Below, one piece after another: positions 1-64,000 of a stretch of 64,000 bases of DNA (position 1 is its first letter; every line of letters starts with the position of its first letter). The notes beneath the pieces were generated by a model. That model was not told the origin of the DNA, did no database searches, and worked only from the letters and a program-made list of their open reading frames with translations. Position numbers and translations under genes: made by a program. The DNA is from Calditrichota bacterium (GTDB lineage: Bacteria; Calditrichota; Calditrichia; RBG-13-44-9; J042): the NCBI GenBank assembly GCA_013150955.1, contig JAADJD010000017.1, forward strand, positions 1-64,000. The letters are read 5' to 3'.

Positions 1-194
1 CTTAGAAAAACCGATAAGATAGTTAATAATCGTTGATCAGTTACGTCTTCCCTTCTCATGGCTGAAGCTATAAGTTTATATAAACTTTCATTCATTAATA
101 CCCAGATATTATTAGGAAAAAACCTCTATAATAACGATAGATTATAGAGCGTTTTAACGGTTTGTGTTGTCTAATTAGCAGAAATGGGTAAGCA
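1..194. other. Leading intergenic DNA, nothing recognised
   Basis: AT-rich sequence at the window edge. I see no convincing reading frame, RNA gene or repeat before the dispersed element that starts near 195. A gene could lie just outside the window. Confidence 0.4.
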
Positions 195-363
195 TAATAA
201 AATCCATTGGATTAAAACTGGATTATAATTTGTTCCTGGAATTATTCGCTGTTTTGTGGATGTGCTTTGGATGCATTCGCGTGATTCGCGGTTTAATGCA
301 TTATTTGGGATTATCGTTCATGTTCATTCGTGTAATTCGTGGGGGGATGTAAAATCCGGGTTT
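195..363 (+). repeat. Dispersed MITE-like element, 5'-truncated, plus an inverted left arm
   Basis: Positions 195-312 match the middle and right end of the dispersed element found throughout the window: the CATTGGATT block, the ATTCGCxxTTTTGT block, then the right terminus GTGATTCGCGGTTTAATGC ending in TTTGGGATT. The left terminal arm is missing. Positions 313-363 carry a left-type arm in the opposite orientation (TTCGTGTAATTCGTGG ending CCGGGTTT). The copy is therefore composite. It sits upstream of the DinG-like gene. Confidence 0.75.
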
Positions 364-464
364 GAAGCGTAATCTGGGATTGGCGGAACAAATCACCAGT
401 AGCGCCTACGCCGTTCTTTTCGTAAATTTTTATGACTATTTCAGGAAAGGATTTGTTTTTCAGG

Positions 465-3443
465 ATGGAAAATACGGTACCTACAGAATTATTAACTCCG
501 GAATTGCTGGATGACCTGAAGTTATCGCAATTCGTTGCTCTGGACATTGAGACCACGGGACTGGATTATCAAAAAGAGGACATTATCGAATTTGGTGCGG
601 CCCGCTTTGTCCATGGAAAGCCCGTTGACCGGATCCAGTTTTTTATCCGTCCAGGCAAAGCCATTCCCGAATACATCACCCGCATCACCGGAATCACCGA
701 TGAGGATGTGAAGGATGCCCCACCTTTTGCCGAAGTGGTCTCCACCATCCGGGAATTCATTGGGGACGATCCCATTGTTGCTCACAACGTGAATTTTGAT
801 CTCCCATTTCTGGAATACCACATGCGCCGGGCAGTTGGGGATCTGGTGGACTGGGACGCACGGGTGAAAAGATATCATTTTCTGCCCAATCCAAAGTTCG
901 ACACCGTGATACTGGCCAAAATGTACCTGCATTTTCTGCATTCCTTTCGGCTGGCAGCCCTGGCAAAATATTTCCAGATCCCCATGGAAAATGCGCATCG
1001 TGCTTTACCGGATGCCGAGACAGCCGGCTATATCTTCCTGAAGCTGGTGGAAATCAGTCTGCGAACCCGATTTTCGGATGTGCAAAAAATCCTGCAAATT
1101 CTGGAGCCCACGGATGAGCCCATCAAACTGTTCTTCGAAAACCTGGCTCTGTGCCTGGCCACGGGAAAATATCGATTCCCCGAGGGATTACACCGGGAAG
1201 ATTTTACCATTCAGACCCATTTTTACAATATCATCGGAGAAGAGAATGTCTCCGGGGCAGGTACTCTGGAGATCCAACCCATTGATGAGGAAGAGGTGGC
1301 CGCTTTCTTCGAAGCGGGCGGTGAGTTGAGTCAGGAATTTGCGGCGTACGAGGTACGGGATCAACAGGTGGCCATGGCCCGCGCCATTGCCCGTGCATTT
1401 AATGAAGGGAAATTCCTGGTGGTGGAAGCCGGTACCGGTACCGGAAAATCCCTGGCATACCTGGTGCCTGCCATCAAATGGGCAACCCGCAATAATGGCC
1501 CGCACGGTCGGGTGATTGTCAGCACCAATACCAAAAATCTGCAGGAGCAGTTATTCTTTAAAGACCTTCCCATTCTACATAGCATTTTAAAAGAGCGCTT
1601 TAAGGCTGTTTTGCTTAAGGGGAAAGCCAATTACCTGTGTCTGGAAAAATGGGTTACCGTTTTGCACGATATTCAATACCGGCTGTCTGAAAATGAACGG
1701 GTGAAAATCCTGCCCCTGTATTTTTGGGCCCAGCAAACTCAAACGGGCGACATATCCGAAAACAACGGTTTTCAGGCAGAGCGGAACCCGGGTCTGTGGA
1801 GCAAGTTCATTGCGGAAAACAATTATTGTCCAGGACGTACCTGCAAGTATTACGATCGCTGTTTTCTGTGGAGGGCAAGAAACCATGCCCGCGATGCCCA
1901 CCTGGTTCTGGTGAATCATTCCCTTTTATTTTCGGATCTGGCCACGGAACAGGCCATTCTGGGGGACTATGTGAACCTGATTCTGGATGAGGCCCACAAT
2001 ATTGAAAAAACCGCCACCGATTATCTGGGGACGGCCATCACCCTGTGGGAATTTCGCGACCTGTTCCGCAAGCTTTACGCAAAGGATAAAATCGAAACCG
2101 GTGTACTGGTGCAATTAAAGCGCCGGGCTCAGCAGGGGAAACTGTCGGCTTCCCGAAAAAAGGCCCTGTTACGGATGGTGGAGCAATTGATCGATCAAAT
2201 ACCGGAGGCCTGGAAAATCACGCAGGGATTTTTCCGGCAGCTGACTGCCGAACTGCGCCAGATGGTGGGTGATGGGGAATACGCGTCTGCCAGCGGTGAA
2301 GGGCGTTCTCCTCAGAAACATCGCTACACGCGGGACAACAACCTCATGGGGCGCATGAAAACCTATTATGACGATTGTCGACGACGAATCAGCCGTATCC
2401 AGAGCGACCTCAATGACTTAATCGAATATTTCAAAGAATTGCCTGAAAATAGTTTTGAGTACCAGCAACAAATTTATCAGGAATTAAATGCCCAATTCAG
2501 CCAGGCGGAGTTGCTCGTTAACAATCTGGAGTTTTTGTTGGCCGCGGAGTGGGACAATTTTGTCTACTGGTTTGAGTTAACCCAGCGACTGGACAGCGAC
2601 GATGTCCGACTTTATGCCGCTCCCCTGGAGGTGGCCAGTATCCTGGCCCAGCGCCTGTACGGCAAATTGCACACTGGGATCTTTACCAGCGCCACCCTTG
2701 CCGTGAATCGGGAGTTCACTTATTTTCAAAAACGGGTGGGACTGGATCTGGTGGATGCCGAGCGGGTGGAAACGTTATTACTGGACTCTCCCTTCTGTTA
2801 CGACGATCAGGTGCTGCTCCTGGTACCGTCCTATATTTCCGAACCCCGGGAAACCGATTATCTGCCCGAGGTCAAGCGCTTCATTCAACATCTGGCCCGC
2901 CATTTACCAAAGGGCACGCTGGTGTTGTTTACATCTTACGCCATGCTCAACGACGTTTACCGTGCCGTCCGCGATACCTTTGAGGCGGAAAATCTGCTGT
3001 TGCTGGGACAGGGGATAGATGGGAGTCGCCATACCATCATCAATCAATTCAAGATGATTGAGCGATCCGTTCTGTTTGGTACCGACAGTTTCTGGGAGGG
3101 GATCGATGTACCGGGTAAGGCGCTGGAACTGCTGCTCATTACCCGGCTACCTTTCGACGTCCCCTCTGAACCCATTATTCAGGCCAAAGCGGAACGGATT
3201 CGCAAACAGGGGGGAAATCCATTCATGGACTTTTCCATTCCCGAAGCCGTGATCCGGTTTCGTCAGGGCTTTGGTCGCCTTATCCGCAGCAAAACCGATT
3301 ACGGAGCCATTGTGATACTGGATACGCGCGTTATCAAAAAACTCTATGGCCGCATCTTCTTGCAATCCCTTCCCATTCACGCCCGCATTGTCAGTAGCGA
3401 AGAAGAATGCTGGCAGATGTTGAAAGATTGGTTTGGGAAATGA
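465..3443 (+). CDS. dinG: DnaQ-type exonuclease fused to DinG-family helicase
   Basis: Predicted DNA repair/recombination enzyme joining a 3'-5' exonuclease of the DnaQ/DEDD type to a superfamily 2 helicase of the DinG/XPD type, about 992 residues. The N-terminal exonuclease begins with the metal-binding DIETTGLD motif (D27, E29), followed by HNVNFDLPFL. The helicase part has Walker A (AGTGTGKS, about residue 325) and a DEAH box at D508. Cysteines 392, 455, 460 and 466 lie where DinG/XPD proteins bind an iron-sulfur cluster. The C-terminal FGTDSFWEGIDVPG and RQGFGRLIRS motifs are typical of DinG. An upstream in-frame ATG at 432 has no ribosome site, whereas AGGAAAGG lies at 443-450, so I prefer 465, although the spacing is long. 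The gene stands alone. Confidence 0.93.
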   Translation: MENTVPTELLTPELLDDLKLSQFVALDIETTGLDYQKEDIIEFGAARFVHGKPVDRIQFFIRPGKAIPEYITRITGITDEDVKDAPPFAEVVSTIREFIGDDPIVAHNVNFDLPFLEYHMRRAVGDLVDWDARVKRYHFLPNPKFDTVILAKMYLHFLHSFRLAALAKYFQIPMENAHRALPDAETAGYIFLKLVEISLRTRFSDVQKILQILEPTDEPIKLFFENLALCLATGKYRFPEGLHREDFTIQTHFYNIIGEENVSGAGTLEIQPIDEEEVAAFFEAGGELSQEFAAYEVRDQQVAMARAIARAFNEGKFLVVEAGTGTGKSLAYLVPAIKWATRNNGPHGRVIVSTNTKNLQEQLFFKDLPILHSILKERFKAVLLKGKANYLCLEKWVTVLHDIQYRLSENERVKILPLYFWAQQTQTGDISENNGFQAERNPGLWSKFIAENNYCPGRTCKYYDRCFLWRARNHARDAHLVLVNHSLLFSDLATEQAILGDYVNLILDEAHNIEKTATDYLGTAITLWEFRDLFRKLYAKDKIETGVLVQLKRRAQQGKLSASRKKALLRMVEQLIDQIPEAWKITQGFFRQLTAELRQMVGDGEYASASGEGRSPQKHRYTRDNNLMGRMKTYYDDCRRRISRIQSDLNDLIEYFKELPENSFEYQQQIYQELNAQFSQAELLVNNLEFLLAAEWDNFVYWFELTQRLDSDDVRLYAAPLEVASILAQRLYGKLHTGIFTSATLAVNREFTYFQKRVGLDLVDAERVETLLLDSPFCYDDQVLLLVPSYISEPRETDYLPEVKRFIQHLARHLPKGTLVLFTSYAMLNDVYRAVRDTFEAENLLLLGQGIDGSRHTIINQFKMIERSVLFGTDSFWEGIDVPGKALELLLITRLPFDVPSEPIIQAKAERIRKQGGNPFMDFSIPEAVIRFRQGFGRLIRSKTDYGAIVILDTRVIKKLYGRIFLQSLPIHARIVSSEEECWQMLKDWFGK

Positions 3444-3486
3444 ATCACGCAGTTCACCGGAGCACATCTACGAATATTTCACTCCG

Positions 3487-4674
3487 CTACTTCAGTCGCT
3501 GGATGGCTTCCAGGAAAAAGCGGATGGCCAGTTCCACCACTTCGAAAGGTACATCGAAGTGGCCATTATGGAGCGGGGGTTGATCATCTTTGGTTTTAAT
3601 GCCAAAACGCACCAGGGCAGAGGGCACTTCCTGGGCATAATACCCAAAGTCGTCTCCCCCGGAGGAACGAAAGTCGGAGATAAACGTAATCGGAGAAGGT
3701 TCGGCAGTGCGGGCAATTTCCTGCAACTGACGAATCAAATTTTCATCGTTCAGCACCGGTGGGGCGCCTTCCACGCGCGTAAATTCAGCCTGCACCCCAT
3801 TCTCCGTTTCCAGCTGTTGCAGTAACGTGCGGAATTTCATCAGAAAACGATTTTTGGAGCTGCGGCTGGTAACCCGCAAAGTGCCGGTCAGGGTGAGTTC
3901 TCTGGGAATGATGTTATACCCTTCTCCGGCATGAATTTCCGTAAACGTTAACACCACCGGATGTTCCAGCCAGTTAAATTCCCGGTAAATGATGCCGTAG
4001 CTCTCGTCGACCAGGCGAGAGGCCAGCCAGATGAGGTCGGCCGTTTCGAACGGTCGGGCAGAATGGCCACCGGCACCTTTCAATTTTAAGTCCAATCGCA
4101 CGCTTTGCATATTGACCCAGCCAGAAGTCAGTGAAATGATCCCCAGTGGCAGGCGGGGATCCACATGCTGGCTCAGCGCATATTTCACGCCATTCAAAAC
4201 ACCATGCTCCATGAACTTTGGGGCACCAGCGGGGATCGGTTCCTCGGCCGGTTGAAACACCACACGGATATTGTGGGGAAGAATCAACTGCAGCTGATGA
4301 ATGGCGGCTGCCACTCCCACCATAATCGTGGTGTGAACATCGTGACCACAGGCGTGGCACACACCTGGGTTCTTTGATCGATAGGGAACCGTTTTTGAAT
4401 CCTGGAGCGGTAATGCATCAATATCCGCTCGCAACATGATGAACGGGGCGTCCTCCTGAAACACAAAATCCACCCATCCTCCTGTTTCAATCGGGCGGTG
4501 AAATTCCTCGATGCCGAACTTTTTCAGAAATTCAATAATTTTCTCCGTGGTACGGAACTCCTGCCAGGACAATTCCGGGTGCTGGTGCAGATCCTCCCGA
4601 AAGCGTTTCAAATCGGGCAGAAGTTTTTTGATGACCGAAAGGGTGGTTTGAGAGGATGAGCGGGATGTTTTCAT
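3487..4674 (-). CDS. M20D-family amidohydrolase (N-acyl-amino-acid/hippurate hydrolase type)
   Basis: Predicted metal-dependent amidohydrolase of peptidase family M20, subfamily D, which cleaves N-acyl amino acids or related amides; the substrate cannot be read from sequence. About 395 residues, the normal length. Visible landmarks are HQHPELSWQE (30-39), the metal-binding CHACGHD (106-112), FQPAEEP, QHVDPRLPLG and the dimerisation-domain HSARP. There is no signal peptide, so it is probably cytoplasmic. The start at 4674 is preceded by AGAGGA at good spacing; an in-frame ATG at 4758 would add 28 low-complexity residues and is less likely. Its 3' end faces the dinG-like gene with a gap of about 40 bp. 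Confidence 0.9.
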   Translation of the reverse strand: MKTSRSSSQTTLSVIKKLLPDLKRFREDLHQHPELSWQEFRTTEKIIEFLKKFGIEEFHRPIETGGWVDFVFQEDAPFIMLRADIDALPLQDSKTVPYRSKNPGVCHACGHDVHTTIMVGVAAAIHQLQLILPHNIRVVFQPAEEPIPAGAPKFMEHGVLNGVKYALSQHVDPRLPLGIISLTSGWVNMQSVRLDLKLKGAGGHSARPFETADLIWLASRLVDESYGIIYREFNWLEHPVVLTFTEIHAGEGYNIIPRELTLTGTLRVTSRSSKNRFLMKFRTLLQQLETENGVQAEFTRVEGAPPVLNDENLIRQLQEIARTAEPSPITFISDFRSSGGDDFGYYAQEVPSALVRFGIKTKDDQPPLHNGHFDVPFEVVELAIRFFLEAIQRLK

Positions 4675-4797
4675 GGAATTAATCCTCTTATTTTTATTCC
4701 GCAATATAAAATGATTTGGCGAATTAGGAAATAACCGGTTAAAAAATTCCATTCCCAATTTGATTGTTTTGCCGGGACTTACTTCCGGTTCCCCGCT

Positions 4798-5014
4798 AAA
4801 CCCGGATTATGCATTAGACCACAAATTGCACGAATGAACACAAATAATAAACCCAGATTATGCATTCGCCTACGAATAACACGAATTCACACCAATAATA
4901 AAATGCACTGGATTCTCTCTGGATGAAAATGTTTACCTGAATATATTCGCTATTTTGTTGGTTTTTTTTCGAATTCATTCGCGTGATTCGTGGTTCCATG
5001 CATGAGTTGGGTTA
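4798..5014 (+). repeat. Dispersed MITE-like element with duplicated left arm
   Basis: The stretch between the amidohydrolase start and the small gene at 5129 is largely one copy of the dispersed element. A left arm (AACCCGGATTATGCATTAG...) occupies 4799-4848 and is followed at once by a second left arm (AACCCAGATTATGCATTCG...) that begins a complete unit. The unit runs through the GGATGAAAATG and ATTCGCTATTTTGT blocks to the right terminus (CATTCGCGTGATTCGTGG...GTTGGGTT) near 5013. Only the left arm is tandemly duplicated. Confidence 0.85.
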
Positions 5015-5128
5015 AATCGATCTGTCCCAATTTTTTTTGATTTGCGGGATACGTGACCCAACTCCCGAAACCACTGAAAATATTTTGTATTTTGTCGAAC
5101 ACAGGAATAAATAAAATGAGAGTCAGGG

Positions 5129-5389
5129 ATGCTGCTTCAGGTCCAGGAACATGACCGTCGGCGATTGGTGGGGCGTCGGTATGAGGATTATCTTCGAAAC
5201 GATATTGTTATCGAATTATCCCCGGAAGAGAAGACCTGGCGCATGATCTTTCAGGATCCACGGTACCAGAGCATGCTGGATCGGCGACGAAAAGTGCGAC
5301 GTATTCACGACCGATTACCCCTGCCTGCCGAATCCAGTTTCACCCCGCATACGTCTTTCTTCCTCCTTGAGGAAGAGATGGAATCATGA
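5129..5389 (+). CDS. Small charged hypothetical protein
   Basis: A possible 86-residue cytoplasmic protein, rich in Arg, Glu and Asp in its first 65 residues (EHDRRRLVGRRYEDY, DRRRKVRRIHDR). No signal peptide, membrane segment or family is recognised. A purine-rich GAGAG/CAGGG stretch precedes the ATG. It lies alone between two repeat blocks, with no neighbour on its strand. The composition is coherent enough to be coding, but the short length and isolation leave real doubt. Confidence 0.4.
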   Translation: MLLQVQEHDRRRLVGRRYEDYLRNDIVIELSPEEKTWRMIFQDPRYQSMLDRRRKVRRIHDRLPLPAESSFTPHTSFFLLEEEMES

Positions 5390-5395
5390 CCACAC

Positions 5396-5960
5396 TGTTT
5401 ACAGTAAGCAGTAACCAATGGTAGTCGCAGGCGTTATACCCAATTTGCAGTTCCTGGTAAGCAGTTTGCAATATGCACCGGTAGTCGCAGGCTTTACGCC
5501 TGCGGTGTTTTTCTTTGCCAGACGTTGTAAATGGCAGAGAAGTCCCCCCCGCAAGGCGGGAGGGGACTACCGGCTCTGGAGAGTCGTGTTACGGTACCAA
5601 ATGGTAGCCTGCGGTTTTTTTCTTTGCCCGACGTGGTAAATGGCAGAGAAATCCCCCCGCAAGGCGGTGGGGGGACTACCGACTCTGGAGAGTCGGGTTA
5701 AAATTGGTAGCCCTGCTCTCTGAGCGGGTACGTGCGCCGGCAAGCTAAGAATCCCCGCAAAGCGGGGATAACGACTCGGAGAGTCGTGTTACAGTACCAA
5801 ATGGTAGCCTGCGGTATTTTTCTTTGCACGACGTGGTAAGTGGCAAAGAAGTCCCTCCCCCCGCAAGGCGGGGGGGACTACCGACTCTGGAGAGTCGGGT
5901 TACAGTACTGCCGCTCTCCAAATCAGGTACGAACGAAAGCAAGCTAAAACACCCGCTGCG
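5396..5960. repeat. Array of palindromic GC-rich repeats (about 110-bp units)
   Basis: Degenerate tandem units begin at GCCTGCGGT at 5498, 5607 and 5807. Each contains a TTTTTCTTTGC block, a GACGTxGTAAxTGGCAxAGAA block, a hairpin with arms like CCCCCCGC-aag-GCGGGGGG, then GACTACCG and GACTCTGGAGAGTC. A shortened variant (TCCCCGC-aaa-GCGGGGA) lies at 5750-5800. The first two unit starts are 109 bp apart and the next two 200 bp apart. Upstream, GTAGTCGCAGGC occurs at about 5423 and 5481, the second as a short palindrome GCAGGCtttacGCCTGC. No gene is supported in 5390-6085. Confidence 0.7.
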
Positions 5961-6085
5961 GTGGAATAATTATTCTGGTGGAAATGGCCTGTATAACAGT
6001 TCGTAGCATGCAATGGGCAATTCTTTAAATTTCCAATTCCACCCCTGCATTCGCATTCTTTTGCGCGATTCGCGGTTTCATATAA

Positions 6086-6877
6086 TTACTCATCCGGAAT
6101 GTAGATTTTCCCTTCCAGGTACAACACAGCCTGTCCCCGGATCGCCACCCGATCTCCCACAAGCGTCGCCTTGACTTCACCCCCGCGTTTCGAAAGCTGA
6201 CGGGCGGTCAGGGATGTTTTGCCCAATCTCTCCGCCCAGTAAGGAACCAGTTGGGTAAACGCCGATCCAGTCACCGGATCTTCATCCACGCCCAGCTTTG
6301 GTGCAAAAAACCGCAAAACAAAGTCGTGGCCATTCCCCGGTGCGGTGACGATGACACCCCGCAAGTCCAGCTTTTTGAGCTGGCTAAAGTCCGGTTGCAG
6401 GTTCCGGATTTCTGCAGCACTACGAAAAACTGCCAGATAATCCTGTGCCTTCCAGCATGCCACGGGCGTTTGTTGAAGGGCTTCCTGAAGCGCAGGCGGT
6501 GTTTCGCAGGGGATTGGCGGTTGCGCAGGAAAATCCATTTCCAGTCCATCCGGTGTTTGCTTTACAGCAAGTGGCCCGGAGCGGGAGTGAAAACGGATCG
6601 TTTCATTCGAGTAACCTTCTTTCTGGAAAATCACATAGGCCGCTGCCAGCGTCGCGTGTCCACACAAATCCACTTCCGCTACCGGGGTAAACCAGCGAAT
6701 GCGATATGTTCCATCCCGCTGTTTGACGTAAAATGCTGTTTCCGAAAGATTGTTTTCGCTGGCAATGGCCTGTAGCAGGGCATCATCCAGCCAGCTTGGC
6801 AGGGGACACACCGCGGCAGGATTCCCCGAAAAAAGCCTGCTGGTAAACGCATCCACCTGATAAATGGGAATTTCCAT
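6086..6877 (-). CDS. PhzF-family isomerase-like protein
   Basis: A 263-residue member of the PhzF/diaminopimelate-epimerase-fold family. PhzF itself isomerises a phenazine precursor; most homologues, probably including this one, act on unknown substrates. Visible family motifs are SGNPAAVCPLP (17-27), the catalytic-type glutamate in NNLSETAFY (E46), DLCGHATLAAAY and DEDPVTGSAF near residue 195. No other phenazine genes are present. The ATG lies 2 bp after the hpnE-like stop, so it is probably the last gene of the hpnCDE transcript, although nothing in the family links it to squalene synthesis. Confidence 0.88.
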   Translation of the reverse strand: MEIPIYQVDAFTSRLFSGNPAAVCPLPSWLDDALLQAIASENNLSETAFYVKQRDGTYRIRWFTPVAEVDLCGHATLAAAYVIFQKEGYSNETIRFHSRSGPLAVKQTPDGLEMDFPAQPPIPCETPPALQEALQQTPVACWKAQDYLAVFRSAAEIRNLQPDFSQLKKLDLRGVIVTAPGNGHDFVLRFFAPKLGVDEDPVTGSAFTQLVPYWAERLGKTSLTARQLSKRGGEVKATLVGDRVAIRGQAVLYLEGKIYIPDE

Positions 6878-6879
6878 GA

Positions 6880-8238
6880 TTACCCCGTCTCGCTTTGGTG
6901 TTCCATAAAATGCAGGGCTTTCTTTACGGCCTGGCGGCCACTAAACACAGCACTTTCGATGGTTGCCGGTAGACCGGTCTGAATCCAATCGCCTGCCAGA
7001 AATAGATTGGTTACGGGCGTTACGCAGGAAGGGCGAGCCGCATTGGCCTCCGGAGTTTGCCGGATGGTGGCCCGCTTTTCTTTAATCACTTTGTATTTCA
7101 CACATTGTAGATCGCGTATCAGATCGAGTCCCAGCCGCTTGCGCAATTCCTGATTCAACCCATCCATGATGGCTTCCACCGGTTGTTGGGCCAGATCATC
7201 GGCGGCGCTGCTGACCACGGTGTATCCATATAACCCGGATTGGACCTTCATCCAGGGTAGGGCGATTAGCCAGTGGAAGGGGGAATCCACAAATGCCATT
7301 GGAAAAGGATGTGAGATGGGCTGGCGTGTCCAGAGATTAATGGTGACGATGGGCGAATACCGCATGGATGTCAGGGATTGCCAGAGCGTCGGGAAGTGGG
7401 AGGCCAGGGGGTGAAGTAACACGCCCAGGGTATCCGGAGGGAGTGCCAGAATAACGGCGGGCGTTTCGAATACTTTCCCCTGAGGGCCAATCACGGCTTT
7501 TACCCTGTTTTTTTCGATCACCAGCCGGCGAATATGGGTGCGCAGGTAAACACTTCCCCCATGGCGCTGGATGAATTCCTTTGCCGGATCCCCGAAAATC
7601 TGTTGCAAGGGGCGGGCCGGAAATCCCAGCCCACTCAATCGGCTGGAATTTAAAAATGCAATCCGAAACGCATTTCGAAGCAGCAGGGCACTGGCCTGTT
7701 CCAGTGGTGTATTCAAAATGGCCAGGGTTAATGGTTCCCACAACATGCGCTTTAAAAAGGTCTGAGATTGCGGAAAACGCAACCATTCCGGTACGGTAAG
7801 CGACTCGATTCGAGTCTCGCTCTGAGTAAAGACCTTGGCGCCTGATTTTAGCAGGAATCCTTTCTCGTCCCAGGGAATTTCGCGCCGTAGTAAAAGCGGT
7901 ATTAAAAAGTGAAAGGGCGGGGGAAAAGGCCAGGTGCGAAAGGGGATGGAATGCCCCTCTGGAAACACATAATGGACAAACAGTCGTTTTTGGAAGCGTA
8001 CGTAATCGAGGGTGTTCAGTTTTTTCAGTAACCAGATGGTGTGTTCGAAGCTGGCTGCAAGCAGATGCTGTCCGTGATCGATGGTTTCTTTCACATCGCG
8101 GGCGAAGACAGATCGAGCGCGTCCCCCCAGAGCATAACTTTTCTCCAATACAATCGGCCGCAACCCGTGTTCCAGCGCCTCCAGGGCTGCCGACAGTCCC
8201 GCCAGTCCCCCTCCCACGATGATGATTTCTTTCGCCAT
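6880..8238 (-). CDS. hpnE: Hydroxysqualene dehydroxylase HpnE-like FAD oxidoreductase
   Basis: Predicted FAD-dependent amine-oxidase/phytoene-desaturase-type enzyme, 452 residues. It is assigned to HpnE, which reduces hydroxysqualene to squalene in the three-step route from farnesyl diphosphate. The N-terminal dinucleotide fold IVGGGLAGLSAALEA (7-21) ends at an acidic residue in VLEKS, and the C-terminal FAD motif LFLAGDWIQTGLPATIESA is intact. The assignment over a carotenoid desaturase rests on position directly after hpnD and hpnC: the start lies 1 bp after the hpnD stop. Orthologues are often membrane-associated. Confidence 0.86.
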   Translation of the reverse strand: MAKEIIIVGGGLAGLSAALEALEHGLRPIVLEKSYALGGRARSVFARDVKETIDHGQHLLAASFEHTIWLLKKLNTLDYVRFQKRLFVHYVFPEGHSIPFRTWPFPPPFHFLIPLLLRREIPWDEKGFLLKSGAKVFTQSETRIESLTVPEWLRFPQSQTFLKRMLWEPLTLAILNTPLEQASALLLRNAFRIAFLNSSRLSGLGFPARPLQQIFGDPAKEFIQRHGGSVYLRTHIRRLVIEKNRVKAVIGPQGKVFETPAVILALPPDTLGVLLHPLASHFPTLWQSLTSMRYSPIVTINLWTRQPISHPFPMAFVDSPFHWLIALPWMKVQSGLYGYTVVSSAADDLAQQPVEAIMDGLNQELRKRLGLDLIRDLQCVKYKVIKEKRATIRQTPEANAARPSCVTPVTNLFLAGDWIQTGLPATIESAVFSGRQAVKKALHFMEHQSETG

Positions 8239-8239
8239 A

Positions 8240-9094
8240 CTAACCCAACAGCTTAATCCGCGACACCGTGCGCAGTGTAATCACCAGTTTCCCGGGATTG
8301 GAAATCCGAATCCGTTCGTCAAACACGTTGTACTGGACCTGCTCCATCTTTTCCAGCAAGGCCCAATAAATGGCTCGCATGATTTCTGCGACCAGCATAT
8401 TTTTCCGATCGGAAGGGGGTAGGGCATCCGTTGCCAGTTGATAATATCGCCTGGCCCGCTGTGCCTCGAAGGCCATCAACTGGCGAAAGTTGGGGGTGTA
8501 CCGGGAGCGGAAAATGTCCTGTGGCTTCACCCGAAATTGCTGCAAATCCGTGGCCGGAAAATAAATCCTTCCCATCCGGGCATCTTTTTTCACATCCCGT
8601 AAAATGTTGGTCAGCTGCAAGGCGATCCCCAGATGTTCCGCATACTTTCGGGTCAGCGGATCCCGAAATCCAAAAATCTGGATGCTCATCAATCCCACAA
8701 TCGACGCTACCCGATAACAGTACAACTTCAGATCTTCAAAGGTTCGGTACTGGAAATTGTGTAAATCCATTCGTACGCCTTCGATCAGCTCCAGAAAGTA
8801 ATCCAGGGGAATCCGGAAATGTTCGGCCACCTGGCGTAAGGTGGCAAAGTAAGAGGAAACGTTCCGGGTGAAGCAGCGTTTTAATTCGCGTTCCCACCAA
8901 TTCAATTTTCGCAGTCGGGTTTCCACGGGTTCATCCAGCCGATCGGCAATGTCATCCGTCTGCCGACAAAAGGCATACAGCGTGTAGATGGCCTGACGTT
9001 TTTCCCGAGGCAAAAAGAAAAACGAATACAAAAAGTTACTTTTGCTTTGTTTGGTAATGGTTGCCGGATCCACCAATTGCAGATCGTTCATCAT
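8240..9094 (-). CDS. hpnD: Presqualene diphosphate synthase HpnD
   Basis: Trans-isoprenyl diphosphate synthase of the squalene/phytoene synthase family, about 284 residues, expected to condense two farnesyl diphosphates to presqualene diphosphate. The two aspartate-rich Mg-diphosphate sites are visible: QTDDIAD (about 45-51) and LRDVKKD (165-171). The start at 9094 follows AAAGGAAA at close spacing. A longer frame to 9145 would overlap hpnC and is less likely. It lies 8 bp downstream of the hpnC stop in the same transcript. Telling HpnD from HpnC rests on gene order and similarity by eye. Confidence 0.88.
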   Translation of the reverse strand: MMNDLQLVDPATITKQSKSNFLYSFFFLPREKRQAIYTLYAFCRQTDDIADRLDEPVETRLRKLNWWERELKRCFTRNVSSYFATLRQVAEHFRIPLDYFLELIEGVRMDLHNFQYRTFEDLKLYCYRVASIVGLMSIQIFGFRDPLTRKYAEHLGIALQLTNILRDVKKDARMGRIYFPATDLQQFRVKPQDIFRSRYTPNFRQLMAFEAQRARRYYQLATDALPPSDRKNMLVAEIMRAIYWALLEKMEQVQYNVFDERIRISNPGKLVITLRTVSRIKLLG

Positions 9095-9102
9095 ATTTTC
9101 CT

Positions 9103-9945
9103 TTAACCAATGAATTGCCGGGTAATGAGTTTGGCCCAGTCCCATTTTGTGAGTACCGGCCGCCGGGCCATGACGTTAAATTGCTGAGCCTCAATTTTAT
9201 CCAGAATGGCCATGCCACCGGCCAGAGTAAATTGTAATTCCCGCCGCAATCTTCCCCGAACATGCGTTAAAAGGGGTTGTCCTTTCTGATAAAAACGGCG
9301 GGTGTGTTCCACCAGATCGGCCATCATGCGTTGAAATTGCGGCGTACATTTCAAGGATCGCAGCTCTTCGTCCGTTATCCCATAAGCCGTTAACAAAGAA
9401 TTGGGAATATACACCCTGTTGGCAGGAATGTCAATTTGAACATCCTGCCAGAAGTTGGTTAACTGTAGCGCCGTGCAAATGGCATCCGCGTAAGGATAAA
9501 GATGTGTGTCCCTGTACCCAAAAAGATGCAGAATGATGCGTCCCACTGGATTGGCCGAGTAGCGGCAGTAAGTCAGCATATCCCCAAATGTGAAAAAGCG
9601 AACGCCTTCCACATCCATCAGAAAAGCAGTAAGCAAATCATCCAGCCAGGTGAGGGGTAATTGAAAGGTACGAATGGTGTCAAATAACGCCACGAAAATG
9701 GGGTGATGATTTTTCGGAAGTTGCGGATAAGCCCGCAACCAATTTCGCCATTCGATTAACGCATCCCTGTTTTTTTGAATATCGGCCAGATCGTCTGCGT
9801 GACGGGCAAAGGCGTAAACCGCAAAGATGGCCTTCCGGATGGGCGTGGGGATCAGAATGGAGGCCACCGGAAAATTTTCGTAATGCCTCAGGGTAATCTG
9901 TTTGCAGTACGCGTACGCCTGTTGAATGTCCTTGTGATTCGTCAT
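9103..9945 (-). CDS. hpnC: Hydroxysqualene synthase HpnC
   Basis: Second squalene/phytoene-synthase family protein, 280 residues, expected to convert presqualene diphosphate to hydroxysqualene. It carries HADDLAD (49-55) and FWQDVQID (165-172), the two diphosphate-binding motifs. As the first gene of hpnC-hpnD-hpnE-phzF-like, it sets the operon start near 9945. A squalene-hopene cyclase or other hopanoid gene is not in the window, so whether the squalene feeds hopanoids is unknown. A dispersed repeat lies immediately upstream. Confidence 0.87.
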   Translation of the reverse strand: MTNHKDIQQAYAYCKQITLRHYENFPVASILIPTPIRKAIFAVYAFARHADDLADIQKNRDALIEWRNWLRAYPQLPKNHHPIFVALFDTIRTFQLPLTWLDDLLTAFLMDVEGVRFFTFGDMLTYCRYSANPVGRIILHLFGYRDTHLYPYADAICTALQLTNFWQDVQIDIPANRVYIPNSLLTAYGITDEELRSLKCTPQFQRMMADLVEHTRRFYQKGQPLLTHVRGRLRRELQFTLAGGMAILDKIEAQQFNVMARRPVLTKWDWAKLITRQFIG

Positions 9946-10084
9946 ACCGTTTCATTACCTGTTTGAGGGAAATATACAGTTATGCGGGCGCAAAACCATT
10001 GAAAATTGAAATTCCATTGTTCCAAAATGGGGCATTCCATCACGAATGCCTGCGAATGGGCACCCATAACCCCCAATCATGCTC

Positions 10085-10434
10085 AAACCCAAATAATGCA
10101 TTAAACCGCCAATCACACGAATGAATCCAAAAATATCTATAAACCCAAAAAAAAGCGTTAAACCACGAATCACACGAATGAATTCGAATCATATCAACAA
10201 AATAGCGAATTTTTCCCGGGAAACATTTTCATCCACATAGAATCAAGTGCATTTTGTTATTTTTATTGGTGTTAATTCGTGTAATTCGCGTAATTCGTGG
10301 TTCTAATGCATAATCTGGGATAAAATCACGAATAAACCCTGGAACACATTTTCATCCAGACAAAATCCAATGTATTTTATTGGTTTTATTTGTGTTAATT
10401 CGTGTCATCCGTAGGCTATTGCATAATCTGGGAT
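10085..10434 (-). repeat. Composite dispersed element, inverted, with duplicated right arm
   Basis: Three pieces of the element in reverse orientation: a right arm alone (10086-10141, AACCCAAATAATGCATTAAACCG...), a full unit (about 10142-10322, ending TAATCTGGGAT), and a second unit lacking its right arm (about 10328-10434, starting GAATAAACCCTGGAAC and ending TAATCTGGGATAAAA). It fills the 530-bp gap between hpnC and the downstream glycosyltransferase. The rest of the gap (9946-10084 and 10435-10474) shows nothing else. Confidence 0.85.
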
Positions 10435-10474
10435 AAAATTTTGCATTGGACGATTGCCAATGCTTAATCCGGGA

Positions 10475-11539
10475 TTATTGAGCTTTTTCTTCGGCAGAGA
10501 GGGATTGGAAACGTCGATGGAGCGCGTCTCCGATTACCAATTCCGGAAGTTTTTCCAGGCAATTGCCATGGGGACAACGGGACGGATTACAGGTTTTGCA
10601 GGGGGGAATATCCGGCATAATGGCCCATTCCAGTTGATGGTAGGGGCCCCACCGTCGGGGAGAACAGGGGATTGCCGGGCAATAAAATGCCAGTACCGGC
10701 ACCTGAAAGGCATTGGCGATGTGTAGTGGGCCGGTACTGGAAGAAATAAACAACCGGGCACCAGCAATAAAGGCGATGAGTTCTTCCAGGGACAGCTTCC
10801 CCGAAAGATCGTACAGCCGGCTGGTGTCCACTCCGGCAAGGATTTGATCCGCCAGGATGCGTTCCTCAAACGAACCGGTGATGAAGATGGGAAATTCTGT
10901 GTGTTCCAGCAACCAGCGAATGATGAACTGATATTGGGAAATATTCAAATTTGGTGCAGAGCCACCATTTCCCGGATGAATGATGATGTACGGGCTTTCC
11001 AGGTCCAGACGTTTTAAAAAATCGTGCCGCCACTGGATCAGGGATTCCGGCACCTGAAAACGAAAGGGGATGGTTTCGGGTAGCCGATCGACAAATTTGG
11101 TTAACAGACTCAGGTTATATTCCAGTTCATGCTTCACCCCGTACTTTCGATGCTCGTATACCTTCCAGTTTAAAAACAGGGGCGAATACCATCGAAATCC
11201 CATCCCCACACGTCGCGGGATCCCGGACTGGAACAAACACCAGGCCAGCGGAAAGGTGGGAAAAAACAGAAAGGCCGCATCAAAATGCTCGTTTTGCAAC
11301 TCCCTGGCCAGCTGAAGGTGTCCCTTCCAGCCCTTGTGTGCATTTTCTGGATCGTAGATTAGAATTTGATCCACGTCTTGATGAAATCGCAAGATCGTAG
11401 CCGTGTACGAACGGGCCAGAAAGCTGATTTTCGCTTCCGGATATTCCTGCTTTAAGATACTGGCGACCGGCGTGGTTAAAATGACATCGCCAATGCGATC
11501 GGTGCGAATCAACAAAATACGACGAAGATCAAATCTCAT
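10475..11539 (-). CDS. Glycosyltransferase family 9 (heptosyltransferase-like)
   Basis: Predicted LPS-core or surface-glycan glycosyltransferase of the GT9/ADP-heptose family, about 354 residues. The N-terminus RILLIRTDRIGDVILTTP is the family hallmark, and IIHPGNGGSAPNL and FISSSTGPLHIANA match the donor-binding half. A late cysteine cluster (CKTCNPSRCPHGNC) is common in this family. The start at 11539 overlaps the preceding stop as ATGA, so translation is probably coupled to the upstream glycosyltransferase. The sugar transferred cannot be inferred. Confidence 0.88.
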   Translation of the reverse strand: MRFDLRRILLIRTDRIGDVILTTPVASILKQEYPEAKISFLARSYTATILRFHQDVDQILIYDPENAHKGWKGHLQLARELQNEHFDAAFLFFPTFPLAWCLFQSGIPRRVGMGFRWYSPLFLNWKVYEHRKYGVKHELEYNLSLLTKFVDRLPETIPFRFQVPESLIQWRHDFLKRLDLESPYIIIHPGNGGSAPNLNISQYQFIIRWLLEHTEFPIFITGSFEERILADQILAGVDTSRLYDLSGKLSLEELIAFIAGARLFISSSTGPLHIANAFQVPVLAFYCPAIPCSPRRWGPYHQLEWAIMPDIPPCKTCNPSRCPHGNCLEKLPELVIGDALHRRFQSLSAEEKAQ

Positions 11540-12306
11540 ACGGCGTCCCTGTTCTTGTACAATTCCCACAGTTTCAGGTAACGAACGATCACGTTCATGG
11601 CATCGAACGTGCAGGCAAAAAATCCTGGTAGCCCATCTCGAAAGCCCATTTTAATAAAATATCGACGGAAGAAACGGCCGAAAGGTATCCAGAACAGGTA
11701 ACGTAAATTGTTCCATGCGGTGATGCGTACCCCTTGCTGCAACAGATAATGGGCCTCGAACCGGGTGTAAAAATCAAATTTTTTGAAATATTGGGAAATG
11801 GTTTGATAAGGATAGTGAAGCATATCCTGCTGGAGATGACCAATGCGTCCACGAACCACCAGTTTTTCGTGCACGTGTTGTTGGGGAAAATAAGCGTGGC
11901 CTTTGCGAAAGAGCCGGAGCTGCACATCGGGGTACTGGCTACCGTATCGAAGCCAGCGGCCAAAATAATGGTTGCGGCGGTTCACCTGAAAGGCCACGTA
12001 TCGGCCCGGTTGTTGAATCACCTCCCGGATTTCCTCCGCCAGCGCGGGTGGAATGCGCTCATCCGGATCCAGATAAAATATCCAATCGCCCGTTGCCTGT
12101 TTCACCGCAAACGCTTTATTCACATTCAGGTTTGGATTGTTTGGTCGCTGAAAACAGCGGCATCCCGCACGACGAGCAATTTCCAGGGAATCATCCGCAC
12201 TTTCACAATCCACGTATACAATCTCATCGGCCCAATTTAGCTGGGGCAAAAGTTCTTTCAGGTGACTGGATTCGTTATGCCCGATGATAGTGATCGAGAG
12301 TTTCAT
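11536..12306 (-). CDS. Family 2 glycosyltransferase (WaaE/KdtX-like)
   Basis: GT-A fold glycosyltransferase of about 256 residues resembling LPS-core beta-glucosyltransferases. It starts with KLSITIIGHNESSHL and has the nucleotide/metal-binding FYLDPDERI (D80-x-D82) and a conserved KxHAYFPQQHVHEKL region. A C-terminal hydrophobic/aromatic stretch suggests membrane association. The ATG at 12306 fits the family N-terminus; a TTG at 12315 sits better behind AAGGA and would add three residues. It lies between two other glycosyltransferase genes with tiny gaps, forming a three-gene surface-polysaccharide operon. Confidence 0.86.
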   Translation of the reverse strand: MKLSITIIGHNESSHLKELLPQLNWADEIVYVDCESADDSLEIARRAGCRCFQRPNNPNLNVNKAFAVKQATGDWIFYLDPDERIPPALAEEIREVIQQPGRYVAFQVNRRNHYFGRWLRYGSQYPDVQLRLFRKGHAYFPQQHVHEKLVVRGRIGHLQQDMLHYPYQTISQYFKKFDFYTRFEAHYLLQQGVRITAWNNLRYLFWIPFGRFFRRYFIKMGFRDGLPGFFACTFDAMNVIVRYLKLWELYKNRDAV

Positions 12307-12318
12307 CCGACTCAAATA

Positions 12319-13263
12319 TTAAACATCCTTTAACAATACGTAATTCTTGAACCCTCCAATGGGTCGTTTAAAAACTTTCTGTTCAAAGAAGGTGATGATT
12401 CGGTATTTCCATCGCTCGTGTTTGTGTAGGGGACGCGATTTGTCCGGTTTCCCCTCGTATTGAAGCTTCTCTTTCCAATCCATTTTTTGAATGCGTTCCT
12501 GCATCACGGCTGGATGGGTTCCCTTAAAGCGGGGCAACAGATTGAGTGGGCCGTAGTCAAATTCACGGGGTTGATTCCTGTAGAAATCATTGGCCTGTTT
12601 CTTGCCCCAGTGCAGAATGCTTAATGCCCGGGATTTTTGCTGCATCAGATGCGGCGGCCGCACCCAGCCGTAGTGGTAAATTTCTGCGTCGACCAGTGCC
12701 ACCCGCAATTTGCGATGTCCCTTCTTCTGTCGGGGATGTTCATAATATTCAAAATAGCGAAAAGACTGGGCACTTTGCCAGGAATGAATGTGCGGATCGT
12801 TTCGGATGATCCGGATCTCGTATGGATACCAGCCATGGCTGATTTGATAGTGGTCGTAATCTCCCCAGAAGTGTTTGTACCGGAAGAGTAGCCCTTCCAC
12901 CCGATCATCGTGTAAGAGTTCCCGACAGCGTTGCTGAATGATGGGAAGATATTTTTCATGAACCACTTCGTCTGCCTGAAGGTAAAATAGCCAGTCGCCA
13001 CTGCAGGCCTCTTTGGCAATATCGGTTTGAATGGCATTGATGATGCCCTTCTTGAAGTAACTTTCATCCCATTCCGTATCGATAATTTTGATTTTCGGAT
13101 CCCCAATGGCAGCGATGGCTTCCCGGGTGCGATCGTCCGGATCGCCTTTCCCCACAGCGATGACAAATTCGTCCACAATGGGAAGAATGGATTGGATGGA
13201 TTCAACCACCGGATAGTACAGCTTCAGGCCATTGCGAACAAAACTAAAGCCACTAATCTTCAC
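12319..13263 (-). CDS. Glycosyltransferase family 2-like protein
   Basis: A 314-residue predicted glycosyltransferase, first in the three-gene surface-glycan operon. The N-terminal domain begins ISGFSFVRNGLKLYYPVVESI, followed by VDEFVIAVGKGDPDDRT and GDWLFYLQADEVVHE. The usual DxD is replaced by QADE, which is common in this subfamily. The C-terminal part is rich in Tyr, His and Trp and has no clear membrane helix. Its product and acceptor cannot be told. The gene ends a few bases before the next start. Confidence 0.84.
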   Translation of the reverse strand: MKISGFSFVRNGLKLYYPVVESIQSILPIVDEFVIAVGKGDPDDRTREAIAAIGDPKIKIIDTEWDESYFKKGIINAIQTDIAKEACSGDWLFYLQADEVVHEKYLPIIQQRCRELLHDDRVEGLLFRYKHFWGDYDHYQISHGWYPYEIRIIRNDPHIHSWQSAQSFRYFEYYEHPRQKKGHRKLRVALVDAEIYHYGWVRPPHLMQQKSRALSILHWGKKQANDFYRNQPREFDYGPLNLLPRFKGTHPAVMQERIQKMDWKEKLQYEGKPDKSRPLHKHERWKYRIITFFEQKVFKRPIGGFKNYVLLKDV

Positions 13264-13364
13264 CCAGCATATCCTTTATTTAATTAATAATCGCATTTCT
13301 GTTACCCAATTGAAAAATATACAAACAATGAACTGGCGTTAAAATGGGTTTTTAAAATCCCGGA

Positions 13365-13562
13365 TTATTTTAATGTCAGATAATGATCCCTTTCTGCAGG
13401 TGTTTCCTGCCAGCGCAAAATGATTCCGCAGTGGTCACAGCGCCAGAGGGGAGGCTGGCCACAACACCCCGGGATTAGCCGCATTTCGGCCTGGCAACGA
13501 GGACATTGTTGGGAAAAAGGGGAGGGGTTCTGATTGCGTTCGGTTTTCGTAATTGGTTTCAT
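13365..13562 (-). CDS. Small zinc-ribbon protein
   Basis: A 65-residue predicted protein with two CxxC knuckles (CPRC and CDHC) spaced as in a zinc ribbon, plus a CC pair between them. The start at 13562 has GGAAAAGG just upstream; a longer frame reaches 13622. No partner or function is evident. It lies between the glycosyltransferase operon and the DJ-1/PfpI gene, on the same strand. Confidence 0.5.
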   Translation of the reverse strand: MKPITKTERNQNPSPFSQQCPRCQAEMRLIPGCCGQPPLWRCDHCGIILRWQETPAERDHYLTLK

Positions 13563-13676
13563 ACCTTTTCCGTTCTTCAATTTGGATGCCAAAATGGCTT
13601 TCAGGTTACCAGGGACAGGCAAAGGGAGGGAGCAGCTGTTTGTGCCTGAATTCCCACCTGCCTGTTCCCCTGGCGA

Positions 13677-14198
13677 TCATTTCCGGGCCAGATAATCAAT
13701 GATAGCACGCCCGAAATATGGCAGATCATGCGGATGGCGGCTGGATATCAAATTCCCATCCACCACAACGGGTTCATCCACATACTGCGCACCCGCGTTG
13801 ATGAGGTCATCTTTAATGGCAAAAAAACAGGTCATTTTCTTACCCGCAACAATTTCCGCGGATATGAGAACCCATGGCCCATGACAGATAGTGGCAATTA
13901 ACGCGCCCTTCTGGTGTTGATCCCGAACAAACCGAATCATTTCCGTATAACGGCGCAGGTGATCTGGAGCATACCCGCCGGGAATGATCAACCCGTCCCA
14001 TTCCTGCAATTCTGCGTCATAGACGGTTAAATCCGCTTTTGCCGGATATCCATGTTTACTGGGATATGTTGTGGTTTCCATCCCAATGAGTTTAACTTCG
14101 GCACCTTCCTCCTCGAGTCGGATCTTTGGGTACCACAGTTCCAGATCTTCATACAGTTTTTCGACCAGGATCCCAACCCGTTTGCCGTTTAATTTCAT
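13677..14198 (-). CDS. DJ-1/PfpI family protein
   Basis: A 173-residue class-I glutamine-amidotransferase-like protein of the PfpI branch, described in the literature as intracellular proteases, chaperones or deglycases. The nucleophile elbow ATICHGPWVL (Cys about 110) and the preceding DGLIIPGGYAPDHLR are intact. The conserved early acidic residue lies in EDLELWYP. A GGAGGG site precedes the ATG. No signal peptide is visible. It is likely a stress or housekeeping protein; the exact activity is not decidable. Confidence 0.9.
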   Translation of the reverse strand: MKLNGKRVGILVEKLYEDLELWYPKIRLEEEGAEVKLIGMETTTYPSKHGYPAKADLTVYDAELQEWDGLIIPGGYAPDHLRRYTEMIRFVRDQHQKGALIATICHGPWVLISAEIVAGKKMTCFFAIKDDLINAGAQYVDEPVVVDGNLISSRHPHDLPYFGRAIIDYLARK

Positions 14199-14332
14199 GG
14201 CCCTTTCCCTCCATTTTACTTTATTTTTCTAACGCTGTAAGGGATGAGGAGGTTTGAATGCAAATGGGGATTTGCCCCCATCAACAGGAATGCATGTAAA
14301 TGATACTCTGATTTTAACATACGATTGAAGAG

Positions 14333-14818
14333 TTAAAAGCGCGTTTTATTTTTTTTCGAAAGAATTTGAGCATTTTTCAACCCGCAAATTCGAGGGGATG
14401 CTTTATTTTTTTCACAATAAAATATATAACCGCCCACAATCACTACTCGATTCAGAGGCATAAATTGGAATGGCTCCCCAATATATAGACCTTTTGTGGG
14501 TAAACCGGTGTGATCGAGATCCACCAGATAACATCCACTTCCGGGACCTGTGTAATCCGCTTTCACCTTTAAATCGACGCAAATAATTATGCCTTTGACT
14601 TTAACATAAGTTCCTTCGGGGTAACGTTTTTGTTTGACTTCGCTAACGGTAAACGCTGCAGTGGTATCTACGGAGTTGGCTTGTTGCGTTATCCGCGGGG
14701 CGGGGCTTCTGCATGAAACCAGCCATAATATTCCCCACAAGGCCCAGATCAGCCAGCGGTCGCTCAAATTCCAGAACCATCGGCCAGTTTTATTTCTGCT
14801 TTGCTTAAAAAATGACAT
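14333..14818 (-). CDS. Putative lipoprotein, unknown function
   Basis: A 161-residue protein with a basic N-terminus, a hydrophobic segment (about 22-36) and a lipobox-like LVSC, so it is probably a lipoprotein. The mature part contains EGTYVKVKGIIICVDLKVKADYTGPGSG and VVIVGGYIFYC and may form a small beta-rich domain (OB-fold-like by impression only). The ribosome site AAAGGAG is about 15 bp from the ATG, longer than usual. No family recognised. It is downstream of the large secreted protein, on the same strand, and may be co-transcribed with it. Confidence 0.65.
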   Translation of the reverse strand: MSFFKQSRNKTGRWFWNLSDRWLIWALWGILWLVSCRSPAPRITQQANSVDTTAAFTVSEVKQKRYPEGTYVKVKGIIICVDLKVKADYTGPGSGCYLVDLDHTGLPTKGLYIGEPFQFMPLNRVVIVGGYIFYCEKNKASPRICGLKNAQILSKKNKTRF

Positions 14819-14908
14819 CCGTAATTGATTTTACTCCTTTTTTTCGCTGACTGAAAAAATTAACAGGCCCGCTGATACCCCACGAATACCAACGGGCTGT
14901 ATTTCGCG

Positions 14909-17905
14909 TTATCGGATTATCGCCATTCGTCGGGTATATGTAACTGAACCTGCCTTGAGCTGATAAAAATATATCCCGGATGATAAATTACTCCCATCAA
15001 ATGATATCTTGTGAAGTCCTGGCGATAGCGACGCATCTACCAGCGTTTTCACTCTCCGACCCAACAAATCGTAAATCGTTAACGTAACGTGACTCCTCCG
15101 GGGAACGAAAAAGGGAATCACCGTTACGGGATTGAATGGATTCGGATAATTCGGATACAACCGATAGGTGGATGCGAGTGGCTTTTCTGTTTCAGTCTGA
15201 TTAATCGATGTGAGCTGATCTTTCACATGGATCAGGAATATCCCGTCCTCATTGTCCTGTTTAGCGGCGATCACAAAATTTCCATTTACCAGGGTCATTT
15301 TTTTAAAATTTCCAGAAGGAATGTCCAATTGGTTGTACATTATGGATCGAGAGAAAGTGTTGCCGGTATCCCATTCGTAATAATAAAATTGCATGTCTGT
15401 CCAGAGTCGCAAAACCCATCCTACACCCTGGTGATCCATGACAATCTTGCCATACGGGCGGTATCCTTGCTGCAGCACGGCGATTCGTTGAAGGGTTTGG
15501 GTATCTGCATTCCAGAGAAATATTTCGGTGGTATCGCCCTCTGATGTTCCCCTCCAGTATTCTCGCACCCAGGCCACCCGGCGATTTTTGGTAATAAAAT
15601 GGGTCAGTTTTATTTCACGGGTCTCGCTGGTGTCCAGATAATCCAGTATCCAGAATTTATCATTCTTGGTATCGTATGCTTTTAAGTAAAACGGGCCGCC
15701 GGTTCCCGGCCAGCCGTCATTTTCCTTCCAGACAATTAGGCTGTCACGGAACTGCATTGACAGGGGCGTTTCATCGCTGTATTTTTCCAGGAGCAAACGG
15801 GAATTTCCATTGCGTACATGAAACAGACGGGTAATCGACGAATCGTGCCTGGAATAACAAATGGCAGCATCGTTTCCATCGGCAACGATGCTGCGACCTT
15901 CATAATAATTTGGAATTATTGTTCTCACTGTTTTGTATTGGGTATGTACCTGATAAAATCCATTTTCCTGATTATCGGAACCAGGGGCTTTATATCCCCC
16001 AAAAACCCAGAAATAATCATTATCGGTATCGCTGTACTCGACGGAAAAACGTGGTTCATCTTTATTGTCAGAGAAGAGTCCTTCAGTCAATGGGTAGAAG
16101 CTACCAGATCGCATCACATATGTTGAATAGTTCCTGTCATCTATAATGATCATATTTCCACTCTGATATCCCAGTTTGACCGTAATGGAGTTTTTCCATA
16201 TGTGCACAATGTGTTCACCATTTCGTAAATCGATACGATTTGAATAAGAATAGTATTTTCCGTTAAGTTCTTTTAATACTGCCAGTCCGATAAATCGATC
16301 CTGTGCATCTAAAATATTCCACCCCCAAAGCTGACCGTCCAGAATTCGCGTAAAACTACCGCTGCCCAGATATTCTACACGTAATTTGTAGCGATTTTGA
16401 TAGCTGTTTGTATCTGGATTGGATACGATGACCACAATTTGATCCAGGCCGGCTGTGAATTCCACCCAGGTACTGGAATATTCCGGATAGAACTGATCCA
16501 CCTGAACGGTATTATCACTGATGGTTACCACCTGAACCCGAAACCGGTTGTCGCTGCGAGTGGGTTCAAAATATATGCGAATTTTATCTGTGCCGGTTAC
16601 GGGTGGATTCAAAGGGGCTATCCGGATGTAGTCATTGGCATAACGCTGCAATTTTCCCTGTATTTCCTGATTGTTCCATATATTTCCCACAGTTGCGATG
16701 TCGGGATAATTTTGTCCCTCTTCATATTGATAAGGGGGAATGGTTCGTACCCAATTGGTCACTGCAAATTCCTGAAACACATCTTCGAACGTTGTCCCCA
16801 GGCGTGACAGTTCATCTTTAATGATCTGGATACTGTAATCATCCATTTTTGAATCGTACTGCAGGGATCGTTCCCAGATCTGGCGAATCAGAGCACGTCC
16901 GCCCACATGTTCCGAAAGGTAGCGGAAATATATCCAGCTACCATACCAGTGTCCTCCTTTCTCATATTGATTGGCGTCGAGCGGAACTCCGGGATATCCA
17001 AACCAGGAAATCAGATATTGGTAATTGTCGTTGATGTTATCATAAATTTCATCTTCCACCCAGGTGGCGGTGGCTTCTTTCAACCAGGCTTTCTCGTATA
17101 CGTCGTAACCAAATTGAATGGAGTGGAATAATTCGTGGGCAATGGTTACCTTCAAATTGCGCTCATCTCCACCAGAAAATCCCTGGTAATTATTCCGGAG
17201 TGCCATGTAACTAATCCCGGAATTTTTTTCATTTTCGGGGGTTGAAGGATTATCGTGAATAATGGAATCGAGAGCAACATAGCCATAGATCCCGGATTCC
17301 AGATTCATGATGTAGACATCATATAAACTATCTCCACCTGCAGTTCCATCAAATGGCGGCATATTGTATCCCAGGGTATCGTTAAAAAACGTCCACACAT
17401 ATTCCAGAATGTCCATGACCATGTCGATGTAATCCGGAGTGCCATTCCCATCCCAATCTCTGGAAGACACTGCATTGCTGTCCCCGAAAGCAGTTGTATA
17501 GTGAATTCGGAAATGTGCTGTGGTTCGGAAGGAATCCAATCCGGTAGGACGGGATAAAATACCATTGGGGAGAAATCCAATTTGCTGGAGTGTTGTTCGG
17601 ACATCTGACGAATAATGGCGCCAGTCGGTGTAAATTTCCTCCAGTACCCATGTTGCACAGCGCTGCGATTCCTGGCTGCGTAGGTTAGAGGGAAGAGCAG
17701 CGGGATTTTTTAGTGCATAGCCCAGATATAGTCCTTTGGTGTCAAAATTGATTTCTTCATTACGGTACATTTGCAGAATTTTCTCAAAGCTGGAGGACTG
17801 TTCAGATCGGGCTTTGGCGGGTGATTTGCCCAGCAAACCTGCCAGAATCCAGAACAAACCCAAAAGAAAAATGGATCCCCATCCACGGTAGACTGCACAT
17901 TTCAT
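14909..17905 (-). CDS. Large secreted putative metalloprotease with C-terminal sorting domain
   Basis: About 998 residues: signal peptide, then a domain with HYTTAFGDSNAV, PDYIDMVMDILEYVW and DSLYDVYIMN that resembles the MXAN_6640-type putative metalloproteases. The zinc motif is AHELFHSIQF (HExxH), followed by KEATATWVEDE, which could supply a third ligand. The middle is beta-rich and may be a propeller (not verified). The C-terminus (YRLYPNYPNPFNPVTVIPF... to SSGIYFYQLKAG) is the sorting domain used by type IX-like secretion in the FCB group. The start at 17905 has AAGGAG at proper spacing; an upstream in-frame start at 17950 would displace the signal peptide. Protease activity is inferred. 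Confidence 0.82.
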   Translation of the reverse strand: MKCAVYRGWGSIFLLGLFWILAGLLGKSPAKARSEQSSSFEKILQMYRNEEINFDTKGLYLGYALKNPAALPSNLRSQESQRCATWVLEEIYTDWRHYSSDVRTTLQQIGFLPNGILSRPTGLDSFRTTAHFRIHYTTAFGDSNAVSSRDWDGNGTPDYIDMVMDILEYVWTFFNDTLGYNMPPFDGTAGGDSLYDVYIMNLESGIYGYVALDSIIHDNPSTPENEKNSGISYMALRNNYQGFSGGDERNLKVTIAHELFHSIQFGYDVYEKAWLKEATATWVEDEIYDNINDNYQYLISWFGYPGVPLDANQYEKGGHWYGSWIYFRYLSEHVGGRALIRQIWERSLQYDSKMDDYSIQIIKDELSRLGTTFEDVFQEFAVTNWVRTIPPYQYEEGQNYPDIATVGNIWNNQEIQGKLQRYANDYIRIAPLNPPVTGTDKIRIYFEPTRSDNRFRVQVVTISDNTVQVDQFYPEYSSTWVEFTAGLDQIVVIVSNPDTNSYQNRYKLRVEYLGSGSFTRILDGQLWGWNILDAQDRFIGLAVLKELNGKYYSYSNRIDLRNGEHIVHIWKNSITVKLGYQSGNMIIIDDRNYSTYVMRSGSFYPLTEGLFSDNKDEPRFSVEYSDTDNDYFWVFGGYKAPGSDNQENGFYQVHTQYKTVRTIIPNYYEGRSIVADGNDAAICYSRHDSSITRLFHVRNGNSRLLLEKYSDETPLSMQFRDSLIVWKENDGWPGTGGPFYLKAYDTKNDKFWILDYLDTSETREIKLTHFITKNRRVAWVREYWRGTSEGDTTEIFLWNADTQTLQRIAVLQQGYRPYGKIVMDHQGVGWVLRLWTDMQFYYYEWDTGNTFSRSIMYNQLDIPSGNFKKMTLVNGNFVIAAKQDNEDGIFLIHVKDQLTSINQTETEKPLASTYRLYPNYPNPFNPVTVIPFFVPRRSHVTLTIYDLLGRRVKTLVDASLSPGLHKISFDGSNLSSGIYFYQLKAGSVTYTRRMAIIR

Positions 17906-18058
17906 TGCCCTCTTCTCCTTTTTATTAAATGTTATTTTATGGCTATTCATTCGACATTTTGGTTGAGAGCCTTAATAAATTTCGAATATGAAATTTTTAG
18001 GTGGACAATCAGTCTGAGAAAGGCATGTCAGGAATGGAGCCCGTTTCTTATTTTGTTA

Positions 18059-18227
18059 AACCAAAATTGTGCATTAACCTACGAATTTCACGAATTAACG
18101 CGAACAAAATAAAAAAATCCGTTTGATTATTTTTAGATGAAAAATGTGTTCAGGGATTTATTTGCGATTTTGTTGATATTTTCAGGATTCATTCGTGTGA
18201 GTCCGGTTCAATGTATTATTCGGGTTT
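18059..18227 (+). repeat. Dispersed MITE-like element
   Basis: A complete but diverged unit: left arm AACCAAAATTGTGCATTAACCTACGA (in parts), middle blocks AGATGAAAAATGTGTTCAGGG and ATTTGCGATTTTGTTGATAT, and right arm ATTCGTGTGAGTCCGG...TTCGGGTTTA. It lies in the divergent region between the secreted protease and yicC. Confidence 0.75.
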
Positions 18228-18273
18228 ATCCTGTTGTTCGGACCGGTACCACTTTATGCGTGAAGATTTTGTT

Positions 18274-18443
18274 AATCCCAGATTAAGCAATAGCCTACGA
18301 ATGACACGAATTAACACAAATAAAACCAATAAAATACATTGGATTTTGTCTGGATGAAAATGTGTTCCAGGGTTTATTCGCGATTTTGTAGATATTTTTA
18401 GAATTCATTCGCGTGATTCGTGGTTTAACGCTTTATTTGGATT
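18274..18443 (+). repeat. Dispersed MITE-like element, near-complete reference copy
   Basis: One of the best-preserved copies, 170 bp. The left arm is AATCCCAGATTAAGCAATAG followed by CCTACGAATGACACGAATT; the middle carries CCAATAAAATACATTGG (a short palindrome) and GGATGAAAATGTGTTCCAGG; the right arm is CATTCGCGTGATTCGTGG ending TTATTTGGATT. Together with the preceding copy it fills most of the 710-bp divergent intergenic region. Positions 18444-18615 should hold the yicC promoter, but I cannot identify it. Confidence 0.85.
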
Positions 18444-18615
18444 AATGTGATTTTGCAGGGACGTTTTACCCCTCACAGGCATCGAATCATTATCTATTGT
18501 AAAGTATATGGTCTGTAATATAAGAATTTTACCGCTAACTGGCACCACTTTCCAATCCGTTTTGCGTTCCGCCGTTTTATCATTAAATTTGAAAAAATAA
18601 ATCAAAGGATTGATG

Positions 18616-19500
18616 ATGGGATCCATCTTCAGTATGACCGGTTTTGCCACAGCTCGTGTTCAACACGACAGTGTGGAGATCAGTTGCGAGCTGCGCTCGC
18701 TGAATGCGCGCTATCTGGAAATTTATACCCGCCTGCCGCAGGTTTTAAGAGACCTGGAGGATCCCATTAAGGAACGCATTCGCCGGTTTGTGCATCGGGG
18801 CAAGATCAGTTGTAGCATTAACCTGTCGTCAATCACCCCGGTATTGCGAAATCTGTCGGTGGATCCGGGAACCATTCGCACCTATACCCAATTGCTGGAT
18901 CAAATCCGAAAAATTGCTGGCATACAGGAACCGCTTCGTCTGGAACATTTATTGTTTTTTAAAGATGTCATTTCTTTTGAAGAAGAGGCGGAGGTGGATG
19001 AGGCGTTCAAAGCGGTGATTTTTTCCTTGGTGGAAGATACCCTGCAGCAACTGAACAGCATTCGGGCAACGGAGGGTACAAATTTGAGGAAAGACCTGGA
19101 GCAGCGGCTGGAAAATATGCTGGGATTGCTGGATGAAATTCGCCAGTATGCCAGGGAAAATCCGCGCATTGAGTTTCAGCGCCTCTACCAGCGGCTGCTC
19201 TCTCTGATCGATGAACAAAAAATCGATCGCGATCGCCTGGAACAGGAGGTGGCCATCATTAGCGATCGTGTGGATGTGACCGAAGAGCTGGTGCGCCTGG
19301 ATAGCCACATTCAGCTGTTCAAAGAATATCTGGAAAAGGGCTCGCCCATTGGTAAAAAGCTGAACTTCCTGTTGCAGGAAATGCATCGGGAGGCAAATAC
19401 CATTTCCTCCAAAAATACCATGGTAGAAATCAGCCACCGGGTTGTGGCGCTGAAAGAAGAAATTGAACGCCTGCGCGAACAGGTGCAAAATATTGAATAA
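18616..19500 (+). CDS. yicC: YicC-family endoribonuclease
   Basis: YicC-like protein of about 294 residues. The family has been described as endoribonucleases involved in RNA decay. The N-terminal SMTGFATARV and the C-terminal HREANTISSKNTMVEISHRVVALKEEIERLREQVQN are the conserved ends. Three in-frame starts cluster at 18610, 18613 and 18616; AAAGGA at 18604-18609 best serves 18616. It precedes gmk by about 20 bp, a common gene order. No remA/DUF370 gene lies between them, unlike in many bacteria. Confidence 0.93.
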   Translation: MGSIFSMTGFATARVQHDSVEISCELRSLNARYLEIYTRLPQVLRDLEDPIKERIRRFVHRGKISCSINLSSITPVLRNLSVDPGTIRTYTQLLDQIRKIAGIQEPLRLEHLLFFKDVISFEEEAEVDEAFKAVIFSLVEDTLQQLNSIRATEGTNLRKDLEQRLENMLGLLDEIRQYARENPRIEFQRLYQRLLSLIDEQKIDRDRLEQEVAIISDRVDVTEELVRLDSHIQLFKEYLEKGSPIGKKLNFLLQEMHREANTISSKNTMVEISHRVVALKEEIERLREQVQNIE

Positions 19501-19522
19501 GGAGATCGTTTAACCCCATTTA

Positions 19523-20158
19523 ATGGACGTGGAACGGCAGATGCAAAATCAGGAAAGTCAAAATCATTCGAAGACGGGTAAACCCCAGCTGGTGGTCATC
19601 TCGGCCCCTTCGGGTGCGGGGAAGACCACCATCTGTAAAATTTTAGCTGAACGGAATCCCGATTTCCGCATCTCCATATCGGCCACCACCCGACCGCCCC
19701 GTAAAACCGAAACCGATGGAGTGGATTACTTCTTCATTTCCGAAGAAGAATTTTTAAAACGAGTAGAGGCCGGGGAATTCCTGGAGTATGAAAACGTCCA
19801 CGGGCATTATTATGGAACCTTAAGAAAAAACGTCGAATCGTTGCTGAAGCAGGGATTCACGGTATTGTTCGATATCGATGTGAACGGGGCGATTAAAATT
19901 AAAAAACAATTCCCCGAGGCCATTCTCATTTTTATTCGTCCACCTTCCCTGGAGGAGCTGAAGAAGCGATTACGGGAGCGGCAAACGGAAGATCCTCAGG
20001 AAATTGAGCGGCGATTGCAGCGTCTGCCCGAGGAATACGCCAAGGCCGTGCTGTTTGATTACGACATCGTCAATGATGATTTGATGGCCACCGTGGCGCA
20101 AATTGAAGATATTATCCGTACCCATCAGCGAAAAGAGCAAGACCATGTTTCCAACTGA
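19523..20158 (+). CDS. gmk: Guanylate kinase
   Basis: Essential nucleotide kinase converting GMP to GDP, 211 residues. The P-loop SAPSGAGKTT is at about 27-36, after a hydrophilic extension of about 20 residues. The guanylate-kinase signature includes SISATTRPPR, DGVDYFF and GEFLEYENVHGHYYGT. It ends in RTHQRKEQDHVSN and overlaps the coaBC start by 14 bp, implying coupled translation. rpoZ, which often follows gmk, is not present here. Confidence 0.96.
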   Translation: MDVERQMQNQESQNHSKTGKPQLVVISAPSGAGKTTICKILAERNPDFRISISATTRPPRKTETDGVDYFFISEEEFLKRVEAGEFLEYENVHGHYYGTLRKNVESLLKQGFTVLFDIDVNGAIKIKKQFPEAILIFIRPPSLEELKKRLRERQTEDPQEIERRLQRLPEEYAKAVLFDYDIVNDDLMATVAQIEDIIRTHQRKEQDHVSN

Positions 20159-21359
20159 TCTGTTTCGTGACCGTAAAATTGTTGTTGGGGTGACCGGTGG
20201 TATTGCCGCCTACAAAGTGTGTGAGTTCATTCGCTACCTGGTGACGCGGGGCAGCCAGTTGCGGGTGATGATGACCCGTTCCGCCACCGAATTCATTACC
20301 CCGCTAACCCTGGAAACCCTTTCCGGGCACCCGGTGTATCGGGAATTATTCCCTCAGGATACCTTTTCCGCCACCCAGCATGTGAATCTGGCCGACTGGG
20401 CAGAGACCATTGCCGTCGTTCCGGCCACGGCCAACATTCTGGGCAAATTTGCCGGTGGGATTGCCGACGACTTTGTTTCCTCCACCCTTTTGGCGGCGCA
20501 CTGTCCCATTCTGTTTGCACCGGCAATGAATCATCATATGTGGGAAAATCCCTTTGTTCAGCAAAATCTGGAGCGCATCCGGCAGGCCGGCCATGAGATC
20601 TGTCCCCCGGAATACGGATTCCTGGCCGAAGGTTACGAAGGGATGGGACGACTGGCACGTCTGGAGTACCTGATTCAATCTCTGTACCGCACCATGCATC
20701 CCGCACGCGATTCCCTGCAGGGTAAAACGGTACTCATTACCGCCGGCCCCACGCGGGAGCCTCTCGATCCTGTCCGCTACTTCAGCAACTTCTCGTCGGG
20801 GAAGATGGGACTGGCACTGGCCTGGGAAGCATTTGCCCGTGGAGCGCGTGTGATTTTGATCCATGGCCCCATTCAACTGACGCCGCCTTTTGGCATGGAA
20901 TGCGTTGCGGTGGAGACCGCCCGTCAGATGCACCAGGCGGTTTTGGATCATTACCAGGACGCCGATTGGGTAATCAGCGCGGCAGCCGTAGCCGATTTCC
21001 GGCCGAAACGCACCGCAGAAGAGAAGATCAAAAAATCCGGAACCCCCATGCAACTGGAACTGGAGGCCAATCCGGACATTCTGGCAACGGTAGCAAAGGA
21101 ACGCCGTGCCGGGCAGCTCATCATTGGATTTGCTGTGGAAACCCACGATGGCGAAAAAAACGCCCGACGCAAGCTCCAGGAAAAATCCCTGGATGCCATT
21201 GTGTTGAACAACCCGCTGGAAAAAGGTGCTGGGTTTGCCGTGGATACCAATCGGGTCACCCTGCTTCATCGCAATGGGACACGTGTGGAACTGGACATTA
21301 TGTACAAACTGGATGTGGCCCGGAAAATCTTTGATTTTGTGCTTGAACAATCCCCATAA
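20145..21359 (+). CDS. coaBC: Phosphopantothenoylcysteine decarboxylase/synthetase CoaBC
   Basis: Bifunctional coenzyme A biosynthesis enzyme, about 404 residues: an N-terminal flavin-dependent decarboxylase (CoaC) and a C-terminal CTP-dependent synthetase (CoaB). CoaC features are VGVTGGIAAYK, HVNLADWAE, the PAMNHHMWENP motif and a cysteine in ICPPEYGFLAEGYEGMGR. CoaB begins at VLITAGPTREPLDPVRYFSNFSSGKMG. The ATG at 20145 gives the usual N-terminus; the longer frame from 20103 lies inside gmk and is unlikely. Confidence 0.96.
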   Translation: MFPTDLFRDRKIVVGVTGGIAAYKVCEFIRYLVTRGSQLRVMMTRSATEFITPLTLETLSGHPVYRELFPQDTFSATQHVNLADWAETIAVVPATANILGKFAGGIADDFVSSTLLAAHCPILFAPAMNHHMWENPFVQQNLERIRQAGHEICPPEYGFLAEGYEGMGRLARLEYLIQSLYRTMHPARDSLQGKTVLITAGPTREPLDPVRYFSNFSSGKMGLALAWEAFARGARVILIHGPIQLTPPFGMECVAVETARQMHQAVLDHYQDADWVISAAAVADFRPKRTAEEKIKKSGTPMQLELEANPDILATVAKERRAGQLIIGFAVETHDGEKNARRKLQEKSLDAIVLNNPLEKGAGFAVDTNRVTLLHRNGTRVELDIMYKLDVARKIFDFVLEQSP

Positions 21360-21552
21360 TTTGTGTTGATTTAAGGGTGCCGAAAAACGAGTGGGCAAGT
21401 ATTCAGCAGATTTGACGAGGTTGCAGAGAAATTGCAAATTGGAAGTGAAGATCGGCAAGCGATATGACCACCTGATTCATTTGCAGTAATGATGCGTTAT
21501 TCAACGGCGGGGGCAAATAACCCACTTGCATATGTACAGGAAAGGACAGGTC

Positions 21553-22314
21553 ATGACCGAACGTCCGGAACAACCCGATTGGCTCAAAGAAATTGAAGCC
21601 TTTTTCGAGTGGTACACCGATTTATTCGGAAACCAATTTTATCTGCAGGAGGAGGTGGAGGAGCCGGCAGTGCCTTCCGCGACCCACGCCGCGCCTACAC
21701 CGGCAAAGCCCAAAACACCCAGAGTGAGAAAGGAACACCCATTGACCCCATTGCAAAAATTCTTTCAGGAAATTAAAGACTGCCAGAAATGTGCACTCGG
21801 AAAAACCCGCACGAAATTTGTATTTGGCGTGGGAAATGAGCATGCGGATATCATGTTTGTTGGGGAAGCGCCCGGTCGCGATGAAGATTTACAGGGTGAA
21901 CCATTCGTGGGACGGGCGGGACAACTGTTAACCCGGATGCTGGAGCATATTCACCTGAAGCGAGAGGATGTTTATATTGCCAACATTCTTAAGTGTCGAC
22001 CTCCCAACAATCGCGATCCACTACCGGAGGAAGTCCGGGAGTGCATTCCGTACCTGCATCGCCAGATCGAGATGATTCAACCGAAGGTGCTGGTAGCCCT
22101 GGGACGGGTGGCGGCGCAGAATTTGTTGAACACCAAACAATCACTTTCCCAGTTGCGGGGAAAGGTGATGGAATATCGCGGAATTCCCATGATCATTACC
22201 TATCATCCCGCAGCCGTGTTGCGCAACATGAATCTGCTGGATGTAGCCCTGGAGGATTTCCGATTCATTGCCCGTTTTGTAAAAGAAGTAGTTGATAAAC
22301 CCAAGAATTCATAA
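21553..22314 (+). CDS. Family 4 (Fe-S) uracil-DNA glycosylase
   Basis: Predicted base-excision repair enzyme removing uracil from DNA, about 253 residues. The family 4 signature is clear: [20 protein letters not shown] with the catalytic-region acidic residue, Cys pairs CQKC and [11 protein letters not shown] for the 4Fe-4S cluster, and the C-terminal HPAAVLRN. A linker of about 60 residues, rich in Pro, Ala and Lys, precedes the catalytic domain. AAAGGA lies 6 bp before the ATG at 21553. It overlaps or abuts the dnaB start region. Confidence 0.93.
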
Positions 22315-22330
22315 CCCAAGATTGGTGGCC

Positions 22331-23758
22331 ATGGCTGGTAAAAAATCAAAGAAAAATAATGTTCAGGAGATACTGGAATTGGGCGGACGGGTTCCGCCCC
22401 AGGCGGTTGATGTGGAGCGTTACGTACTGGGTGCCATGCTTCTGGAAAAAGAAGCGGTCGGCATTGCGATTGAATCCATCGACGAGACCGCCTTTTATCG
22501 CGATGCGCATCGGAAAATTTACGAGGCGATTGTATCGTTATACCGCCGCAACGAAGCGGTGGACATCATCACCGTGGAGAATGAACTGGAAAAACAGGGC
22601 GTTCTGGAAGAAATTGGCGGTTCCTACTACCTGACGGAGCTGGTCGCCCTGGTGCCTTCCGCTGCAAATATTGAGTATCATTTAAAGATCATTCGAGAAA
22701 AGGCCATTCTGCGCAAGCTGATCCTGGCCTGCACCAACATCCTGAAAGAAGCCTATGAAGAGCAGGAAGAGGCCGAGGAAGTGCTGGCCCATGCCCAGCA
22801 GGAAATCTTTGACCTGTTAAAGGCCCAGAAGCAGAAAAGTTATGCCAGCCTGGAAGAGATCCTTAAAGAAACCATCTCCGAGATTGAAAAGAAGCACCAT
22901 ACCGAACATTCGGGTGTGATTGGGGTACCGTCGGGATTTCGGGCGCTGGATGACATTACGGCGGGGTTTCAGAAAGGGGATTTAATCATTCTGGCCGGTC
23001 GCCCCTCAATGGGTAAAACCGCCTTTGCGTTAAACATCGCCCGAAATGCGGCCGTCGAACACGGTGTGCCGGTGGGCTTTTTCAGTCTGGAAATGAGCGA
23101 CCTGCAACTGGTCCAGCGTCTGATTTGTGCCGAGGCGCTGATTGATTCCCAGAAGCTGCGTACCGGGCGCCTGTCGGAAAAGGAATGGATTCGCCTGTCC
23201 CGCTACTCTGGTAAGCTGGCAGATGCCCCCATGTTCATTGATGACACACCGGGACTGGATTTAATGCGGTTGAGCGCCCGTGCGCGTCGCATGGCGCTGG
23301 AAAAAAACATCGGCCTGCTTATCATCGACTATCTACAATTAATGGAAGCTCCCAAAGGCTTCAGCAGCCGACAGGAAGAGATTGCTTACATTTCCCGTTC
23401 GTTGAAGAGCCTGGCCAAGCAGCTGGGCGTGCCCATCATTGCGTTATCGCAGCTTTCGCGAGCCGTGGAAAATCGGCCAGACAAGCGACCCAATCTGGCC
23501 GATCTCCGCGAATCCGGTGCCATTGAACAGGACGCCGACCTGGTGATGTTCGTGTATCGGGAAGAATTCTACCTGCGGCAGGACAAGGATACTGAGCGAT
23601 TGCGGGCGGTGGAAAATCAGGCAGAAATCATCATTGGCAAACACCGAAACGGCCCCACCGGGGTGGTGCACCTGAGTTTCCTCAAGCAATTTGGAAAATT
23701 CTCGGACATGCCCAAACAGGAAGAAGAACCGACGTTTGTGACCGAACCGCCATTCTAA
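22331..23758 (+). CDS. dnaB: Replicative DNA helicase DnaB
   Basis: Hexameric replication-fork helicase, about 475 residues. The N-terminal domain starts PPQAVDVERYVLGAMLLEKEA. The RecA-like C-terminal domain has Walker A GRPSMGKTA (about 222-230), LLIIDYLQLM (Walker B), ALSQLSRAVE and RESGAIEQDADLVMF. There is no intein. The ATG at 22331 follows the UDG stop by 16 bp and has only a weak GGTGG ribosome site. Confidence 0.96.
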   Translation: MAGKKSKKNNVQEILELGGRVPPQAVDVERYVLGAMLLEKEAVGIAIESIDETAFYRDAHRKIYEAIVSLYRRNEAVDIITVENELEKQGVLEEIGGSYYLTELVALVPSAANIEYHLKIIREKAILRKLILACTNILKEAYEEQEEAEEVLAHAQQEIFDLLKAQKQKSYASLEEILKETISEIEKKHHTEHSGVIGVPSGFRALDDITAGFQKGDLIILAGRPSMGKTAFALNIARNAAVEHGVPVGFFSLEMSDLQLVQRLICAEALIDSQKLRTGRLSEKEWIRLSRYSGKLADAPMFIDDTPGLDLMRLSARARRMALEKNIGLLIIDYLQLMEAPKGFSSRQEEIAYISRSLKSLAKQLGVPIIALSQLSRAVENRPDKRPNLADLRESGAIEQDADLVMFVYREEFYLRQDKDTERLRAVENQAEIIIGKHRNGPTGVVHLSFLKQFGKFSDMPKQEEEPTFVTEPPF

Positions 23759-23779
23759 CGAAAGCATGTGGAGGGACGT

Positions 23780-25300
23780 ATGGATTACACCAAACTTCGA
23801 GACAACCTGCTGGAATTAATTCGCCGAACCAGTGCGTACTTACCTCCCGACGTGGAGAACGTCATTCAACTCAATCGTTCCCTGGAAGCGCAGGGCTCCA
23901 TGGCCGAAATGGCCCTGGATATCATCATGAAAAACATCGGTCTGGCCAAGAAACATTCACTCCCAATTTGTCAGGACACCGGCACCATCACGTTTTATGT
24001 AAAAGCGCCGGTGGGTTTGAATCAATTAAAATTCAAACAGGCGGCGGAAGAAGCCGTGGTTCTGGCCACCGAAAAAGGGTATTTGCGTCAGAATTCGGTG
24101 GACTCGCTGACCGGTAAGAATACGGGAAACAATCTGGGCAAGGGAAGCCCCGTTTTCTATTTTGAGCAGTGGGAAGAACTGGACGTGGATGTGCGGCTGG
24201 TGCTGAAGGGTGGGGGATGTGAGAATATGAGCGCTCAATACGCCCTGCCCACGGTGATCAACGGCAGACGCGCGGATCGTAACCTGGAAGGAGTCCGCCT
24301 GTGCATTATGGATGCCATCGTTAAAGCGCAGGGGAAGGGGTGTGCTCCCGGATTCCTGGGGGTGTGCATCGGTGGCGATCGGGCTTCTGGCTATTCCCAT
24401 GCGAAAAAACAATTGTTGCGAGAAATCGACGATGTGAATCCCATTCCGGAACTGGCCGCGCTGGAGGAGACCATCCTGAAAGACGCAAACCAACTGGAAG
24501 TGGGACCGATGGGATTTGGAGGAAAATTCACCATTGGCAGTTGTAAGATTGATTATCTGAATCGTTTACCGGCGTCTTTTTACGTCAGCGTGTCCTACAT
24601 GTGCTGGGCCTTTCGGCGCCGTGGTATGGTACTGGACATGAAGGGCAATGTCAAGGAGTGGTTGTACCATCGTCCGGGCGAGTTTGAGATCGATTACCAG
24701 CAGTTGCCGGAGCCGGAAATCGAGGCCCGGCAGGCTAAAGTCCTGAATTTACCAGTTTCGGAAGCCGAAATTCGGCAATTAAAGGTGGGGGACGTGGTTC
24801 TATTGAACGGTCCTCTCTTTACAGGCCGGGATGCCGTTCACAAGTACTTGTTTGACGGCGGCGAACTGGACATCATCAAAGGTGGTGTGATTTACCATTG
24901 CGGCCCCGTGGTGGTGAAAGAAGGTGATGCGTACCGGGTGGTGGCGGCAGGTCCCACCACGTCCATTCGGGAAGAACCCTATCAGCACGAGATCATTCGC
25001 CGGTTTCAGATCCGGGCAATTATAGGCAAAGGGGGAATGGGGGAAAAGACATTGGAGGCCTGTCGGCAATACGGGTGCGTTTACCTTCATGCCATTGGCG
25101 GAGCGGCGCAAATTTACGCCAAAACCATCGAGAAAGTGCATGGCGTCTACCTGGAACAGTTTGGCAGTCCGGAAGCGGTATGGCATTTTGAGGTTCGCAA
25201 TTTCCCTGCGGTGGTGACCATGGACAGCCACGGAAATTCGCTGCATCGGATTGTTGCCGAGACGTCCCATCAAAAACTTCTGGAAAAAGTGAAAGCCTGA
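23780..25300 (+). CDS. Class I (Fe-S) fumarate hydratase
   Basis: Iron-sulfur fumarase converting fumarate and malate, about 506 residues. It contains both the N-terminal alpha-type and the C-terminal beta-type domains in one chain. Cluster-binding cysteines are visible in PICQDTGT, GGGCENMSAQYALP and LGVCIGGDRASG. The beta part has GDVVLLNGPLFTGRDAVH and HCGPVV. The start at 23780 sits just after GGAGGGA; a GTG at 23768 is possible but less likely. TtdAB-type tartrate dehydratase is the main alternative; single-chain length favours fumarase. Confidence 0.92.
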   Translation: MDYTKLRDNLLELIRRTSAYLPPDVENVIQLNRSLEAQGSMAEMALDIIMKNIGLAKKHSLPICQDTGTITFYVKAPVGLNQLKFKQAAEEAVVLATEKGYLRQNSVDSLTGKNTGNNLGKGSPVFYFEQWEELDVDVRLVLKGGGCENMSAQYALPTVINGRRADRNLEGVRLCIMDAIVKAQGKGCAPGFLGVCIGGDRASGYSHAKKQLLREIDDVNPIPELAALEETILKDANQLEVGPMGFGGKFTIGSCKIDYLNRLPASFYVSVSYMCWAFRRRGMVLDMKGNVKEWLYHRPGEFEIDYQQLPEPEIEARQAKVLNLPVSEAEIRQLKVGDVVLLNGPLFTGRDAVHKYLFDGGELDIIKGGVIYHCGPVVVKEGDAYRVVAAGPTTSIREEPYQHEIIRRFQIRAIIGKGGMGEKTLEACRQYGCVYLHAIGGAAQIYAKTIEKVHGVYLEQFGSPEAVWHFEVRNFPAVVTMDSHGNSLHRIVAETSHQKLLEKVKA

Positions 25301-25304
25301 GCCC

Positions 25305-26180
25305 ATGCCCCAATCGACCCTGAAAATGGAAGAATTGCGCAATTTGTTCCGGCTGCTGGACGACGAAAGTCCGGAAATCCAGAAAGTGGTACAGACGGAA
25401 CTGCATCGCAATAGCCTGGAGATTATCTTGAATAAATCCTGGTTCATGGATCATTTGCCGGGGCATGAAGCCGCCGCGCTGGACAGCATCCTGCGGGCCT
25501 CCCACGAGGCATTCATATTTTCCGCCTTTCAACAGCTGACCGAAAATGCACTGGAAGACATCGATCTGGAAAAAAGCGTGCTGTTAATCTCTTACTGGAA
25601 CGATCCCACGGTAAACTGTCAGGCCATTCGGGAACAACTGGATCAAATCGCTGCGGATGTCCGCGCACTGATGCCCGGTTCCGGACATCCGCTGGCCTAT
25701 CTGGATCATATGAACTATGTGCTGTTCAGCCAGTACCGATTTACGGGCAACTCCCGCGATTATTACAATCCCGAAAATTCGTACATCGATCGGGTGATGA
25801 AAACCCGCAAGGGCATTCCCATCACCCTGGCAATTATCTACCTGCTGGTAGCCCGCCGCTTATACATGCCCATCTACGGGGTCTCCATGCCGGCTCACTT
25901 TATCCTGAAATTTAACAATGGGGAAGATGAGATTTTCTTCGATCCGTATTACGAGGGAAAGGTGTATTCCCGGCAGGAGTGTTACAATTTTCTCATCAGT
26001 GCCCGGAATGAAAATCCCGAAAAAGTGCTTGCCGGGTGTGACAACTACGAAATTGTCAAACGGGTGTTGCGCAACCTGCGGCTGGTCTATTCCTCTTATT
26101 ATTTTGAGCCGGAGAAAATTCATTTTATTGAACAAATCCTGAACTTACTGGACGTTCGCGGGGCCATCGATTCGCTCTAA
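25305..26180 (+). CDS. SirB1/transglutaminase-like protein
   Basis: A 291-residue protein of the SirB1-like family, with the core RVMKTRKGIPITLAIIYLLVARRLYMPIYGVSMPAHFILKF in two adjoining blocks around residues 164-205. Function is poorly defined. Members are associated with invasion regulation only by history of the name. It starts 4 bp after the fumarase stop, so it is probably co-transcribed. There is no signal peptide. Confidence 0.85.
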   Translation: MPQSTLKMEELRNLFRLLDDESPEIQKVVQTELHRNSLEIILNKSWFMDHLPGHEAAALDSILRASHEAFIFSAFQQLTENALEDIDLEKSVLLISYWNDPTVNCQAIREQLDQIAADVRALMPGSGHPLAYLDHMNYVLFSQYRFTGNSRDYYNPENSYIDRVMKTRKGIPITLAIIYLLVARRLYMPIYGVSMPAHFILKFNNGEDEIFFDPYYEGKVYSRQECYNFLISARNENPEKVLAGCDNYEIVKRVLRNLRLVYSSYYFEPEKIHFIEQILNLLDVRGAIDSL

Positions 26181-26293
26181 GACATACCTTCTATTTTCCT
26201 GAGATTTGCCAGTTACGGGTCTACCTACAATTTGGGCTTAATCAAATAAGACCATCGAGAATGACGTTGACTCAACAAAAAGGAGGAGTTTGC

Positions 26294-27388
26294 ATGATGA
26301 GGTGCTTGTTCCACAGATGCTGGAAAACCATCGGGATATTGCTGTTTAGCGGGTGGGTCTGGATGGCTCCCACGGGAGCAGCTGGACAGGACCGAAACCT
26401 GGAGGAAACGCTCCAGGAACTGTCGGAGGATGCCGCAAGGCAATACGTGGCCCCGTTGTCTTCTGCATTTGGCACCAACCTCAATGGTGGCTGGTTTCAT
26501 CGGGCACCGGAGGCAAAGATGAAAGGTTTTCATCTGGAATTTGGACTGGTGGCCATGGGGACGTTTTTCACGGATGAGAATCGATCCTTTTCCACTTCGG
26601 GGCAGTTTATCTTCAGTGTGGATGAAGCCCGGCAACTGGTGGCCGGTGTCGATCCGGCGGTGCAGGACGAATTGATCAATCGACTGACCTCGGAACCCTC
26701 CACTGTCACCATCTCCGGTCCCACGGTGATTGGCAGTGCCACGGACCGCATCACCATTCTCTTTCCCGGAAAAACGTTTAAGACGTCAGTTGGGCCGGTA
26801 AGCCTGCCTTCCAGTCAAATTGAACTGCCAGTGGGGGGCGTTCAGGGATTGTCGGATCTGTCGGCCCTTCCCATGGGAGCCTTTCAGTTAACCGTCGGTA
26901 CTCTGGTGGGCTCTCAGTTGACGCTCCGATTCCTGCCTTCCATCACCCTGGAACAGGATCTGGGTACGTTTCGCTATTTTGGATTTGGCGTCCAGCACAA
27001 TCCCCTCGTGTGGTTGGATGAGGATCTGCTGCCGTTTGACCTGGCCGCCAGTTTTTACACCCAGAAAATGGAAATCGGGAAATTGTTCGTGGCCCGGGCC
27101 ACTTCCTTTGGCATCAATGCCAGCAAACGGATTGGATGGGGAATGCTGAATATCACTCCCTACGTGGGCTACATGCGGGAGAGTGCAACCATGGACGTAA
27201 CCTATCAATACGTGATTGAAAGGCCCACCGGACCGGTATCTCAGGACATTTCCTTTCGACTGGAAGGGGAAAATCGAGATCGGATTACCTATGGGATCAG
27301 TGTGCGGGTGTTGCTGGTGAACATCAATGCGGATTACAATATCGGGAAGTACAATTCTGTGACTATTGGAATCAATATCATTATCTGA
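26294..27388 (+). CDS. Outer-membrane beta-barrel-type protein (DUF6588-like)
   Basis: A secreted protein of about 364 residues: signal peptide (about 1-35, ending TGAAGQD), then EETLQELSEDAARQYVAPLSSAFGTNLNGGWFHRAP in adjoining blocks. I associate this with DUF6588-type outer-membrane proteins of FCB bacteria, from memory only. The C-terminal half has alternating hydrophobic strands and ends NSVTIGINIII, consistent with a barrel. The start at 26294 has a strong AAAAAGGAGGAG. No transport substrate can be read. Confidence 0.8.
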   Translation: MMRCLFHRCWKTIGILLFSGWVWMAPTGAAGQDRNLEETLQELSEDAARQYVAPLSSAFGTNLNGGWFHRAPEAKMKGFHLEFGLVAMGTFFTDENRSFSTSGQFIFSVDEARQLVAGVDPAVQDELINRLTSEPSTVTISGPTVIGSATDRITILFPGKTFKTSVGPVSLPSSQIELPVGGVQGLSDLSALPMGAFQLTVGTLVGSQLTLRFLPSITLEQDLGTFRYFGFGVQHNPLVWLDEDLLPFDLAASFYTQKMEIGKLFVARATSFGINASKRIGWGMLNITPYVGYMRESATMDVTYQYVIERPTGPVSQDISFRLEGENRDRITYGISVRVLLVNINADYNIGKYNSVTIGINIII

Positions 27389-27422
27389 ATTTTTTATTCA
27401 CCCGCTAAATATCCCCGAATTC

Positions 27423-27455
27423 CGAAGGATCCGCTGATTAACGGCGGATCCTTCG
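27423..27455 (+). terminator. Strong hairpin after the outer-membrane gene
   Basis: Perfect 12-bp arms CGAAGGATCCGC and GCGGATCCTTCG around a 9-base loop, 35 bp after the stop. A clear T-tract is missing (CGTTTAG follows), so it may be a processing or stability hairpin rather than an intrinsic terminator. Confidence 0.6.
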
Positions 27456-27597
27456 CGTTTAGAGAATATTTCCCGATTTGAATTCCTGCCCTTTCCCCAT
27501 TAAATTGAATTGATTTCATGGATCCGGTGTGTTGAGGGAACGTGGGGAGGCCAAACAACATTCTGTGATGTTCAATGGTGCCTTTCTGATAGCGGGA

Positions 27598-27612
27598 ACC
27601 CGGACACCGGGT
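27598..27612. promoter_or_regulatory. Short palindrome before the histidine kinase
   Basis: ACCCGG-ACA-CCGGGT, 6-bp perfect arms, ends about 58 bp before the kinase start. It is a possible operator or leader hairpin with no other support. Confidence 0.25.
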
Positions 27613-27670
27613 AAAATTTAAAACGGATAAACGATGGGAATTTCCAATTCCAGAAAATCCATTTAACACG

Positions 27671-28900
27671 ATGGAATTTTTAAATTTTCAAAAAGGAGAG
27701 CCCACTTCGCTGGCGCAGCAAATCTTTTTAGCAGTGATTATTCTGCTTTTGATTGCATTGATTTCCTTCCTTCACTATTCCACCCCAACCAACAAGTGGC
27801 AATTTCATATCATTTACATGCAAAGCTATTTCATCCCCATTTTGATTGGAGCGCTTCAGTTCGGGGTGAAAGGGGGGCTGGGATCGGCCATTGTCATCAG
27901 CCTGATCTATTTTCCTCACATCATGCTCCAGTGGGGCGGTATTAACGAAAACAATCTATTGCGGTTTATCCAGATTGTTTTGTTCAATGTGATTGGATAT
28001 TTTACGGGGCTCAAGGCCGAGCGGGAGGCCGAGGAAAAGCGGCGGTTCCAGGAAGTGGCGCTGCAGTTGCAACAATCCTTCCGGAAGATTCAGGAACAGG
28101 CCACCAAACTGGCCGAACTGGAAGAGCAGTTGCGTATTACCGATCGCCTGGCCATTGTGGGGGAGCTTTCGGCCAGCCTGGCGCATGAAGTGCGCAATCC
28201 ATTGGGTGCCATTCAGGGAGCGGTTGAAATTCTCCGGGACGAAGTTCCCAAGGATCCCAACACCGAAAAATTCTTCGATATTTTATTGCAGGAAACGCGC
28301 CGGTTGAGTGATGTGGTGGAAAATTATCTGGGACTTGCCCGCAAGGACAAGCACGTCCTGAGCAAGTTTGATGTCCGTGAAGTGCTGCAAACGTCCATGG
28401 TGCTGTTTGAAAAGAGTGCCCAGAAGGCCGGTATCGATATGGAAATGGATTTGCCGGACTTTCCCGTCATTCTTTACGGCGATGCCATTCAATTGCAGCA
28501 GATCATGTTAAATTTGCTGTTGAATGCGCGGGAAGCCATGCCGCATGGCGGGAAAATCGAAATCCGTTGCCGGCTGGTGTCGGGGGCTCCAGCAGAGACA
28601 AAACCCACGCACCAGGACGAATCCGACACATCCAATGCCAGTGTCCCCTCACCGGAAAACATTCGGGAATGGGTTTGCATTAGTGTGCAGGATTCCGGTG
28701 TGGGTATTCCCCCGGAAAATCTGCATCGCATTTTCGACCCCTTTTTTACCACCAAGGCCAGGGGAACCGGACTGGGTCTGGCCATTGTGAAACGCATTGT
28801 GGAAAAAAACGGGTGGCGCATCTCGGTGGACAGTCAGCCCGGTGAAGGTACCCGTTTCGATTTGTATATTCCCAGAACGAAAAAACAGGGTGAATCATGA
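27671..28900 (+). CDS. Membrane sensor histidine kinase (NtrB/ZraS type)
   Basis: A 409-residue sensor kinase. The N-terminus has about three or four hydrophobic segments (18-36, 48-66, 70-88, 97-113), with no large periplasmic domain, so it may sense within the membrane. A coiled coil (about 115-155) follows. The HisKA box [12 protein letters not shown] has the phospho-acceptor His172. The ATPase domain has [35 protein letters not shown] and [19 protein letters not shown] proline/serine insert of about 30 residues lies inside the ATPase domain. It overlaps the regulator as ATGA. Confidence 0.92.
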
Positions 28901-30255
28901 GCAACGGCAACCGACTCCTGCTGATTGATGACGACATCAATCTGTGCAAGGTGATTGGATATCAACTGGAAAAACAGGGATTTCAGGTAAGCATTGCCCA
29001 CAGCGGAAAAGAAGGATTAAAACTGTTCGAAAGTCGCCAGTTCGACATTGTGTTAACCGACGTCCAGATGCCTGACCTCTCCGGTATCGATGTCCTTAAA
29101 AAAATCCGCGAAAAAAACGACCAGGTGATCGTTATCATCATCACGGCATATGGTAGTCTGGACAGTGCCATAAAGGCCTGCCAGCTGGGCGCAGACGATT
29201 ATTTAACCAAACCCTTCAGTCAGGAACAATTGCGGTTTGTTATTGGCAAGGCGCAGCGCCTGCGGGAACTGCAGCAGGAGAATATCCAGCTAAAGGAAGA
29301 ATTGATCGATCAACATGGGTTTAACAATCTGATCTCCCGCAGTCCCAAGATGGAAGCGGTTTTAAAAATGGCCGTTCGGGTGGCTGCCAGCGATGCCACG
29401 GTGCTCATCCTGGGCGAAAGCGGTACCGGTAAAGAGCTGCTGGCCCGGGCCATTCACTACAATTCACCCCGACGGGACAAGCCGCTGATTACCGTGAATT
29501 GCCCTTCCATCCCCGACAATTTGCTGGAAAGCGAATTGTTTGGCCATGTGAAGGGAGCCTTCACCGGTGCAATCAAAGATCGCAAAGGGAAGTTTGAAAT
29601 GGCCAACGGCGGTACCATCTTTCTGGATGAAATCGGGGATTTGAAGTTTGACCTGCAGGCCAAATTGCTTCGCGTGTTGCAGGAACAGGAATTTGAACCA
29701 GTGGGCAGCTCCGAGAAAATCCATGTGGATGTGCGCATCATTGCCGCCACCAATAAGGATCTGGAGCAGCTGGTCAGGGAAGGGCGGTTTCGGGAGGATC
29801 TGTACTATCGGTTAAGCGTTTTTCCCATTACCATTCCGCCATTGCGGGAGCGTAAGGAAGAAATTCCGGTGCTTTTCGAACATTTCCTTAAAAAGCACGG
29901 GCAGGGACAGACATTTCGGGTGGAACCAGAAGTGCTGGATACCCTGATGCGTTACCACTGGCCGGGAAATGTGCGCGAGCTGGAGAATGTGGCCGAACGG
30001 GCGGTGATTCTGGCACAGGATAATCGCATTACCATGGATTGCTTGCCGCCATCTTTGACCAGGCAGGAAAAAACAACAACCCTTTCGGGGGATGCCCTTT
30101 TGCAGGAGGAGGATCTGTCCCTGGAAAACATCGAGCGCAAGGTGATTGAGGAGGCCCTGCGTCGGGCTGGAGGCAACCGCTCCAAGGCAGCCCGGTTGTT
30201 AAACATTCCCCGCCACGTACTCCTGTACCGATTGAAGAAACTGGGGATGGAATAA
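28897..30255 (+). CDS. Sigma-54-dependent response regulator (NtrC/ZraR type)
   Basis: A 452-residue activator. The receiver domain has acidic D11-D13, the phospho-acceptor Asp55 (VLTDVQMPD) and the conserved lysine in LTKPF. The AAA+ domain has GESGTGKELLA (Walker A), GAFTGA (sigma-54 contact) and FLDEIGDL (Walker B). The C-terminal Fis-type helix-turn-helix includes GGNRSKAARLLNIPRHVLLYRLKKLG. It forms a cognate pair with the overlapping kinase. I found no convincing -24/-12 promoter in the window, so the target is unknown. Confidence 0.94.
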   Translation: MSNGNRLLLIDDDINLCKVIGYQLEKQGFQVSIAHSGKEGLKLFESRQFDIVLTDVQMPDLSGIDVLKKIREKNDQVIVIIITAYGSLDSAIKACQLGADDYLTKPFSQEQLRFVIGKAQRLRELQQENIQLKEELIDQHGFNNLISRSPKMEAVLKMAVRVAASDATVLILGESGTGKELLARAIHYNSPRRDKPLITVNCPSIPDNLLESELFGHVKGAFTGAIKDRKGKFEMANGGTIFLDEIGDLKFDLQAKLLRVLQEQEFEPVGSSEKIHVDVRIIAATNKDLEQLVREGRFREDLYYRLSVFPITIPPLRERKEEIPVLFEHFLKKHGQGQTFRVEPEVLDTLMRYHWPGNVRELENVAERAVILAQDNRITMDCLPPSLTRQEKTTTLSGDALLQEEDLSLENIERKVIEEALRRAGGNRSKAARLLNIPRHVLLYRLKKLGME

Positions 30256-30280
30256 TGCGCACGCGCGGAAGCGGATTGCA

Positions 30281-30499
30281 TCAATCCAGATGATGCATTC
30301 GCCTACGAATGGCACGAATGGTCACAAATAAACCCAGATTATGCAATAGACCACGAATTGCACGAATGAACACAAATAACAATAATCAAATACATTAGAT
30401 CAGATCTGGATGAAAATTTGTTTCGGGGTATATTCGCAATTTTGTGGATATGGTTTGGTTTCACTCGCGTGATTCGCGGTTTAATGAATTATTTGGGCT
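30281..30499 (+). repeat. Dispersed MITE-like element with duplicated left arm
   Basis: A partial left arm (30281-30330, ATGCATTCGCCTACGAATGG...) is followed by a full unit (30330-30499): left arm AACCCAGATTATGCAATAGAC, middle TCTGGATGAAAATTTGTTTCGG, right arm CACTCGCGTGATTCGCGG ending TTATTTGGGCT. It lies between convergent genes. The remainder of 30256-30674 shows no gene. Confidence 0.85.
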
Positions 30500-30674
30500 A
30501 ATGACCGTTCGATTGAATGTTTTTACGATTCGATTAAAATAAGCATTGCTCGTCGGAAGGGAGTCCATTGCATGCCCCGGGATTGTTTGCCATCCAGAAA
30601 TATTTCGGGTTGCTTCACATGAATACACATGCGAAGCAACCGTCTCTTTCGCAAGACCTACCGGAAAATTTTCC

Positions 30675-33600
30675 TTATTTAATCAACAACATCTTCCGCA
30701 CCTGCTGGAAACTTCCTGCCTTCAATTGGTAAAAGTAGACGCCCGAACCCGCTGGATGTCCCCGATGCGTCCGCCCATCCCAGCGAATGGTATGCCAGCC
30801 GGAGCGGCGTTGTCCCAGAATCAATGTCTTTACCTTTCGACCCTGCAGATCGTAAACGGTGAGTTCCACCCGTGACGCTTCGGGCAGGTAAAACCGAATC
30901 CAGGTGGACAGGTTAAAGGGATTCGGATAGTTCTGCAGCAGCACATGGCGGTCTGGCTGAACGGATCGATCCGTTCGCTCCAGGCCCGTGATGGGAACAT
31001 TTGCCGATTTGCCGCCCACGCCATAAATCCCGGTCCGGGATATTTCGAATGCCACCACCGTGGAATCGTATCCGCTGAGGATGGGCAATTCGACCCATTG
31101 ACCGGAATTTTCATCGTACCAGTAGGGCTTAAACATGTCCGGCAAAAGGGCAGAATCCAGTTCTGCAGTGGAAAGATCGATTTGAAAAATCGCCGGTGTT
31201 TGAAATTGAAACGGCTGGATGCTGCTATCCGGCAGGGTGAGTTGTCCCAGCGCATAAGCCAGATGAATAACCAGGCTATCCGTTTCGTTGACCGGTCGTG
31301 GAGGCGGCATTTGCAGGATAAACAGTTTTGCGGAATCGACCACACCCGGGGTCATATCGATGGCAGTGGCCGGGATGATAGCCCCGTTACCGTCCAGTGC
31401 GGTAATCGAAGTGTCGGCCGTGTCTGTAGCCGTTATCTGGACCACGGCATCGGGCAGGATGGTGGCATCGGCAATCACCATCCCCAGTGCGGCAAATTCA
31501 ACGGTATTGCTGTCCACAATCGTTTCGACCTCGATAATGCCAGGCGATAGCAACGGCTGACCGGGCGCTACTTCACCCACCATTTCTTCTGTGAAGAGAT
31601 AAGGGGGCAGAGGATACTGATCACCGACAGAAAATATGGAATCGGCCCTGAGACCGCCAAAACCGGTGGCCCGGAAGCGGAAGCCAAACGCCTTAAACAT
31701 ACCGGTTTCACCTTCCTGAAAATGGAACTTGCTCAGCCATTCAATTTGTGGAAACGTTATTGGACGCAATCCGGCATGCTGGCTGGCGATGCTCTGGGTG
31801 CTGTTCCCGAATAACGGCTGGATGAGGTTGTGATGGAGGAAATCCACGATCTGTCCACCCAGTTGCAATCCCATTAGAAACAGGGCTCGATTCCGAAAAT
31901 AACGCGGCACACTGTTTTGCATCAGTCCACCCACCATCACCGCAATGGAAGGATCCACCGAGGTTCCCGGAACATCCTGCACAAACTCCGCCACCGAGTG
32001 AGCCAGTTCGGAAAAAGCCTGTCGGAAATCCCCGTAAGCCTGCTGAAGTTCTGTCTCGGTGGCATCGGTACTGGCCGCCAAACGCAGCAGGCGAATTCGG
32101 GCTGCCCGGGCGGAATCCGCGCGTTGGGCCATTTCTCGAATGCTGCCCAGGGCCACCAGCGGGGTTAGGTCGGCCAGGATATCGGTGAACGATTTTCCAA
32201 GGAGGAACTTACCCAGGCTGGGATCGGCAGGACTGAAGGCCATGCCTTCCATAAGGATATTTCCTTCTCCCAGGTAAGGACCCCCCTGTCCGAATGGATC
32301 TCTCACATCTTTATAAACAGATAGCGTGGCCGTCAGGCGACTGTTAAAATGACGGGTGGGGGACAGGTAGGGAACGCTAAATTTCCCGGACCGCTGGACA
32401 CGGACTTCACGGGCTTTTTCGGTGGTGCCAAAGATGCTGCCCTCATCCACCTCTACCCGTACCGTGGCGCCACGCGGTACCGGACGATCCTGGGTATCGG
32501 TAACCTTCACCCGGGCACGAGAAAAAATCTCAAATGCCCCCAGATAGACGGGTTTAAACTGAACCCGGGCATCGTAAGCACTGGTCAATATGGGCGGCAA
32601 CGATGTATAGCTGTGACTCAAGAAGTGCCGGCGAGTCCCATCTGAAAGATAATAAGGGGCCAGGTAATAATCATCGTAGTCATCCCAATGGGGAATTTCG
32701 GCGCGCAGGGAGGCATAGGGAGGCTCTAATATAAATTCAGCCTTTGAATTCGTCCCCGTCCGTACAATGGCAAACACATTGGGATCCCCGCATTCATTGG
32801 GTTCATATTTTACCGGGAATTCATTTAATGAAAACAGGCGCCCGGTAATCGGATAGCCACATGCACCCGGCGTACTCTGGGTTTTTATCCCATTTAACAG
32901 GGCCAGTGGCGTTCCTGGCAGGACGGGACGCTCCAGATCATCGAAGACTTCAATCGAGATGGTGGCCCGTTCGACCAGCGTTTTGTTGGTGAATAAATAT
33001 TCGCTCCCAAAAATGTGACCTTCTGTCTCGAATGTAATCAGTGAAGGACCCACCAGAACCGGCTTTTTGCCTCGAACATCGTTTAAGTAACTGCTCTTCC
33101 GGTAACTGCCATCCGCATTTTTTCTGCTGACATACAAATCAAGCTTGGCCGTTCTTAATTTCTCCCAGGCCGCAAAGGCATCCTCAGGTGTATTGTAACT
33201 ACTGCCATTGGTTGAAAACCAAAAATGCCAGGGCAGTTCTCCGTAATCTAATCCACCCGAGGTCACAAGACCGGTATTGGGTGGGCGGTAGGTAACCTCT
33301 ACCTCACCGCGGGCGTTGGTCAGCATAAAATACAGATGTTCTTCCGGAAAAGCGACGTCTCCGGGTACGGTATCTTTTTGAACAATGGCGGATCCGGATA
33401 AATAGCCCCAGAATTCAGGAGCCACAATGGTTAACAGCACCGGGGCACCTTCGGGCAGGGGCTGACCGGCGGCATCGAAAAAGCGAACGGTGATTTTTGC
33501 CGAATCGGTTTCAGGGAGATCAAAGGTTTCGTAAACGAAATAGTCGCCATCGCGGCCCTGCACCGTTATTTCGGCACTGGACGTTCCCACAAGAACCGGT

Positions 33601-34079
33601 AATCGGCTGTTGCGGGAATCGAATATATTGGACCCGGTCGTCCGGGCACTGGCTGGATCACCGGGATTCTGGAATTGCACCGCATAGGCGGAGAAATAAA
33701 TGACAATGCTATCGTTGGGGAGAATAAATTGACTGGCCCAATACTCAAAAATCACCTGACCATTTGCGTCCGTCCAGGCGTAGACGGTTTTATTCACCCC
33801 ATTGTCGTGAACTTTAAAAATACGCGGACTTTGCAGCGAGTCGATAAGATTGTAAGAGTTGCGAACAATGGCAATGGGCGTATTTTCGGACACCGGACGC
33901 CCCACGGAATCGAAAACCGACACCGTGATGGTGGCCAGGGGAGTATTCCAGTAATCGGTGGAGAAAACCCACCGCTGATCGCTTCGGGCAACCACGCTGT
34001 CCGGTGTGACGGCCTGGATCGGTAATGCAAAAAGGCCGAGCAGCACCGTCAGCGGATATATCACAAATAAACGGGACAT
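30675..34079 (-). CDS. Giant secreted protein with C-terminal sorting domain
   Basis: A 1134-residue exported protein of unknown function. A signal peptide (1-23, ending PIQA) follows AAGGAGG. The body contains several similar beta-rich segments (for example ITVSVFDSVGRPVSENTPIAIV, ITVRFFDAAGQPLPEGAPVLL and ISIEVFDDLERPVLPGTPLAL, each shown in part). They look like repeated Ig/invasin-like domains with the pattern V.D..GRPV..GTP. A helical stretch rich in Ala and Arg (about 640-720) interrupts them. The C-terminus (NYPNPFNLSTWIRFYLP... GSGVYFYQLKAGSFQ) is a type IX-like sorting signal. Surface display or secretion is inferred. Confidence 0.82.
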   Translation of the reverse strand: MSRLFVIYPLTVLLGLFALPIQAVTPDSVVARSDQRWVFSTDYWNTPLATITVSVFDSVGRPVSENTPIAIVRNSYNLIDSLQSPRIFKVHDNGVNKTVYAWTDANGQVIFEYWASQFILPNDSIVIYFSAYAVQFQNPGDPASARTTGSNIFDSRNSRLPVLVGTSSAEITVQGRDGDYFVYETFDLPETDSAKITVRFFDAAGQPLPEGAPVLLTIVAPEFWGYLSGSAIVQKDTVPGDVAFPEEHLYFMLTNARGEVEVTYRPPNTGLVTSGGLDYGELPWHFWFSTNGSSYNTPEDAFAAWEKLRTAKLDLYVSRKNADGSYRKSSYLNDVRGKKPVLVGPSLITFETEGHIFGSEYLFTNKTLVERATISIEVFDDLERPVLPGTPLALLNGIKTQSTPGACGYPITGRLFSLNEFPVKYEPNECGDPNVFAIVRTGTNSKAEFILEPPYASLRAEIPHWDDYDDYYLAPYYLSDGTRRHFLSHSYTSLPPILTSAYDARVQFKPVYLGAFEIFSRARVKVTDTQDRPVPRGATVRVEVDEGSIFGTTEKAREVRVQRSGKFSVPYLSPTRHFNSRLTATLSVYKDVRDPFGQGGPYLGEGNILMEGMAFSPADPSLGKFLLGKSFTDILADLTPLVALGSIREMAQRADSARAARIRLLRLAASTDATETELQQAYGDFRQAFSELAHSVAEFVQDVPGTSVDPSIAVMVGGLMQNSVPRYFRNRALFLMGLQLGGQIVDFLHHNLIQPLFGNSTQSIASQHAGLRPITFPQIEWLSKFHFQEGETGMFKAFGFRFRATGFGGLRADSIFSVGDQYPLPPYLFTEEMVGEVAPGQPLLSPGIIEVETIVDSNTVEFAALGMVIADATILPDAVVQITATDTADTSITALDGNGAIIPATAIDMTPGVVDSAKLFILQMPPPRPVNETDSLVIHLAYALGQLTLPDSSIQPFQFQTPAIFQIDLSTAELDSALLPDMFKPYWYDENSGQWVELPILSGYDSTVVAFEISRTGIYGVGGKSANVPITGLERTDRSVQPDRHVLLQNYPNPFNLSTWIRFYLPEASRVELTVYDLQGRKVKTLILGQRRSGWHTIRWDGRTHRGHPAGSGVYFYQLKAGSFQQVRKMLLIK

Positions 34080-34212
34080 GATTGCCTCCTTTATTTATAA
34101 AATTTGCTCCTATATTCGTTTACAGCCATTAATACTTTACAAATTAAAATAAATGTGCAAAAATTTTCAACGCCATTCTGTTGCCAGAGTCACACGGCAG
34201 GGAGAATGTTTC

Positions 34213-34325
34213 CAGTTGGCAGTAGGTAGTAAGCAGTAAGCAGTTGGCAGTGAGCAGTTGGCAGTGGTAGTCGCAGAATGAACCAGTATGCAGTGGGCAG
34301 TAGGCAGTAAGCAGTGGGCAGTGGG
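34213..34325. repeat. Heptamer tandem repeat array (CAGTxxG)
   Basis: Eight consecutive heptads (CAGTTGG, CAGTAGG, TAGTAAG, CAGTAAG, CAGTTGG, CAGTGAG, CAGTTGG, CAGTGGT) run over 34213-34268. After an interruption containing GTAGTCGCAG, six more run over 34284-34325. Similar short tandem heptamers occur in several bacterial phyla. The sequence is non-coding; the minus-strand frame through it is a repeat artefact. Confidence 0.85.
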
Positions 34326-34362
34326 GTGGCCTATTGTTCACTGACCGGGAAACGGGAAGCCA

Positions 34363-34378
34363 TGTAGAATATTCTACA
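34363..34378. promoter_or_regulatory. Perfect 16-bp palindrome, candidate metal-operon operator (site 1)
   Basis: TGTAGAATATTCTACA is a perfect inverted repeat, about 190 bp upstream of the first gene of the cus-type operon. Close variants precede three other metal operons in the window, which is why I treat it as a shared operator. The cognate regulator is unknown. Confidence 0.6.
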
Positions 34379-34385
34379 CGATCCA

Positions 34386-34401
34386 TGTAGAATATGCCAC
34401 A
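34386..34401. promoter_or_regulatory. Second copy of the candidate operator (site 2)
   Basis: TGTAGAATATGCCACA matches 14 of 16 positions of the perfect palindrome and starts 23 bp downstream of it. Paired sites about 23-33 bp apart recur at two other operons. Confidence 0.55.
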
Positions 34402-34570
34402 TTATCCCGGGGTTTTATCGGAAGGTTCGGTTTTTGCATCCCATAATAATCCCCTGAAATCCTTCATAACCCCAACATATTCATCGTTTTAGGTGGGGCT
34501 GACCCGTCCCCACCCAATTTATGGCACGGCAGTTGATTAAAAAGCGGCCTAAAAGATTCAGGAGGAATAC

Positions 34571-34984
34571 GTGAGTCACAGGAAAGTCATGGTACGGATT
34601 CTGGGATGGGTGCTGGTAGCCCTGGGGGTATTTGGAGGCGTTTTGTTTTTCCCCGTTCAACTGGGAGATGATTACACCTGCCTGTATCATCGTATGGTCT
34701 ACGAGCATCATCCCGGTACCCATCATTATCAGACAGGGAAGACCACCGTGCCGGCCCTGGGGCCGTCTCAGCAGGACACCCCGGCCGAACATCAAATGGC
34801 AACCGAGGTTCAGATGGACCAGCATTCTGAACCCTTAAAATTTTATTTGCGAAAATTCGCCCCCTTCTGGTGGGCCAGTTTATTTATCCTTTTTGTCGGT
34901 TACATCGTTTTTACCCGTGGAATCGGGAATCGAAAACGCCGGAACCGCACACCCAGGCAACCTGGACAAACAGCTAAAATATAG
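34571..34984 (+). CDS. Small His-rich membrane protein, first gene of the cus-type operon
   Basis: A 137-residue protein with two hydrophobic segments (about 10-28 and 100-117). The loop between them, about 70 residues, is rich in His and Met (YEHHPGTHHYQ, EHQMATEVQMDQH) and probably faces the periplasm, where it could bind Cu or Ag. The C-terminus is strongly basic (NRKRRNRTPRQ) and cytoplasmic. The start is GTG at 34571 with GGAGGAA upstream. No named family is recognised. The operon position (17 bp before the TolC-like gene) suggests a metal-handling role. Confidence 0.72.
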   Translation: MSHRKVMVRILGWVLVALGVFGGVLFFPVQLGDDYTCLYHRMVYEHHPGTHHYQTGKTTVPALGPSQQDTPAEHQMATEVQMDQHSEPLKFYLRKFAPFWWASLFILFVGYIVFTRGIGNRKRRNRTPRQPGQTAKI

Positions 34985-35001
34985 AGGAGGCAGTTGAACC
35001 G

Positions 35002-36276
35002 ATGAAAAATGTATATTTGAGTTTCTTCTTCTTGCTCATGCTCACCATGACGGTTCTTTCTCAAAGTTCGGCCGACACTTTGCGGCTTTCCGATTTGTTG
35101 AAAGAGCTTCAGGAAGAAAACCCGAAAGTCAAAGCCCTGCTGCATCAATGGAAGGCGCAGGAAGCCGCCATTGCTCCGGCGGGGGCTTTACCGGATCCAC
35201 AAATAGGGATAAACTTTTTAAACCTCCCGGTCAATAGTTTTGCATTTGATCAGGAAGCGATGACCGGGAAGCAAATCTCTTTCATGCAATATTTTCCCTT
35301 TCCCGGCAAACTGGGACTCAAAGAAAATATTGCGCGTGATGATGCCCGCATCGCCCACGAACGCTATCAGGAAGGCCTGAATCAGCTGCGCATGCTGGTG
35401 AAGCAAACCTATTACGACATCTATTACATCGATAAGGCCATCGAAATTACGAAAAAGAACGCGGACATTTTAATCCAGTTCATCAAGATTGCAGAAACCA
35501 AGTATACGGTTGGCCGGGGATTGCAGCAGGACGTGTTGCGGGCGCAGGTGGAACATTCCCGCATGATGGATAAAATCATTGCGCTGGAAAACCGACGGGA
35601 TGTTCTGGTAGCCCGCCTGAATTATCTGTTAAGCCGTCCACCCGCCAGTCCGGTGCAGCATACCGCCCGTCTGAAGGAACTGCCGTTTCCCATGAAATTA
35701 GAGGATCTGCGCGAACTGGCCGTGGCCAATCGCCCTTTGTTGAAGGCCTGGCAATTTCAGGTGGAAAAACAACAGAAAGCGGTACGACTGGCTAAAAAAG
35801 AATACCTGCCCGATTTTAAACTGGCCATTGCTTATACCCAGCGGGATGCCCTGCGAACGGGCGGTAAGGGGGTGGACTTCATCTCCGGACTCTTCACCAT
35901 TAAGGTGCCCCTCTATTTCTGGAAAAAGCAACGAAAAATTGTGGAACAACGCCAGTACCAGCAAATCTCGGCGCAACAGGAGTATGAGAATTTACGCAAC
36001 CAGATCCTTTCGGAAGTGGAAAGTACCTGGTCCAGCCTGGAAAAATCCTGGCAGCTGATTGATCTTTATCGAACCGGGATCATTCCCCAGGCCACGCAGT
36101 CCTTAAACTCGGCAATTGCCGGCTATCAAACGGATAAAGTGGACTTTCTGACGTTGTTAAACAATCAGATTACACTCTACAATTACGAGATGGATTACCA
36201 TCGCATTTTGAGTGAGTATTACAAGAGTATTGCCCGGATGGAATTTGTGATTGGGCAGGATATTTTGAATTACTAA
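35002..36276 (+). CDS. cusC: TolC/CusC-like outer-membrane efflux protein
   Basis: Predicted outer-membrane channel of a tripartite metal efflux pump, 424 residues: signal peptide (1-25), then two long helical repeats of the outer-membrane efflux family. Features include LLKELQEENPKVKALLHQWKAQ, PDPQIGINFLNLP and the second-repeat NRPLLKAWQFQVEKQQKAVRLAKKEYLPDF (in parts). It is probably not a lipoprotein. GAGGAGG precedes the start. With the next two genes it forms a CusCBA-type system. Confidence 0.92.
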   Translation: MKNVYLSFFFLLMLTMTVLSQSSADTLRLSDLLKELQEENPKVKALLHQWKAQEAAIAPAGALPDPQIGINFLNLPVNSFAFDQEAMTGKQISFMQYFPFPGKLGLKENIARDDARIAHERYQEGLNQLRMLVKQTYYDIYYIDKAIEITKKNADILIQFIKIAETKYTVGRGLQQDVLRAQVEHSRMMDKIIALENRRDVLVARLNYLLSRPPASPVQHTARLKELPFPMKLEDLRELAVANRPLLKAWQFQVEKQQKAVRLAKKEYLPDFKLAIAYTQRDALRTGGKGVDFISGLFTIKVPLYFWKKQRKIVEQRQYQQISAQQEYENLRNQILSEVESTWSSLEKSWQLIDLYRTGIIPQATQSLNSAIAGYQTDKVDFLTLLNNQITLYNYEMDYHRILSEYYKSIARMEFVIGQDILNY

Positions 36277-36317
36277 TCCAATGGAAAATGAAAAATAAAA
36301 TATAAGGGGTTACACAC

Positions 36318-37853
36318 ATGAAAAATCGACGCACTATTATTGGGATTGTGATTGCCAGCCTCATCGTTCTGGTGGCGGTAGGTGGGTATTTCATGTTTTC
36401 CGATTCAGGAGCGGGGACGGAAACGGAGCAGCAGGCGGATGGTCAGTTGTGGACCTGCGGCATGCACCCGGAGGTGATTCTGGACAAACCCGGAAATTGC
36501 CCCATTTGTGGTATGAAGCTGGTACCGGTAAAAGGTACGGGCGCGGTTGAAGAAGACATGGGCGACATGCAGCATGAGGACATGGCTGCCGATGCCCAGA
36601 AAGAAAAGAAACCCAAAAAAGAACGTAAGATCCTTTACTGGCGGGCTCCCATGGATCCCACCGAAATTTATGATCGACCCGGAAAATCTAAAATGGGAAT
36701 GGACCTGATCCCCGTTTATGAAGACGAGGCCGAATTGGGCGCCGGAGGAACGGTTCGCATTGATCCGGTTACCGTTCAGAATATGGGGATTCGAATGGCC
36801 CGCGTGGAAAAGCGGGATTTTCACAAAGTGATTCGCACCGTGGGGTACATCGAATACAATGAGAAAACGCTGTACACAGTATCTCCAAAGATTTCCGGCT
36901 GGATTGAGCGGTTATATGTGGATTTTACCGGCCAGATGGTTTATCCCGGTCAGCCATTGCTGGAAATTTATTCTCCGGAACTGGTGACTACTCAGGAAGA
37001 ATATTTGCTGGCATTGAACAATCTAAAACTGGTAAATAAAACCTCTTTTCAATCGATCAGGGACGGGGCGGAGTCCCTCTTAAAAGCTTCCCTGCAGCGC
37101 CTGAAATACTGGGATATTCCCGATTCGGAAATTCGGCGACTGGAAGAAACGGGCGAGGTTCGGAAGACTCTCCAGTTGCAGGCCCCGGCACGGGGGGTGG
37201 TCATTCACAAAAATGCAGTGGAAGGCTCCTACGTGAAGGAGGGACAGCCGCTGTATCAGATCGCGGACCTGTCCACCGTCTGGGTATACGCCACGGTGTA
37301 CGATCACGAGTTGCCCTGGATTGAACTGGGACAGGAAGCCAGCATGGAACTGTCCTATTTGCCGGGAAAAACCTTTAAAGGACGTATCATCTATATTTAT
37401 CCCTATCTGGATAAGAAAGCCCGTGACGTAAAAATCCGCATGGAATTCGAGAATCCCGATCTGGAGCTGCGTCCCGGAATGTATGCCAATGTGATGATCA
37501 AGGGCAAAACCATTCCCGATGCCCTGGTGATTCCTTCGGAGGCGGTCATTCGCTCTGGGGTACGGAACATCGTATTTGTGGTGCGCGAACCGGGCAAGTT
37601 TGAACCCCGTCAGGTGAAGATCGGGGAAGAAGGGGAAGATGGCCTGCTGCGGATCCTCTCGGGACTGCTGCCGGGCGAAAAAATTGTGGTGTCCGCGCAG
37701 TTCATGCTGGATAGTGAAAGCCGATTACAGGAAGCCATTCAGAAATTGCTGAAAGAACGCATGAAAAAACAGCAATCGAAAGGTGCAGAATCGCGCCCGG
37801 ATGAGATGGAAGGAATGGATCATTCGAAACCCATGAATGAGCATGCGCACTAA
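36318..37853 (+). CDS. cusB: CusB-like periplasmic adaptor with heavy-metal-binding domains
   Basis: Membrane fusion protein, 511 residues, linking the RND pump to the outer-membrane channel. An N-terminal anchor (6-28) is followed by a heavy-metal-binding domain TCGMHPEV..GNCPICGMKLVPV with both cysteine motifs (about 46-72). A second degenerate copy lacks cysteines (YWRAPMDP, KMGMDLIPVYED, about 105-137). Then come the adaptor lipoyl/barrel domains (GWIERLYVDFTGQMVYPGQPLLEIYSPEL). The C-terminus ends in a Met/His tail (MEGMDHSKPMNEHAH). The domains suggest Cu(I)/Ag(I) loading of CusA. Confidence 0.93.
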   Translation: MKNRRTIIGIVIASLIVLVAVGGYFMFSDSGAGTETEQQADGQLWTCGMHPEVILDKPGNCPICGMKLVPVKGTGAVEEDMGDMQHEDMAADAQKEKKPKKERKILYWRAPMDPTEIYDRPGKSKMGMDLIPVYEDEAELGAGGTVRIDPVTVQNMGIRMARVEKRDFHKVIRTVGYIEYNEKTLYTVSPKISGWIERLYVDFTGQMVYPGQPLLEIYSPELVTTQEEYLLALNNLKLVNKTSFQSIRDGAESLLKASLQRLKYWDIPDSEIRRLEETGEVRKTLQLQAPARGVVIHKNAVEGSYVKEGQPLYQIADLSTVWVYATVYDHELPWIELGQEASMELSYLPGKTFKGRIIYIYPYLDKKARDVKIRMEFENPDLELRPGMYANVMIKGKTIPDALVIPSEAVIRSGVRNIVFVVREPGKFEPRQVKIGEEGEDGLLRILSGLLPGEKIVVSAQFMLDSESRLQEAIQKLLKERMKKQQSKGAESRPDEMEGMDHSKPMNEHAH

Positions 37854-37901
37854 TCCCATAGAAATGTGGAAACTGCATAAAGAGAGGATGGAGAGCGACT
37901 T

Positions 37902-40900
37902 ATGTTAGAGAAGATCATAGAAGCGTCGGTAAACAATCGGTTCCTGGTGATCCTGTTTACCATTATCATTGCGCTGGGTGGCATTTACACCATGTTACAG
38001 ACACCCGTGGATGCCATCCCGGATTTAAGTGATGTTCAGGTGATTATTTTCACCGAATATCCTGGTCAGGCCCCCCAGGTGGTGGAGGACCAGGTGACCT
38101 ATCCCCTGACCAGCGCCATGCTGGCGGTACCATACGCCAAAGTGGTGCGGGGGTATTCCTTTTTTGGATTGTCCTTTGTGTACATCATTTTTGAAGATGG
38201 CACCGACCTTTACTGGGCCCGAAGCCGGGTTCTGGAATATTTGAATTACGTTTCCAAGAACTTACCACCGGGAGTCACCCCGTCCCTGGGCCCCGATGCC
38301 ACCGGTGTGGGATGGGTGTTTGAATACGTGCTGGATGGTGGTGATAAATACGATCTGCAGCAACTGCGCTCCATCCAGGACTGGTACCTGCGTTACGAGC
38401 TGATGAGCGTTCCCGGTGTGGCCGAAGTGGCCAGCATCGGCGGGTACGTAAAGCAATATCAAGTTGAGGTGGATCCCAACAAACTGCTGGCATACAACAT
38501 CCCCCTAAGCAAGGTCAAAATGGCCATCAAGCGCAGCAACAACGACGTGGGTGGCCGATTAATCGAAATGGGCGAAACCGAATTCATGGTTCGCGGACTG
38601 GGGTACATTCAATCCATCGAAGATGTGGAGAATATCCCGGTGGGTGTGGATGAGAACGGTACGCCCATCTTGATTAAAAATATTGCCAACGTTCACATTG
38701 GACCGGAATTGCGCCGGGGTCTGGCCGACCTGAATGGTGAAGGCGAAGTGGTTGGTGGCATAGTGGTGATGCGCTGGGGCGAAAACGCCCTCAAAACCAT
38801 TCATGCGGTTAAGGAAAAGCTGAAAGAGCTGGAAAAAGGGTTACCTGAAGGGGTCAAGATCATTCCGGTATACGACCGTTCCGGCCTGATTGAACGCGCC
38901 ATCGACAATTTAAAAGAGAAGCTAATCGAAGAAAGTCTGGTGGTTGCCCTGGTCACCATCATCTTTCTGCTGCATTTCCGAAGTTCACTGGTGGCCATTT
39001 TTACCCTCCCCATGGGAATCCTGATGGCCTTCCTGGTCATGTATTACCAGGGGATTAACGCCAACATCATGTCACTGGGAGGAATTGCGATCGCCATCGG
39101 CGCCATGGTCGATGCGGCCATCGTGATGATAGAGAATGCCCATAAACACATCGAACGGTACGGTGGTAAAAAGGACCACTGGCAATTGATCATCGATTCT
39201 TCCAAGGAAGTGGGACCGGCGCTGTTCTACTCGCTATTGATCATTACCCTGTCGTTTTTACCGGTGTTTGCTCTGCAGGCGCAGGAAGGTCGACTGTTTA
39301 AGCCGCTGGCGTACACCAAAACTTACGCCATGGCAGCCGCTGCGCTGCTGTCCATCACCATCGTACCGGTGCTGATGGGATACTTCATCCGCGGCAAGAT
39401 TATGCCGGAAGAAAAGAATCCCATCAATCGTTTCCTGATCCGGGTTTACCGGCCCATTATTCACCTGGTTTTGCGATTTAAGTGGACCACCATCATCGTT
39501 GCCATCGTCATTCTGCTGATTTCGATCTGGCCGGTGGAACACATCGGATCCGAATTCATGCCCCCATTGAACGAGGGCGACCTGCTGTACATGCCCACCA
39601 CGGATCCGGGCATCAGCATCACGAAGGCCAAGGAAATTTTACAACAGACGGACAAGATCATTAAAAGTTTTCCTGAGGTGGAAAGTGTGTTCGGAAAGAT
39701 TGGTCGCGCGGAAACGGCCACCGACCCGGCACCCCTTTCCATGATCGAAACCACAATCATGCTAAAGCCGAAGGAAGAATGGCGGCCGGGCATGACCATG
39801 GACAAGCTGGTCGAGGAACTGGATAAGGCCATTCAGTTTCCGGGACTGACCAATGCCTGGACCATGCCCATTAAAACCCGAATCGACATGCTTTCCACCG
39901 GTATTAAAACCCCTATTGGAATCAAGTTGATGGGGCCGGATCTGGAGGTGCTATCGGATCTGGGTCGGCGCATCGAAACGGTTATCCGGGAAGTTCCGGG
40001 GACGTTGAGTGTCTTTGCCGATAAGACCGTGGGTGGGAATTATCTGGACTTCAAGATCAAGCGAGAGGAGGCCGCCCGTTACGGCCTGACGGTAGGCGAC
40101 GTGCAGGATATTATCACCTCGGCCATTGGTGGCATGAACGTCACCTATACGGTGGAGGGGCTGGAACGTTATCCCGTAAACGTGCGCTATGCACGGGAAT
40201 TGCGGGACAATATCGAAGCGCTGAAGCGGGTGTTGATTCCCACGCCCACGGGCGCTCAAATTCCCCTGCACTACGTGGCCGACCTCGAAATCAAGAAAGG
40301 TCCACCGGTGATCAAGAGCGAAAACGCCCGTAAAACCGCCTGGCTGTACGTGGACATTCGGGACATTGACGTGGGAACCTACGTGAAGAATGCCAAAAAG
40401 GCAGTTGAGGAAAAAGTGGACTTTCCCGAAGGCTACAGTATCGTCTGGAGTGGCCAGTATGAATATATGGAACGTGCCCAGCAGCGACTGCGCCTGGTCA
40501 TTCCCATTACCCTGGTGATTATCTTCCTTCTGTTGTATTTCAACTTCAAAAACATTCAGGAAAGCCTGATCGTGATGCTTTCGCTACCGTTTTCGCTGGT
40601 CGGTGGTATCTGGTTCATGTACATACTGGATTACAACTTTAGCGTGGCTGTGGGGGTGGGCTTTATTGCCCTTGCAGGGGTAGCCGCCGAAACGGGTGTG
40701 GTCATGCTCATTTACCTGGATCATGCCTACAAGCACCGAAAGTTGCACGGAAAATTGCGATCGCTGAAAGACCTGTACGATGCCATCATCGAAGGGGCTG
40801 TGGAGCGTGTGCGTCCCAAGATGATGACCGTAACCGCCATCATGGCCGGTCTGTTGCCCATCCTGTGGGGAACGGGTACCGGTTCTCAGGTAATGAAGCG

Positions 40901-41063
40901 CATTGCGGCACCCATGGTGGGCGGTATGGTGACTTCGACCATTCTCACCCTGGTGGTTATCCCGGCCATTTACTATCTGTGGAAGAGTCGGGAAGTGAAA
41001 CGCATCATGGCGGAATTGCAGGAAAACAATGACGACAGCAGTGAAGCGAAAGAAGAGAAATAA
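37902..41063 (+). CDS. cusA: CusA-like heavy-metal RND transporter
   Basis: Inner-membrane proton-driven heavy-metal efflux pump of 1053 residues, full length, with twelve predicted membrane helices. Motifs typical of the heavy-metal branch: GAMVDAAIVMIENAHK in TM4, ESVFGKIGRAETATDPAPLSMIETT, and the Met-rich WTMPIKTRIDMLSTGIKTP of the porter domain (written in parts). The Met residues and this clade match monovalent Cu/Ag pumps rather than CzcA zinc pumps, but specificity is an inference. It is the third structural gene of the cusCBA set. Confidence 0.95.
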   Translation: MLEKIIEASVNNRFLVILFTIIIALGGIYTMLQTPVDAIPDLSDVQVIIFTEYPGQAPQVVEDQVTYPLTSAMLAVPYAKVVRGYSFFGLSFVYIIFEDGTDLYWARSRVLEYLNYVSKNLPPGVTPSLGPDATGVGWVFEYVLDGGDKYDLQQLRSIQDWYLRYELMSVPGVAEVASIGGYVKQYQVEVDPNKLLAYNIPLSKVKMAIKRSNNDVGGRLIEMGETEFMVRGLGYIQSIEDVENIPVGVDENGTPILIKNIANVHIGPELRRGLADLNGEGEVVGGIVVMRWGENALKTIHAVKEKLKELEKGLPEGVKIIPVYDRSGLIERAIDNLKEKLIEESLVVALVTIIFLLHFRSSLVAIFTLPMGILMAFLVMYYQGINANIMSLGGIAIAIGAMVDAAIVMIENAHKHIERYGGKKDHWQLIIDSSKEVGPALFYSLLIITLSFLPVFALQAQEGRLFKPLAYTKTYAMAAAALLSITIVPVLMGYFIRGKIMPEEKNPINRFLIRVYRPIIHLVLRFKWTTIIVAIVILLISIWPVEHIGSEFMPPLNEGDLLYMPTTDPGISITKAKEILQQTDKIIKSFPEVESVFGKIGRAETATDPAPLSMIETTIMLKPKEEWRPGMTMDKLVEELDKAIQFPGLTNAWTMPIKTRIDMLSTGIKTPIGIKLMGPDLEVLSDLGRRIETVIREVPGTLSVFADKTVGGNYLDFKIKREEAARYGLTVGDVQDIITSAIGGMNVTYTVEGLERYPVNVRYARELRDNIEALKRVLIPTPTGAQIPLHYVADLEIKKGPPVIKSENARKTAWLYVDIRDIDVGTYVKNAKKAVEEKVDFPEGYSIVWSGQYEYMERAQQRLRLVIPITLVIIFLLLYFNFKNIQESLIVMLSLPFSLVGGIWFMYILDYNFSVAVGVGFIALAGVAAETGVVMLIYLDHAYKHRKLHGKLRSLKDLYDAIIEGAVERVRPKMMTVTAIMAGLLPILWGTGTGSQVMKRIAAPMVGGMVTSTILTLVVIPAIYYLWKSREVKRIMAELQENNDDSSEAKEEK

Positions 41064-41123
41064 GATGTTCGGGAGAGGATTAGAAGGAACCTCTCCCGGT
41101 AAATTCAAGAGGAAGGATACGCA

Positions 41124-41933
41124 ATGATTCCCATACTCTTTAAAATCGGGCCCCTTGAGATCGGCAGTTATGGGGTAATGATGGCTATGGCGTTTCTCAT
41201 AACTGCCCTGGTGCTGGCCAGAGAGCTGCGCCTGCGCGACATGCCCGCTGAATGGGCATACGAGCTGGTGCTGTGGGCGGCACTGGGTGGCATCATAGGG
41301 GCCCGATTGTATTTCATACTGGAGCATTTTCCCGAATTTCTGGCCGATCCCCTGGGCATGATCTTCAGCCGGGGTGGACTCACCTGGTACGGAGGGTTTT
41401 TCCTGGGGAGTCTGACCGTCCTGTGGAAAATTTCCCGACTGCCGGTTTCCACCCTGGAGCTGGCCGATATCATTGCCCCGTTGATTTTATTAGGGTATGC
41501 GATCGGGCGCATTGGCTGTCTGCTTTCCGGGGATGGCGATTATGGGGTTCCCACAGACGTGCCCTGGGCCATGGCCTTTCCCAACGGTCTGGTTCCCACA
41601 GATGTGCCCGTGCATCCCACGCCGTTGTACGAAACCCTGCTCTCGGGATTGTTTTTCCTGATGCTGTGGCGATTTCGGCGGATTGCCACCCGGGGCTGGA
41701 TGGTCAGTGGTCTGCTCATTTTCTACGGTCTGGAACGGTTCATTGTGGAATTCTGGCGTCGGACACCGGCGGTTTTCGGCTGGATGACCATGGCGCAGAT
41801 CATTAGCATTGGCCTGATTGTAACGGGTACGGCTTTCGGCGTGTACACCTGGAAGTTAGCTGCACGGCGACGAAAAGAAGAGTTGCAACAATTGGTTCAT
41901 AAAACAACGGTGAAAGTGCATTCAGCCAGTTAA
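41124..41933 (+). CDS. Atypical Lgt-like (prolipoprotein diacylglyceryl transferase family) membrane protein
   Basis: A 269-residue polytopic membrane protein of the Lgt family with about seven helices. The conserved C-terminal LERFIVEFWRR is present. However, the catalytic-region motifs differ from housekeeping Lgt: GGLTWYGGFFLG has Tyr where the usual motif has His, and GRIGCLLSGDGDYG replaces the usual GRxGNFxNxE. HPTPLYE is kept. It lies between cusA and the PII-like gene with short gaps, so it belongs to the metal operon. It may modify an operon lipoprotein or have diverged in function. Confidence 0.8.
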   Translation: MIPILFKIGPLEIGSYGVMMAMAFLITALVLARELRLRDMPAEWAYELVLWAALGGIIGARLYFILEHFPEFLADPLGMIFSRGGLTWYGGFFLGSLTVLWKISRLPVSTLELADIIAPLILLGYAIGRIGCLLSGDGDYGVPTDVPWAMAFPNGLVPTDVPVHPTPLYETLLSGLFFLMLWRFRRIATRGWMVSGLLIFYGLERFIVEFWRRTPAVFGWMTMAQIISIGLIVTGTAFGVYTWKLAARRRKEELQQLVHKTTVKVHSAS

Positions 41934-41950
41934 ACGTTGGGAGAAAAACG

Positions 41951-42292
41951 ATGAAAGAAATCAAAGCCTATATACGCGTGGAAAAAGCCGTGGATGTACT
42001 GCGTGCTCTGGACGAAGCCGGCATCGATGGGGTGACCCTGATCGATGTCATGGGCATGGGGACGCTGGCCGATCCCCAGCAAACCAAATATTCCATTGAA
42101 TACGTGGAGAAGTATTCGCGGATTTCCAAACTGGAAGTGGTCTGTCGCGATGAGGATGTCCACAAGATTGTGGAAACCATTCGTAAGGCGGCGTACACCG
42201 GTTTAAAAGGCGACGGCATGATCTATGTCTCTCCCGTGGATATGGTGGTGAAGATTCGTACGGGAGCGCAGGGAGAAGCCGCGCTATCGTGA
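41951..42292 (+). CDS. PII-like regulator of the metal-efflux-associated group, copy 1
   Basis: A 113-residue PII/GlnB-fold protein. It keeps the fold landmarks (KEIKAYIRVEKAVDVLRAL, VMGMG, VHKIVETIRKAAYTGLKGDGMIYVSPVD). The T-loop region around ADPQQTKYSIEYVEKYS differs from GlnB/GlnK, and the uridylylation YRGxEY motif is absent. I relate it to the PII-NG group reported next to CusABC-type pumps. It is probably a cytoplasmic sensor acting on the efflux system rather than on nitrogen. A paralogue lies at 51789. Confidence 0.88.
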   Translation: MKEIKAYIRVEKAVDVLRALDEAGIDGVTLIDVMGMGTLADPQQTKYSIEYVEKYSRISKLEVVCRDEDVHKIVETIRKAAYTGLKGDGMIYVSPVDMVVKIRTGAQGEAALS

Positions 42293-42360
42293 TGCGAACG
42301 GCGGATTTCCACTAAGGAAAGCGCGGTTCCACACAACCCATCAAAACAAAGGAGGCCGTT

Positions 42361-42858
42361 ATGAAACGGTGGATGCAGTGGATAGGAATTGGCAGTTTGT
42401 TGGCATTGGCGCTGTACGTTTTCCCGGGTTCAACGACTGCCCAGCAACACATGGGCGGGATGCAACATATGCAGCATCAACAGGGCCAGGGAATGATGAA
42501 TATGCAGAATATGATGCAGCACATGCAGCAGATGATGGCCCGCATGCAGGGTATGATGCAGGGAAGCCAGCATATGCAACACATGCAGGGTCAATCCGGC
42601 ATGATGCATGGTCAGGGCAACAACCACATGGCGCAGATGATGCAGCACATGAACACCATGGGCCAGACCATGCAGGAAATGATGCAACAGATGAACGCCA
42701 TGATGCAGAATGCGGAAATGATGAACAATCCGCAGATGAAGGAGCACATGGAGCAAATGCAAAAGCATATGCAGGAAATGATGCAGGCCATGGAAGGGAT
42801 GATTCAGAACATGGAGCAGATGCATCAGAGCGGTGGCACGGAAAAGGGTAAAAAGTAG
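42361..42858 (+). CDS. Met/His/Gln-rich periplasmic protein, putative copper sponge
   Basis: A 165-residue exported protein: signal peptide (about 1-27, ending TTAQQ), then an almost pure low-complexity body of Met, Gln, His, Asn and Gly. I count 43 Met in 165 residues, many as MM, HM or QM pairs, with His interspersed. This is the thioether/imidazole chemistry expected for Cu(I)/Ag(I) binding. The second half also has Glu and Lys and may be helical. A strong AAAGGAGG precedes the ATG. I know of no exact family. It sits in the middle of the cus-type operon. Overlapping frames on both strands are artefacts of the repeats. Confidence 0.82.
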   Translation: MKRWMQWIGIGSLLALALYVFPGSTTAQQHMGGMQHMQHQQGQGMMNMQNMMQHMQQMMARMQGMMQGSQHMQHMQGQSGMMHGQGNNHMAQMMQHMNTMGQTMQEMMQQMNAMMQNAEMMNNPQMKEHMEQMQKHMQEMMQAMEGMIQNMEQMHQSGGTEKGKK

Positions 42859-42944
42859 AAGAGAACGCACGCCTCATCAACCGCATCCGGGGGGGGAAGC
42901 CCGATGGTTTCTCCCCGGGTGTTAAAACGAAAGGAGAAGCGATC

Positions 42945-43367
42945 ATGAAAACGGTGATTCCTGTTCTGATTGTTTTACTGGCTATTGCGAGCTGGATTCC
43001 GATGGCGGACACAACGAGTGATGTTCGAGCCCAGTCCAGCAAATGGGTGGCGCCCAGCTGGGCAGATACACTGAGCAATCCCTATAAAAACGATGTGAAA
43101 GCCACCGAAGCAGGAAAGACCATTTTTAATCAGCTGTGCGCCATTTGCCATGGCAACTCCGGTAAAGGCGATGGCGTGGCCGGCATGGCACTCAATCCCC
43201 GACCGGCCAATTTGACTTCCGATGCGGTGCAAAGTCAGAGTGACGGCGCCCTTTACTGGAAGATCACCACCGGGCGACCGCCCATGGCGTCGTACCGGGA
43301 ATCGCTTACGGATGAACAGCGCTGGCAGGTGGTCAACTACATCCGGCAGCTGGGTAAAAAGAAATAA
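42945..43367 (+). CDS. Monohaem class I cytochrome c
   Basis: A 140-residue exported c-type cytochrome. A signal peptide is followed by one haem site CAICHGNSGKGDG (CxxCH at about 65-69); a likely distal Met lies in GRPPMASY, and the terminal helix is DEQRWQVVNYIRQL. It presumably carries electrons in the periplasm. Its place between the Met-rich protein and the porin suggests redox handling of copper or link to a respiratory complex. Neither is shown by sequence. Confidence 0.9.
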   Translation: MKTVIPVLIVLLAIASWIPMADTTSDVRAQSSKWVAPSWADTLSNPYKNDVKATEAGKTIFNQLCAICHGNSGKGDGVAGMALNPRPANLTSDAVQSQSDGALYWKITTGRPPMASYRESLTDEQRWQVVNYIRQLGKKK

Positions 43368-43403
43368 TAAATCATCGGAGAACCATTTGGGAAGGAGTGG
43401 CTT

Positions 43404-44603
43404 ATGAAACGGAATGCTTTATGGATGGTGGTTGTTGGCTTATGGTTGGTTATGGGATTTTCGCAAAATGGATTGGCTCAGGATGTGGCATCGGTACAGC
43501 AGGAAGTGAAGAAATTGAAACCTGGATTGAGCCGCTTTTTACTCCGGGGTTATGCCCATTCGGGATTTGAGCGCTACGAGAAGGAAAACAGCTTCGTCGG
43601 CGGTAGCTTTAATCCCATTTTTCTGTGGCAACAATCCGATCGTCTATTATTTGAAGGAGAGCTGGAAGTGGCCCTGGAGCATGGCAGCACCACAATTGGA
43701 CTGGAATATGCAAACATGTCCTACATTTTAAACAAACGCATGATCATTCGAGTGGGAAAATTCTTGATTCCGTTTGGAATTTTTGCCGAGCGCCTGCATC
43801 CCCGTTGGATTAATCGCCTGCCCTCCAATCCACTGGGATTTGACCACGGGGAGCAGGTTGGCCCGGCAGCGGCGCTGGGTGCGGAGATTCGCGGTGGGGC
43901 ACCCCTGGGTGCATCCAAAATCAACTATTCGATTTATTTGATCAATGGCCCCAGCCTGAACGATGGCAGCGAAAATCCCGAAGAGGCCGGGATGCTCCAT
44001 TTTGACAATTATGAGGATAACAATACCAACAAGGCCATCGGCGGGCGCTTTGGATTCCTGCCCTTTTCCAGCTCGGCTCTGGAACTGGGTGTCTCCGCAC
44101 AGTTTGCCAAGGTGGGCAACGAAAATACCATTTATCAGGACGTGGGTGCCCGCTTGTTTGCCCTGGATTTATCCCTGGTCAAAACCATTCCCTCGTTAAA
44201 GGGCATTGTGGATGTTAAGGCACAGTACAGCATGACTCAGGTGGATGATGCCCGGTATGTCGATCCCGAAAATCCCGGGCAGACCTACACGTTTAAAAAC
44301 GAAAATGCCGCCTATTTTGTCCGCGGCACATTTAAACCCGCATTTGTGGCCAATACGTTCATTCAGAAGCTGGAATTTGCTGGCCGCTATTCCGTGCTAA
44401 CTCTGGCGGAAGGCGCAGCCTGGGGCGGGGAAAAACGCCAGTGGGCCTTCAGTTTAAATTACTGGCTGGATTGGCGCACGGTGGTCAAATTTTCCTACCA
44501 GTACACCGACGCCCCGGGTGCAGAAGAAGCAGCAGTGGAACATGAGGAAGAGGGGACACCGCTGGGTGGGGCGTTCCTGATTCACTGGTCATTTGGATTC
44601 TAA
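43404..44603 (+). CDS. Porin-like outer-membrane protein
   Basis: A 399-residue exported protein: signal peptide (about 1-25), a short coiled coil (SVQQEVKKLKPGLSRF), then beta-strand-rich sequence (FLLRGYAHSGFER, MIIRVGKFLIPFGIFAERLHPRW) ending in GGAFLIHWSFGF with a C-terminal aromatic residue. This matches OprP/OprO-like or related porins. The strand RVGKFLIPFG is a common landmark. The substrate is not readable, but the metal-operon position suggests permeation of metals or their ligands. AAGGAG precedes the ATG. Confidence 0.85.
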   Translation: MKRNALWMVVVGLWLVMGFSQNGLAQDVASVQQEVKKLKPGLSRFLLRGYAHSGFERYEKENSFVGGSFNPIFLWQQSDRLLFEGELEVALEHGSTTIGLEYANMSYILNKRMIIRVGKFLIPFGIFAERLHPRWINRLPSNPLGFDHGEQVGPAAALGAEIRGGAPLGASKINYSIYLINGPSLNDGSENPEEAGMLHFDNYEDNNTNKAIGGRFGFLPFSSSALELGVSAQFAKVGNENTIYQDVGARLFALDLSLVKTIPSLKGIVDVKAQYSMTQVDDARYVDPENPGQTYTFKNENAAYFVRGTFKPAFVANTFIQKLEFAGRYSVLTLAEGAAWGGEKRQWAFSLNYWLDWRTVVKFSYQYTDAPGAEEAAVEHEEEGTPLGGAFLIHWSFGF

Positions 44604-44633
44604 CGGCACGGAATTTAACAAAAGGAGAATATC

Positions 44634-44909
44634 ATGAATAAACATAAATTGCTTGGCGGGTTGCTGATCCTGGTTGTGGTACTGGTGACCGTCTGGGTCA
44701 TTGGATGTGCATCCAACAAAACTCTGGTAACCGAAAAAAGCGGCGCCCAGCTCTGGGGCGAAAATTGTGTGCGATGCCATAACGCGCCATCCCCTCCGGC
44801 TTTTAACGACTACCAGTGGGAAACCATTGCCATTCATATGCGCGTTCGGGCATCCCTGACGGACGAGGAAGTTCAAAAAATCGTCGAATTTCTAAAAATG
44901 GCCAATTGA
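44634..44909 (+). CDS. Small monohaem cytochrome c lipoprotein
   Basis: A 91-residue protein with a hydrophobic leader (about 6-22) and lipobox VIGC, then one haem motif CVRCH (about 43-47) and the late segment IHMRVRASLTDEEVQKIVEFLK with a possible Met ligand. It is probably a membrane-anchored electron carrier. It is the second cytochrome c of the operon, very small for the class, with a 15-bp gap to the next gene. Confidence 0.86.
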   Translation: MNKHKLLGGLLILVVVLVTVWVIGCASNKTLVTEKSGAQLWGENCVRCHNAPSPPAFNDYQWETIAIHMRVRASLTDEEVQKIVEFLKMAN

Positions 44910-44924
44910 CGAATCGGATAGGTT

Positions 44925-45794
44925 ATGAAATTCCGTGGATTAAAAAATATCTTTACCATCGCTCTGATGCTCCTCCTGTGGCTCTTACCTGCTCAAATGG
45001 CAGTGGGAGCAGGGAAGTGGTCGCTATTTAGTTACCTGTCGTACTATAGTGGTCGGTATTATTTAACGGAGACCACCCGTAGCCTGTATGTTGCGGGTGG
45101 ACTCCGCTATCGCAGTGACCGCTGGAATGTGTCTTTCAGTATGCCATGGATTATTCAGAATTCCAATTTGGTACAGCAAACGGGTAACGTGTTTTATCCT
45201 ATGGGGCCCGATGGAAATGGCCGCTCACACATGGATGGCGATGCCATGGGGATGGGAGATGGCTGGCATTCCCGGCACATGAACTTTCAGGCGCCCACCT
45301 CGCACATCCTCACCGGTCTGGGGGACGCCTACGGCTACATCAGCTACCGGCTGTATGGCGGGGGATTTGCCACGTATGCGGTATTTGCTAATATTCAAAT
45401 CAAAGCACCAACGGCCAGTGTTCAGCGGGGATTTGGCACCGGGGAGTGGGATTATGGCGGCAGTTTTTCCTTTCAAAAACTTTTTTGGCGGAAATGGGGC
45501 GCCATTGTCGAACTGGGAATCCTGGACATTGGCGATCCCGATTCCATCACCTTTAAAAATCCGGTTTTTGGAAGCCTGACGCTGAACTGGTTTGTGAACC
45601 CAAAAGTAGCTCTAACGCTGTATTACCTGTGGTACACACAGATACAGGATCAGGTGGAGCCACCGCGATATGTAAATGGTGGAGTTCACTATCAGATGTC
45701 GAATACCATCACCCTGCTGGTCACAGTGGGGCGGGGGATGAGTTCCAGTAGCGCGGACTTTAACATGTTTACCAGTTTAGAAGTAACACTTTAA
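44925..45794 (+). CDS. Outer-membrane transporter-like protein with Met/His-rich loop
   Basis: A 289-residue exported protein: signal peptide (about 1-29), then alternating strands typical of a small beta-barrel (SLYVAGGLRYRSDRWNVSFSMPW, ATYAVFANIQIKAP, in parts) and a C-terminal strand FTSLEVTL. One loop is metal-ligand rich (SHMDGDAMGMGDGWHSRHMN, about 101-120). It resembles barrel proteins annotated as MetA-pathway or 'transporter' family, but the assignment is loose. The loop and operon context suggest a role in metal passage. Confidence 0.78.
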   Translation: MKFRGLKNIFTIALMLLLWLLPAQMAVGAGKWSLFSYLSYYSGRYYLTETTRSLYVAGGLRYRSDRWNVSFSMPWIIQNSNLVQQTGNVFYPMGPDGNGRSHMDGDAMGMGDGWHSRHMNFQAPTSHILTGLGDAYGYISYRLYGGGFATYAVFANIQIKAPTASVQRGFGTGEWDYGGSFSFQKLFWRKWGAIVELGILDIGDPDSITFKNPVFGSLTLNWFVNPKVALTLYYLWYTQIQDQVEPPRYVNGGVHYQMSNTITLLVTVGRGMSSSSADFNMFTSLEVTL

Positions 45795-45810
45795 AAAAGG
45801 AGGCCATCGG

Positions 45811-46452
45811 ATGTTTGATATTACACTGTTGCATCCCAAAGTGGTGCATTTTCCCATTGCCCTGGTGTTGGTGGCGTTTGTATTCGACATTCTGGGCATG
45901 ATCAAGAAAAATGAATTTTACTATAGATTTGCCTGGATCAATCTGGTGCTGGCATTTTTTGCCGCCGTGGTGGCCATTGTTAGCGGACTGCTGGCTGCGA
46001 ACAACGTGCCGCACAATGATCTGGCCCACGAAACCATGGAAACGCACGAGAATCTGGGCTATGTGATCGGGGGAATCCTGGCGGTGCTGGTTTTCTGGCG
46101 CTTCCGTCTTAAAGGCGCCTTTCCTGAAAAAGGGAAATGGATCTACTTGCTTCTCTTTTTTGTCGGTGTGGGGACGGTGGTCATCAGCAGCGATCTGGGA
46201 GGCAAAATGGTGTACGAATTTGGCGTGGCGGTGAAGGCGGTGCCTCAGGTGGAATCGGAAGGGCATTCTCACGATGGCGATGGACATTCCCACGGCGAAA
46301 GTGCTTCCCCGTCCATGGAATCGCATGAACACGGGGAGGGCGAAGATCACCACCAGGCCGGCGCCGAAAGCAAAATGAAGGGCGAGGCCTCCCCGGAAAA
46401 GAAGCAGAAAAAGCTTCATAAACACGATGATGGATCGGTTCATGAACACTAA
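45811..46452 (+). CDS. DUF2231 membrane protein with His-rich tail
   Basis: A 213-residue protein beginning with the DUF2231 landmark LHPKVVHFPIALVLVAFVFD. About four membrane helices lie within residues 10-150. The C-terminal tail (about 150-213) is soluble and rich in His (HSHDGDGHSHGES, HEHGEGEDHHQ, HKHDDGSVHEH), likely binding metal. DUF2231 proteins have been proposed to be haem- or redox-related; no activity can be assigned. It is the last gene of the contiguous cus-type operon, before a gap of nearly 300 bp. Confidence 0.85.
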   Translation: MFDITLLHPKVVHFPIALVLVAFVFDILGMIKKNEFYYRFAWINLVLAFFAAVVAIVSGLLAANNVPHNDLAHETMETHENLGYVIGGILAVLVFWRFRLKGAFPEKGKWIYLLLFFVGVGTVVISSDLGGKMVYEFGVAVKAVPQVESEGHSHDGDGHSHGESASPSMESHEHGEGEDHHQAGAESKMKGEASPEKKQKKLHKHDDGSVHEH

Positions 46453-46745
46453 ACGAAAAACAACGTTGTGCGGAACCCGCATGGGATATTCCTGGATGCA
46501 AGAAAAATGGTCTCATCAACCGCTAACGGGGTGCGATGGCTGGAAGCCATCCGCCCCGTGGCAAAATGACGACAATCGCATCGCCCACGGGCGGGTGGCC
46601 GGGATTTCGAAGATATCGGGTAACCCGAACCCATATTTACCATCTAATGGTAAAGCGCCAGACGGAAAGTTTGTGGCGCTGAACCGTAAAAATTCATAAT
46701 GGTAAATGGGTTTCAGGGTTCACCATAACATAAAGGAGAGGTAAA
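46453..46745 (+). promoter_or_regulatory. Structured intergenic region before the DUF302 gene
   Basis: No gene is supported. Three inverted repeats are visible: 46526-46559 (ACGGGG..GATGGC / GCCATC..CCCCGT), 46636-46654 (TTTACCAT-CTA-ATGGTAAA, perfect 8-bp arms) and 46654-46680 (AGCGCCA / TGGCGCT). None is followed by a T-run. The region could be an RNA leader, an operator or a processing site between the cus operon and the DUF302 gene. Confidence 0.35.
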
Positions 46746-47132
46746 ATGAGTTACTATTTTGCACGTCAGTTCGACGCAGATTTTGATGAAATGATTCAGC
46801 GGGTAACCGATGCATTGAAGGAAGAAGGATTCGGCGTCCTGACGGAAATTGATGTCAAAGAAACGTTAAAGAAAAAGCTGGATGTGGATTTCCGCCGCTA
46901 TCGCATTCTGGGCGCCTGCAATCCACCGTATGCCTACAAGGCCTTACAGGCGGAAGACAAGATCGGTACCATGCTGCCCTGCAATGTGGTTGTCCAGGAA
47001 CTGGGCGATGGCAGGGTGGAGGTTGCTGCTGTCGATCCGGTGGCCTCGATGCAGGCCATCAACAATCCGGCACTGGCAGAAATTGCCAGCGAAATTCGGG
47101 CGAAGTTAAAAAAGATTGTCGATTCGTTGTAA
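46746..47132 (+). CDS. DUF302 domain protein
   Basis: A 128-residue cytoplasmic protein with the DUF302 pattern: YYFARQFDADFDEMIQRVTDALKEEGFGVLTEIDVKETL (in parts), then YRILGACNPPYAYKALQAE and LPCNVVVQE. Members are small, often found near metal and sulfur redox genes; the function is not established. Two conserved cysteines (GACNPP and MLPCNV) are notable. AAAGGAGAGG precedes the start. No signal peptide. Confidence 0.9.
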   Translation: MSYYFARQFDADFDEMIQRVTDALKEEGFGVLTEIDVKETLKKKLDVDFRRYRILGACNPPYAYKALQAEDKIGTMLPCNVVVQELGDGRVEVAAVDPVASMQAINNPALAEIASEIRAKLKKIVDSL

Positions 47133-47262
47133 TGAAAAGCTTCTTTTTTGCCCTTCACACTCTCCCTCCCTCCCTGACCAGAGCAGGTGCTCGGGCTCCC
47201 GCCCGGGTGCCTGTTCCTTATTTTAAAGGAGTGGTGGGATACAAAACACAAGGGAGTCTACC

Positions 47263-47493
47263 ATGATGGGTGGCGATTGGTTTTGGGGTCACATGGGCTT
47301 TGGCTGGTTGTTCTGGCTGGTGATCATCGGGATCATCATCTGGGGCATCAGCATGATGAGTCGTTCGCGGGGAACCACCGAACCCCCGGCGAAAAAGGAA
47401 ACCCCACTGGAAATCTTGAAAAAGCGGTATGCACGGGGAGAAATTACCCGGGAAGAATATGAACAGATGAAACGCGATTTAACGGAAGATTGA
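47263..47493 (+). CDS. SHOCT-domain small membrane protein
   Basis: A 76-residue protein: an aromatic, Met-rich N-terminus with one membrane helix (FGWLFWLVIIGIIIWGISMM, about 13-32), then a short linker and a SHOCT domain (LEILKKRYARGEITREEYEQMKRDL). It is typical of tiny membrane proteins found beside copper-resistance genes. AGGGAG precedes the ATG. The 130-bp gap to the DUF302 gene shows nothing certain. Confidence 0.86.
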   Translation: MMGGDWFWGHMGFGWLFWLVIIGIIIWGISMMSRSRGTTEPPAKKETPLEILKKRYARGEITREEYEQMKRDLTED

Positions 47494-47578
47494 TCGAACC
47501 TTTTGTCCTTGAATGAAGCGCAAAACGGCGATCGAACAATTCATTTGTAAATCAAAGATGGGTGGAAAATAGGCTTTA

Positions 47579-47741
47579 AACCCGGATTATGCAATCGCCT
47601 ACGAATGACACGAATTACCCCAAATAAAACGATACCTTGGATTGTGTCTGGATGAAAAAGTGTTCCGGGAGATATTAACAATTTTGTTGATATTTTTGGT
47701 TTCAATCGTGTGATTCGCGGTTTAATGCATTAATTGGGTTT
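47579..47741 (+). repeat. Dispersed MITE-like element, first of two in tandem
   Basis: Full unit of about 163 bp: AACCCGGATTATGCAATCG at the left, middle GGATGAAAAAGTGTTCCGGG, right CAATCGTGTGATTCGCGG ending TAATTGGGTT. A second complete copy in the same orientation follows after 14 bp. Confidence 0.88.
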
Positions 47742-47754
47742 ACGATGGCATTTG

Positions 47755-47924
47755 AACCCAGATTATGCAGTAGCCTACGAATTACACGAATTAAAACGAA
47801 TAAAAATAATAAAATTCCTTTGATGATATCTGGATAAAAATGTTTTCCCGGATACATTCGTTATTTTGATGATTTTTTTTTCGATTCATTCGCGTGATTC
47901 GCGGTTTAATGCATTATTTGGGTT
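47755..47924 (+). repeat. Dispersed MITE-like element, second of two in tandem
   Basis: Complete 170-bp unit: left arm AACCCAGATTATGCAGTAG, middle ATCTGGATAAAAATGTTTTC, right arm CATTCGCGTGATTCGCGG ending TTATTTGGGTT. Together the two copies fill the gap between the SHOCT gene and the lipoprotein gene. Confidence 0.88.
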
Positions 47925-47971
47925 GAAATTTGCGGGGATTTGGCAATACCAAAACGACTGGAGAACCTTCC

Positions 47972-48994
47972 ATGGTTTGGAATAGATTCCGGGTTACTGA
48001 GTGGCAAATGGTATCCCCCATCGTCGGTATTTTGATGGGATTGATGGGGATGGTCTGGCTGTCCTGCCAGAAACCGGGCTCCCAGGAGCCCCGGCTGGAT
48101 CCGCACCCACCCGAAATCCGGATTGTTTACCCACCTGACGGCGCCACGTTGACGGATACGGACACCATTCGCGTGGAGGCATCGGATGACGAGGAAATCG
48201 AGCGCGTCGAAATTTTCATCGATGGGGAAAAGGTCGCTGAGCAATCACACCCGCCCTTTCAATACACCTGGTACGTGGGCTACTGGGCGGATGATCAGAC
48301 CCACACCATTCAGGCCACGGCCTACGACCCGGACGGCAACCAGGCCAGCAGCGATCCCATTCGAGTAACCATTCCCGCAAGTGCAGCGCTTCAACCGCGG
48401 ATCTTTGCCCCGCAAAATGATGCCCTCTTCAAAAATCCCACGGAAATCCTGCTCCGGTGGTCCAGTCTCCCGGACGCCATTCAGTACGAAGTGCAGGTGG
48501 ATCGCACCGATGCGTTTGCAAATCCCCAGGAATTTACCACCAACACGTACGAATTCTCCTTTACCAACATTCAGGAGGGACTTTTCTACTGGCGGGTTCG
48601 GGGGAAAAATTCTCTGGGAAGGCAAAGTCAGTGGAGTGCTGTGTATCGCTTTGAGATTCGGTTTGTGGTTACCGCGCGGTTTTCGGACATTGAACAAAAG
48701 GTGTTTGCCCGGAGCTGTGCATTGAGCAACTGCCATACCGGGGATTTTCCGGCGCAGGGATTGGATTTAACGCCGGGACAAGCGTATCAGAACCTGGTGA
48801 ATGTACCCAGTTTTGAAGTGCCCTCCTGGATGCTGGTGGAGCCGAACCGCAGCGATCGCAGTTACCTGATTACCAAGCTTGCCGGCGGTGATTCCCTGAA
48901 AGGCGGATTAATGCCCTTGAACGGTGCCCCCCTTCGGCAGGAAGTGATCGATTCCATCCGTGCCTGGATCGACCGCGGTGCGCTGGATAATTAG
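47972..48994 (+). CDS. Lipoprotein with Ig-like domains and a cysteine/His haem-like motif
   Basis: A protein of about 340 residues with a lipobox-like end of the leader (MVWLSC). A first Ig/bacterial domain (IRIVYPPDGATLTDTDTIRV, VERVEIFIDGEKVAEQ, in parts) and a fibronectin-like one (ALFKNPTEILLRWSS, YEVQVDRTDAF) follow. The C-terminus has RSCALSNCHTGD, a C-x4-CH arrangement, then PAQGLDLTPGQAYQNLVNVPS and SYLITKLAGG. That pattern recalls cytochrome-c-like domains, but a classical CxxCH is absent, so haem binding is uncertain. The start at 47972 has GGAGA upstream. Dispersed repeats flank both sides. Confidence 0.75.
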   Translation: MVWNRFRVTEWQMVSPIVGILMGLMGMVWLSCQKPGSQEPRLDPHPPEIRIVYPPDGATLTDTDTIRVEASDDEEIERVEIFIDGEKVAEQSHPPFQYTWYVGYWADDQTHTIQATAYDPDGNQASSDPIRVTIPASAALQPRIFAPQNDALFKNPTEILLRWSSLPDAIQYEVQVDRTDAFANPQEFTTNTYEFSFTNIQEGLFYWRVRGKNSLGRQSQWSAVYRFEIRFVVTARFSDIEQKVFARSCALSNCHTGDFPAQGLDLTPGQAYQNLVNVPSFEVPSWMLVEPNRSDRSYLITKLAGGDSLKGGLMPLNGAPLRQEVIDSIRAWIDRGALDN

Positions 48995-49060
48995 CACTCT
49001 TCAATAACAGGGCGCATTATTTAGCGCAATTTGCAGGGACTGCAACAACGATCAGGAATA

Positions 49061-49180
49061 AACCCAGATTATGCATTAGACCACGAATTTCACGAATTAA
49101 CACAAATAAAAATAAAATACACTTGATTCTTTCGGGATGAAAAGGTTTTTCCCGGATGCATTCGTTATTTTGTTGATATG
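49061..49180 (+). repeat. Dispersed MITE-like element lacking the right arm
   Basis: Left arm AACCCAGATTATGCATTAGAC and middle block up to ATTCGTTATTTTGTTGATAT are present; the right terminal arm is missing. The next copy begins at once. Confidence 0.85.
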
Positions 49181-49181
49181 A

Positions 49182-49349
49182 TCCTAAATTATGCAATAGC
49201 CTACGAATTACACGAATTAACACAAATAAAACCAATAAAATACATTGGATTGTGTCTGGATGAAAATGTGTTTCAGGGTTTATTTGCGATTTTGTAGGTA
49301 TTTTTTGTTTTCATTCGTGTGATTTGCGGTTTATCGCATTATTTGGGTT
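49182..49349 (+). repeat. Dispersed MITE-like element, complete
   Basis: Complete 168-bp unit: left arm CCTAAATTATGCAATAGCC, middle CCAATAAAATACATTGG and GGATGAAAATGTGTTTCAGG, right arm CATTCGTGTGATTTGCGG ending TTATTTGGGTT. It shares its middle almost exactly with the copy at 18274. Positions 49350-49464 should hold the promoter of the hydrolase-sigma operon, which I cannot identify. Confidence 0.88.
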
Positions 49350-49464
49350 TAACTCGCAACCCACCTTAACCCATCCTAAAATTTCAAAAATTTTTGTAAG
49401 AAATCCTCCTTCAGGTAATCTAAAGGGTGAGTCATCGATAATTTAAACGCAGGAGGATTTCGAT

Positions 49465-50346
49465 ATGTGGCGAATTAAATGGATGTTTCTATTTCTGTGT
49501 CTCACCCTGCTCACAGCGCATGCAGGTAGTTCCTCCGAATACCCATTCCGGGTGGAGGTAAAAGGCAGCGGCCAGCCCGTGCTGTTGATTCCGGGATTGG
49601 CCTGCTCCGGTGAGGTGTGGGAACAAACCGTTCAGGCGTTGCAGGATCGGTACACGTTGCATGTGATCTCCCTGCCGGGATTTGCCGGCCAACCCGCCAT
49701 GTCGCTAAAGGATGGCTATCTGCCGGTCATTAAACGGGCGCTCATTCGCTACATTAAAAATGAACTGTCCGCAAAACCCATCCTCATCGGGCACAGCCTG
49801 GGAGGATTTCTGGCTATATCTGTTACCGCTTCGGTGCCGGATCGGGTGGCGAAGATCGTGGTGGTGGATGCCTATCCCTTTTACACCGCTGCATTCAATC
49901 CCCTGGCCACTGCCGAATCCAGCCGGCCCCAGGCCGAAAATATGCAACAGATGATCTTGCAAACCCCCGATCCCGTTTTCCAGAAACAGCAACAGGCCAC
50001 CTTAAAAACCATGATCAGCGATTCGAATTTGGTTAAATTAGCGGTGCGCTGGTCGATGGCATCGGATCGGCCGACCATTGCCCGGGCCATGTACGAAATC
50101 ATGACCACCGATTTACGGGACAGCGTGGCCAGCATTACCTGTCCCATTCTGGTGCTGGGCAGCTGGTACGGCGCCAAAGACGTTGGCATTACCCGGGAAA
50201 TGGTCGCTGCTAATTTCCAGAACCAGTTTCAGAAAGCCGAACGGTGCACAGTTAAAATTGCGGAAAAAGCCCGACATTTCATCATGTGGGACGAGCCGGA
50301 ATGGTTCATCGATCAAGTCCAGGAGTTTCTGGAGCATGGAGAATAA
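49465..50346 (+). CDS. Exported alpha/beta hydrolase
   Basis: A 293-residue alpha/beta-hydrolase-fold protein with a signal peptide (1-20, ending THAHAG-like). The oxyanion region is VLLIPGLACSGEVWEQ, the nucleophile elbow is IGHSLGGF (Ser111), and the likely catalytic histidine is in KARHFIMWDEPEWF. Substrate unknown. A GCAGGAGG site precedes the ATG. Its 3' end overlaps the ECF sigma gene by 11 bp, so the two are co-expressed. An exported hydrolase leading a sigma-factor operon in a metal island is unusual. Confidence 0.85.
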   Translation: MWRIKWMFLFLCLTLLTAHAGSSSEYPFRVEVKGSGQPVLLIPGLACSGEVWEQTVQALQDRYTLHVISLPGFAGQPAMSLKDGYLPVIKRALIRYIKNELSAKPILIGHSLGGFLAISVTASVPDRVAKIVVVDAYPFYTAAFNPLATAESSRPQAENMQQMILQTPDPVFQKQQQATLKTMISDSNLVKLAVRWSMASDRPTIARAMYEIMTTDLRDSVASITCPILVLGSWYGAKDVGITREMVAANFQNQFQKAERCTVKIAEKARHFIMWDEPEWFIDQVQEFLEHGE

Positions 50347-50842
50347 GGAACAGTATTTCTTAGACATTTACCAGCAATTCAAGGATAAACTGTTCCGCCT
50401 GTGCCTGGGATTTACCGGCGATACAGGGGAAGCAGAAAATCTGTTCCAGGAAATCTGGATCAAAATCTGGAATCACCTGGATCAGTTTCGAAACGAAAGT
50501 GCCATTGGCACCTGGATATACCGCATTGCCACCAATACGGCGTTGCTATATGTCAAACGGCAAAACCGCTATAAGCGGAAGGTTCAATCCATGGAACACC
50601 TCCCGGTTGAGCCGGGGGGTGACCCATCAGAAGCCCAACACATGGAGGAAGCGATTGCCCGGCTGTACCGGGCAATCGCCTCTTTAAAGGAACTGGATCG
50701 GATTATCATCGAACTGGTGCTGGAGGGTACCCGATACCGGGACATCGCGGAAATCACCGGTTTGAGCGTGTCCAATGTGGGCGTGCGGATCAACCGCATT
50801 AAGAAGGAATTGAAAAACAGGCTTGAGAAAGCAGGAGAATAG
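50336..50842 (+). CDS. ECF-type RNA polymerase sigma factor
   Basis: A 168-residue sigma-70 family factor lacking regions 1 and 3, as in the ECF group. Region 2 includes ENLFQEIWIKIWNHLDQFRNESAIGTWIYRIATNTAL (in parts), and region 4 has YRDIAEITGLSVSNVGVRINRIKKEL. The ATG at 50336 lies inside the hydrolase gene end behind GGAG; a longer upstream frame from 50183 is just read-through of the hydrolase gene. The next gene, 3 bp away, encodes a membrane protein that may be its anti-sigma partner. Confidence 0.92.
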   Translation: MENKEQYFLDIYQQFKDKLFRLCLGFTGDTGEAENLFQEIWIKIWNHLDQFRNESAIGTWIYRIATNTALLYVKRQNRYKRKVQSMEHLPVEPGGDPSEAQHMEEAIARLYRAIASLKELDRIIIELVLEGTRYRDIAEITGLSVSNVGVRINRIKKELKNRLEKAGE

Positions 50843-50844
50843 AC

Positions 50845-51423
50845 ATGGCCGATGATCTCAAATCCTTACAGGAACTCTGGCAGCGGGGCGGATCCGGAGC
50901 CCCGGATGCGTTGAAGTTGCTGCATCAGTTGAACGCCCTGCGGCGGAAGCACCGGATGGAGAAGATCGGGCTGTTTGTCAGCCTGCTAACCACCATGGCA
51001 GTGTTGCTTTTTATTCTTCCGGTGGTCGAGAGCCCTTATTTTGCCGCAGCCATGGTTTTCATCGGGCTGGCCGTGGTGCTGATTCTGTGGCAGGCCTATC
51101 AGATCCGATTTCAGCCGCTGAACGGTGCCCGGCATCTTTCCAATAAGGCCTTCCTCGAAAGTTACCTCCAGAACATGGAGAAAAAGGTGCGGTTCACCCG
51201 AAAAACCATGTGGGTTTATGCCATTTTGCTGACCCTGGGATTAAATCTTGCCTATCTGGAGGCGATTCGGTCAATACCAACCATCGGGCGGGTGCTGATC
51301 CATCTTGGGATGAGTACATTCCTGATCCTGGGATTCCGGGTGCTGATTCAAAAGCGGCTGCGGACCTATCAGCAGGAAATCGATCCCCTTTTGAAAACCC
51401 TGAGGGATTTGAACGCATCCTGA
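50845..51423 (+). CDS. Membrane protein, possible anti-sigma partner
   Basis: A 192-residue protein: a soluble N-terminus of about 40 residues (LKSLQELWQRGGSG..LNALRRKHRMEKIG), two membrane helices (41-60 and 66-85), a basic linker, and two more (about 123-145 and 149-168). No zinc-binding HxxxCxxC anti-sigma motif is visible. It starts 2 bp after the ECF sigma stop, a position usually held by anti-sigma factors, so I propose that role by context only. Confidence 0.72.
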   Translation: MADDLKSLQELWQRGGSGAPDALKLLHQLNALRRKHRMEKIGLFVSLLTTMAVLLFILPVVESPYFAAAMVFIGLAVVLILWQAYQIRFQPLNGARHLSNKAFLESYLQNMEKKVRFTRKTMWVYAILLTLGLNLAYLEAIRSIPTIGRVLIHLGMSTFLILGFRVLIQKRLRTYQQEIDPLLKTLRDLNAS

Positions 51424-51475
51424 TGAGAGAAACCGAGCAATCTCCAGAAACCCGTGCTATCCCCAAAATGTATTA

Positions 51476-51700
51476 AACCCACATAATGCATTCAACCGCG
51501 AATCACGCGAATGAAACCCAAAAATATCAATTAAATCGCGAATAAACCTCAAAACAATTTTTTCATACGGATATCGTCCAATGTGTTTTATTTATTTTAT
51601 TCGTTTTAATTCGTGTAATTCGTAGGCGATTGCTTGATCTGGGATTAATTTTATTCGTGTTCATTCGTGTAATTCGTAGGCGATTGCATCATCCGGGTTT
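51476..51700 (-). repeat. Dispersed MITE-like element, inverted, with duplicated left arm
   Basis: A unit in reverse orientation (51476-51646): right arm AACCCACATAATGCATTCAAC, then GCGAATAAACCTC and the left arm ending TGATCTGGGATT. An extra left arm (51647-51700, TTCGTGTAATTCGTAGG to CCGGGTTT) follows. It fills the gap before the second PII-like gene. Confidence 0.85.
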
Positions 51701-51788
51701 ATCTGGCATGGAATTTGAACCCATTTCCGGTGGGAATCCTGAAATGCATTTTGGGATTCCCCAAACCGACATACAAGGAGGAAGAGCC

Positions 51789-52127
51789 ATGAAGGCGGTC
51801 AAAGCATACATCCGCTGTGAAAAGGCAGAGGAAGTGGTTTCCGCGCTGGTGGAAAAGGGGATCAGGAGTTTAACGCTGATCAATGTGATGGGCATGGGAT
51901 TGCTGGCGGATCCCCACACCGCCAAATATTCCATGGAATGCGTGGAACAGTACTCCAAAGTCGCCAAGCTGGAAATCGTTTGTTCGGACGATCGCGTCCA
52001 TGAGATCGTGGAAACCATTCGCTCTGCGGCTTACACCGGTTTAAAAGGGGACGGGATGATTTACGTAACCCCGGTAGAAATGGCGGTTAAAATCCGCAGT
52101 GGCGCAATTGGCGAGGAAGCCGTGTAA
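51789..52127 (+). CDS. PII-like regulator of the metal-efflux-associated group, copy 2
   Basis: A 112-residue PII-fold protein clearly paralogous to the one at 41951: both share VMGMG.LADP, the segment VETIR.AAYTGLKGDGMIYV and the VKIR.GA.GE ending. It also lacks the GlnB uridylylation tyrosine motif. Copy 2 has additional cysteines (RCEKAEE and MECVEQYS). AAGGAGGAAGAG precedes the ATG. It is monocistronic or reads into the RseC-led operon about 195 bp away. It may bind the same target with different metal or nucleotide response. Confidence 0.88.
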   Translation: MKAVKAYIRCEKAEEVVSALVEKGIRSLTLINVMGMGLLADPHTAKYSMECVEQYSKVAKLEIVCSDDRVHEIVETIRSAAYTGLKGDGMIYVTPVEMAVKIRSGAIGEEAV

Positions 52128-52147
52128 ATGCAGGATTGGCGTCAGAT

Positions 52148-52163
52148 TGTAGAATTTTCTTCA
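52148..52163. promoter_or_regulatory. Candidate metal-operon operator (site 3)
   Basis: TGTAGAATTTTCTTCA matches 14 of 16 positions of the perfect palindrome at 34363. It lies about 160 bp upstream of the RseC-led copA operon. Confidence 0.5.
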
Positions 52164-52180
52164 TTTGAATTTTTGCCCTT

Positions 52181-52196
52181 TGTAGATTATTATTCA
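52181..52196. promoter_or_regulatory. Candidate metal-operon operator (site 4)
   Basis: TGTAGATTATTATTCA matches 13 of 16 positions, starts 33 bp after site 3 and ends about 126 bp before the rseC start. Confidence 0.42.
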
Positions 52197-52322
52197 GCGA
52201 AATGAAGCGAATGGGGAATAGCAGACGGAATTAAAGCGCTTCGAACGCGAAACCGGAAAATAAATTTGTGGCATTAATTTTGATTAGTTTTCATTGGGAC
52301 GGATATAAAGGACGAGGTCATC

Positions 52323-52805
52323 ATGGATCGAGAAGTTGGCCAGGTGGTGAAGGTCGGGGAAAAAGAGATGGAAATCATGATTCACGCGCCGGCGGGATGC
52401 GATTCCTGTTCTGCAAAAGGGGTATGTCACGCGGGAAGCTCCGATTCCGGTTTCCGGATCATCACCCTGCCACGCATTAACGGTGTTCAACCCGGTCAAC
52501 AGGTGGTTTTGACCTTTCGCCAGTCATCCAGTCTCATTGCGGCAATGATTGTTTTTGTGGTACCCATCCTGTTCGCTCTGATGGGCTATCTGGTTGCGAC
52601 TACTTTATTCCCCTCCTCGGAGCTCTTCGGTGCACTGGGATTAATTGGAGGATTGCTCATTTCGGGTGCGGTGATTTATTTCTTAAATCAAAATTTAAGC
52701 CGCTCGAATTTCTTTTTACCCCGGGTGGAAATTCAAGACCAACCATCCGAATCCCCGGGAATATCCCGGGAGAAAAATGGATTACCACCCATTCACCAAA
52801 ACTAA
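52323..52805 (+). CDS. rseC: RseC/MucC-family membrane protein
   Basis: A 160-residue protein of the RseC (SoxR-reducing/sigma-E modulating) family. The N-terminal REVGQVVKVGEKEMEIMI leads to a cysteine cluster CDSCSAKGVCHAG (about 26-38), then two membrane helices (about 75-95 and 100-120). The family is linked to Rnf or RseAB elsewhere; neither is present here. It leads the YHS-zinc ribbon-CopA group, suggesting redox sensing or support near the membrane. AAGGACGAGG precedes the ATG. Confidence 0.88.
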   Translation: MDREVGQVVKVGEKEMEIMIHAPAGCDSCSAKGVCHAGSSDSGFRIITLPRINGVQPGQQVVLTFRQSSSLIAAMIVFVVPILFALMGYLVATTLFPSSELFGALGLIGGLLISGAVIYFLNQNLSRSNFFLPRVEIQDQPSESPGISREKNGLPPIHQN

Positions 52806-52820
52806 GAGGAGGGAACAATC

Positions 52821-53003
52821 ATGGTGAAAGATCTGGTATGCGGCATGATGGTGGATCAAAAAAATCCACCGGCTCAAACGTTGTACAAAGGCCAGATGTA
52901 CTATTTTTGCAGCATGGATTGTAAGGTAAAATTCAGTGAAGATCCCGAAAAGTATTTAAAGGCTCGGGAAAAAGAAGAAAAGGATAAAAAAGCCGAGGAT
53001 TAA
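52821..53003 (+). CDS. YHS-domain metal-binding protein
   Basis: A 60-residue protein that is a single YHS domain: KDLVCGMMVDQKNPPAQTL, YYFCSMDCKVKFSEDPEKYL, with Cys residues of the kind that bind copper or other soft metals. YHS domains are often fused to CopA-type ATPases; here it is free, two genes upstream of copA. AGGAGGGAAC precedes the ATG. The C-terminus is a highly charged Lys/Glu tail. A cytoplasmic metallochaperone role is likely. Confidence 0.92.
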   Translation: MVKDLVCGMMVDQKNPPAQTLYKGQMYYFCSMDCKVKFSEDPEKYLKAREKEEKDKKAED

Positions 53004-53066
53004 CAGCGGAAACGGAAATCTGGTGTGTGAGAGGTTTCTGGAAAGGAATGCGTAAAGGGGATTCCG

Positions 53067-53633
53067 ATGATTTGTCCAAATTGCGGAAAAATTAACGAAA
53101 ACGATGCCCGATTCTGCAACTATTGCGGCATCAGCTTAAAAAAGAAACAGCAGAAGGTGTGTCCCAATTGCGGGGAAGAGAATCTACCGGAAGCACGATA
53201 TTGCGTGTCCTGTGGAACCCGAATTGCCAGTGAAGCGCGATCCCCAAAAAATCGGGGGAAACGATCAAAAGGCCGGGAGCAGCCGGTGCATTCTTCGCGG
53301 ACATTTTTACTCACACTGGCGGCGATTGTGGGATTGTTTTTTGTGGCCATTCTGCTGGTGAAACAATCGGATCAAACGAACTATTCCCGAAATGCATCCA
53401 GTCCGGTGGTGAATCCAACCGTTGCCGACCCGGCAACCGAGGCACTGGTGGTTGCGGTGGCGGAAAAATTTATCTGTGCCTGTGGGGGATGTCCCCAACT
53501 GGATCTGGTCGACTGCGACTGCGATGCCGCAACCCGGCAAAAGAACTACATTCGCGAGCAATTGCAGCAGGGGCGTTCCATGGAAGAAGTGATTGCCATG
53601 GTGAAAACCACCTTCGGTGGGTTCAAAGAGTGA
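53067..53633 (+). CDS. Double zinc-ribbon membrane protein with CcmH-like C-terminus
   Basis: A 188-residue protein. Two zinc ribbons form the N-terminus (CPNCGKINENDARFCNYCG and CPNCGEENLPEARYCVSCG), followed by a basic linker, one membrane helix (about 80-98) and an outer-face domain. The last domain has ICACGGCPQLDLVDCDC, then NYIREQLQQGRSMEEVIAMVKTTFGGF, which resembles the CcmH/NrfF haem-lyase fold by order of motifs. The combination is unfamiliar to me. It lies just upstream of copA in the RseC-led operon. Confidence 0.78.
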   Translation: MICPNCGKINENDARFCNYCGISLKKKQQKVCPNCGEENLPEARYCVSCGTRIASEARSPKNRGKRSKGREQPVHSSRTFLLTLAAIVGLFFVAILLVKQSDQTNYSRNASSPVVNPTVADPATEALVVAVAEKFICACGGCPQLDLVDCDCDAATRQKNYIREQLQQGRSMEEVIAMVKTTFGGFKE

Positions 53634-53759
53634 GCATCTGACGGCCAGAAAGGCTCAAGTGTGAACAGGATTGAAAGAAACAGAACCTTTTTCCATGATG
53701 CGTAACATCTTTCGGATGCGCGTATCCAATTGAGGAACACGGCAATGAGTGGAGGAAAA

Positions 53760-56288
53760 ATGAGTGCTCATCATCATACAGATGTGGAGATCCGGGTATC
53801 GGATACCGATCCCGAAGGCGGTAAGGAGCTGACGTTACCGGTGGCCGGAATGACCTGTGCTTCCTGTGCGTTTCATGTGGAGAAAGCGTTAAAAAGCGCA
53901 CCGGGCGTTGCCGATGCACGAGTGAATCTGGCGACAGAACATGCGCGGGTGATTTTGAAGACGGATCATCCACAGATGGACAAGCTGGTGGAGGCCATCG
54001 AACAGGCTGGATATGAGGTACCCACAGAGACGCTTTCTTTTCAGGTTGGTGGAATGACCTGTGCCTCCTGTGCCCAGCATGTGGAACGGGCGTTGCGGAA
54101 ACTTCCCGGCGTACTGGAGGCCAGCGTGAACCTGGCTACCGAAACCGCACGGGTTACCTACGTTAGGGAGCTGGTGGATTGGTCGGATTTGAAACGCGCC
54201 GTCACCGAAGTGGGCTACCAGGTAGTGGAGCCGGAAACGACTGCCGGAGAGGAAGTGGATGAAACGGAACGCAAAATGCACCAGGCGCGGTTCCGCATGT
54301 GGGTGGCCTGGGGATTTACCATTCCCATCATCCTGTGGATGTTTCTGGAAATGTTTTTCGGGATTTACTGGCCCAGTAAGACCGTTTTTCATCTGGGGAT
54401 GATTGTCCTGTCCCTGCCGGTATTGTTCTGGGTGGGACGCCAGACATTTAGCAGCGGTTTTGCGGCCGTGCTGCATGGGCATGCGAACATGGACACGCTG
54501 ATCATGCTGGGAACCGGTGCGTCCCTGATCACCGGCCCGGCTTCCTTTTTCTTTCCGGTGGCCAACTACGCCGGTGTTGCGGCCATGATCATGGCCTTTC
54601 ATCTGACCGGACGTTACATCGAAGAGCGCGCAAAAGGGAAGGCTTCTCAGGCCATCCGGAAGTTACTGGAATTGGGAGCCAAAACGGCACGGGTTATTCG
54701 CAACGGCCGGGAGGTCGAAATTCCCATTGAAGAGGTTCAGGTCGGCGATATCATGGTCGTGCGCCCCGGGGAAAAAATCCCCACCGATGGGATCATCGTG
54801 GAAGGGGAGAGCGCGGTGGACGAATCCATGGCCACCGGGGAGAGCATGCCGGTGAATCGCAGACCCGGCGATGAAGTCATCGGTGCTACCATCAATCAGG
54901 AAGGACTGCTTAAAATTAAGGCCACGCGGGTGGGGAAGGATACTTTTCTATCCCAGGTCATCAAGCTGGTGGAAGAGTGCCAGGGCTCCAAGGTTCCCAT
55001 TCAGGAATTTGCCGATCGAGTGACTGGCATTTTCGTCCCGGTAGTGATCTTGATCGCCCTGTTTACCGGTGTTCTCTGGCTATTATTTCCGGAAACCATG
55101 CGTGCGATGATTGCCTTCGGTGATTTTCTCCCCTGGGTGAATCCCAATATTGGCATTGCTTCCCTGGCCATTATTTCCATGGTGGCCGTGCTGGTAATTG
55201 CCTGTCCCTGTGCACTGGGACTGGCCACCCCCACTGCCTTGATGGTGGGCAGCGGAATGGGCGCCGAAAGAGGCATTCTGTTCCGTTCCGGAGAGGCCAT
55301 CCAGTTACTCAAGGACATCCGCATTGTGATTTTTGATAAAACGGGCACCATCACCAAAGGCAAACCCGAAGTCACCGATGTGGTGGCGGTTCAGGGCAAC
55401 GAACTGAATCATGTAGTAAAAATGGCCGCCTCCGTTGAACAGGGCAGTGAACATCCACTGGGTCAGGCCATCGTAAAGTATGCACAGGGTCTTTCGTTGT
55501 CCCTGGTAAAACCGGAGAATTTCCAGAGCATTCGAGGGAAAGGTGTGGTGGCCGAATTAAATCAGCAGCGGGTAATGGTTGGCAGCCGGAAGTTGATGGA
55601 AGACTTTGGAGTGGACGTGCTCCCGGTAGAAACCGATCTGCGTCGCCTGGAAGAGGAAGCCAAAACGGCCATGATTGTCGCCGTGGATCACACCGTGATT
55701 GGCATTATTGCGGTGGCGGATACGATCAAAGAAGATTCCGCGCTGGCCATTGCCGAGCTGCATGAAATGGGCATCAAGACGGCCATGATTACAGGGGATA
55801 ATCGTCATACCGCAGAGGCCATCGCCCGCCAGGTGGGCATCGACTATGTGCTGGCAGAAGTATTGCCGGATGGTAAGGTGGAAGAAGTGCGGCGACTGCA
55901 GCAGAAATGGGGACGGGTCGCTTTTGTGGGAGATGGCATCAACGATGCGCCAGCGCTAACCCAGGCCGATGTGGGGATCGCCATCGGCACCGGAACCGAC
56001 ATTGCGATCGAGGCGAGCGATGTGACCCTGGTTCGGGGAGAACTGGTTCGTGTGGTGGAAGCCATTAAACTCAGCCGGGCCACTTTTCGGAAAATTCGCC
56101 AGAACCTGTTCTGGGCCTTCTTTTACAACGTGGCCATGATCCCCCTGGCCATGGTGGGATGGATGCATCCCGTGCTTGCCGAAATTGCCATGGCCACATC
56201 GTCCATCACGGTGGTTTCCAACGCCAATCTGCTGCGAAAGGTGGACATTCGTTCCGAGTACCTCCGGGAAAGCGAGGGCGCGGAGTAG
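53760..56288 (+). CDS. copA: Copper-translocating P1B-1 ATPase CopA
   Basis: Cu(I)/Ag(I) efflux ATPase of about 842 residues. Two N-terminal heavy-metal-associated domains each carry GMTCASC (about residues 30-36 and 96-102). The transport-site CPC is in [12 protein letters not shown] (C482, C484), the phosphorylated Asp526 is in DKTGTITKG, and [20 protein letters not shown] is the hinge. A His-rich start (MSAHHHTD) precedes the first domain. GGAGG lies 4 bp before the ATG at 53760; another in-frame ATG at 53745 is a plausible alternative start. It is the last gene of the RseC-led operon and is followed by a strong terminator. Confidence 0.95.
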
Positions 56289-56309
56289 ACGTAAGTTCAT
56301 CCTGTACTG

Positions 56310-56342
56310 AAAAAAGGCGCACCAAATGGATGCGCCTTTTTT
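56310..56342 (+). terminator. Intrinsic terminator after copA
   Basis: Arms AAAAAAGGCGCA and TGCGCCTTTTTT around a 9-base loop, the descending arm ending in a run of six T. It closes the RseC-CopA operon 22 bp after the stop. Confidence 0.88.
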
Positions 56343-56529
56343 ATCGGCGAAAGTCTGACTCCGCAGGGGTTCCTGTCCGGGCCTTCATCCGCTCGCAGCA
56401 AACTTTGTCAAACGACCCAGTTTACCTGAACGGAATGTGTATTCTGGAACAAAAATTTTTTATTTTTATTTTTTTAACGCCCTGGACATCCGAAATTAGC
56501 GATGAACAAAAAGAGAAAAGGGAGATCCG

Positions 56530-57084
56530 GTGAAACTACTCTTTCGAACCTTTTTCATCGCATTTGCCGCCGTGATTTTGCTGGCCTGTAATCCCGCCAG
56601 CGATCTGGAACCTTACGTCCCCGCCAGCATTCTTTCTGTTCCGCTTCAACAGCTGATCAGTGGTAAAGAAGCCGCAAAGATTGTCTCCCGCATGCACGGC
56701 AAGGATGTGGCCCCAAAAGAGACCGTCATTGGGATTTACGGGGAAAATCGCGAGGTGGCGATTATTTACATCAGCCAGTTTCCCACCGATGGCAAGGCCC
56801 GCCGCTATTTGCGGAAAATGTGCCGACGGATGGGCAAGGGGAGCAGCGGCTTTGGGCACCACGTGGATTTTAAGGTGGACACGCTGGATGTACACTTTGC
56901 CGTGGGAATGGGGCAGATCCACTATTTTTACGCCATCGAGGATCGACTGTACTGGTTGGCTGTTGACCCTCACATTGCTCGATCGGCACTGGCGGAAGTT
57001 CTGGACGTGAAAGAAGACCAGGTTCCCACGTTACAGGACATCATGAAACAGGCCCTGCAGAGCCAGATGAATCCCGAATTGTAA
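56530..57084 (+). CDS. Putative lipoprotein of unknown function
   Basis: A 184-residue protein starting with GTG behind AAAGGGAGA. The leader ends with LLAC, a lipobox. The mature protein begins QLISGKEAAKIVSRMHGKDVAPKETVIGIYG in parts and has a VAIIYISQFPTDGKARRYLRKMCRRM segment and a GMGQIHYFYAIEDRLYWL strand. By eye it may be a small alpha/beta domain; no family is recognised. It lies between the copA terminator and another terminator, so it is a single-gene transcript. Confidence 0.78.
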   Translation: MKLLFRTFFIAFAAVILLACNPASDLEPYVPASILSVPLQQLISGKEAAKIVSRMHGKDVAPKETVIGIYGENREVAIIYISQFPTDGKARRYLRKMCRRMGKGSSGFGHHVDFKVDTLDVHFAVGMGQIHYFYAIEDRLYWLAVDPHIARSALAEVLDVKEDQVPTLQDIMKQALQSQMNPEL

Positions 57085-57112
57085 CCGCTGTTTTTCAGCG
57101 GCAAGGTATGTC

Positions 57113-57147
57113 CCGGATGAGCGCATGCGGCTCATCCGGTTTTTTTG
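57113..57147 (+). terminator. Intrinsic terminator after the lipoprotein gene
   Basis: Arms CCGGATGAGC and GCTCATCCGG, a 7-base loop GCATGCG, followed by seven T. It lies about 28 bp after the stop. Confidence 0.9.
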
Positions 57148-57169
57148 TTTCATCCCGGATGAAGTATTA

Positions 57170-57384
57170 AACCCAAATAATGCACCAAACCACGAATCAC
57201 GCGAATAAATTCTAAAAATATCAACAAAATAGCGAATATATCCGGGAAAACATTTTCATCCAGTTAGAATCCAGTTTTATTGGTGTCCATTCGTGTAATT
57301 CGTGGTTCTCATGCATAATCTGGGTTTATTATTTTTGTTCGCGTTAATTCGTGTTATTCGTAGGCAAAATGCAAAATTTGGGCT
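57170..57384 (-). repeat. Dispersed MITE-like element, inverted, with duplicated left arm
   Basis: Reverse-orientation unit from 57170 (AACCCAAATAATGCACCAAACC) to 57326 (CATAATCTGGGTT), with GGGAAAACATTTTCATCC in the middle. A second left arm (57327-57384, AATTCGTGTTATTCGTAGG to ATTTGGGCT) follows. It lies between the lipoprotein gene and the Rieske gene. Confidence 0.86.
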
Positions 57385-57454
57385 AATGAAAATTCCCGGA
57401 ATCATTCACCGAAGTGTGGGCCTGGGTGTCAGGCAGAATGAAATGGCATTAGAT

Positions 57455-57470
57455 TGGAGAATATTCTCCA
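57455..57470. promoter_or_regulatory. Candidate metal-operon operator (site 5)
   Basis: TGGAGAATATTCTCCA is a perfect 16-bp palindrome differing from site 1 at only two (symmetrical) positions. It ends 136 bp upstream of the Rieske start. Confidence 0.5.
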
Positions 57471-57606
57471 GTTCTGGCCGGTTTCCCATCCTCCTCTTTC
57501 CACCCATCCCTTGAAAATGCTGATAAACGGGCATTTCTTAATTCCGGCATTGGATTTGTATGAATCTGTTGCGGAGTGGGGAAAAACACGATCGAGGAGG
57601 TTTATC

Positions 57607-58218
57607 ATGCCAGTCGGTATCATTCAAATTTCACAAAACATTTCCGGGCCATCCCAAACGGGGTTCGACATATCATCCGGGTGGATTTGGTTATTTGGGG
57701 CGATTTTCGTAATATTGGGTGTTGGATACTGGTTGCGGAAGCGATGGCAGCAGCAGTTCTCCCGTGTGCAGCGTCCAGCCAGAGCACCCATTCCCCGTCG
57801 ACGGTTGATTAACTGGATTATTCAGGGAGGTTTATTGGGGTTTCTTGCCAGCGTCCTCTGGCCACTGATTCGCTACATTATTCCCCCGGATGTGGAAGCC
57901 GGTGTAACTTCAGGCGTGGTCGAAGCGGGTACACTGGACGATTTTCCGGTCAACAGTGGCAAGATTATCCGGTTCGGAAATCAGCCGGTGATTGTTATCC
58001 GGACGCCGGAAGGCGATGTGCGGGCGTTTAGTGCCATCTGTACGCACCTGGCGTGTATTGTACAGTATCGAGCTGACTTGCAGCATATCTGGTGCGCCTG
58101 TCACAACGGTCATTATGATTTGACGGGGAAAAACATTGCCGGGCCACCGCCCCGGCCATTGCCACCGTATGAAGTTAAAATCAAGGACAATCGGATATTC
58201 GTTTCACGGGCAGAATAA
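57607..58218 (+). CDS. Rieske [2Fe-2S] protein, membrane-anchored
   Basis: A 203-residue protein with two hydrophobic segments (about 26-43 and 70-92) followed by a periplasmic Rieske domain. The cluster motifs are CTHLAC (C145, H147) and CACHNGHYD (C163, H166), with C150 and C165 for the usual disulfide. The domain ends PPPRPLPPYEVKIKDNRIFV, as in the b6f/bc1 type. GAGGAGG precedes the ATG at 57607. There is no cytochrome b or other complex III subunit nearby, so it is a lone Rieske. The long frame from 57454 is ruled out by this start. Confidence 0.9.
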   Translation: MPVGIIQISQNISGPSQTGFDISSGWIWLFGAIFVILGVGYWLRKRWQQQFSRVQRPARAPIPRRRLINWIIQGGLLGFLASVLWPLIRYIIPPDVEAGVTSGVVEAGTLDDFPVNSGKIIRFGNQPVIVIRTPEGDVRAFSAICTHLACIVQYRADLQHIWCACHNGHYDLTGKNIAGPPPRPLPPYEVKIKDNRIFVSRAE

Positions 58219-58409
58219 TCAGGGCACCACACCGCCGAAGTTCCAGGGCGTTCGACCCCGTCGTGATGGACGCCCATTTGCAATCGGCAATCATCTGACC
58301 CGGGACGATTCAGTCAAAATACGCGCTGAAATGGCAATTAGGGGGGATGCGGGCCAGTTCCATTCTGCAAAACGGGATCACCGGTGGGCCGGCAAAGGGA
58401 ATCCCATGG

Positions 58410-58425
58410 GTTTGAATATGCCACA
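58410..58425. promoter_or_regulatory. Weak candidate operator half (site 7)
   Basis: GTTTGAATATGCCACA matches 11 of 16 positions but shares the exact 12-base 3' part (GAATATGCCACA) of site 2. It lies 29 bp upstream of site 6, a similar spacing to the other pairs. Confidence 0.35.
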
Positions 58426-58438
58426 AAATTTGAAAATT

Positions 58439-58454
58439 TGTAGCATATTCTACA
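58439..58454. promoter_or_regulatory. Candidate metal-operon operator (site 6)
   Basis: TGTAGCATATTCTACA matches 15 of 16 positions of site 1 and is embedded in a 20-bp palindrome with arms TTTGTAG and CTACAAA. It ends about 148 bp before the small thioredoxin-fold gene that leads the copB operon. The rest of 58219-58602 shows no gene. Confidence 0.55.
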
Positions 58455-58602
58455 AACGGCAGAAATCCAGTGCAGACGAATCAATGCGGTTTATCCGACA
58501 AATCCCTTTGTTTTACACGCTTTTGAGACCGTTCGATCTTTCTGGTATGATATTTGATTCAAAGGGCACCAGCAAACATTAACATAAAAAGGAGTGTTTA
58601 AA

Positions 58603-58848
58603 ATGGACGTCATTATTCTGGCAACTCACAACTGTAATCACCGCCCCATTCTGGAGCGGGAACTGAAAAAGCTATCCATACCTTATCGGGTGGAGTATTT
58701 CGAGGACAACATGGATCTGGTTGAAAAATACCAGGTTCACCATTCACCCAACTTGATTGTGGATGGAAAAGTAGTATTTCAGGCCCAACCCGGGCAATCG
58801 TTGCCCAGCGAAACGCAATTAAGGCAAATTTTCGGGCAGAATCGGTGA
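58603..58848 (+). CDS. Small thioredoxin-fold-like protein, one cysteine
   Basis: An 81-residue protein with a glutaredoxin-like layout: MDVIILATHNCNHRPILERELKKL at the start (in parts), then PYRVEYFEDNMDLVEKYQVHHSPNLIVDGKVVFQ with the cis-Pro-type SPNLIVDG. The usual CxxC is CNHR, keeping only the first Cys. GGAGTG precedes the start. It leads the copB operon by 28 bp. It may be a metal- or thiol-binding partner, or a monothiol redox protein; the fold assignment is by pattern. Confidence 0.75.
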   Translation: MDVIILATHNCNHRPILERELKKLSIPYRVEYFEDNMDLVEKYQVHHSPNLIVDGKVVFQAQPGQSLPSETQLRQIFGQNR

Positions 58849-58876
58849 ATCCCATTTAAAAATGGAGGAAGCAACA

Positions 58877-61123
58877 ATGAGCAAACATCAACACGATGAT
58901 CATCACAAGCATCATGGTGAGCATAAATCGGAGCCCCCGGAACACGATCACACCCAGGGTCACGATCATTCCGGTCACTCGAAGGATACCCATCATCATC
59001 ACGAACAGAAGGCCGGTGAAGATCACAGCCAGCATGCCCACACACAGGGGATGGAACATGCCCATCATGAACATGCTGGGCATGCGAAAGCCGATCACCA
59101 GAAGGCGCAACATGGCGGTCACGGGGGACATGGAGAACACGGCGGACACGGAGGCGATGCACACAAAGGGCATCATGATCATCACGCCCACATGATTGCC
59201 GATTTCCGGAAACGTTTCTGGATTTCGCTGGTTTTAACCATTCCCATTCTGCTGCTGGCCCCGATGGTTCAGAAATTTCTGGGACTGGAGGGGCTGCGTT
59301 TTGCCGGGGATGTCTTCCTGTCCTTTCTGCTATCCTCGGTGGTTTTCTTTTACGGTGGCTATCCCTTCCTGAAGGGAATTTTCGATGAGCTGAAAAAGCT
59401 CCAGCCAGGAATGATGACCCTGATAGCGCTGGCCATTTCCGTTGCCTACTTTTACAGCAGTGCGGTGGTCTTTGGGCTGGAGGGAAAGACGTTTTTCTGG
59501 GAACTGGCCACGCTAATTGACATCATGTTGCTGGGGCACTGGATCGAAATGAAATCCGTCATGGGGGCGTCGCGGGCTCTGGAGGAGCTGGCCAAACTCA
59601 TGCCCTCGGATGCGCATAAAATCATGCCCGACGGTAGCGTTCAGGACGTTCCCCTCAGCGAACTGCAGCCGGGCGACCGGGTGCTGGTCAAACCGGGCGA
59701 GAAGGTTCCTGCTGACGGCATTGTGGTGGAGGGGCAAACCTCGGTCAATGAGGCAATGCTTACCGGGGAATCAAAACCGGTGTCGAAAAAATCCGGAGAT
59801 AAGGTCATCGGTGGCTCTATCAATGGTGAAGGATCGATCACCATCGAGGTTCAGAAGACGGGCAAGGATTCCTTTCTTTCGCAGGTGATTGATCTGGTAC
59901 GGGAAGCCCAGGAAAGCAAATCCAAAACCCAGGATCTGGCCAATCGCGCTGCCTTCTGGCTGACCATGATCGCCATCGTGGGTGGTGGATTGACGCTGTT
60001 CATCTGGCTGGCCATTATGAACAAAGATTTCGCCTTTGCGCTGGAACGAACGGTTACCGTGATGGTGATTACCTGTCCCCATGCACTGGGATTGGCCGTA
60101 CCGCTGGTGGTTGCGGTTTCCACTGCCATTTCGGCGCGAAACGGTTTGCTCATCCGCAACCGGGCAGCGTTTGAAGCCGGGCGCAATATTCAGGCCATCA
60201 TTTTTGACAAGACCGGTACCCTGACCAAAGGGGAATTCGGTGTCACCGATATCATCAACCTGGACAGCAAACTGGACGATTCGGAAATCCTGACGCTGGC
60301 GGCTTCCGTTGAGGCCCATTCCGAGCATCCCATTGCCAGGGGCATTGTAAATTCTTCCCAAAAGGCACTGCCGGTTTCCGATTTTAAGGCCATTCCCGGA
60401 AAAGGCGCTCGCGGAAAGGTCGACGGGCAGGAAGTCATGGTGGTCAGTCCGGGCTACCTGCGGGAAAACAACATTCAACTGGAAAACAAGCAGATCGAGG
60501 CCCTGAACGCTCAGGGGAAAACCGTGGTTTATGTGCTGGTGAATGGATCCGTGGTGGGCGCGATTGCGCTGGCGGATATCATTCGCCCGGAATCGAAGGA
60601 AGCCATCCGCCGACTGAAGGAGATGGGGATTCGCACCATGATGCTCACCGGAGATAACCGCCAGGTGGCCAAATGGGTGGCCGATGAGCTGGGACTGGAT
60701 GAATATTTTGCGGAAGTGCTGCCGCAGGAAAAAGCCGCCAAGGTAAAGGAAGTCCAGGCTCGCGGCTTAACGGTGGCCATGACCGGCGATGGTGTCAACG
60801 ACGCTCCGGCGCTGGTGCAGGCTGATGTGGGCATAGCCATTGGTGCCGGCACCGATGTGGCCGTGGAAGCAGCGGATATCGTCCTGGTACGCAGCAATCC
60901 ACTGGATGTGGTGGCCATCATCGGGTTGGCCAAGGCCACCTATCGAAAGATGGTACAAAATCTGGCCTGGGCAACGGGCTATAATGCCTTTGCCATTCCA
61001 CTGGCAGCCGGTGTGCTGTATAGCTATGGCATCCTGTTAAGCCCGGCCATGGGAGCCGTCCTGATGTCCCTGAGCACGGTGATTGTAGCCATCAACGCCC
61101 GATTCCTGAAAGTGGAAAAATAA
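58877..61123 (+). CDS. copB: Copper-exporting P1B-3 ATPase CopB with His-rich leader
   Basis: A heavy-metal P-type ATPase of about 748 residues. The first ~108 residues are dominated by His (DDHHKHHGEH, HHHHEQKAG, GGHGGHGEHGGHGGDAH) and replace heavy-metal-associated domains. The transport site is CPH (C400-P401-H402) in ITCPHALGLAVP, which places it in the P1B-3 group for Cu(II)/Cu(I)/Ag. Asp444 is in DKTGTLTKG, and [20 protein letters not shown] is present. GGAGGAAG precedes the ATG at 58877. It ends at a strong terminator. Confidence 0.95.
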   Translation: MSKHQHDDHHKHHGEHKSEPPEHDHTQGHDHSGHSKDTHHHHEQKAGEDHSQHAHTQGMEHAHHEHAGHAKADHQKAQHGGHGGHGEHGGHGGDAHKGHHDHHAHMIADFRKRFWISLVLTIPILLLAPMVQKFLGLEGLRFAGDVFLSFLLSSVVFFYGGYPFLKGIFDELKKLQPGMMTLIALAISVAYFYSSAVVFGLEGKTFFWELATLIDIMLLGHWIEMKSVMGASRALEELAKLMPSDAHKIMPDGSVQDVPLSELQPGDRVLVKPGEKVPADGIVVEGQTSVNEAMLTGESKPVSKKSGDKVIGGSINGEGSITIEVQKTGKDSFLSQVIDLVREAQESKSKTQDLANRAAFWLTMIAIVGGGLTLFIWLAIMNKDFAFALERTVTVMVITCPHALGLAVPLVVAVSTAISARNGLLIRNRAAFEAGRNIQAIIFDKTGTLTKGEFGVTDIINLDSKLDDSEILTLAASVEAHSEHPIARGIVNSSQKALPVSDFKAIPGKGARGKVDGQEVMVVSPGYLRENNIQLENKQIEALNAQGKTVVYVLVNGSVVGAIALADIIRPESKEAIRRLKEMGIRTMMLTGDNRQVAKWVADELGLDEYFAEVLPQEKAAKVKEVQARGLTVAMTGDGVNDAPALVQADVGIAIGAGTDVAVEAADIVLVRSNPLDVVAIIGLAKATYRKMVQNLAWATGYNAFAIPLAAGVLYSYGILLSPAMGAVLMSLSTVIVAINARFLKVEK

Positions 61124-61156
61124 CCCTCGATCCCGCTGGACGGGGATTTTACATAG

Positions 61157-61198
61157 AAAAAGCCCGCGGGTCGATTGTTGACCGGCGGGCTTTTTTTT
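61157..61198 (+). terminator. Intrinsic terminator after copB
   Basis: Arms AAAAAGCCCGC and GCGGGCTTTTT with an internal GGTC/GACC pair, followed by a run of eight T in total. It closes the copB transcript. Confidence 0.9.
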
Positions 61199-61202
61199 CC
61201 AT

Positions 61203-61295
61203 CAATCCAGATTATGCATACGCCTGTGAATTACACGATTGAATCCTAAAAAGATCCCCAAAACCAATTGTGTAATTCGTCGGTTGCAGATTTGA
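61203..61295 (+). repeat. Short deleted derivative of the dispersed element
   Basis: About 93 bp retaining a left arm (ATCCAGATTATGCATACGCC) and a degenerate opposite left arm (TTGTGTAATTCGTCGG...AGATTTG), with the middle deleted. It lies between the copB terminator and the stop of the S9 peptidase on the other strand. Confidence 0.7.
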
Positions 61296-63332
61296 TTAAT
61301 CGTTGGAAGAAGAAGCTTCCGCATCCTCTTCCTTAATCCACTTGTTGAACCATTCCAGATTTCGTATCATCACGTCTTTTAACAGTTTGGGTTCTCTGGG
61401 GCCATGGGGGGTACGGGGATATATAACCATTTTCACCGGTACACCCTGCTTTTTCAGAGCATTGTAGAGCTGCAAACCCTGTTCCAGTGGCACGCGGGCA
61501 TCCTTCTCCCCATGTTGAATGAGGGTCGGCGTTTTCACCCCTTTAATGTTGTAAATGGCCGAATGTTTCAGGTAAACCTCGAGATCATCCCAGAACTCGG
61601 CACCAAAATAATCGGGTAAAAAGTCCGGGATGTCCGCCGTGCCGTTGAAGCTCACCAGATTGGTAACACCAGCTCCCACAGAGGCGGCTCGAAACCGATC
61701 GGTCTTGGTGATGATGGTGGAGGTCATGTATCCGCCATAACTCCAGCCCATCACGCCCAATTTTTCAGGATCGGCCAGTCCCCGTTCAATGACCGCATCC
61801 ACTCCATTCATCAGATCCAGGTAATCCTTGCCACCCCAATCGCGGAAGTTGGCATAACGAAAATCTTTGCCATAACCGGAGGAACCGCGAATATTGCAAC
61901 GCAGGACAAAATAGCCTTCTTCGGCAAAGCTGGCCACGGGATAAATATAGCGGTTCCCGATGAATGTCTGGCGAAAAACCCCCGCTGGCCCGCCGTGGAC
62001 AATCAACAGAAGGGGATACCGTTTACCCGGCTGGTAATTCCGGGGATAGGTCAATAAACCTTCAATTGTGAAGTCATCTTCAGACGTCCACTGGATGAGC
62101 TCCGTACGCGGCACGTCCAGATGGGTTAATGCCTGATTGGCTGCGGAGATCTTGATGGGTTTAAACCGTTTAACGCGACTGACATACGCTTCCGGCGGGG
62201 TAGATGTGTTCTCCAGCGTAAAGCCCAGATAGGTACCGGAGCGATTTAAATTGACACTACCGATCACCCAGTTGCCATCATCCCAGGTGCGATACGGTTT
62301 GCCGTTAATGGGCAGTTCCAGAATTCGGGTAATCGTGTGGTAGGTCTCTGAAACGTAGATCTTTTTGCCATTGGCAGCCCAGCCCAGGATGAATGGGCGC
62401 ATATCGTAAGTAGGTGCCAGGGCACGCGGCTCTCCACCCTGTGCCGGGATAATATGCACCGTTGCGGCAAAGGCCCAGCGCGGTGGAATATCCGACGCCA
62501 GATAGGCAATCCACTTTCCATCTGGCGAATAAACGGGCATGGACTCGGAAGCCTCGCTTTGCACCAGTGGACGAATTTCTCCGGTCTCGACCTTTACTAC
62601 CGAAATATCGGCCTTTGGCCAATCGTTCACTTTGGAAGTGGGAGTGTGGGCAAAGACAATTTCTTTACCATCGGGTGACCAATCAAATCCACCAGCAAAG
62701 CGCCCGCCAACACTGAAATCGCCCCGGGTAATCTGACGCACGGGATATTTCCCGGTGGAGTCCTTTTCCAGGGTCACCAGCCAGAGGTGATTCATTTTCA
62801 AATCTTCATCCAGAACGCGGGCATCATCTTTTGCTTTTTTGCGTTTTTCTTCCGCTTCCGTGGGAGGATCCATCATCACAAAAGCAATGGATCGTCCATC
62901 GGGTGACCATTTAAAATCGCTTACCCCCGTCTTCACATCGGTTAATGGTTCCGCTTCCCCGCCAAAGGCGCGGATCCGGTAAAGATTATTCTTTCCCGAC
63001 CGGGAAGAGGTAAACGCAATCCAGCGCCCATCGGGTGACCAGCGCGGATTCCTGGCCGATTTATCTCCAAAAGTGAATTGAAACGTCTCCTTCCCATCGC
63101 TGCTGGCCATCCATATATGCGTTAAATATTCGCTTTTATCATCGGTCATGACCGCCTCGGTGACGGTATACACGACCCATTTCCCATCCGGGGATACCCG
63201 GACACTCCCCACCGATTTGGTGGTCATCTGGACATCGGGCGTCCATTTATCCTGTGCCCAGAGCAGGGATGCGGCAGCCCACATTCCCAATATCAACCAT
63301 CGAAAAACGATGCGAGAAAATCGTACCTGCAT
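61296..63332 (-). CDS. Exported S9-family prolyl oligopeptidase-type peptidase
   Basis: A serine peptidase of about 678 residues related to acylaminoacyl/dipeptidyl peptidases. A signal peptide (about 1-24, ending LLWAQD) leads. The N-terminal half is a WD40/TolB-like beta-propeller with repeated SPDGKW and SPDGR motifs. The catalytic domain has the Ser elbow GVMGWSYGGYMTS, an Asp in QHGEKDARVPLEQ and a His in PRTPHGPREP. AAGGAGAGG precedes the start at 63332. Its substrate is unknown. It is probably periplasmic or extracellular. Confidence 0.93.
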   Translation of the reverse strand: MQVRFSRIVFRWLILGMWAAASLLWAQDKWTPDVQMTTKSVGSVRVSPDGKWVVYTVTEAVMTDDKSEYLTHIWMASSDGKETFQFTFGDKSARNPRWSPDGRWIAFTSSRSGKNNLYRIRAFGGEAEPLTDVKTGVSDFKWSPDGRSIAFVMMDPPTEAEEKRKKAKDDARVLDEDLKMNHLWLVTLEKDSTGKYPVRQITRGDFSVGGRFAGGFDWSPDGKEIVFAHTPTSKVNDWPKADISVVKVETGEIRPLVQSEASESMPVYSPDGKWIAYLASDIPPRWAFAATVHIIPAQGGEPRALAPTYDMRPFILGWAANGKKIYVSETYHTITRILELPINGKPYRTWDDGNWVIGSVNLNRSGTYLGFTLENTSTPPEAYVSRVKRFKPIKISAANQALTHLDVPRTELIQWTSEDDFTIEGLLTYPRNYQPGKRYPLLLIVHGGPAGVFRQTFIGNRYIYPVASFAEEGYFVLRCNIRGSSGYGKDFRYANFRDWGGKDYLDLMNGVDAVIERGLADPEKLGVMGWSYGGYMTSTIITKTDRFRAASVGAGVTNLVSFNGTADIPDFLPDYFGAEFWDDLEVYLKHSAIYNIKGVKTPTLIQHGEKDARVPLEQGLQLYNALKKQGVPVKMVIYPRTPHGPREPKLLKDVMIRNLEWFNKWIKEEDAEASSSND

Positions 63333-63415
63333 AGACCTCTCCTTTTTGTTTGAATGAATTCTGGATCGTGAATCCCGGTAATTACTGAAATTCATGAATT
63401 TACAATCCATGTTTT

Positions 63416-63569
63416 AACCCGGGATTATGCTGTAAGCCACGAAAGTCACGAATGAGCACAAATAAAACATTGTGTCTGTGAGAAAATGTGTTCCAGGGTT
63501 TATTCGCGATTTTGTAGATATTTTTTGGTTTCATTCGCGTGATTCGCGGTTTAATGCATAATTTGGGTT
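63416..63569 (+). repeat. Dispersed MITE-like element with shortened middle
   Basis: 154 bp: left arm AACCCGGGATTATGCTGTAAG, middle GTGAGAAAATGTGTTCCAGG and ATTCGCGATTTTGTAGATAT, right arm CATTCGCGTGATTCGCGG ending ATAATTTGGGTT. The CCAATAAAATACATTGG part is deleted. Confidence 0.87.
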
Positions 63570-63585
63570 GAATAAATTGTGGAGC

Positions 63586-64000
63586 TCACTGCTCATTTGA
63601 TTCCCAATTTTTTTCAACCGGTCTGGCGGGATCCAGTGAACCGGCTTTATCCATCGCTTTGATTTTCTGCAATCCGTTCTGGAAAAAATCGATAACCAGT
63701 GGCGGGAGCACCTCCGTTTGCAAACAGTTGGAATGCTGGCAATCGTTGATCAGGATAAAGTGCGTGTTTTCAGGATTTGCTCGCTGGATGAGAATGCGAG
63801 AATGCTCCGGGGGGACGACTCGATCGTGTGCTCCATGGATCAATAGCAATTCGGCGCGGATCTTTGCGATGTTATTCATTGGCGCAATGTCATCCAGACG
63901 GGCTCCGATGCGCCATTCAATATATTTGAACAGCAACCAGACCAGTGGGAAGTAGGGAATATGCTTTTCTTCAAACCCCTGACGCATGATGTGACCGGGG
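63586..64000 (-). CDS. Alpha/beta hydrolase, 3' part only (5' end outside the window)
   Basis: C-terminal portion of a hydrolase whose reading frame stays open to the window edge, so the beginning is beyond 64000. Visible: VRLLIHGAHDRVVPPEHSR-like segment (ELLLIHGAHDRVVPPEHS) with the acid residue, and a likely catalytic His in NDCQHSNCL. A 40-residue tail ends KNWESNEQ. The nucleophile Ser is outside the window. Confidence 0.75.
   Translation of the reverse strand, partial: PGHIMRQGFEEKHIPYFPLVWLLFKYIEWRIGARLDDIAPMNNIAKIRAELLLIHGAHDRVVPPEHSRILIQRANPENTHFILINDCQHSNCLQTEVLPPLVIDFFQNGLQKIKAMDKAGSLDPARPVEKNWESNEQ

Follow-up and report, generated by a model that had tools for sequence, protein, structure and literature searches.

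METRICH and the Surrounding Copper/Silver Island

Within the window, i.e. the whole stretch of 64,000 nucleotides that was analysed, the gene at 42361..42858 on the forward strand encodes a Met-rich exported protein, here referred to as METRICH. The gene is preceded by a strong ribosome-binding site, AAAGGAGG (42348..42356, forward strand), read off the sequence directly 5′ of the ATG, and its 165-residue product contains 43 Met and carries a signal peptide at residues 1–27. The signal peptide ends in ...STTA ahead of QQ, and cleavage is expected after A27. The sequence-only reading of this DNA had described an exported Met-rich protein composed, beyond the signal peptide, mostly of Met, Gln, His, Asn and Gly, and the description stands: these residues make up 111 of the 138 mature positions, with Met at 41 of them. 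It had also noted a gain of Glu and Lys in the second half, and indeed all 8 Glu lie at residue 106 or later and the mature Lys at residue 127 or later. Leu, Val and Phe do not occur in mature METRICH; Cys is absent from the protein and is found once in 1 of 20 homologues. Since Met averages 2.9% in the other named proteins of the window, the binomial tail for 43 Met in 165 residues against this background is near 10^-27.6.

The gene contains weak 21-bp and 42-bp DNA repeats, which match seven-codon units. METRICH is a gene under purifying selection and not a slippage artefact: the two pairs that are not saturated give dN/dS values of 0.09 and 0.11, and Met columns are conserved no less than other columns in 7 of 7 pairs. 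If cleavage occurs after A27, residues 28–30 would place Gln-Gln-His at the mature N-terminus, a possible Cu(II)-binding motif; many homologues share a Gln-His start.

The cus-type operon setting that had been proposed for the gene was confirmed, with CusC, CusB and CusA encoded directly upstream of METRICH in the same direction. All coordinates that follow refer to the forward strand. The 5′ part of the region reads: a histidine kinase (27671..28900) adjoining an NtrC-type sigma-54 activator (28897..30255; AtoC/NtrC-like, named from its sequence); a divergent secreted-protein gene; a small, apparently two-TM protein with a His/Met loop and no Pfam match (34571..34984), the first gene of the presumed operon; a CusC-type outer-membrane efflux protein (35002..36276); CusB with HMBD heavy-metal-binding domains (36318..37853); and CusA (37902..41063). 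The 3′ part continues with an Lgt-like prolipoprotein diacylglyceryl transferase (41124..41933), which, of the loci that were read, is confined to those of the window's own family, and a P-II-like signalling protein (PF00543; 41951..42292), whose gene usually stands immediately 5′ of METRICH. METRICH is followed by a cytochrome c (42945..43367), a porin-like protein (43404..44603; its Porin_O_P match is slightly below cut-off), a second small cytochrome c (44634..44909), an outer-membrane β-barrel (see below), a DUF2231 membrane protein with a His-rich tail (45811..46452), a DUF302 protein (46746..47132) and a SHOCT protein (47263..47493). Calditrichota relatives keep most of this order.

The Met triad of the window CusA, residues 564/614/663, aligns with M573/M623/M672 of E. 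coli CusA, the established Cu/Ag-binding residues of that pump, and is kept in 18 of 18 CusA-like relatives checked. Further downstream lie a CopA-type P1B ATPase with a CPC motif and two MTCASC HMA domains (53730..56288) and a CopB-type P1B ATPase with a CPH motif and a His-rich N-terminus (58862..61123), the latter with 36 His within its first 110 residues. CusF gave no match in any of the 18 METRICH-bearing Calditrichota genomes, the window's included, and is also missing from nearly all of the phylum. METRICH, in turn, is missing in 9 of the 26 Calditrichota genomes that have a close CusA, which means that the pump can do without it.

At the head of the operon is a sigma-54-type −24/−12 site, TGGCACGGCAGTTGAT (34522..34537), with a counterpart at the matching place in relatives. 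Such a site occurs with at most 2 mismatches in 10 of 10 loci holding the first gene, to be read against the roughly 9% of random 380-bp stretches that reach this score and the relatedness of the ten loci. Directly 5′ of METRICH itself, no consistent match to a sigma-54 site was found.

The island contains two P-II-like proteins (41951–42292 and 51630–52127), one of them beside CusA and METRICH, and most relatives likewise have P-II-like genes after CusA; a literature search on P-II-like proteins linked to Cus returned nothing useful. In many relatives (L011, L016, L017, L048 and others), genes for CcmF-like cytochrome c assembly, zinc-ribbon and ABC transporter proteins are located near the METRICH-barrel pair.

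Methionine Spacing, Heptad Core and Predicted Fold

The M-x-M pattern first ascribed to the protein was not confirmed: at spacing 2, mature METRICH contains a single Met pair. There are 10 pairs at spacing 1, 20 at 3, 16 at 4 and 24 at 7, and the frequent spacings of 3, 4, 7, 10 and 11, i.e. MxxM/MxxxM heptads, are the signature of a helix heptad. In the family alignment of 21 sequences, columns with a Met majority fall into three blocks, all of which follow a 3-4 heptad: 45/46, 48, 51/52, 55, 58, 65 and 66; 90, 93, 97, 100, 104, 107/108, 111 and 114/115; and 126, 130, 133, 137, 140, 141, 144 and 147. Over one 28-residue stretch of METRICH, 8 of 8 a/d positions are Met (shuffle P 0.010).

L/I/V/F account for 60% of the replacements in Met-majority columns vs. 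4% of non-Met residues elsewhere (Fisher ~1e-62, with columns and sequences not independent). Among homologues, the Met fraction and the LIVF fraction are anticorrelated (rho −0.83), and their sum remains at 26–33%. Because Met gives way mainly to Leu, Ile and Val in relatives, it also acts as a hydrophobic core.

AlphaFold2 predicts Met-cored helices at residues 36–76, 87–116 and 124–161, in a model of low confidence that extends to the packing (pLDDT 66.5, pTM 0.33), and a Foldseek search of this model against the PDB found no significant fold match. P124 (20 of 21 sequences) and K127 (18 of 21) are conserved and mark a conserved turn ahead of the last helix. The suggestion that METRICH might be a helical chain with Met faces is supported, except that it had been limited to the second half of the protein, whereas it applies to the whole mature chain. 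Taken together, the heptad Met columns, the L/I/V/F replacements and the predicted helices indicate a helical hairpin or bundle with a core made up of Met. The Met layers of such a core may be able to hold metal.

Distribution of the Family and its Outer-membrane Barrel Partner

Profile search recovered METRICH homologues in 17 of 40 Calditrichota genomes, and reading of the locus added G018, giving 18 of 40. Outside Calditrichota, single matches were found in 3 of 385 genomes searched, and in the phylum of G241, 13 of 298 genomes have a homologue. A separate scan of genome contigs yielded at least 7 METRICH loci and sets no bound on the distribution. No model in Pfam, NCBIfam or PHROG reaches its cut-off for the family. 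DUF2383, LXG, Cbp1 and the other matches from these libraries are below cut-off and were set aside as coiled-coil bias; likewise, the PDB sequences matching the family profile are mostly designed or natural coiled coils and were read as shared composition.

The partner of METRICH is an outer-membrane β-barrel of the COG4313/PF13557/FapF-like channel type, encoded in the window at 44925..45794 (forward strand). In most loci, the barrel start overlaps the METRICH stop or follows it within 6 bp, while in the window's family the two cytochrome c genes and the porin-like gene are inserted between them. All 16 Calditrichota genomes with a close barrel also have METRICH (Fisher 2e-9, the genomes not being independent). 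The barrel profile matches FapF (E 8.8e-9), and the predicted barrel model (pLDDT 74.9, pTM 0.71) retrieves FapF (E 1.7e-11) and the COG4313 channel 4rl8 (E 2.3e-9) in Foldseek. Distant relatives of the window barrel match PF13557; at E up to 10, the window barrel itself matches none of the Pfam models, PcoB/CopB included. The pair recurs in the phylum of G241, including with a Met-poor protein, and since Met-poor homologues keep the same partner, the older role of the family need not be metal binding. No barrel was detected near the homologues at L014, L015, L053, L066, L125, L128 and L134.

In an unrelated lineage, L103 (7424–8707) encodes a Met-rich exported protein with 38 Met in 186 residues, directly 5′ of a barrel gene of the same type. 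This protein can hardly be aligned with the METRICH family.

Methionine Content and Copper Genes outside Calditrichota

The Met fraction of the homologues was measured in the C-terminal 130 residues, and copper context was defined as Cus/Cop genes within 7 kb. Homologues outside Calditrichota that are in copper context (L127–L132) have 0.19–0.26 Met. Where no Cus/Cop gene lies within 7 kb, the fraction is 0.08–0.13 (L133–L137, L067) or 0.17 (L126), with two exceptions: L125, with 0.24 Met and a partial CopB-type match nearby, and L066, with 0.20 Met, which is lipoprotein-like and belongs to another lineage. G511 has both kinds, namely L128 with CopA and 0.25 Met, and L135 without it and 0.12 Met.

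Among the non-Calditrichota homologues, Met content is higher near Cus/Cop genes (one-sided Mann-Whitney P 0.0056), in a small sample with several hand-set cut-offs from which L103 (0.27 Met, no metal gene detected) and L068 (0.28, metal genes) were left out as poorly aligning or repeat-built Met-rich proteins. Because stretches are short and some contigs end early, the absence of metal genes at the loci classed as without them is not certain. The contrast weakens when every locus is counted (P 0.014), as several Calditrichota loci with no detected adjacent Cus/Cop gene are Met-rich; Met-rich homologues with no Cus/Cop gene detected in the stretch include those of L013, L019, L020, L021, L028, L066, L125 and L103. 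On the barrel tree, the Met-rich and Met-poor labels switch at least 2 times, so the Met-rich pattern is not one clade.

The L066 homologue (9531–10022) has a lipobox-like LFMFC and is divergent from a P-II gene and what is, by sequence, an ammonium-transporter-like gene. L068, from another phylum, encodes two short Met-repeat proteins (9245–9640 and 19489–19809) near DUF302, SHOCT and CopA.

Comparison with Known Systems

SilE, which carries His and Met on helix faces, binds Ag and gains helix upon binding (PMC5008109). Like SilE and PcoE, METRICH is exported, His/Met-rich and encoded beside a Cus-type pump, with its ligands at i, i+3/i+4 on helix faces. SilE is disordered, and its motifs combine His with Met (MxxHxxxxxxHxxM; PMC5008109), whereas Met fills the heptad core of METRICH, and the usual partner of METRICH, unlike that of SilE/PcoE, is a barrel gene. 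These differences are drawn from descriptions of SilE/PcoE, and no Pfam or NCBIfam model comes near its cut-off; METRICH is probably, though not certainly, outside SilE/PcoE.

CusF has a small fold of its own with a Met/His/Trp site. It shares with METRICH a small size, a periplasmic location, a place in cus operons and a likely role as metal donor or buffer; its model PF11604 is not among the best 25 of 35 Pfam matches of METRICH at E up to 10. (The CusF site is also described in PMC5008109.)

Cu efflux by PcoB depends on its Met/His-rich tail, and the genes pcoA and pcoB share a four-base overlap (PMC12509749). Both PcoB/CopB and the METRICH system couple a Met/His-rich periplasmic segment to a barrel in a copper operon, the barrel of PcoB/CopB being 12-stranded; the PcoB tail is fused, mostly His-rich and disordered, whereas METRICH is a separate helical protein from a separate gene. 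FapF combines coiled coil, plug and barrel in one protein (PMC5557850). The barrel fold of FapF and of channel 4rl8 is that of METRICH's partner, but FapF carries the periplasmic coiled coil and plug itself, while here the coiled-coil part comes as a Met-cored protein of its own in a copper-export context; no fap genes were seen. The FapF and PcoB parallels are analogies, a likeness in working and not membership.

MrpX/BcrX, a hypochlorite sink with MXKDX repeats and adjoining MsrPQ (PMC8315932), is exported and Met-rich as METRICH is, but METRICH has neither the repeat nor the linkage. Csp copper storage proteins are Cys-lined helical bundles, and METRICH has no Cys. By the tests made, METRICH is not CusF, PcoB, MrpX or Csp; most likely, it works like SilE, CusF or the PcoB tail.

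Proposed Function and Alternative Explanations

With Met at almost every core position and a place in a copper/silver-export operon, METRICH probably sequesters copper or silver on the outer side of the inner membrane. We favour, with somewhat better than even confidence, a periplasmic Met-zipper that buffers Cu(I)/Ag(I) and hands metal to CusCBA, helical and with Met at the a/d core positions. METRICH would be exported by Sec, cut after A27 and soluble in the periplasm, either as a bundle of helices or as a chain folding upon metal, in both cases around an almost purely Met core. Thioether layers stacked between neighbouring helices, together with flanking His, could bind several Cu(I)/Ag(I) ions, by which METRICH is proposed to buffer the periplasm. 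It may then pass metal to the co-encoded pump, substituting for the missing CusF, and it probably cooperates as well with its own barrel in the outer membrane, a partner kept outside copper operons. For METRICH, we infer the binding of metal, its stoichiometry, its transfer and the contact with the barrel.

The Cu(I)/Ag(I) binding put forward in the sequence-only reading is partly supported. In its favour are CusCBA with its three-Met site, the CPC and CPH ATPases, the failure to find CusF and the Met content near Cus/Cop genes. The buffer further draws on the HMBD domains of CusB, the sigma-54 site at the operon head, the Met heptads with their L/I/V/F replacements, the predicted helices, the label switches on the barrel tree and the SilE analogy. 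Against the buffer count the low confidence of the AlphaFold2 model and its lack of a PDB fold match, the swaps of Met for Leu/Ile, by which packing of the core could by itself account for many positions, the Met-rich homologues in stretches with no Cus/Cop gene detected, and the Calditrichota genomes that have a close CusA but no METRICH. The sequence-only reading had looked to conserved non-Met positions as a sign of another role; this was borne out in part, as P124 and K127 are conserved, Leu/Ile/Val are the main replacements of Met, and the barrel is retained beside Met-poor homologues.

Carried to its end, this core packing would make METRICH a purely structural helical protein, with Met there solely for its flexible hydrophobic side chain and taking no part in metal handling. 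The steady total core hydrophobicity and the Met-poor homologues fit such a protein, yet it fails to explain the near-total exclusion of L/I/V/F from the window METRICH, the operon context and the Met content near Cus/Cop genes; given the higher Met content near these genes outside Calditrichota, we regard it as very improbable. Hardly better placed is a sacrificial antioxidant, in which the Met would absorb periplasmic hypochlorite or peroxide and then be re-reduced, as with MrpX/BcrX and MsrP/MsrQ. That role is known for Met-rich exported proteins (PMC8315932), and PF00174 (MsrP-like) domains are encoded by the window genome and by 8 of the 18 METRICH-bearing genomes, but the PF00174 gene is never on METRICH's contig in any METRICH-bearing genome. 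Moreover, METRICH has no MXKDX match among NCBIfam results at E up to 1, and the window genome, 99.7% complete, yielded neither MsrA (PF01625) nor MsrB (PF01641). The lack of a linked MsrP, of the repeat and of MsrA/MsrB disfavours an antioxidant sink, as do a neighbourhood of copper export and a Met content that tracks copper genes outside Calditrichota. MsrA is also missing from G001, the genus mate of the window genome.

METRICH could also be one half of a split channel, i.e. the periplasmic coiled coil/plug or adaptor of the FapF-like barrel, with Met loading the channel with Cu/Ag and buffering secondary. We consider this unlikely as the main role, though less so than the two preceding explanations. 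It is supported by the co-occurrence of METRICH with the close barrel, the stop/start overlap or short gap in most loci, the same pair with a Met-poor protein beyond Calditrichota, the periplasmic coiled coil and helical plug of FapF (PMC5557850) and the need of PcoB efflux for its Met/His-rich tail (PMC12509749). On the other side, three genes separate METRICH from the barrel in the window, and seven homologues have no barrel detected nearby. A channel partner and a buffer are compatible, and in the best reading the buffer derives from a helical protein that earlier served as partner to an outer-membrane channel. In a bolder form, METRICH and the barrel would be the two genes of one outer-membrane module, with a periplasmic helical protein serving a FapF/COG4313-type channel; in copper operons of at least 2 phyla its Met core would make a Met zipper that collects Cu(I)/Ag(I) and feeds the metal, or itself loaded with metal, through the channel. 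This we offer as a speculative and rather unlikely idea.

Implications

A SilE-like role would be ordinary; what is new here is the Met core, the pairing with a barrel and the copper-linked Met content. If the buffer reading is true, METRICH would be a natural helical protein with a nearly all-Met hydrophobic core that serves as a soft-metal store. It would be to thioethers what the Cys-lined copper storage proteins are to Cys, and might serve as a model for design. Met-rich and Met-poor homologues that share one partner provide a natural control for the contribution of methionine. Cus-type copper/silver export would then gain a so far unnamed family of proteins as well as an outer-membrane channel of its own.
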